A stretch of DNA of 22,875 bases from a virus. Below the pieces are notes generated by a model, which saw only the letters and a list, made by a program, of their open reading frames with translations, was not told where the DNA came from and ran no database searches. A program made the translations under genes and the position numbers. Positions 1 through 22,875 of the stretch are shown here, one piece after another; position 1 is the stretch's first letter, and each line of letters opens with the position of its first letter. The stretch lies in the IMG/VR virus record IMGVR_UViG_3300037189_030636, positions 1 to 22,875 of that record; one strand, given 5' to 3'.

Positions 1-1485
1 GCCTGAAGGCAATGCTGGTGCCACAGTAGGTTTGTTGCCCTTGAGCATGCTGTCTTGTTTAGCAAAATATTCGGATTCCTTTTTAACCCGATCTGCACGT
101 GCCTGGTTGGCCATGTTGGGTGCAACAAAATCGCCGGCCTTTTCTATACCTCGGGCGATTCCAGACTGAGCCTTTTCCAGCATGCTCATTCGGTCCCAGT
201 TGCTGTCGTCGGCCTTGGTATCGACCTGCAGGTCGTTGCCTTTTTCATCTTTGCCCACGCCCATGGCACCCAGACCATAATCAACTGCCCGACCTGCTCC
301 ATACATGACTGCTCCAGCAGCCGCATAGGGTGCTGCTGCTCGTAGCATGGAACCAGCACGACCCAACGTTTTCTTACCTGGGATTAGATCAGCCAAGTCT
401 CCTAGACCAAAGCCGCCGCCTCCATCACCACCGCCCTGACCGCCCTGACCGCCACCTGCTCCTGCTGCTGGTGTTGCTGCTGTTTTAATTGTGTCGCCAC
501 CACGCATGGTGCGTTTTTCTTGGGTAGAACCAGTGTCAGTGCCTGCTGATCCAGTCTTGCCTTTGATATTAACAGTGGTAGCAGTGACATTTAATACATT
601 GGCACGCATTGTTGCTGGCACAGCAGTGGCAGTCTTGCCTTTGCCGCCATCTATGCCAACTAGTTTAGGTCGGGTATTGGCACGGCTACCTGTAATAGGA
701 TTAACGGTGTCAGGCTGACTATTGGGTTGACGAGCCAGATGTGGTGGCAGGAAGTTACCAAAGAACTTGGAAAGGCCTGGACTGTACATGCTTTCAATGT
801 TGGCTTCATTCTTTTCCAGTGCCATGTTGCCCAGTATGCTGGCAGCTCCGCCCAGACGTCCCATCTTGGCCTGGGCGGCATCTGCAACCTGGCCTTTGCT
901 GCCAGTGCGTGTACTCCGTATACCCGACCCCTTCAGAGAAGGATCAAAGGCAAAACCTTCTTTTAAAACGGTCTTTTTACCAACCAGTGCAGAAAATGCG
1001 TCGTAGAAGTTACCAGTGTTGCCACGATTGTTGGGGTTGAATTTACCACCAATGTTTTTCAATGGGCCTGCTGCGTCATTGGTATTGATGCCTGGTGTTG
1101 CAGGTGTATCCGGTGTTTGAGCTCCGCCCTGAATGACCTTCAATCCTGGAAAAGTTTTGCGTCCTGATTTAACTGGCATACCAGAACTATTGGCCAGGGC
1201 TTCCTGAATATTTTTATCCAGAGTTTTTAACTGTGTTCTAATATCCCCCAGTGTGACATGCTGGGCATCGCCCTTGATCTTGGTAATGGTGCGAGTATCC
1301 AGTGTTTCCTTCAACTCCTCCATGTTTTGAATAGTGACTGCCGCACGGATTTCTTCTAATTTTTTAATCTGATCTTCAGCGTGTTTGATCTGCTTCTCAG
1401 TAAGTTTTTCTGATCTGGTCAGCATGGCACGCTGAGCATCAATTAGCTCATCGATGGTTAGGGGTTTTGATTTAGCAGCAGCCAT
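1..1485 (-). CDS. Tape-measure-like tail protein, N-terminal 495 residues (runs off the left edge)
   Basis: The minus frame from the ATG at 1485 is open without a stop to base 1, so at least 495 residues are present and the C-terminus is missing. Residues 1-65 are charged and probably form a long helix or coiled coil. A Gly/Ala/Thr-rich low-complexity region follows, including a Gly-Gln-Gly-Asp run at about residues 340-365. A small-residue hydrophobic stretch rich in Ala, Gly and Tyr lies at about 382-412. Length, helical start and hydrophobic patch suit a tail tape measure or internal tail protein that sets tube length. The position directly downstream of a frameshifted chaperone-like gene and a small membrane protein supports that, but no family motif was recognised and another structural role is possible. 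It starts 2 nt after the preceding stop, with only a weak GAG as ribosome-binding site. Confidence 0.6.
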   Translation of the reverse strand, partial: MAAAKSKPLTIDELIDAQRAMLTRSEKLTEKQIKHAEDQIKKLEEIRAAVTIQNMEELKETLDTRTITKIKGDAQHVTLGDIRTQLKTLDKNIQEALANSSGMPVKSGRKTFPGLKVIQGGAQTPDTPATPGINTNDAAGPLKNIGGKFNPNNRGNTGNFYDAFSALVGKKTVLKEGFAFDPSLKGSGIRSTRTGSKGQVADAAQAKMGRLGGAASILGNMALEKNEANIESMYSPGLSKFFGNFLPPHLARQPNSQPDTVNPITGSRANTRPKLVGIDGGKGKTATAVPATMRANVLNVTATTVNIKGKTGSAGTDTGSTQEKRTMRGGDTIKTAATPAAGAGGGQGGQGGGDGGGGFGLGDLADLIPGKKTLGRAGSMLRAAAPYAAAGAVMYGAGRAVDYGLGAMGVGKDEKGNDLQVDTKADDSNWDRMSMLEKAQSGIARGIEKAGDFVAPNMANQARADRVKKESEYFAKQDSMLKGNKPTVAPALPSG

Positions 1486-1487
1486 GT

Positions 1488-1928
1488 TTATTCATCTCGG
1501 TGGCGTGGATTAAATGGTGGTTCGTCGTCATCTACTGGGCGTGCCGCAACTGGCGCGGGACGAGTCATGGGTGGTCGTGGTGGAGGAGCAGCTGGTGTCA
1601 CGCTTGGTGGCAAGCCTGCGGGTGTTGGTGGTGTAACCGAAGTTCCAACCGTGGAAGCTCCGGCCACCTTTTCCTGAGTACGCCCCCAGGCAGCAATACC
1701 CAGAACAGCGCCCATGGCCAGATGGAATAATCCGGCACCCTGCAGAGTTAAAGGATTCCATTGTGTAACTGGCTGCTTCAAAACGGCCTGCAGAATGCTC
1801 CAGGCCACGGGAAATATAATCATGTCACAGAAACATACCAACATGTACATCCAACCCATGGCTGGACGCCATTTCTTTTGCATCCAATCTTCCTTGGGTG
1901 CTTCTTGTTTAACTTCTTGGTCTGCCAT
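1488..1928 (-). CDS. Small two-helix membrane protein, candidate holin (GTA_holin_3TM-like)
   Basis: A 146-residue protein. Residues 1-20 are charged. Two hydrophobic segments follow, at about 23-49 and 59-81, the first preceded by a KKWRP motif. They are joined by a short loop containing QPVTQWNPLTLQGAG. Residues 99-141 are very rich in proline, with an acidic DDDE patch near the end. The W-P-LTLQGAG-FH-MGA pattern resembles small membrane proteins of aquatic phages usually called holins (GTA_holin_3TM family), which open the inner membrane for endolysin. That match is from memory. Its location inside a tail-assembly operon, between a chaperone-like gene and a tape-measure candidate, also allows a tail-associated membrane role. 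The start is fixed by a strong GGAAGGGG Shine-Dalgarno 7 nt upstream. Confidence 0.6.
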   Translation of the reverse strand: MADQEVKQEAPKEDWMQKKWRPAMGWMYMLVCFCDMIIFPVAWSILQAVLKQPVTQWNPLTLQGAGLFHLAMGAVLGIAAWGRTQEKVAGASTVGTSVTPPTPAGLPPSVTPAAPPPRPPMTRPAPVAARPVDDDEPPFNPRHRDE

Positions 1929-1931
1929 TTT

Positions 1932-2815
1932 TTATCCCCTTCCGGCGTTTTGTTCCTGTATTTTTTGTTTTTCTAATTCTAAATAACGAACAAGCAGAGT
2001 GACATAGATCTCCCTTTCCCACGGCATCATATTTTCTAATTCTGATAAACTATACTTATGATACTGCATCAGATTAAAATTGGTCTGATAATAGTTTAAC
2101 AGACTTTCATGGGAAAGGATTAACCGAAAAAACTCTGTATACCTTCCAATGTTACCTCATTGTGTTTACTGCATTCCTTGCAATCCCACACCATTTTATG
2201 GCGCAGCACCGGCATGGTAGCAAAGAAACGTTCAATCTTTTCCAGATTGGGTGGTGTCATGCTTTCAACAAAGGCCACCATTTCAGCCACAGTATGATCG
2301 GCGGCCGCATACATTTCGTCGCCCTGCCAGATGGTGTCAATGCTGCGAGCAATTAATTTGATGATACCATCTACATCCCTGGCGGCCAATAGTTCATCGA
2401 CTTCACGCAAATATGGATAGCGCATCTTCAGAGTAATGTTGTTGTCCAGTTCTATGGTGTCTTTATGACCTTCGGTCTTTTCAACCTTGACTTTGGTGAC
2501 ATCTATGGATTCATCCTGCTTGACGCCACAGGGACAGGTCAGCACCAGTTCAACTTTTTCGCCAACACTGGCGGCTCTGATGTTCATGAACAGATATTCA
2601 ACATCGAAACTGGGCAGGTTTTCAGCATTGACCTTGCCAAAGGTGCAGGCATTGATGATACCTTCAATGGCATCATTTTGTTGGTTGGTTCCTTCTTGTG
2701 CTGCCATCAGCAGTTGCTTTTGTTCTTTGACCAAAAATGGACGAAATTTTACCGTTGTTCCATTGCTGGGTAACTCAATGGTTACAACTGGTGTATCAAA
2801 TACAGGTAAAGCCAT
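1932..2815 (-). CDS. Frameshift fusion of the gp26-like protein with a 64-residue extension (predicted -1 shift at 2126-2132)
   Basis: If ribosomes slip back one base at T TTT TTC (2132-2126), reading continues from CGG at 2126-2124 through 64 codons to TAA at 1934-1932. The fusion is 294 residues: 230 of the gp26-like protein plus the extension. The extension is helical and charged, with a central motif SLSELENMMPWEREIYVTLL and a Lys/Glu/Gln-rich tail. It has no credible start of its own: no ATG, GTG or TTG sits at a usable distance from the GGAAGG upstream, and the first in-frame ATG is 19 codons in and lacks a Shine-Dalgarno. The layout (short product, low-level longer product, then a tape-measure candidate) copies the G/GT tail-chaperone arrangement of lambda, and the extension would be the T-like domain that contacts the tape measure. 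The frame geometry is read directly; the shift itself and its function are inference. Confidence 0.7.
1936..1943 (-). promoter_or_regulatory. Strong ribosome-binding site for the holin-like gene
   Basis: Minus-strand GGAAGGGG lies 7 nt before the ATG at 1928 and fixes that start. It overlaps the last codons of the frameshift extension of the upstream gene, so ribosomes finishing the extension end 3 nt before this ATG. Confidence 0.75.
2083..2104 (-). other. Weak hairpin downstream of the slippery site
   Basis: On the minus strand GTCTG (2104-2100) can pair with CAGAC (2087-2083) across a 12-nt loop. It starts 21 nt after the heptamer, farther than the usual 5-9 nt, and has only 5 pairs, so a stimulatory role is doubtful. 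Confidence 0.25.
2120..2815 (-). CDS. 26: gp26-like baseplate hub / tail-assembly protein (T4_baseplate family)
   Basis: A 231-residue protein, close to T4 gp26 (about 208). The opening MALPVFDTPV, the central KFRPFLVKEQK segment, and the paired cysteine motifs C94-x-C96 and C212-x-x-C215 fit the T4_baseplate family (PF12322, gp26/gp51), which acts in assembly of the baseplate hub. The four cysteines could bind a zinc ion as a ribbon. The start at 2815 is set by AAGGAG 8 nt upstream and lies 25 nt after the preceding gene. The C-terminus ends in QSFFG just where a -1 slippery heptamer occurs, so this is probably the abundant, unshifted product of a two-product gene. Family assignment is from remembered sequence features, not a search. 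Confidence 0.75.
   Translation of the reverse strand: MALPVFDTPVVTIELPSNGTTVKFRPFLVKEQKQLLMAAQEGTNQQNDAIEGIINACTFGKVNAENLPSFDVEYLFMNIRAASVGEKVELVLTCPCGVKQDESIDVTKVKVEKTEGHKDTIELDNNITLKMRYPYLREVDELLAARDVDGIIKLIARSIDTIWQGDEMYAAADHTVAEMVAFVESMTPPNLEKIERFFATMPVLRHKMVWDCKECSKHNEVTLEGIQSFFG
2126..2147 (-). promoter_or_regulatory. Programmed -1 frameshift signal: GGAAGG, 9-nt spacer, T TTT TTC
   Basis: Minus strand: GGAAGG (2147-2142), a 9-nt spacer, then TTTTTTC (2132-2126) in phase with the gp26-like frame as T TTT TTC. Both tRNAs can re-pair one base back as TTT TTT. The zero frame reaches GGT TAA immediately afterwards, while the -1 frame stays open for 64 codons. A Shine-Dalgarno-like element about 10 nt upstream of the slip site is the known enhancer of -1 shifting in E. 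coli dnaX. Confidence 0.75.
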
Positions 2816-2823
2816 GTGTATAT

Positions 2824-2829
2824 CTCCTT
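2824..2829 (-). promoter_or_regulatory. Very strong ribosome-binding site of the gp26-like gene
   Basis: Minus-strand AAGGAG followed by ATATACAC and ATG. This is almost the T7 gene 10 leader (AAGGAGATATACAT). It lies in an AT-rich 25-nt gap containing TTAATTAATTAA and suggests high expression of this gene relative to its coupled neighbours. Confidence 0.75.
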
Positions 2830-2840
2830 AATTAATTAAA

Positions 2841-3530
2841 TCAAGCTCCAAAGAAGCTATTGGTTTCAAAACTCATTGGGTCATCCATTGTACCGCCCAG
2901 CGGCGTACTCTGTCCCAGATAATCAACCTTGCGATTATCCTTGACCGGTTTGGGATCAGGTTTGTGTGTAATCGTGGGCTTGGGTGGCACCTCCTGCACA
3001 GCAGTGGTGATTGCTTCCCATTTCTTATAGGTAAAGGTGACATTTAAACGACTCACACCCATGCTACCCTGGTCCAGCTGCACTGGATTCACAGATATGG
3101 GATAGGCATCTATTAGTCTGACTGCATAGCTTACCTTGTCCTGTTCGTCCAGCTGAGCAATTTCAATTTTGGATATGTAGTTTGAATAATAATAGGCCAG
3201 ATTGGTGTTTCTATCAATGACACCGTCGATCCATCGATCAAAAAATCGCTTGACTTCCATGCTGCGATCCAGATAAAAATTGATGGAAATATTGTCGCCG
3301 CCATATTCGGCAAAGTGTGGCAGGTATCGTGGCGGGCCAAACATACGCAGAGGTGTTACATTGACTCGCGTCTGTGGTAACTGTGTTCCTTCGGCGAACA
3401 AACTGCTGAGTTTTTCTATACCGCCGCCCAAAAAGCTAGGAGCATAGACTGCAACTTCAAAACGATGTGCCTTGGCCATGCCACGATTCAGCACTTCTTC
3501 TCTGAAGTTTTCTAATTTAAAGTAAGACAT
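2841..3530 (-). CDS. Tail-tube-fold baseplate protein, gp54-like tube initiator (or gp19 tube protein)
   Basis: From the ATG at 3530 the product has 229 residues. A longer reading from 3617 is open, but the inner start overlaps the preceding stop as TAATG and begins with the conserved-looking MSYFKLENFREEV, so it is preferred. The middle of the protein has the tube-family pattern: GTQLPQTRVNVTPLRMFG, then YGGDNISINFYLDRSMEVKR, KIEIAQLDEQDKVSY, the DAYPISVNP turn and a final VTFTYKKW strand. In T4, gp19 forms the tube and gp54 starts it on the baseplate. Length, the LENFREEV start and the neighbouring baseplate genes favour gp54. About 50 residues follow the fold as a Pro/Lys-rich tail (PPKPTITHKPDPKPVKD), absent from a plain gp19. 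Choice between gp54 and gp19 is uncertain. Confidence 0.7.
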   Translation of the reverse strand: MSYFKLENFREEVLNRGMAKAHRFEVAVYAPSFLGGGIEKLSSLFAEGTQLPQTRVNVTPLRMFGPPRYLPHFAEYGGDNISINFYLDRSMEVKRFFDRWIDGVIDRNTNLAYYYSNYISKIEIAQLDEQDKVSYAVRLIDAYPISVNPVQLDQGSMGVSRLNVTFTYKKWEAITTAVQEVPPKPTITHKPDPKPVKDNRKVDYLGQSTPLGGTMDDPMSFETNSFFGA

Positions 3531-4105
3531 TAGTAATGTTTCCTTGATTGTCTCCAGACAGTTTCCTTGGAAGCGTTCTGAAATTGTTCTATGGGCAGCA
3601 TGGACGCACTCAACCAATCATCCGAGGGTATTAGTAAAAATCTGCTGCGTAAATGTCCAGTGAGGTAGTGTTTGACGCAAGCCCCAACACCGGGAAATTT
3701 AGCTCCAGAGTTCAACAACTGCCAGCTGAATAGTTGTTGTTTTGTTTCGTCGGCAGTCTTGTGCTTGACTTCTAATAAAGCGCCCATTAATTTAAAACGC
3801 AAACCATAGGGCAGATAATGCAGATTGATGCCTAAAAATCCGCCAGGGACTGTTCTAAAGGGCAACACCAGCGGCATGGCATCCCAGTAGGGCAGATCGT
3901 CTTTGTGCTTGGCGTCGTATTGAAACAGGTATAGTTCGCCGGGTTTGATTCTGCTCTTGAGATTGCCGGCTTTGCCACTCAGTAATCCATTGACTGACCC
4001 CTGCACATTGCGCAGTTGTTTGACCTGACTCTGATACCAGGTCAGGCTTTTCTTGCTGTTACCGGCATTGAGAGTAACGTTGTGAAATGGATTGGTGGTT
4101 GCCAT
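3530..4105 (-). CDS. gp2-like protein, putative DNA end protector
   Basis: 191 residues from the ATG at 4105. An in-frame ATG at 4186 would add 27 residues but lies inside the gp4-like gene, so the inner start, 4 nt after the gp4 stop, is preferred. Recognisable blocks are SLTWYQSQVKQL, GELYLFQYDAKHKDDLPYWD followed by PLVLPF, GFLGINLHYLPYGLR and CVKHYLTGHLRSRFL. I associate this pattern with proteins called DNA end protector (T4 gp2) in aquatic T4-like phages; gp2 shields packaged DNA ends from host RecBCD and lies next to gene 4 in T4 as well. The assignment is from memory and adjacency, and the alternative is an unnamed virion protein. It overlaps the next gene by one base (TAATG). A late-promoter-like box covers the end of the gene before it. 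Confidence 0.55.
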   Translation of the reverse strand: MATTNPFHNVTLNAGNSKKSLTWYQSQVKQLRNVQGSVNGLLSGKAGNLKSRIKPGELYLFQYDAKHKDDLPYWDAMPLVLPFRTVPGGFLGINLHYLPYGLRFKLMGALLEVKHKTADETKQQLFSWQLLNSGAKFPGVGACVKHYLTGHLRSRFLLIPSDDWLSASMLPIEQFQNASKETVWRQSRKHY

Positions 4106-4109
4106 GATA

Positions 4110-4562
4110 TTATTTATCAATTCCCAATTCGGTTTCTGTGAGAATCTCAAACTTCCAGCCACGGTTTTCGCAGAATTCTGTGGCATTCTTCCACTTGCTC
4201 TGATTCACACCCCAGGTCATGACTTCCTGAATATATCGTTTGGTCACCCTCTCTGGCTTCTGTGGAGGCCGGGTAAACTTGCTGGGTTTGATCTCAATGA
4301 GATAACGCTGTACAACGCCATGCTTGTCCCGAATTTTAATGTAGAAATCCACGAAATATCTGTGTACCCGATTGTCTATTGGTGATAAATAGGGTATAAC
4401 GATCTCTTCGCTACCCCATTCCAGGACACTGTTGTTGGTATCACACCATTTCATGAACTTCAATTCCCAGAGACTGCGGTATATTACGCGAGTAGGATCA
4501 CCAGAATATTTACCAGTGTTGTTTACCCGATATCGGCCCTTGTAGGTTTTGGATGAATACAT
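4110..4562 (-). CDS. 4: Head completion protein gp4, TnsA/PD-(D/E)XK nuclease fold
   Basis: 150 residues, the length of T4 gp4. The start MYSSKTYKGRYRVNNTGKY and the RSLWE block are typical of gp4. Candidate active-site residues of a PD-(D/E)XK (TnsA-like) nuclease are visible: E33 in SLWE, D72 in the VDFYIKI strand, and E90-I-K92 in LIEIKPSK. gp4 closes the filled head so that the tail can join. It is the first gene of the leftward arm, reading away from a divergent promoter region. No good Shine-Dalgarno precedes the ATG at 4562: the leader is AT-rich, so initiation may rely on lack of structure. The stop codon region (GAT AAA TAA) also forms a late-promoter-like box for the next gene. Confidence 0.85.
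   Translation of the reverse strand: MYSSKTYKGRYRVNNTGKYSGDPTRVIYRSLWELKFMKWCDTNNSVLEWGSEEIVIPYLSPIDNRVHRYFVDFYIKIRDKHGVVQRYLIEIKPSKFTRPPQKPERVTKRYIQEVMTWGVNQSKWKNATEFCENRGWKFEILTETELGIDK
4111..4118 (-). promoter_or_regulatory. T4-type late-promoter-like box GATAAATA before the gp2-like gene
   Basis: Minus-strand GATAAATA formed by the last codons and stop of the gp4-like gene. The next ATG (4105) starts only 5 nt after the box, so a transcript begun at the usual late distance would have almost no leader. It may be coincidental. Confidence 0.35.
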
Positions 4563-4570
4563 GATAAATA
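4563..4570 (+). promoter_or_regulatory. Late promoter box GATAAATA for the rightward arm
   Basis: GATAAATA 29 nt before the ATG of the gp48-like gene, followed by an AT-rich leader with TTAGGA as ribosome-binding site. T4 late promoters are a lone TATAAATA-type -10 element read with the gp55 sigma factor, and aquatic relatives use NATAAATA. The box begins immediately next to the gp4-like start codon. Confidence 0.65.
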
Positions 4571-4594
4571 TTCAATAATTTAATTAGGATCAAC

Positions 4595-4602
4595 TATTTA
4601 TG
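4595..4602 (-). promoter_or_regulatory. Late promoter box CATAAATA for the leftward arm
   Basis: Minus-strand CATAAATA, overlapping the start codon of the plus-strand gp48-like gene and 32 nt before the gp4-like ATG. With the plus-strand box at 4563-4570 it makes a compact divergent pair whose predicted transcripts overlap. Confidence 0.55.
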
Positions 4603-5709
4603 GCTGCTGTAACACCAATACCAACTGTTAATACCAACGCAGAACTCAACGCAAAAACTTTTAGTAAAAGCGGCGGTACTACTGTTGATCAAACCACGCA
4701 ACAGAATTTTAAATACAACGTTAATTCACTGACCTATCCCTATGATGTAGACTCTGCGGATTATCCGCACTTTGTTGTTTTCTACATCAACATTCGTGGT
4801 AAAAGCAAATACAATGGGCCCGGTGGTTCCTACAAGACTGTCGAAGTTACCAGCGCAGGGCAGAATCGCGTCAACGAAACTAAACTTGGTAATAACGTGG
4901 ATACAGCAGTTACTCTGGGTGCTGGTTATGCAGGCTACAAGGGCGTTAATACATTATTGGCAAATACAAACATTGTTAAAAATGCCAAGACAAAATTGGT
5001 GTTGCAGGCCGCTGGCGCTGTTGCCGGCGCTACTCTTGCCAGCGGAACCTTTGAAGGCGACAAAAAGTTCAGAATTGACAGTGCCATAATGCTGGCTGTC
5101 AACGACAGACCCAGCACACAATATCGGGTTGAATATCGATCCACAGATCTGGGTAGCCTGGGTGGGTTCATTGCCGGTGGTAGTTCTGCCACAGACAGCA
5201 CCGAAGACTTTGCCGTTGAAAGCGCTAAAGCAGCCATTATCAATGCACTGCAAATTCCAGCTGCTATTACCAGTAATCTGGATCCCAAGTCACTGGTTTC
5301 TCTGGGTACAGGCATGGCACTAAACCCATTCCGTGAACAGGTTTTTCAAAACGTTGAAACCCGAACCTTTGCTTTTGACTATAAATTTTTGCCACGCAAT
5401 GCCGATGAAACCAGGGCAGCGCATAAAATCATTGAACTGTTTAAATTTCACATGCATCCCGAATTGGCCAAGGGTGGCATGTTCTACATCTATCCCAGTA
5501 CCTTTGATATACAATACTTTTTCCAGGGAAAAGAAAATCCACACGTGAACAAGATCAGCGAATGCGTGTTGTCATCCATGAAGGTTGACTATGGAACACA
5601 GAGTCAGATGTCGTCTTTTGCCGATGGATCACCCACAGAAATCAACCTGTCCCTGACCTTTGTTGAACTCGAAGTGTTGACCAAAGAACGCATAGTAAAG
5701 GGCTATTAA
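4600..5709 (+). CDS. 48: gp48-like baseplate tail-tube cap protein
   Basis: 369 residues, matching T4 gp48 (364). The N-terminal part contains NSLTYPYDVDSADYPHFVVF, followed by an Ala/Gly-rich hydrophobic middle at about residues 100-155. The conserved half starts near residue 243 (NPFREQVFQNVETRTFAFDY), continues with LPRNADETRAAHKIIELFKF and the HPEL and FDIQYF segments, and ends with VLSSMKVDYGTQ, a FADGSPTEINLSL strand and the LTKERIVKGY end, as in the gp48 tail-cap family. gp48 sits on the hub with gp54 and starts tube growth. The start at 4600 is preceded by AGGA about 10 nt upstream and by a late promoter box. Its stop overlaps the gp53 start (TAATG). Confidence 0.8.
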   Translation: MAAVTPIPTVNTNAELNAKTFSKSGGTTVDQTTQQNFKYNVNSLTYPYDVDSADYPHFVVFYINIRGKSKYNGPGGSYKTVEVTSAGQNRVNETKLGNNVDTAVTLGAGYAGYKGVNTLLANTNIVKNAKTKLVLQAAGAVAGATLASGTFEGDKKFRIDSAIMLAVNDRPSTQYRVEYRSTDLGSLGGFIAGGSSATDSTEDFAVESAKAAIINALQIPAAITSNLDPKSLVSLGTGMALNPFREQVFQNVETRTFAFDYKFLPRNADETRAAHKIIELFKFHMHPELAKGGMFYIYPSTFDIQYFFQGKENPHVNKISECVLSSMKVDYGTQSQMSSFADGSPTEINLSLTFVELEVLTKERIVKGY

Positions 5710-6203
5710 TGTATTTCTCACAATTTCCATATTTAAAATACAGCCTGGATGGCGGTACTACAAATTTTATTGTTCGCGATATATTTCGTCGAGTTAAAAC
5801 TGAATCCATGGCCATTCAAAATGATCTGGCCTACTATAATTACATTGTTCGTGACGGCGACACTCCAGAAATTTTAGCCGATAAAATCTACGATAACCCA
5901 CAATATCACTGGGTGCTGTTAATTGTCAATGAAATTATTGATCCACGCTGGGACTGGATTTTACCAGAAAATGTTTTATATGCCTACATTGTTGACAAAT
6001 ATGGTCAGAGCAACATCAACAGCGCACATCACTATGTCAATGCAGCCGGCTATGTTGTCAACAGCACTGCGCCCGGACGCATCGCTGTATCCAACTATGA
6101 TTATGAAGTAACTGAGAACGAAAAGAAAAGAGAAATAAAAATTTTGAAACCCGAATATCTGAATCTATTCCTCAAATCATTTGCTGAGGTGGCCATTCAA
6201 TGA
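5709..6203 (+). CDS. 53: Baseplate wedge protein gp53
   Basis: 164 residues, slightly shorter than T4 gp53 (196). The pattern MYFSQFPYLKY, VRDIFRRVK, YIVRDGDTPEILADKIY, HWVLLIVNEIIDPRWDW and KKREIKILKPEY is characteristic of the gp53 family. The YIVRDGDTPEILA segment resembles a LysM start. In T4, gp53 clamps neighbouring wedges and lets six wedges join round the hub. It overlaps gp48 by 1 nt and the next gene by 4 nt (ATGA), consistent with a coupled wedge/hub operon. Confidence 0.85.
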   Translation: MYFSQFPYLKYSLDGGTTNFIVRDIFRRVKTESMAIQNDLAYYNYIVRDGDTPEILADKIYDNPQYHWVLLIVNEIIDPRWDWILPENVLYAYIVDKYGQSNINSAHHYVNAAGYVVNSTAPGRIAVSNYDYEVTENEKKREIKILKPEYLNLFLKSFAEVAIQ

Positions 6204-7498
6204 CGGCTGAAGTTCAAACACCGGGCGAGGTACAGATTGTCGATGTCTTGCTTAGCAAGAACGCTGGCACCAAACAAATAAACCTGGTACTCTTTACAGT
6301 TGAGATCAACATCTATGAAGATATCATGCGCAACGGCATGTATGGTACCATACTGATTGCTGATGCTGCCAACATTGCTGGACTGTTTCCCATTACTGGC
6401 GCCGAGATGTTGAAGATAGCCTTCAAGACTCCGGGCATGGAAGAAGGATTCAACGATGAGTTTCAAGTCTACAGCATATCCGACAAGATCATGCTCAAGG
6501 ATACTGGCACACAGGGCTACATTCTACACTTTGTTATTCCCGAATTAATGACTGATGTGCAGACTCCGGTATGGGGTACCTGGAGTGGTTATCCGTTGGG
6601 AATTGCCGACATGATTTTTAAAACTTATTTTTCCGACAAAAAAACGCTGAATCGCATTGGTGCTGATGCTGCAGAAGTAACCTTTACCAGCCCTGGCTGG
6701 CGTCCCAGCAAGGCCATCAACTGGCTGGCATCACGCAGCGTTCCTTTTGGACAAGGCGATTTGCCAGGAGCCTTGTTTTTCCAGAGCAGTAAAAGCTATC
6801 ATCTGGTCAACTACAGTACTTTATTGAGATCCAGTGCTGATTTTGGCGAATATACATATATACCAGCCAACCTATCAGGCACAACCGATGGCAATTTTGT
6901 CAAGGATGTGCAGGCAGAATACTTTAAAATTGAAAACATGGAAGTTAAAGAAACCTACAATGGGTTGAAAAATCTGCACAGTGGATTTTACGCCAATCGT
7001 TTATTGACTCTGGATATCATGAAAAAGTCCTATGAAGTCACAGAATATGATCATATTTCCAGTTTCCAAAGCCGACCAAAATTGAATCCTTTTCCTTCCT
7101 ATCCAGATATCCTGAACAGAAACCCTGCAACTGTGTTGACAGTATATCCTCAGTTATCTGACATGTATGGCAAACCCGGAGAAAGACCACCCGGTGTTAG
7201 CATGACCGTCAAAGGTAGTCTGGGTGCAGGTCGTATCAGCGCCATTCTAGAGCTGGATAATTTTAAAATTGAAATTACTGTACCAGGGCGCACCGATATT
7301 GAAGTGGGTCGCACCATTAAACTATATGTTCCAGATTCATCGCCGCGAGATGAGGGCGATACTTCGGACCGCAGAGAAGATAAGGTATATTCGGGACGTT
7401 ATCTTATTACAGCAATACGACATAAATTGACATTGCAGAAGCACATGATGATCATGGAAATTGTCAAAGAAAGCACCTTACAGGATTACAATAAATGA
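6200..7498 (+). CDS. 27: Baseplate hub protein, gp27-like
   Basis: 432 residues, near T4 gp27 (391). Visible segments are QINLVLFTVEINIYEDIMRN and YGTILIADAANI in the first tube-like domain, then ISDKIMLKDTGTQGYILHFV. Near the C-terminus are GRTIKLYVPDSSPRDEG and YSGRYLITAIRHKL. gp27 is the trimeric hub ring that links the tube to the gp5 spike. The position directly before gp5, with a 4-nt overlap at each end (ATGA), matches that role. Identification combines context and remembered family pattern; a gp44-like hub of another myophage type is the alternative name for the same role. Confidence 0.75.
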   Translation: MTAEVQTPGEVQIVDVLLSKNAGTKQINLVLFTVEINIYEDIMRNGMYGTILIADAANIAGLFPITGAEMLKIAFKTPGMEEGFNDEFQVYSISDKIMLKDTGTQGYILHFVIPELMTDVQTPVWGTWSGYPLGIADMIFKTYFSDKKTLNRIGADAAEVTFTSPGWRPSKAINWLASRSVPFGQGDLPGALFFQSSKSYHLVNYSTLLRSSADFGEYTYIPANLSGTTDGNFVKDVQAEYFKIENMEVKETYNGLKNLHSGFYANRLLTLDIMKKSYEVTEYDHISSFQSRPKLNPFPSYPDILNRNPATVLTVYPQLSDMYGKPGERPPGVSMTVKGSLGAGRISAILELDNFKIEITVPGRTDIEVGRTIKLYVPDSSPRDEGDTSDRREDKVYSGRYLITAIRHKLTLQKHMMIMEIVKESTLQDYNK

Positions 7499-10302
7499 AT
7501 TTAGATAATATTTTTGCCAAAGACGGATTCTTCTGGTGGATCGGCGTTGTTGAAGATCGTGAAGATCCCATGAAAATTGGACGCTGCCGAGTACGTATTT
7601 TTGGCTATCATCAGCCAGTTATTCCCAAGGAAGACCTGCCCTGGGCCATGCCCATGCAATCTATTACCAGTGCTGCCATTGGTGGCAAAGGGTCCTCACC
7701 AGTTGGACCCCTGGAAGGAACCTGGGTCATTGGCTTCTTCTTGGATGGTGCCAACTGTCAGAATCCCTGCATGATGGGAACCATTGGTGGTCTGCCCAAA
7801 GCTCCTCCAGCCGGCGGCGTAAGACAGGGAGATACCACTGGTACTGGTGTTGTTACCGACGGCGAAGGCAACCCAATCAAGGATGCCAATGGTGACCCCA
7901 TTACACAAAATGAAGACACCACCACACAGCCTTCTAATACAGGAACCAACTTTCAAATTTTTATTGCTGAATGTAAAAAGCTGGGATTGACCGATCCCAA
8001 GTTCCTGGCGGCCGCAGTTGGCAATGTCTACAAAGAATGTCAGTTCAATCCCCGAGCACCTGAAGATTTAAAAGGCTATGCAAATACTGCTAAAAAAGCT
8101 CTGGTCAATGGTAAAACTGGTCCAGATTATATCAGATCAGTATTTGGTTCCCGTGTATCCAGATTCAGTGATGCAGAAATTATTGCATTGACTGCCGATG
8201 AACGCAAATGGGGCGATGTGGTGTATGGATATCAGACCGAAATCGGACGCGGCATGCAGAACACAGAACCCGGCGACGGATTTAAATATCGGGGCCGCGG
8301 ATTTATTCAATTGACTGGCAAGAAAAACTACAGAGAAATTGGTGCCATCATTGGTGTTGATCTGGTCAACAATCCTGACAAAGCCAATGACCCACAGATT
8401 GCTGCGCGGGCAGCGGCCGCATATTTTAAACGCGCAGCTGGTAGCACTTATATACAGTCACAGACCGGCGTTAAGTTTCCAGGCGCAACACAGGCCGATG
8501 CCGATCTCTGGGCCACATCAGCAGTTGCTGGCAGCGACATTAGAAAAAAAGGCGACATTGGTAAAACAATTTTAGATAAAGTCAATGGTTATTCTGCCAA
8601 GTATGTTCCGGGTACGGCAGGCGGCAAAGAAATTGCCCAGATTGGAGAACAGCTGTCTCCTCCCCCAAGTCAGGTGGCTGCAAAAAATCAACCCGATCCA
8701 AATACAACCAAGTCAACCGATAAACTAAACAATCCGACTCTGGGCAAGCCCACTGCCTACAGTGATCCCAACAATGCCTACCCCGCAGCCAATTATGAGA
8801 ATCGTAAAGTTGGCGGCGATACCAATAAATTAGCCACTGGTGGCCAGGAAGCTCGCGAGACTCCGGTACTGGTGGCAAAAAATGACAAACGTCTAACCAA
8901 TATCCTGGCTGGCAATCCCGATGAGTGGGATGAACCAGAAAGTGCCTATTGTGCCAAGTATCCCTATAACCATATGATTGAGACCGAAAGTGGTCACATA
9001 CTGGAAATGGATGATACGCCGCAGAGAGAAAGACTTCACTTATATCATCGCGCCGGCACCTTCTTTGAGATTGACCAATTTGGCAGCATGCATGAACACA
9101 TACAGGGGGATTACCACGGCGTGTTTGTGCGCAACAACAAGGTATACATTCGCGGTGGCTATGATGTAACTGTGGAAAAAGCCACGCGCATCCTGGCCAA
9201 GGATGCCCTGCAGATTATCAGCTATGGCGCAACCAAGATTGATATTCGCAACGATGCCACTGTCAATGTTCATGGCAAGGCCGACGTTAGTGTCACCGAA
9301 GACCTAAAGGTTCGTGGCAAAAATCTCTACATGGAATCGGAAAACGATATTCATATCAAGGCCGGTGGCTCGTTGTTCATGGGCGCCAATGATGTTCATA
9401 TACGAGGTAGCGGTTCAGTAAATCTCGACGGCGGAACCACAGACATCAACAGCGGCAGTGCAGGATCACCCTCGGGCACCGGATTATCAGCTCCAGCCGA
9501 TCGTCGCAGTCCTCCGGGCGATGGCAGATTTGAAGATTTAAAGCGTCCAGGATGCGATCCAGATTCGGAATTCAAAGGCAACAACGATGCTGGCGAGGCG
9601 CCTCCGGGTGCTGGTATTGCTGCTGGTGTACAAACTCAGGAAGATGCGAATACCAGCAAGGCCAAGCAAGATGAAGGTTGCAAACGATCTGACCTAAACA
9701 AGCCTAGCATTGTTGCGCCTACTCCCTATAAATTGGGTGAATTTGAGAGCTTCAAGGCCACGCCCTATACCATACAGTTAAGCAAGAGATTCAAGCTCGG
9801 TGATGTGGCTCACGTTGGTAGCGAAAGCGCTGCCCTGAACAAAGAATTCTGGAGCAATGCCAATCAGACAACACACCCTGGCTGCGGCCTAAGCAAGTCA
9901 CAGATTTTAGACAATCTGCGAGGCTTGTGTGTCAATGTCCTGGATCCTATCAAAGACAAATATCCGCAGATGATGATGACCAGTTGTCTGAGATTTGATG
10001 TACCGGCCGGCGGCGCGGCCAAATCACAGCATTTAACAGGTTGTGCGGTGGACATGCAGTTCGGCAGCGACCTGTCACAGCTATATGACATTGCACTCTG
10101 GATACGTGACAATGTTGCCTTTGATCAGCTATTGCTGGAATACTACAACGGCAAGGGCAAATATACTGGTTGGATTCACGTCAGTTTCAATCCCAAGGGC
10201 AATCGCCCTGCCGGTGGTGCCAAGGTTGGAACATTTATTGACCATCAGGTGGCCAAGGGTAAAGACGGCACACCAAAATGGTATTTGTGTGATTTGAGCT
10301 AA
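7495..10302 (+). CDS. 5: gp5-like central spike with GH19 muramidase/chitinase-type and M15 peptidase domains
   Basis: 935 residues, far longer than T4 gp5 (575). Domains in order: an OB-fold at about 1-105 (WWIGVVEDREDP, CRVRIFGYH, LPWAMPMQSI, GTWVIGFFLDG); a GH19-type glycosidase at about 153-370, with candidate catalytic E181 in YKECQFN and the hallmark KYRGRGFIQLTGKKNY at 264-279; a low-complexity linker at 371-480; a beta-helix needle at about 485-660 (SGHILEMDDT, then short repeating strands with DIRNDATVNVHG and DIHIKAGGS); a polar linker; and an M15_3-type zinc peptidase at about 740-935. Zinc ligands there are H846 and D853 in SQHLTGCAVD and H895 in WIHVS, with E882 as possible catalytic acid. 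The spike would pierce the outer membrane and open peptidoglycan during injection. T4 has a GH24 lysozyme in the slot of the GH19 domain and nothing after the needle. It overlaps gp27 by 4 nt. Confidence 0.85.
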   Translation: MNLDNIFAKDGFFWWIGVVEDREDPMKIGRCRVRIFGYHQPVIPKEDLPWAMPMQSITSAAIGGKGSSPVGPLEGTWVIGFFLDGANCQNPCMMGTIGGLPKAPPAGGVRQGDTTGTGVVTDGEGNPIKDANGDPITQNEDTTTQPSNTGTNFQIFIAECKKLGLTDPKFLAAAVGNVYKECQFNPRAPEDLKGYANTAKKALVNGKTGPDYIRSVFGSRVSRFSDAEIIALTADERKWGDVVYGYQTEIGRGMQNTEPGDGFKYRGRGFIQLTGKKNYREIGAIIGVDLVNNPDKANDPQIAARAAAAYFKRAAGSTYIQSQTGVKFPGATQADADLWATSAVAGSDIRKKGDIGKTILDKVNGYSAKYVPGTAGGKEIAQIGEQLSPPPSQVAAKNQPDPNTTKSTDKLNNPTLGKPTAYSDPNNAYPAANYENRKVGGDTNKLATGGQEARETPVLVAKNDKRLTNILAGNPDEWDEPESAYCAKYPYNHMIETESGHILEMDDTPQRERLHLYHRAGTFFEIDQFGSMHEHIQGDYHGVFVRNNKVYIRGGYDVTVEKATRILAKDALQIISYGATKIDIRNDATVNVHGKADVSVTEDLKVRGKNLYMESENDIHIKAGGSLFMGANDVHIRGSGSVNLDGGTTDINSGSAGSPSGTGLSAPADRRSPPGDGRFEDLKRPGCDPDSEFKGNNDAGEAPPGAGIAAGVQTQEDANTSKAKQDEGCKRSDLNKPSIVAPTPYKLGEFESFKATPYTIQLSKRFKLGDVAHVGSESAALNKEFWSNANQTTHPGCGLSKSQILDNLRGLCVNVLDPIKDKYPQMMMTSCLRFDVPAGGAAKSQHLTGCAVDMQFGSDLSQLYDIALWIRDNVAFDQLLLEYYNGKGKYTGWIHVSFNPKGNRPAGGAKVGTFIDHQVAKGKDGTPKWYLCDLS

Positions 10303-10303
10303 T

Positions 10304-11230
10304 ATGGTGACCAGCAACAATATCAAGTATACCCTGGATTTTGAGCATGACTCAGGGGGCCTGTTTGGCTTAGGTCCTTTATTTGGTCTGCTCCTGAGCG
10401 ATATTGATCCAGTGTATGTCAGTACAGCTTTTACCAGCATTGGTACGATCTATGAGATTCTGCCCTTGACTGGATTGTCGGCGGTTTCAACCAGAGTCAC
10501 GGTCAGCAGTTTCACCATTAGTTATGCCAATACTAGTTTGACTCTGAGATGCGAAGGAACAACTGCCAATGCTCAGATCAAACTCTGGGGAACTCATGAA
10601 GGTGTGTTTCAAAAGGAAGAATGGTATACTCGAAACAGCAAACAAGAAGATACCCGAGATTCGGCTGGCGCAGAAGTTGATTTAAAATATATTAAGGTAT
10701 CCAAAAGCTATGATATTACTCCTGGATCTTTCTATGCTGGTTATAAAGCAGTGCCAGATCGCACTCTGAGTACCAGCATTACCTGGACAATTCGTTGCAG
10801 AGCAGACAACACATCACTGACCTTTACCGGCATTACCCAGAATATTCACAATGACTGGAATAAGTTTAGAAAAAACATCCGACCTTTTGTGTTAAAAAGT
10901 CAGAACGAAATTGCCACCAGTGGCACAGTTACCACCTATAGCTCGGCTACCTTTGTCAATCTACCCGCGGCTACATTTAGTGTCGCCAACACTACCAGCG
11001 TGACATCGGGCGCCACCATTACTGTGCGATTTGCCCAACCTCATAATGTGGCGTCGGGATCGATAATTGTTGTGGCAATTACCAGTACAGGCACCCGACA
11101 CAGTTTTGCTCAGGGAACTTTCTTTGCAGAAACTCTGCCCACGACCAGCAGCTTTACCTATACTGTGACCAGCATAGGAACAATCAGCACCACCACCAGT
11201 TTATTGGGTGCCGTGGGTTACTACAAATAA
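10304..11230 (+). CDS. Unrecognised structural protein between spike and PAAR tip
   Basis: 308 residues, not recognised. No signal peptide is evident; there is a short Gly/Leu/Phe-rich stretch near residues 18-32 (GGLFGLGPLFGLLLSD). Residues 60-200 are predicted beta-rich with a charged segment (EEWYTRNSKQEDTRD). The last 90 residues are Ser/Thr/Val-rich and read as short beta strands containing RFAQPHNVASG and ending GAVGYYK. That tail resembles small beta domains found on virion proteins of aquatic phages. It starts 1 nt after the gp5 stop with no strong Shine-Dalgarno, so it is probably coupled to gp5. It lies between spike and PAAR, so a tail or spike-associated part is likely, but this is inference from place only. 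Confidence 0.7.
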   Translation: MVTSNNIKYTLDFEHDSGGLFGLGPLFGLLLSDIDPVYVSTAFTSIGTIYEILPLTGLSAVSTRVTVSSFTISYANTSLTLRCEGTTANAQIKLWGTHEGVFQKEEWYTRNSKQEDTRDSAGAEVDLKYIKVSKSYDITPGSFYAGYKAVPDRTLSTSITWTIRCRADNTSLTFTGITQNIHNDWNKFRKNIRPFVLKSQNEIATSGTVTTYSSATFVNLPAATFSVANTTSVTSGATITVRFAQPHNVASGSIIVVAITSTGTRHSFAQGTFFAETLPTTSSFTYTVTSIGTISTTTSLLGAVGYYK

Positions 11231-11238
11231 GGAAGAAC

Positions 11239-11529
11239 ATGGCAGCTGCAGCAAGACTAGGCGATATTTGTTCGGGGCATGGATGTTTTCCTCCCAGAGC
11301 AGGAACCGACGCCAGCAGCAACGTAAGAATCAATGGCATCTTTGCACATCGTCTGGGTGACGGTTGGAATACCCACTGCTGCCCCAACAATGGGTGTCAT
11401 CCCAGCAATATTGGCGGCGGCAGCGGCACAGTTAGAATCAATGGCAAGGCAGCTGCCCGCATTGGCGATAGTGTGGCTTGTGGCTCAGTAATTGCACAAG
11501 GTAGCAGCAACGTGTTCATCGGTGGATAA
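11239..11529 (+). CDS. PAAR-domain spike tip protein (gp5.4-like)
   Basis: 96 residues, the size of T4 gp5.4 (97). It begins with the PAAR-type AAARLGD and contains the repeated motifs VRINGIFAHRLGD (29-41) and VRINGKAAARIGD (65-77), then SVACGSVIAQGSSNVFIGG. The fold is a small cone that caps the blunt end of the gp5 beta-helix and binds a metal ion. It is rich in cysteine and histidine: C11, H14, C16, H37, H46, C47, C48, C53, H54, C81, more than a single metal site requires. The start is set by AAGGAAG 3 nt before the ATG. Close spacing to the gene before it (8 nt) suggests co-expression with the hub operon. Confidence 0.9.
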   Translation: MAAAARLGDICSGHGCFPPRAGTDASSNVRINGIFAHRLGDGWNTHCCPNNGCHPSNIGGGSGTVRINGKAAARIGDSVACGSVIAQGSSNVFIGG

Positions 11530-11532
11530 ATA
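11525..11532 (+). promoter_or_regulatory. Late-promoter-like box GATAAATA before gp25
   Basis: GATAAATA overlaps the PAAR stop codon and ends 6 nt before the gp25 ATG. Initiation at the usual distance would place the transcript start at or next to the ATG. GGTGGA just upstream could serve as a distant ribosome-binding site for read-through mRNA. Confidence 0.4.
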
Positions 11533-11538
11533 AACGAT

Positions 11539-11928
11539 ATGTCAACTAAAACCTTCATAGATCTGGACGCAGCCATGGGGCTGAACCCACGCACACGCGA
11601 TGTCGCTGTTAAAACCAACGACAATGCCATACGTGGGGCGCTGAGAAATCTGATTCATACCAATCACTATGATCGTCCGTTTCATCCGGAAATTGGTTGT
11701 CAAATTCATGCGCTGATGTTTGAGAATATAACTGGTCTTACTGCTATTCTTGCAGAAAGAACCATACGCGATAGCATTGGAAAATTCGAACCGCGCGTTG
11801 AAATTCTAGAAGTAACTGTATCAGAAATGTTGAACAACCCCAATGAGATGAATATCAACCTGGTCTACAAGATCAGAAACACCAATGAAGTGTCACAATT
11901 TACAACCAAATTTACTAGGATTCGATAA
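11539..11928 (+). CDS. 25: Baseplate wedge protein gp25
   Basis: 129 residues, as in T4 gp25 (132). It has the gp25/lysozyme-like baseplate pattern: VKTNDNAIRGALRNLI, then NHYDRPFHPEIGCQI, and the EPR signature at residues 84-86 in FEPRVEILEV, ending in a beta strand. Despite the family name it is structural: it joins gp6 in the wedge core and holds the first sheath ring. The stop overlaps the gp6 ATG by one base (TAATG). Confidence 0.9.
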   Translation: MSTKTFIDLDAAMGLNPRTRDVAVKTNDNAIRGALRNLIHTNHYDRPFHPEIGCQIHALMFENITGLTAILAERTIRDSIGKFEPRVEILEVTVSEMLNNPNEMNINLVYKIRNTNEVSQFTTKFTRIR

Positions 11929-13778
11929 TGGCCAATACCAGAGTCACAGAATTAGACTTTGATACAATCAAGCAGAATCTGAAGTTGTTTTTAAAAGAAC
12001 AAAGCCAGTTTACTGACTACGATTTTGAAGGCAGTAACCTGAGTGTTCTGCTGGATCTGCTATCATATAATACTCACTACAATGCTGTGTTGGCCAACAT
12101 GGTTAGCAACGAAATGTACATGGATACCGCATTAAAACGCGGCAGCGTGGCCAGCCTGGCTAAACATCTGCGGTATACACCCAACAGTGTACGCTCAGCC
12201 ATGGCCAAGGTCAAACTCACCCTAACCAATATACCTGCAGCACCAACCTATGTTATATTGGAGCCCTTTACTGATTTTAATGTAGAAGTTGATGGTACGA
12301 CACTGACCTTCTACAACAATGTTGCCTATACAGCATTTCCCAACAGCGTTGGAGAATATGTATTTGAAGAAGTAATTGTCTACGAAGGCACATCGCTGGA
12401 TTACTTTTATGTGATAGGTGAATCACCAACACCGGCCAACAAATATAGTTTACCCAATGACAATGTTGATACGTCTACAATTAAAGTCAAGGTAACCTAC
12501 CCCAGTAATGTGGTAGAAACCTATACCCGCATGGATGATATTACCACAGCCAACTCTGCCAGCACCTACTATTATCTGGAAGAAGCCACGGATGGAAAAT
12601 ACTGTATCTTTTTTGGTGATGGTGTGCTGGGCAAAAATCCCCCGGCTGGCAGCGTTGTATCAATACAATATTTGATTAGCAATGGCACTGGTGGCAATAT
12701 CAGCACCAATGTTCCAGTTACATGGACTGTGTCCAGTATTGCCGGTGAATCAGACGCCAACAGAACCATAGATACTATTAGTCGTCCAAGCGGCGGATCC
12801 AATGGCGATACCGTTGAACAAATTCGTTTCAATGCCATCAATCGTTATTCAACCAATGGCAGAGCAGTAACTGCCAAGGACTATGCCAGCATTATCAGTG
12901 CAGAATTGCCGGGCGCACAGAGCGTCAATGTCTGGGGTGGTGAAAATCAAAATCCTCCGGCATTTGGCAGAATCTACATCAGTGTCAAACCCAAGACTGG
13001 CTACGTATTGACCGAGCTGGAAAAACAACGCATTGTCAATGAAATATTAAAACCCCGCAGCATGGTCACAATAAATCATGAATTTGTGGATCCTATCTAC
13101 AGTCATTTAAATTTAAATGTAGATGTTAAATATGACAATGCACTGACCAATGTATCAAATGCCACACTGGTATCGCAGGTCAGTGATCTAGTCCAGACCT
13201 TTATTGACACCAAGCTGGAAAGATTCAACGAAACCTTCTATCCCAGCCAGTTGCAGGAACAAATCATGGCACTGGATGAGTCAATTATAAGCACCAATAT
13301 TATCATTGAAATGCAGAAACGTGTTACCATAACATCGGGCGTTATTTTTACCGGCGAAGTTAAATTTCCTGCTAAAATTCACCCAGGTACATTGACCAGC
13401 AACTTCTTTATTATTCAGGATTCTGTGGGCGCACTTACCAAGGTTAGAATGCGTGACTTTCCCAATGACACACCAGCCGACTACAATGGGTCGGGAGTTA
13501 TTAGATTGATCAATGTGGCTACTGGGGTAATTGTCAACGATAATTTTGGTTCTATTAACTATGGATCGGGCATATTACATATACCTGCCCTGGATGTCTA
13601 TGGATTCATAGGTGCCAGTTCTGATGTTCGTATCATGGCAGAAATTCAGGAAAATAATCGTGATATTACTCCGGGGTTCGACGAGATTTTAATTCTTGAC
13701 GACACCACTGCCGATTCAACCAGCAATTTAAAGAACGGCCTAACTGTTAATGTTAACCAGTTAGTCAAAGTTAGATGA
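11928..13778 (+). CDS. 6: Baseplate wedge protein gp6 (gpJ-like)
   Basis: 616 residues (T4 gp6 is 660). The N-terminus has FDTIKQNLKLFLKEQ, FEGSNLSVLLDLLSYNTHYN and MYMDTALKRGSVASLAKHL, the typical gp6 opening. The FGDGVLG motif of gpJ-like baseplate proteins is at about 229-235, and the RPSGGSNGD block with RAVTAKDYASII and GRIYISVKPKTGY follows. gp6 dimers form the inner ring that holds wedges together. It sits between gp25 and the gp7-position gene, overlapping both by 1 and 4 nt, which matches the gp25-gp6-gp7 wedge core. Confidence 0.9.
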   Translation: MANTRVTELDFDTIKQNLKLFLKEQSQFTDYDFEGSNLSVLLDLLSYNTHYNAVLANMVSNEMYMDTALKRGSVASLAKHLRYTPNSVRSAMAKVKLTLTNIPAAPTYVILEPFTDFNVEVDGTTLTFYNNVAYTAFPNSVGEYVFEEVIVYEGTSLDYFYVIGESPTPANKYSLPNDNVDTSTIKVKVTYPSNVVETYTRMDDITTANSASTYYYLEEATDGKYCIFFGDGVLGKNPPAGSVVSIQYLISNGTGGNISTNVPVTWTVSSIAGESDANRTIDTISRPSGGSNGDTVEQIRFNAINRYSTNGRAVTAKDYASIISAELPGAQSVNVWGGENQNPPAFGRIYISVKPKTGYVLTELEKQRIVNEILKPRSMVTINHEFVDPIYSHLNLNVDVKYDNALTNVSNATLVSQVSDLVQTFIDTKLERFNETFYPSQLQEQIMALDESIISTNIIIEMQKRVTITSGVIFTGEVKFPAKIHPGTLTSNFFIIQDSVGALTKVRMRDFPNDTPADYNGSGVIRLINVATGVIVNDNFGSINYGSGILHIPALDVYGFIGASSDVRIMAEIQENNRDITPGFDEILILDDTTADSTSNLKNGLTVNVNQLVKVR

Positions 13779-15511
13779 CAACAGATCGCAAACTTAGTTT
13801 ATTTTTAAACGAACAATTACCTGATTATGTTCAGGAATACTATCCTTTGTTTGTTATTTTTGTAACCAAATATTTTGAATGGTTAGAACAACAGGGCAAC
13901 CCCCAGGACATTATTCAGACAATTCAGCTTAATCGCGACATTGATACTGTGGCATCTAGTCTGACTCTGCGATTTTTGAACAACTACATGCCCAATCTGC
14001 CCAATGAGTTTACTGCAGATAAGACACTGATTATTAAATACATGAGAGATTTCTATGAGCGCAAGGGCAGTGTAAATAGTTTTAAATTCTTCTTCAAGGC
14101 CTTCTTCAACGACGACATTGAAATTGTCAGACCCAGCGAAAGTGTTTTTAAGTTATCAGATTCTCGCTGGCTGAGACGTAAAAAACTGCGAGTTCTCTAT
14201 GAATCTGGCAACCCTCTAAATCTGCGTGGCGCAATTATTACTGGTTCCAGCACTGGTGCAACTGCCAACATTGATGATGTGATTCAAATTAACATCAGCA
14301 AATCCTATGACGTCTTGCTGCAGACTCAGAGCATTACTGGAACCTTCAGTAGTTCTGAGACACTGGTGGCATATTATTGGAATTTTGATACCGACACCAG
14401 CAGTCAGGTAGTCCTGGTCAACACCGATTTGGTCATTGAATTGCCTGGTAGAACTCTGGATAGTCACAGTCAGCTGAGCTCGGATCAGCGACTGCAGGAC
14501 AGTTATTACTATCAGAATTTTGCCTATGTTATCAACAGCGCAATCAATCGTGAAAAATGGCAACGAGCCATCTTGGATCAGCTGCATCCTGCAGGCCATG
14601 CAGCCTTCAACAATCGCATTGTTGCTGCTCCAGCCATCACAGTTACCAGTACCTTTGTAATAACCAATCTATCTGAAGCGTCGGTGCAGTTCTTCACAGA
14701 AAAAGATTTCTATATTGATTCGGGCTACACCTTTGATCGTCTGGCCGACTTCAGAACCGGCACCAGCGCTACCACCAGTGCAGGTGCCATTGTCTATGAT
14801 GCAACCTTTGCCTATCAGGGTGAAAACGTCACCTTTGGTCTGCAGAAGGGCGGCGACGACGTCACCTTTGGAACAACCCGTATTCAGGTTGTGGGATCGG
14901 GTGCCACTTTTGATAAAGTTGGTGCGGGTGTCAAGGCAACCAGCACAATCATAGCCGATGGCAACAACATAGACAGCAGCCAGGTAACCCAGTATCTGCA
15001 TTCAAATACCACCTTGTCCTATACATCTGGGCAGACCATTGTAACCGGCAGTATCTATGACTTTACTAGCTGTCTGTTGATTGTGACCTGGATGAAAGAC
15101 CCCAGCGGCAACGCTGCCAGTGAAGCAACCAATGCACTGACTCTGAATGTTAGCTCAACCGTTGGTATGGCCATTGTGTATGATGCCGAAATTCAAAGAA
15201 ACTATCGTGATATAGCACTGGGCGATAGTTTGTTCTACAAAGACATGACCTACTACAACAGCAGCAACACATTGACCAACATCAGTGGCAATCTAAGCGG
15301 ATCATCCATTGGTTCGCTGGCAACCACCCGGTTTAATTTTATCCCCTACAATGTTAATCGCAGCCAGAGTTTCAGCAGAATGGTGCTTAAAATCGACGCT
15401 ACCTTTGGCTGTACCGTGGATTTTAGCCTGAGCGTGAGCAGCGGCTCTGCGACATTCAATGCCAGACCCGAAGATCATCTAAATGTTGTGGTCGTGGGTG
15501 CAACACTATGA
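13775..15511 (+). CDS. Wedge protein in the gp7 position
   Basis: 578 residues. The N-terminal 150 residues are well formed and helical (LNEQLPDYVQEYYPLFVIFV, YFEWLEQQGNPQDIIQTIQL, then NNYMPNLPNEF and MRDFYERKGSVNSFKFFFKA), recalling the tail proteins that follow gp6 in aquatic T4-like phages. The following region is Ser/Thr-rich beta sequence with repeated GATANIDDV- and VTFG-like strands. T4 gp7 is 1032 residues, so if this is the gp7 counterpart it is about half as long. It overlaps gp6 by 4 nt (ATGA), which supports an obligate wedge partner. The exact name is uncertain. Confidence 0.65.
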   Translation: MTTDRKLSLFLNEQLPDYVQEYYPLFVIFVTKYFEWLEQQGNPQDIIQTIQLNRDIDTVASSLTLRFLNNYMPNLPNEFTADKTLIIKYMRDFYERKGSVNSFKFFFKAFFNDDIEIVRPSESVFKLSDSRWLRRKKLRVLYESGNPLNLRGAIITGSSTGATANIDDVIQINISKSYDVLLQTQSITGTFSSSETLVAYYWNFDTDTSSQVVLVNTDLVIELPGRTLDSHSQLSSDQRLQDSYYYQNFAYVINSAINREKWQRAILDQLHPAGHAAFNNRIVAAPAITVTSTFVITNLSEASVQFFTEKDFYIDSGYTFDRLADFRTGTSATTSAGAIVYDATFAYQGENVTFGLQKGGDDVTFGTTRIQVVGSGATFDKVGAGVKATSTIIADGNNIDSSQVTQYLHSNTTLSYTSGQTIVTGSIYDFTSCLLIVTWMKDPSGNAASEATNALTLNVSSTVGMAIVYDAEIQRNYRDIALGDSLFYKDMTYYNSSNTLTNISGNLSGSSIGSLATTRFNFIPYNVNRSQSFSRMVLKIDATFGCTVDFSLSVSSGSATFNARPEDHLNVVVVGATL

Positions 15512-15517
15512 TAAATA
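15510..15517 (+). promoter_or_regulatory. Late promoter box GATAAATA for gp8
   Basis: GATAAATA overlaps the stop of the preceding gene and lies 22 nt before the gp8 ATG at 15540. The AT-rich leader contains AAGGA 5 nt before the ATG. Spacing to the start codon leaves room for a ribosome-binding site after the likely transcript start. Confidence 0.6.
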
Positions 15518-15539
15518 AACAAATAAATTAAGGACTATT

Positions 15540-16970
15540 ATGGCCATTGTAACAAGTAAATTTCGAACTCAGGCTGCCAGCAGCTTTACACAGAGATTTA
15601 GTGCCGACAACATGTATTTGGTTCTGGCACGCCCTCAGCCCTGGGATGATACTCTGAGCACACGTTTTACTGCGCAGGGAACGGGAACCATTACTGATAT
15701 TAATACTCCCAACCCAGTTGACAATTCTCTGAACGAATATGCCATGTGGCGTGATGCCATGGCAGCAATCAAGTTAACTGCCAGCAATGTCAAGGTTGTC
15801 ACTTCAAGAAACAACTGGCAAACAGGCACACGCTATGACATGTATCGCCATGATATTAGCTCAACCAGACCCACCAGTACTGGTAAATATACCCTGAGCG
15901 ATTCCAATTTTCTCGTCTATGATTCAGACTCAGGGCGTGTCTACAAGTGTCTGCACAACGGAGCAGGCGCACAATATACCACTGGCGTTGTCAGCACAGT
16001 CAAACCAACCACCATTGATACTCAGCCACAGGCCACGGGCGACGGCTATATCTGGAAATACATGTTTACTGTGCCAGCTGGCGAAGCAGATTTTATTACT
16101 GCCAACTACATTCCAGTTCCAACAACAGGTACTGCCAGTAATATCAATGGCATTGATGTCGTTGTTGTTGACGACGGCGGTACATACAACGGTATCCCCA
16201 GTGTCGTTATCTACGGCGATGGCACAGGAGCCGCGGCAGTAGCAGTTACTTCAGCCAATACGGTGATTCGTGTTGACATGACCAACAACGGCACTGGCTA
16301 TACCTGGGCCAAGGTCGTATTCTCTGGCGGTTTGCCAGTTACTGCGGCCAAGGCAACGGCTATTATATCACCAGCCGGTGGTCATGGAACTAATCCGCAG
16401 GCTGAATGTAATGCCCATAATGTCATGATTTCAGGTACTGTCAGTGGTTATCAGAATGCCGACGTTCCAGTTAATCAGGATTTCCGCATTGTTGGTGTGG
16501 TTCGCAATCCTGCGACATATACCACCAGCGTTGCAACATCAACAACAACCCTGTTTACAGCCAGTACTGGTCGGGTAATGCGCACCATGACCATGACCAG
16601 TACTGCCACAACGCCACCTGTTCTGGATGCTACCATTAGTGCAGTCAGTGGCGCCAAAGGTATTTTTGTGTTCCAGAGTTCAGGAACAACCAGACTTGAG
16701 TTCATTCAACCCATTGCCAGCGATACCAGTATTTTAAGTGCAACGGAAACTGCTAGAATCAATACAGCAGGCACCAAGAGCCTGTATCAGTTCAGTAGTT
16801 CCGACGTCATTACAACAACTGCTGGTTATAGTGCTGCTGTTAGCAGCGTTACAACAACCATGCCAGAAATTCAGCCCTACAGTGGTGAATTGTTGTATTT
16901 AGATTACCGTCAGCCAGTAACTCGCAATGCAGGGCAGAACGAAAAGATAAATATCGTTATTAATTTCTAA
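15540..16970 (+). CDS. 8: Baseplate wedge protein gp8
   Basis: 476 residues, longer than T4 gp8 (334). It begins with VTSKFRTQAASSFTQRF, followed by ADNMYLVLARPQPWDD, TGKYTLSDSNFLVYDSDSGR and VYKCL, DGYIWKYMFTVPAGEADFI, a Gly/Thr-rich middle at about 200-260, and the typical end GELLYLDYRQPVTRNAGQNE with KINIVINF. gp8 is a peripheral wedge protein linking gp7, gp10 and the fibre network. Extra length is in the Thr/Ser/Ala-rich central and late regions (about residues 300-440). Preceded by its own late box and AAGGA. Confidence 0.8.
   Translation: MAIVTSKFRTQAASSFTQRFSADNMYLVLARPQPWDDTLSTRFTAQGTGTITDINTPNPVDNSLNEYAMWRDAMAAIKLTASNVKVVTSRNNWQTGTRYDMYRHDISSTRPTSTGKYTLSDSNFLVYDSDSGRVYKCLHNGAGAQYTTGVVSTVKPTTIDTQPQATGDGYIWKYMFTVPAGEADFITANYIPVPTTGTASNINGIDVVVVDDGGTYNGIPSVVIYGDGTGAAAVAVTSANTVIRVDMTNNGTGYTWAKVVFSGGLPVTAAKATAIISPAGGHGTNPQAECNAHNVMISGTVSGYQNADVPVNQDFRIVGVVRNPATYTTSVATSTTTLFTASTGRVMRTMTMTSTATTPPVLDATISAVSGAKGIFVFQSSGTTRLEFIQPIASDTSILSATETARINTAGTKSLYQFSSSDVITTTAGYSAAVSSVTTTMPEIQPYSGELLYLDYRQPVTRNAGQNEKINIVINF
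16946..16953 (+). promoter_or_regulatory. Late promoter box GATAAATA for the DUF4815 gene
   Basis: GATAAATA is embedded in the last codons of gp8 (K-I-N-I), 41 nt before the ATG at 16995. AAGG follows at 16982-16985. The same octamer and orientation recur before gp48, gp25 and gp8. Confidence 0.5.
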
Positions 16971-16994
16971 TTTAGAATTTCAAGGTAACCAGAC

Positions 16995-19900
16995 ATGGAT
17001 TTCAACCAATCGCCTTATTTTGACGACTTTGACGCACAAAAGAACTTTTACAAGGTTCTTTTCCGTCCAGGCGTTGCAGTTCAAACTCGCGAACTAAATC
17101 AACTACAGAGTATCCTTCAGGATCAGGTCACCAAATTTGGTACCAATATCTTTAAAGAGGGGTCCATGGTCATTCCTGGTAATATCAGGTACAATGACCG
17201 ATACAGCTACATCAAGTTGGCAGGCAAATCGCTGGGATCAAATTCTCTGTCCTATCTCGAAGGCAAAGAAATTTGTGCTGGCATCCTGGGCACTGGTGTT
17301 AAAGCCTATGTTATCAAGGCAGTTGTAGCTGAAAACAGCGATCCAGATACTCTGATTGTCATGTACACCAGTGGAGATGAAGCCCAATCAGCTGGCGGTG
17401 GCAAAGCCTTTACGCCAGGACAGACCCTATATGTTGTCGATGAATTAACTCTAAATGTAGTTCTACAAAACGGTCTAGACGCAATTGGACGTTCTGCACT
17501 GGCCAATATCCAGGAAGGCGTTTATTTTATCAATGGTTACTTTGTTTCTGTACCAGCACAGGATCTGGTAATTGAAAAGTATGTCAATGCAATCACTGAT
17601 ATTTCCTATAAAGCAGGGTTGCTTTACAGTGAGGCAGTAGTCACTGCCGAAGATGATGAAAGTTTGTATGATAATGCAAGCAGCACAACCAACTTTACTG
17701 CACCGGGTGCTCATCGTTACACCATTACAGCAGATTTTGTAAAATATGGTCTGGATGACACACCAGAAAACTTTTTTGAATTGCTGAGAATTGAATACGG
17801 TTCAGTTCAAAAGATAGTTCGAAACAGTCAATACAACATCCTTGAAGAAACTCTGGCTCGCCGTACCTATGACGAAAGCGGCAACTATGTTGTAGATCCA
17901 TTCCGACTGCAGGTGCGCGAACATCGCAAGAACAATCGCGGTGCTTGGTTAGGGGCAACCAAATATCGTGTTGGTGATTACATTGTGGTTGACGGCAGAT
18001 ATTTTGTCTGCATACATTCGGGCGAAAGTGCGGCGTCTCAGACAACAGCCTTTGCCACTGCCGACGAAACATCGTCTATTACAGATAATACTGTGACCTG
18101 GAGATATACAGTTGCTCCAAGAAGCAACAATGGTTTCTTGACACCAGAACAGGGCGGCAGCACCAGCAATCTGGTATTTGCTGTGACCGATGGCAAGGCC
18201 TATGTGCGTGGCCACGAAGTGGTTCGCGAAGAAACCTTTAACCTGGTTGTTCCTAAATCACGCTCAACCAGTGTAACTGTTTCCCGCACATTTCCAGTTA
18301 AAAATGGCAACTACATTATTTTGGATAGAAACGCAACCTGGGGCTTACCAGATATTTCATCTGGTCCCAAGGTAACACTCTATGATCGTAGTTTAGGTGA
18401 TTCAAGTTTGTCGCTGAAATTTGGTTTTGGTAATCCAGTTGGTACTGCCAGAATTAAGTACATTGACAGCGACTTCAGCGGCGGGTTGAAACTGGGCCTG
18501 TTTGATGCCACCATGGCACCAGGTCGCAGTCTGGATCGCGATGTCAACATGGTTGCCATCATTGATAGTTCAGCCTCTACCACTGCCAAGTCCTATAAAC
18601 TAAGCGGAACCTTCCGCTATACCGGCGGCACAGAAACCAGCAGTACACAAATCCAGGTTGATAACCGCTTTACCTTCGGCTCCATTGCAGCCGGTGGATC
18701 GGGCACATTGACCTCGGTTGGTACCATCTTTACCAAACAAATTACCAGTGGCGACACACTGACCTTTACCACTACTGGTAACACCCTGCAGACAGTTACG
18801 GTTGCCGTTGTTACCAATGACACATCAATTACCATCAAGAACATTGGTGCTACAACAATTAGCAATAGTTCAGGCCTGACCAGTGCCGCAGTTACACTGC
18901 CGGCATTCACAGTATTTGGAGCCACCAGTGCATCGGCTCTGTGCTATGAACTACGCGAAGGCGATACAGTATTCCTGAGCTCAGCCAGCAGCTATATTTC
19001 CGGTACAGTTACCAAGATCTTTACATTCCTAGATGTTCATGGCGACAGCAGAACGCGCATGACCATTAGTTCAACTGCAACAACCGCAGTTGGTACCAGT
19101 GGTACCGCAGCCAGAATGGACCTGTATGTTCAATATACTGGTCAGGCCGCCAGCTTTATTGGTAATATTCTGGGACAGTACAACGTTGGCGTCAATGCCA
19201 CCAAGTTGACTGGATTGTTTACACTCAAGGATGTAGATGGTACCAATACCATTGATCCAGCCCCACATCAGGCAGTGCGTATTTCAGCCACGGGCGCAGA
19301 CGCTCGTCTGCTAACCGAACAGTTGTATTTAAATGATTTGATTGATGTCAATGGATATCGTATCTACATCACACGCCGTTCAACCAATCAGGCAGCCTAT
19401 GGTATTTGTCTGGATCAGACAGTACCAACCACTGACACATCGTATCCAGCATTCCTGATTGAAAATAAAATCTATGATACTGGTGACGCACAACTTCTGT
19501 ACAAGGTTGTTGAGACTCCGGCAAATATCACCGACGATTATTATCGCATCTACAAACAAAATACTCAGTATTTGGCCACAGCCACCAGTGTGCTGCAAAT
19601 TGCTCTGGCTTCGGGTGTCAATTACAGTGAAATTGCCTGGAGCAATGCGCCCATTGATTATCTGATTGCTGTCAGCGACACAACGGCTTTGACTACACAG
19701 GCGCTGATTCGTGACATTGTAACCACACCCAGCAATATTACCATCAACCTATACAATGCCATCAGTGGCACAGTTAGAATTACCTACACAGTAGACCGCG
19801 ACGGCACTGCTGGTAACCTGGGTGGATTAAAAACCAAAACACTGACCTTTAATCAGTTACAGGAAGTATTGTCCAGTTCAGTGTCCCGACAAACTTCAAT

Positions 19901-22875
19901 TACCTTGGCCAAGGCCGATGTACTGCGCATCAACAAAATCCTAATGGCGCCAACCTTTGTTGCCAGCTGGACTGCTGCCACCACCCTGGCTGCTATTGAC
20001 GTAACCAGAAATTACGAATTAGACGACGGTCAAAGAGATTCATACTATGATTATGCTAAATTAAATCTGCTGAAAAATGCCCATCTGCCCCAGGGCTCGT
20101 TGCGAATCTACTACGATTATTTTGAACAAAGCGCCGGTGATTATTTCACCTTTCAGAGCTATAACAGCGATGAAGTTCCCTATGAAGATATCCCTGAATA
20201 CAAAGAATATAAACTACGAGATTATCTGGATTTCCGTCCACTGATTGGAACAACCAGTACCCTGACCAATATCAATGTACTGCGCTATGGCACAGATTTT
20301 ACCTGCAATACCAATCGTTATCTGGCTAGAATTGATACATTGGTCATTGATCAAAATGCCAGTATCTATCCAATTAGTTCAGTGCCTGCTATTTCTCCAG
20401 TAGAACCCAATGTACAAAGTGATTCCAATCTATTGGAATTATTTGATGTAAGCCTTACAAGTTTTACCGATAGTTCAGCTTGGCCAGATATTTCAGTCTC
20501 GGCCAAAGAACACAAACGTTATACCATGGCTGATATTGGCCGTCTAGAAACACGCATTGATAATATAGAAGAAATTGTTTCACTGACTTTATTGGAAGTG
20601 GCAACCAAGAGTTTACAGATTCGCGACAACAAGGATAGCACTCTGGAGCGTTACAAGACTGGTTTCTTTGTCGATGCATTCAATGATCAGACCAATGCTG
20701 GTGCGGATATTGACAATCGTTTCAGTATCAATCAGGCAGATCAGTCCATGCAGGCTCATATCAGCGGCTATTCATTGCCATTGTCGGAAAAGATTAACTT
20801 TACCAACTACAGCCCAACAGGCAATGCCGGCGGCGCAGAATTAACACCCATTGATTATGCTCGTAGTTTACAAAACTATCAGGTAACTGGTCAGGTGGTT
20901 AGTTTACCCTACACCACCAGTGTCATTGTAAAACAAACAATGGCAACCACCAGTGCTTCAGTTGCACCATTCATGGGTGTGAGCTTTATTGGAAGAATGA
21001 AAATTTATCCTGACAAAGACATCTACGAAGATATCTCAGTGATTAAAATTAACAAGAAAACCACCAAAGCAGATGCAGCCAGATTGAAGGCAGCGCAGGA
21101 ACTGGGACAACGTCTATATGGAAGTAACTATGTTATTCAGACTACAACCAAGTCTACAACCAAGGTTACCAATGTTGAAAAAACAATTATTCCCTATGCT
21201 CGTCCCAATACACTGGCAGTTGTAGTAACTGGTCTGTTGCCACAGACTAAATTTTATCCAACCATCGACGGCATTGATATTCGTCAATATTGCACTGGCG
21301 CCATGCGCATGCAAATGACACTTATTGATGTATTAAGATTTGGTAAAATTCGTCCAACGGTGGCCAGTGACTGGGCACGTTGGCGCAGTCTTGCCTATAG
21401 TTTTACCGACAAAAAACAAGTCAAGAAAAACAAGGGCGTTAAAGTTGGTGGCAAGTGGTATGTGTTTACACGTATTACCAAGAACCCCAAACAATACAAT
21501 GCAGTGTTACCAGATAAACGCAATGGTGACGCTATGCGCAAGGCATTCTCCACTGGCGTAAGCGTATATTATCGTGAAGGCAACAAATGGCGCGGCAGTG
21601 GTGTGGCCATGCATCAGGACGAAAATGTCCTGTACATTGCCAATCCGCGCGGTCGTCTGTCGCCGGAATTTATTCGTTCACAACCATCCAAGACCTACAG
21701 CTATTCAGGCAGATGGTACATTGGTAATGTCAGTGGTTACTTCACCGATCTGATTACTCAAAATCGTACCGACATTCAGGTTACCACAGATGACACAGAA
21801 GGAAATCTGTACAGTGACAGCAAAGGAAACCTGGTGTTCACTGTGGACTTCCCACAGGACGACAATCTGGAATTCTTCCATGGCATGAAAAAATTGGTGG
21901 TCAGTGATAGTCCAACTGACAACCAAGACGAATACATGAGCCGTGCTGAAGCATTCTATGAGGTTGAAGGCACCAAGGTGGTTATTACCAAGACAACGGT
22001 TACAACCAAGACCTTTAAAGTACTACCTCCACCACCACGTCCACGAGATCCATTGGCACAGAGCTTTAAACTGCCCGATGGTTATCCCAATGGTATTTTT
22101 GCCACTGGTGTAGACATCTACTTCCAGCAAACAACAACCACTGACGATAAGCCAGTTATGTTTGAGATTCGTGTATGTGATTCCACTGGACGTCCTGGGC
22201 CTGAACAGGTTCCAGGCAGCGAGATTTTTAAATATGCCAGTCAGTTAAATATTGACACAACATCTGGAGCAATATCAACTCTCTTTGAATTCAGTGAGCC
22301 TATACATCTTAAACCAGAAATTAGTTATGCCATAGTTTTACGCAGTGATGCACCTCAACACAAGGTGTGGATTGCAACCATTGCACAACCTGATGTGGCC
22401 AATCCACGCCTGGCCTATTCAACTCAGGCCACCTTGGGTAGCCTGTTTAGAAGTCAGGAAAATACACTGTGGACCGAAGATCAGTACAGCGACATGAAGT
22501 TCCGTGTACACCGCGCAGTATTTAACACCAGTGTAACCGGCGTTGTTCATCTGGTAAATCAGAACTTGCCAGCAACAGCATTGCCAAGCAACCCATTTAA
22601 CTTCATGCATGGCAGCGCTAAGGTTCGTGTAAACCATCCTAATCATGGGTTGCGCAATGGCGACTCCACCAGATTCTATAGTGCAGCCAAGGCCGCGGAA
22701 TATACAGTAAGTTCGGGTGCAACCCTGGCTGGTATTCCACTAACAGAAATTTTTGGTACATCATTGGCTGAGGATCAGACGTCAACCACAGATCCAGTAT
22801 TGCAGGTTGAAAGTTGTACCCTGGACCAATATGTCATTACTACAACCACGATTGCCAATCTGGGCGATGGGTCAA
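16995..22875 (+). CDS. Giant DUF4815 baseplate/fibre-network protein, gp10-like (runs off the right edge)
   Basis: The frame from the ATG at 16995 is open for at least 1960 codons to the window end, so the C-terminus is missing. The N-terminal 65 residues (FNQSPYFDDFDAQKNFYKVL, FRPGVAVQTRELNQLQ, VTKFGTNIFKEGSMVIPG) are typical of DUF4815, a family attached to the baseplate periphery of aquatic T4-like phages in the place of gp10. Residues around 530-720 look like Ser/Thr-rich beta insertions. A helical segment at about 1176-1212 (YTMADIGRLETRIDNIEEIV) and a PPPPRPRDPLAQSF junction near 1678-1691 are also characteristic. A late beta domain follows (GIFATGVDIYFQQ, PVMFEIRVCDSTGRPGPEQV). The likely role is to hold wedge tips and tail fibres and rearrange on host contact. 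AAGG lies 9 nt before the ATG. Unusually long even for this family. Confidence 0.75.
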   Translation, partial: MDFNQSPYFDDFDAQKNFYKVLFRPGVAVQTRELNQLQSILQDQVTKFGTNIFKEGSMVIPGNIRYNDRYSYIKLAGKSLGSNSLSYLEGKEICAGILGTGVKAYVIKAVVAENSDPDTLIVMYTSGDEAQSAGGGKAFTPGQTLYVVDELTLNVVLQNGLDAIGRSALANIQEGVYFINGYFVSVPAQDLVIEKYVNAITDISYKAGLLYSEAVVTAEDDESLYDNASSTTNFTAPGAHRYTITADFVKYGLDDTPENFFELLRIEYGSVQKIVRNSQYNILEETLARRTYDESGNYVVDPFRLQVREHRKNNRGAWLGATKYRVGDYIVVDGRYFVCIHSGESAASQTTAFATADETSSITDNTVTWRYTVAPRSNNGFLTPEQGGSTSNLVFAVTDGKAYVRGHEVVREETFNLVVPKSRSTSVTVSRTFPVKNGNYIILDRNATWGLPDISSGPKVTLYDRSLGDSSLSLKFGFGNPVGTARIKYIDSDFSGGLKLGLFDATMAPGRSLDRDVNMVAIIDSSASTTAKSYKLSGTFRYTGGTETSSTQIQVDNRFTFGSIAAGGSGTLTSVGTIFTKQITSGDTLTFTTTGNTLQTVTVAVVTNDTSITIKNIGATTISNSSGLTSAAVTLPAFTVFGATSASALCYELREGDTVFLSSASSYISGTVTKIFTFLDVHGDSRTRMTISSTATTAVGTSGTAARMDLYVQYTGQAASFIGNILGQYNVGVNATKLTGLFTLKDVDGTNTIDPAPHQAVRISATGADARLLTEQLYLNDLIDVNGYRIYITRRSTNQAAYGICLDQTVPTTDTSYPAFLIENKIYDTGDAQLLYKVVETPANITDDYYRIYKQNTQYLATATSVLQIALASGVNYSEIAWSNAPIDYLIAVSDTTALTTQALIRDIVTTPSNITINLYNAISGTVRITYTVDRDGTAGNLGGLKTKTLTFNQLQEVLSSSVSRQTSITLAKADVLRINKILMAPTFVASWTAATTLAAIDVTRNYELDDGQRDSYYDYAKLNLLKNAHLPQGSLRIYYDYFEQSAGDYFTFQSYNSDEVPYEDIPEYKEYKLRDYLDFRPLIGTTSTLTNINVLRYGTDFTCNTNRYLARIDTLVIDQNASIYPISSVPAISPVEPNVQSDSNLLELFDVSLTSFTDSSAWPDISVSAKEHKRYTMADIGRLETRIDNIEEIVSLTLLEVATKSLQIRDNKDSTLERYKTGFFVDAFNDQTNAGADIDNRFSINQADQSMQAHISGYSLPLSEKINFTNYSPTGNAGGAELTPIDYARSLQNYQVTGQVVSLPYTTSVIVKQTMATTSASVAPFMGVSFIGRMKIYPDKDIYEDISVIKINKKTTKADAARLKAAQELGQRLYGSNYVIQTTTKSTTKVTNVEKTIIPYARPNTLAVVVTGLLPQTKFYPTIDGIDIRQYCTGAMRMQMTLIDVLRFGKIRPTVASDWARWRSLAYSFTDKKQVKKNKGVKVGGKWYVFTRITKNPKQYNAVLPDKRNGDAMRKAFSTGVSVYYREGNKWRGSGVAMHQDENVLYIANPRGRLSPEFIRSQPSKTYSYSGRWYIGNVSGYFTDLITQNRTDIQVTTDDTEGNLYSDSKGNLVFTVDFPQDDNLEFFHGMKKLVVSDSPTDNQDEYMSRAEAFYEVEGTKVVITKTTVTTKTFKVLPPPPRPRDPLAQSFKLPDGYPNGIFATGVDIYFQQTTTTDDKPVMFEIRVCDSTGRPGPEQVPGSEIFKYASQLNIDTTSGAISTLFEFSEPIHLKPEISYAIVLRSDAPQHKVWIATIAQPDVANPRLAYSTQATLGSLFRSQENTLWTEDQYSDMKFRVHRAVFNTSVTGVVHLVNQNLPATALPSNPFNFMHGSAKVRVNHPNHGLRNGDSTRFYSAAKAAEYTVSSGATLAGIPLTEIFGTSLAEDQTSTTDPVLQVESCTLDQYVITTTTIANLGDGS

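Follow-up and report, generated by a model that had tools for sequence, protein, structure and literature searches.

The tail assembly chaperone of phage lambda is made in two forms, gpG and the -1-extended gpGT, from a position between the genes for the major tail protein and the tape measure: the short ORF has a slippery heptamer (G GGA AAG) at its 3' end, and the -1 frame is open. Phage P2, whose tail is contractile, makes E and E+E' by a -1 shift too, on T TTT TTG, and shares with lambda the gene order of tail tube, chaperone and tape measure. In Escherichia coli, the dnaX cassette is composed of an SD-like element about 10 nt 5' of the heptamer (A AAA AAG), the heptamer itself and a downstream hairpin, and the new frame ends at once.

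A further case comes from the Vandenendeviridae and Andersonviridae, a different phage lineage from the one treated here, in which a -1 shift takes place on GTTTTT at the end of TAC-N and the -1 ORF was once annotated as a separate gene (PMC12846349). For T4, PMC3004832 counts gp26 and gp51 among the chaperones of hub assembly and states that the virion lacks gp51. Vladimirov, Gautam and Davidson (Virology 2022;566:9-15) identified tail assembly chaperone genes in T4-like phages, as reported by two papers that cite them: one states that, in place of frameshifting, 'some T4-like phages' have two genes, one short and the other a long fusion (PMC10885494), and the other, from 2025, describes poly-T -1 signals in TAC-N genes of T4-like phages (PMC12846349). 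On the word of these citing papers, the T4-like chaperone genes and their poly-T signals are prior art, the core idea followed here is largely already published, and the original prediction was wrong to hold that no case had been described in the gp26/gp51 family. What is new here is the breadth of the sampling, the tests for selection on the slip site, the SD-like element and the downstream structure, and a correction of annotation.

Slip site and reading frames in the window and its relatives

The window, that is, the whole stretch of 22,875 bases analysed here, is a virus record that is itself a fragment. On its minus strand lies a gp26-like gene (2120-2815) whose zero-frame product of 231 aa, the predicted short form, matches PF12322 (T4_baseplate) with E=3.6e-62, above the curated cut-off, and phrog_150 with E=8e-68. 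The gene ends in ...TTG GAA GGT ATA CAG AGT TTT TTC GGT TAA, which holds a candidate SD-like stimulator, GGAAGG (2142-2147), then after a gap of 9 nt the heptamer T TTT TTC (2126-2132), and finally the zero-frame stop TAA (2120-2122). A ribosome slipping by -1 would continue with CGG TTA ATC ... GGA TAA (2126-1932, 64 codons plus the stop), and the 64-aa extension encoded there matches phrog_634, "baseplate hub assembly catalyst" ("gp51"), with E=1.5e-27; the C-terminal end of phrog_150 gives a weaker second match to it. There is no ATG, GTG or TTG through residue 10 of the extension, and the -1 frame has its first ATG at residue 20, within the conserved core. The original prediction had described all of these elements, namely the zero-frame end at the heptamer, GGAAGG 9 nt 5' of it, the open -1 frame of 64 codons down to 1932 and the lack of a usable start for it, and each was found where it had been placed. 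An Rfam scan of the window gave no match.

The locus thus shares with lambda G/GT both a short ORF whose 3' end holds a slippery heptamer and an open -1 frame; its T TTT TTC differs from the lambda G GGA AAG and belongs to the same class as the P2 heptamer. Like dnaX, the family to which the window belongs has an SD-like element, a heptamer and a downstream hairpin, although the shift would here add a domain of about 60 residues where dnaX terminates at once. Across the genes of the window, about 7,520 codons in all, T_TTT_TTN is in frame at this site alone, and a chance heptamer is rejected on this count and on the fixation of both T positions beyond codon usage (see below). A sequencing error or a pseudogene is likewise rejected, the architecture being identical in 209 loci.

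These loci, which comprise all those in which the end of gp26 is complete and sufficient sequence follows it, were gathered by a search with the extension alone (viral and genome contigs), a search with gp26 alone (viral contigs) and the addition of annotated phages; because the queries were the extension alone or gp26 alone, neither searched set was selected for the slip site. The first search had returned six close relatives with an identical heptamer and the same -1 protein. All 209 loci combine gp26, an in-frame T_TTT_TTN (TTTTTTC in 169, TTTTTTT in 30, TTTTTTA in nine and TTTTTTG in one) and, in the -1 frame, a gp51-like domain; no homologue among them lacks the heptamer or has a stop in the -1 frame, either of which the original prediction had named as evidence against itself. 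They include phages of Synechococcus and Prochlorococcus, Stenotrophomonas phage DLP6, Caulobacter phage Cr30, Rhizobium phage AF3, Aeromonas phage AsFcp_1, Vibrio phages (the KVP40-like phi-Grn1 and PC-Liy1, and D479) and Pseudomonas phages pf16 and Astolliot. T4, the RB49-like JSE and Acinetobacter phage 133 are without the frameshift architecture, since they have two separate genes. The arrangement is therefore universal among the sampled T4 relatives outside the T4 lineage itself, and a -1 frameshift in the gp26-like gene of the window is very probable. As an aside, the zero-frame stop directly adjoins the heptamer in S-CRM01, Astolliot and S-CREM2 (L018, L019 and L215; TTTTTTC TAA/TAG), where pausing at termination could aid the shift.

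Gene order and the proposed role of the two products

We consider it highly likely that, in a myophage of the T4 superfamily, the gene encodes the tail assembly chaperone in a short and a -1-shifted long form. Most ribosomes would end at the TAA and release the 231-aa gp26-like short form, while a minority would slip by -1 on T TTT TTC, aided by the SD-like element on the 5' side and, in many relatives, by an RNA stem-loop on the 3' side, to give a long form, some 294 aa in length, that ends in the gp51 domain and has the predicted junction peptide ...SFFRLILSHESLLNYYQ. If lambda gpG/gpGT is a guide, many short copies may coat the tape measure protein and a few long copies may recruit components of the tail tube or the hub. 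In the lineage of T4 and RB49, the same pair would come from two genes, with gp26 as the short form and gp51 as the long, in-frame fusion.

The neighbourhood is consistent with such a role. Directly upstream of the gp26-like gene, on the same minus strand, is a tail-tube-like gene (2841-3617; phrog_45 tail tube, E=6.7e-32), whose listed ORF opens with TTG at 3617; the phrog_45 match begins at residue 32, and the start is likely an internal ATG near 3530. Downstream, a large gene on the minus strand (1-1485) occupies the tape-measure position and runs off the window; it is assigned by position only, and no significant family match was found for it in the window. In relatives there is also a large gene downstream of gp26, and several of these match tape-measure PHROGs, some of them weakly. 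The original prediction of a tape-measure-like gene following the chaperone gene thus holds as to its presence (1485-1) but not as to immediate adjacency, for a holin-like gene lies between the two (1488-1928, minus strand; PF11351, E=1.9e-7). The order of tail tube, chaperone and tape measure would accordingly be that of lambda and P2 with one gene interposed; this gene encodes a protein with three TM segments, and the place is an odd one for a gene of the lysis type. Elsewhere in the window, a gp5-like hub/spike protein (7495-10302, plus strand) has a Gp5 OB domain, a GH19 chitinase domain and a weak C-terminal Peptidase M15 match below the cut-off, so that apparently two wall hydrolases are carried on one protein; and a very large DUF4815-containing protein of at least 1,960 aa, assigned to phrog_358, lies at the right edge (16995-22874, plus strand).

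The shift could be real and the pair could nevertheless serve the assembly of the baseplate hub only, with none of the tape-measure chaperoning seen in lambda. In T4, the genetic evidence associates gp26 and gp51 with the hub (PMC3004832), and searches by sequence and by fold uncovered no relation to known tail chaperones: hhalign against single lambda G/T and P2 E/E' sequences gave no signal, and Foldseek of the gp26 model against the PDB gave no significant hit, the HK97 chaperone 2ob9 at rank 10 with E=1.7 being no evidence. We regard this hub-only role as unlikely, given the location of the gp26-like gene between a tail tube gene and a tape-measure-like gene, the double annotation of T4 gp29 as a hub subunit and as a tail length protein, and the classing of gp26/gp51 genes as tail assembly chaperones by Vladimirov et al. 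(2022), as conveyed by the title of that paper and by those citing it. As no homology in sequence or fold to the lambda, P2 or HK97 chaperones was detected, the link to G/GT is one of function and position, and we do not claim that the gene belongs to the lambda family. The proposed union of T4 baseplate assembly genes with the G/GT mechanism is in this sense strongly supported for the production of a short and a long form, but not for common descent, for which hhalign and Foldseek found no sign.

The extension as a protein and selection on the slip site

The extension evolves as a protein: its dN/dS in the -1 frame is about 0.08 in related pairs, against 0.105 for the tail of gp26. AlphaFold models it as a confident helical domain, predicted to have three helices (pLDDT 86.7), and gives a confident fold for the gp26-like protein as well (88.9). 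A Foldseek search with the extension model against BFVD gave nothing significant, and a PDB sequence search gave no match. In T4, gp26 is made up of PF12322 alone, and gp51 continues beyond PF12322 for about 50 C-terminal residues, which align with the extension (hhalign, E=1.6e-6). The gp26 profile matches both proteins of T4, JSE and phage 133; the extension profile matches the C-terminus of gp51 in these three phages and no gp26. The window accordingly resembles the T4 gp26/gp51 family in both parts, a short form with PF12322 and a predicted long form with the gp51 C-terminal domain.

Public annotation suggests instead that this domain is translated on its own, through re-initiation or internal initiation immediately past the gp26 stop: cyanophage records place a CDS 2 nt beyond that stop, often with an ATG there. 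Among 192 representatives with less than 85% nucleotide identity, an ATG is within reach of the extension in 76 and only a GTG or TTG in a further 43; the remaining 73, the window included, have none of the three. The original prediction had counted a separate start in relatives against itself; many relatives have no start at all, and some have an ATG just past the stop. The heptamer is invariant where the ATG is variable, the frame is open from the heptamer on in every case, and T4 gp51 is an in-frame fusion of the gp26-like and extension domains, all of which makes separate initiation very improbable as the general explanation. In some cyanophages with an ATG directly past the stop, it could add a free gp51 domain to the products of the shift.

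The slip site and its stimulators are under selection. All 192 representatives have TTT as the first Phe codon (135 expected) and a T at the end of the codon before it (116 expected), the expected counts being drawn from each gene's own codon usage. Just 5' of the heptamer, pairing with the 16S tail exceeds that of synonymous recodings (-6.97 vs -5.29 kcal/mol; Wilcoxon p=5e-18), and the downstream RNA is more structured relative to such recodings than are control windows (mean z -1.37 vs -0.31; p=1.6e-14), where both p-values assume independent representatives, which is true in part only. In a conserved EG pair, the Glu codon is GAG in 99 of 143 cases against 37 expected, and control windows in gp26 have no comparable GAG or SD-like bias. 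The alignment of homologues called for by the original prediction thus finds the heptamer and the -1 extension kept in 209 of 209 loci and the SD-like element held by synonymous selection. The window itself is among the weaker cases, below many relatives on both stimulators: its SD-like element reads GGAAGG, with GAA as the Glu codon, where most relatives have GGAGG, and its downstream RNA (2070-2125, minus strand) is at the weak end of the family (z -1.0, fold z -1.1), as compared with fold z values of -2.8 to -6.7 in L001, P-SSM2 and S-PM2. Strong stem-loops are seen a few nt 3' of the heptamer in several relatives, at positions that differ by lineage (L001:2691-2746, L009:3215-3265, L010:3212-3262), and a stem-loop common to the entire family was not found, the hairpin position being lineage-specific. 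Transcriptional slippage on the run of six T (seven or more in a minority), in which one inserted U would give the same frame, is a highly improbable source of the -1 product, since the runs are mostly exactly six T followed by C (169 of 209), short for a polymerase, and the SD-like element and the RNA structure act on ribosomes.

T4 gp26 and gp51 and the meaning of the pair

Judged by their sequences, T4, JSE and phage 133 would obtain from two genes the same two products that we ascribe to frameshifting in the window: gp26 as the short form, and gp51, with its gp26-like domain and the extension in frame, as the long one. In this T4-lineage subtype the long form is a separate full-length gene, whereas that of the window needs the -1 frame, and no second PF12322 gene is present among the scanned genes of the window, which is a fragment. 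In a maximum-likelihood tree, T4-type gp26 and gp51 cluster together and apart from the frameshift-type genes (support 94/89). The simplest reading is a single duplication in the T4-type lineage that replaced the frameshift, a direction we infer from an unrooted tree. Probably, then, the T4 superfamily had an ancestral -1 cassette, made up of an SD-like element, T_TTT_TTN and a lineage-specific stem-loop, from which gp26 and gp26-gp51 were produced; its single loss, by duplication of the gene into gp26 and gp51, fell in the T4/RB49 lineage, the T4 'hub assembly catalyst' gp51 is the long chaperone form, and many cyanophage 'gp51' genes are not independent genes.

Current annotation does not reflect this arrangement. 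In none of the 19 annotated records with the frameshift architecture that were inspected are the two frames joined; 15 show all or part of the -1 ORF as a CDS of its own, and in four it is unannotated. PHROG 634 mixes such reading choices, as T4-like records (L008-L020, L212-L218) give the extension as a free gp51 or omit it; the family has 121 positions, and the extension aligns only from position 58.

The annotation of "gp51" as a free gene in many public cyanophage genomes is probably wrong. The proposed pair would account for the need of T4 for two related hub chaperones, one lineage obtaining the short and long products through a frameshift and another obtaining the same two through a duplicated gene. 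The conserved stimulators, moreover, offer a ready comparative set for measuring how the efficiency of the shift is tuned.

Follow-up and report, generated by a model that had tools for sequence, protein, structure and literature searches.

The locus considered here lies in a viral stretch of 22,875 nucleotides (positions 1 to 22,875 of IMG/VR record IMGVR_UViG_3300037189_030636; the whole stretch is called the window) and raises the question of whether a single spike protein of a T4-type tail carries two different wall-degrading enzymes and, if so, whether such a spike is peculiar to this virus or is one of many between which enzymes are exchanged.

Domain order of the spike and its locus

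The 935-aa open reading frame starts with ATG, contains no internal stop and encodes, from the N-terminus, an OB fold, a GH19 domain, an octad beta-helix and an M15_3 zinc-peptidase domain (Table 1). The comparison of the whole chain with T4 gp5 (1pdl) by phmmer gave an E-value of 1.4e-32, the T4 protein aligning to the OB domain and the needle collar and leaving the stretch between them unaligned. Residues 546-668 showed a hydrophobic period of 8 residues at a level reached by 0 of 5000 shuffles. In PHROGs each enzyme domain has an endolysin match of its own beside the hub/lysozyme match, and NCBIfam was found to hold no model for the spike protein. The presence of two different predicted wall-cutting domains on one chain, with a beta-helix between them, had been proposed in the sequence-only reading and was confirmed by Pfam and PHROG matches in that order, and by the lag-8 periodicity together with the similarity to the T4 collar. 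The OB domain, the octad beta-helix (predicted to trimerize) and the position in a T4-type baseplate operon with PAAR, gp53, gp25, gp6 and gp8 assign the protein to the T4-type gp5 spikes; it falls outside the T4 lysozyme subtype, since its middle slot holds GH19 instead of GH24.

Table 1. Features of the spike gene and of the neighbouring baseplate genes in the window
Feature	Position	Strand	Evidence or remark
Upstream genes: tail-tube cap, gp53 wedge, PHROG 350 tail protein	4600..7498	+	Pfam, PHROGs
gp5-type central spike / tail-associated lysozyme	7495..10302	+	935 aa; PHROG 430 'baseplate hub subunit and tail lysozyme' 6.5e-79
OB-fold domain, aa 11-106	7525..7812	+	Pfam PF06714 (Gp5_OB) 2e-20, cut-off passed; phmmer to T4 gp5
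GH19 domain, endolysin type, aa 153-372	7951..8610	+	Pfam PF00182 6e-9, segment alone
E181, putative GH19 catalytic Glu	8035..8037	+	aligned with E51 of PaGH19Lys; invariant 23/23
E190, second putative GH19 catalytic Glu	8062..8064	+	aligned with E60 of PaGH19Lys; invariant 23/23
RGRGFIQLTGKKNY motif, aa 266-279, contains Q272 and T274	8290..8331	+	sequence, alignment
Collar / start of trimeric needle (trimer predicted), aa 477-541	8923..9117	+	matches T4 gp5 residues 376-430
Octad beta-helix needle, aa 546-665	9130..9489	+	lag-8 periodicity; similarity to T4 needle
Low-complexity linker, needle to peptidase, aa 666-755	9490..9759	+	sequence
Tip M15_3 zinc-peptidase domain (predicted), aa 756-935	9760..10299	+	Pfam PF08291 2e-5 on segment alone; PHROG 894 endolysin 6e-16
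H846, predicted zinc ligand	10030..10032	+	invariant 37/37
D853, predicted zinc ligand	10051..10053	+	invariant 37/37
E882, likely catalytic base	10138..10140	+	invariant 37/37
H895, predicted zinc ligand	10177..10179	+	invariant 37/37
PAAR tip protein, 96 aa, separate gene, without enzyme domain	11239..11529	+	Pfam PF05488 2.6e-13; PHROG 281 3.5e-34
Downstream baseplate genes gp25, gp6, gp7-like, gp8	11539..16970	+	Pfam, PHROGs

Other genes of the window were recorded as well. Between gp5 and PAAR (10304-11230) lies a gene for a 308-aa protein to which Pfam, PHROGs and the phage records offered no counterpart; its homologue in contig L001, the nearest relative, has 214 aa, and the gene is missing from contigs L016, L096 and L097. 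On the strand opposite to the baseplate operon, positions 1-1485 encode a 495-aa protein without a PHROG match, adjoining a holin-like gene at 1488-1928. At the other end (16995-22874, plus strand) a very large ORF, cut by the window edge after 1960 aa, matches PHROG 358, a family of unassigned function. The nearest gp6 proteins, at about 33-35% identity, are those of Pelagibacter, Methylophilales and Synechococcus phages, too distant for naming a host.

Conserved residues of the two enzyme domains

In the whole-protein Pfam search the Glyco_hydro_19 profile matched residues 261-311 (4e-8, cut-off passed), and Peptidase_M15_3 matched residues 814-896 with 3.4e-4 and 21.1 bits, below its cut-off of 23.2. 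When the two segments were scanned alone, as the sequence-only reading had proposed, both scores exceeded their own Pfam cut-offs (GH19 36.4 bits; M15 25.0 bits). A profile of the spike GH19 domains matched the endolysin structures 8p8e, 9ms6, 4ok7 and 9eoi over nearly the full domain, with E-values from 1e-21 to 2e-29. Of these, 9eoi is PaGH19Lys, a muramidase whose active site includes H50, E51, E60, Y103, Q127 and T129 (PMC12329726). The alignment, together with the Q-x-T spacing, relates E181, E190, Y244, Q272 and T274 of the spike to E51, E60, Y103, Q127 and T129 (PMC12329726), and Y244, Q272 and T274 are, like the two Glu residues, invariant among the 23 spike GH19 domains aligned. The position of H50 is not conserved among them and is occupied by K180 in this spike. 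By its two predicted catalytic Glu residues and the active-site Tyr, Gln and Thr the domain is placed in the GH19 endolysin subfamily.

At the needle tip the zinc-ligand pattern of M15_3, HxxGxAxD ... WxH, is present with H846, D853 and H895, and R833 is also invariant in the 37 tip M15 domains aligned; the Peptidase_M15_3 family was matched by 25 of these 37. The search of PDB structures with an M15 profile yielded only sub-threshold matches to Sonic hedgehog, which has the same metallo-fold. The domain is predicted to be a zinc peptidase, with peptide bonds of the peptidoglycan as its putative target. The sequence-only reading had named E181, the RGRGFIQLTGKKNY motif (from residue 266) and H846, D853 and H895 at exactly these positions, and its assignment of an M15_3-type zinc peptidase holds; it was right about E181 but listed only one GH19 Glu, the second being E190. 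The catalytic residues, which might have been lost in a proper alignment, are kept in all 23 GH19 domains (Glu pair) and in all 37 M15 domains (His/Asp/His).

One of the two domains could still be a structural or wall-binding relic that keeps its fold without cutting during infection, the M15 domain, for example, only binding zinc or stabilizing the tip. M15-fold proteins can indeed lose catalysis, as Sonic hedgehog, the nearest solved match, recalls, and the whole-protein Pfam score for M15 is weak. Against this, the zinc ligands, R833 and E882 do not vary in the 37 M15 domains, divergent as these are, nor do the GH19 Glu residues in any of the 23 GH19 domains, and both enzyme domains are under strong purifying selection in the comparison of the window with L001 (dN/dS 0.15 and 0.04). 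A relic of this kind is therefore considered unlikely.

Exchange of the middle enzyme, placement of M15 and occurrence

The set of relatives comprised at least 91 ORFs that unite OB, needle and M15 on a single chain, nearly all of them from IMG/VR; at 95% identity they fall into 69 clusters. Middle enzymes were typed by profile searches; single-linkage clustering was dropped because the linkers merged all middle regions. Among the 91 single-chain M15 spikes listed from the profile scans, the order OB-GH19-helix-M15 was found in 44 (32 of the 69 clusters), and the middle slot of the others was empty (21) or was occupied by a GH24 lysozyme (19), a different lysozyme-like domain (5), a domain of VgrG3 type (1) or Phage_lysozyme2 (Cr30). 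On the tree built from the shared parts of the spike the enzyme types cluster, yet at least 9 changes are needed, the minimum possible for six types being 5. A single clade of all GH19 spikes was rejected by the AU test on these shared parts (p 0.0003), and with it the idea that GH19 entered this tree only once; the values were p 0.004 with OB and needle alone and p 0.02 with M15 alone. L017, which is most closely related to the group that includes the window, has a different middle enzyme. The window and L001 share 99% identity in the OB domain and 95% in the needle, with 66% in GH19; at synonymous sites they diverge by about 0.56 across OB and needle, by 1.7 in GH19 and by 1.6 in M15, values so near saturation that the contrast only suggests recombination between spikes.

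The M15 domain is also found elsewhere at the tip. Pseudomonas phage Milchi, Vibrio phage 1.244.A and several IMG/VR loci carry it as a fusion with the PAAR tip protein and have a gp5 without it; two M15 ORFs at one locus were not seen among the loci examined, within fetched windows of limited length. The suggestion of a modular spike that swaps enzymes between phages thus gained support from the varied middle slot, the rejected single origin of GH19 and the occurrence of M15 on PAAR. The sequence-only reading had also suggested that the pair may reflect adaptation to a wall needing two activities. The spikes of pf16, L021 and L027 carry M15 without any middle enzyme; both activities are therefore not always required, and these relatives argue against a strict need for the pair.

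A further reading takes M15 for a cargo or maturation factor that is cleaved in assembly or acts inside the particle and is no part of the working spike. The maturation cleavage of T4 gp5 is well established, the linker ahead of M15 is long, and some relatives encode the spike in two genes, divided behind the middle enzyme; in these split forms, however, M15 remains fused to the needle, and phages whose gp5 lacks it have it on the PAAR protein or another tip-region gene. The recurrence of M15 on needle, PAAR or other tip-region genes suggests that selection keeps it at the tip, and a role as cargo or maturation factor appears quite improbable.

As a separate observation, two adjacent genes (OB with middle enzyme; needle with M15) form the spike in L036-L039, L148, L151, L152, L168 and L011 (Melnitz), the split point lying after the middle enzyme, roughly at the site of the maturation cleavage of T4 gp5. 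In L037 (511-4661) the first gene contains GH19, and the second has, ahead of needle and M15, a region resembling, by eye, the lysozyme-like domain of L017, apparently degenerate and perhaps the remnant of an exchanged enzyme. A middle domain with the motif RESSxNYxAVNxLGYVGKYQFG occurs in L017, L025, L075, L091, L172, L173, L190 and L222; it has no Pfam match in L017 and possibly represents an undescribed type of lysozyme or transglycosylase.

The whole architecture recurs in the independent contigs L001 (85% identity), L016, L096 and L097, and among 50,697 phage records searched by tblastn one isolate, Synechococcus phage BUCT-ZZ01, showed it across 80% or more of the length. Since the first profile queries included M15, a second scan was run with the 65-residue collar alone; in its best 80 loci, a sample ordered by how similar they are to the window and no census, M15 was on the needle chain in 45 and GH19 and M15 occurred together in 19. 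A collar scan of genome contigs yielded no more than 23 loci, and the assemblies concerned bear the labels of many phyla. The sequence-only reading had proposed a survey of gp5 architectures and had named many known gp5 proteins of just this build as grounds for refutation; rarity does not hold, the exact layout being widespread among environmental T4-like phages (44/91; 19 of the best 80) and present in BUCT-ZZ01. The GH19-M15 spike is thus a common design of environmental T4-like viruses. It is apparently undescribed: no account of such gp5 spikes was found in the open-access literature, most subscription journals lying outside the search. An assembly artefact or fusion error joining a spike to an endolysin has a negligible probability, the same layout being found in many independent contigs, which rule out a chimeric assembly, and in the complete genome of BUCT-ZZ01.

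Proposed mode of action and comparison with known systems

We consider it likely that the protein serves a T4-type contractile-tail phage as its trimeric central spike and works with two enzymes, a predicted muramidase at mid-shaft and, at the tip next to the PAAR cap, a predicted peptidase. The OB fold would seat the spike in the baseplate hub, the muramidase-type GH19 would take the mid-shaft place of the T4 GH24 lysozyme, the separate PAAR protein would cap the beta-helix needle, and the M15_3 peptidase would hang from the needle end by its flexible linker. On sheath contraction the three tip peptidases would enter the periplasm first and cut peptide bonds of the peptidoglycan; the GH19 domains would come next with the shaft, cutting glycan strands and widening the hole for the tube. 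The location of M15 on the PAAR tip protein of other phages fits a tip function and, as M15 stands at the needle tip in all alternatives, on gp5 or on PAAR, a tip peptidase acting first and a glycan cut by the shaft next is the most economical reading. It is tempting to speculate, tentatively and with some doubt, that environmental phages of Gram-negative hosts generally have a tip M15 in their T4-type spike, a component that has so far escaped notice, with one M15 per spike locus (gp5 or PAAR) beside an exchangeable middle glycan-cutter, entry proceeding by a peptide and then a glycan cut. Should the wide occurrence of spikes with a tip peptidase and a glycan-cutter be confirmed, a single lysozyme per spike, as in T4, is not the general case, and such spikes could serve as a ready source of paired enzymes and as a test case for the exchange of entry enzymes.

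T4 gp5 (PDB 1k28/1pdl) shares with the window spike the OB fold, a middle-slot enzyme, the collar, the octad beta-helix and a PAAR partner (gp5.4 in T4), but its middle enzyme is GH24 and it has none beyond the needle. The hub subunit of BUCT-ZZ01 (UTS51949.1, 939 aa), a phage of S. elongatus PCC 7942, has the OB-GH19-helix-M15 order over its full length and similar sizes and order of upstream genes, at only about 30% identity; it is annotated merely as a T4-like gp5. The spikes of Cr30 (Caulobacter), pf16 (Pseudomonas) and Methylophilales phage Melnitz have a homologous M15 at the needle end and differ in the middle slot, which holds Phage_lysozyme2 in Cr30, nothing in pf16 and a VanY-type domain in Melnitz, whose spike is, moreover, genetically split, unlike the single chain of the window. 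All four isolates with a gp5-borne tip M15 infect Gram-negative bacteria. Spike and tip proteins with C-terminal enzyme extensions are also known as evolved VgrG and PAAR effectors of type VI secretion; these, however, are toxins delivered against rivals and do not serve wall penetration for genome entry.

The hub protein gp15 of cyanophage A-1(L) contains endoglucanase and peptidase domains, both shown to lyse host cells (PMC10966104), and thus unites glycan-cutting and peptide-cutting domains on one baseplate protein, as predicted for the window spike; its enzymes are located on the hub and not on the spike needle, and the domains and their order are different. According to a review, a single catalytic domain is typical of the virion-associated lysins with which phages attack Gram-negative hosts, and virion peptidase domains are almost confined to phages of Gram-positive hosts (PMC6116005). 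The A-1(L) hub is a counter-example to this statement and, in contrast to it, the surveys presented here indicate that spikes combining a tip peptidase with a glycan-cutter, by their predicted activities, are common in environmental T4-like phages.
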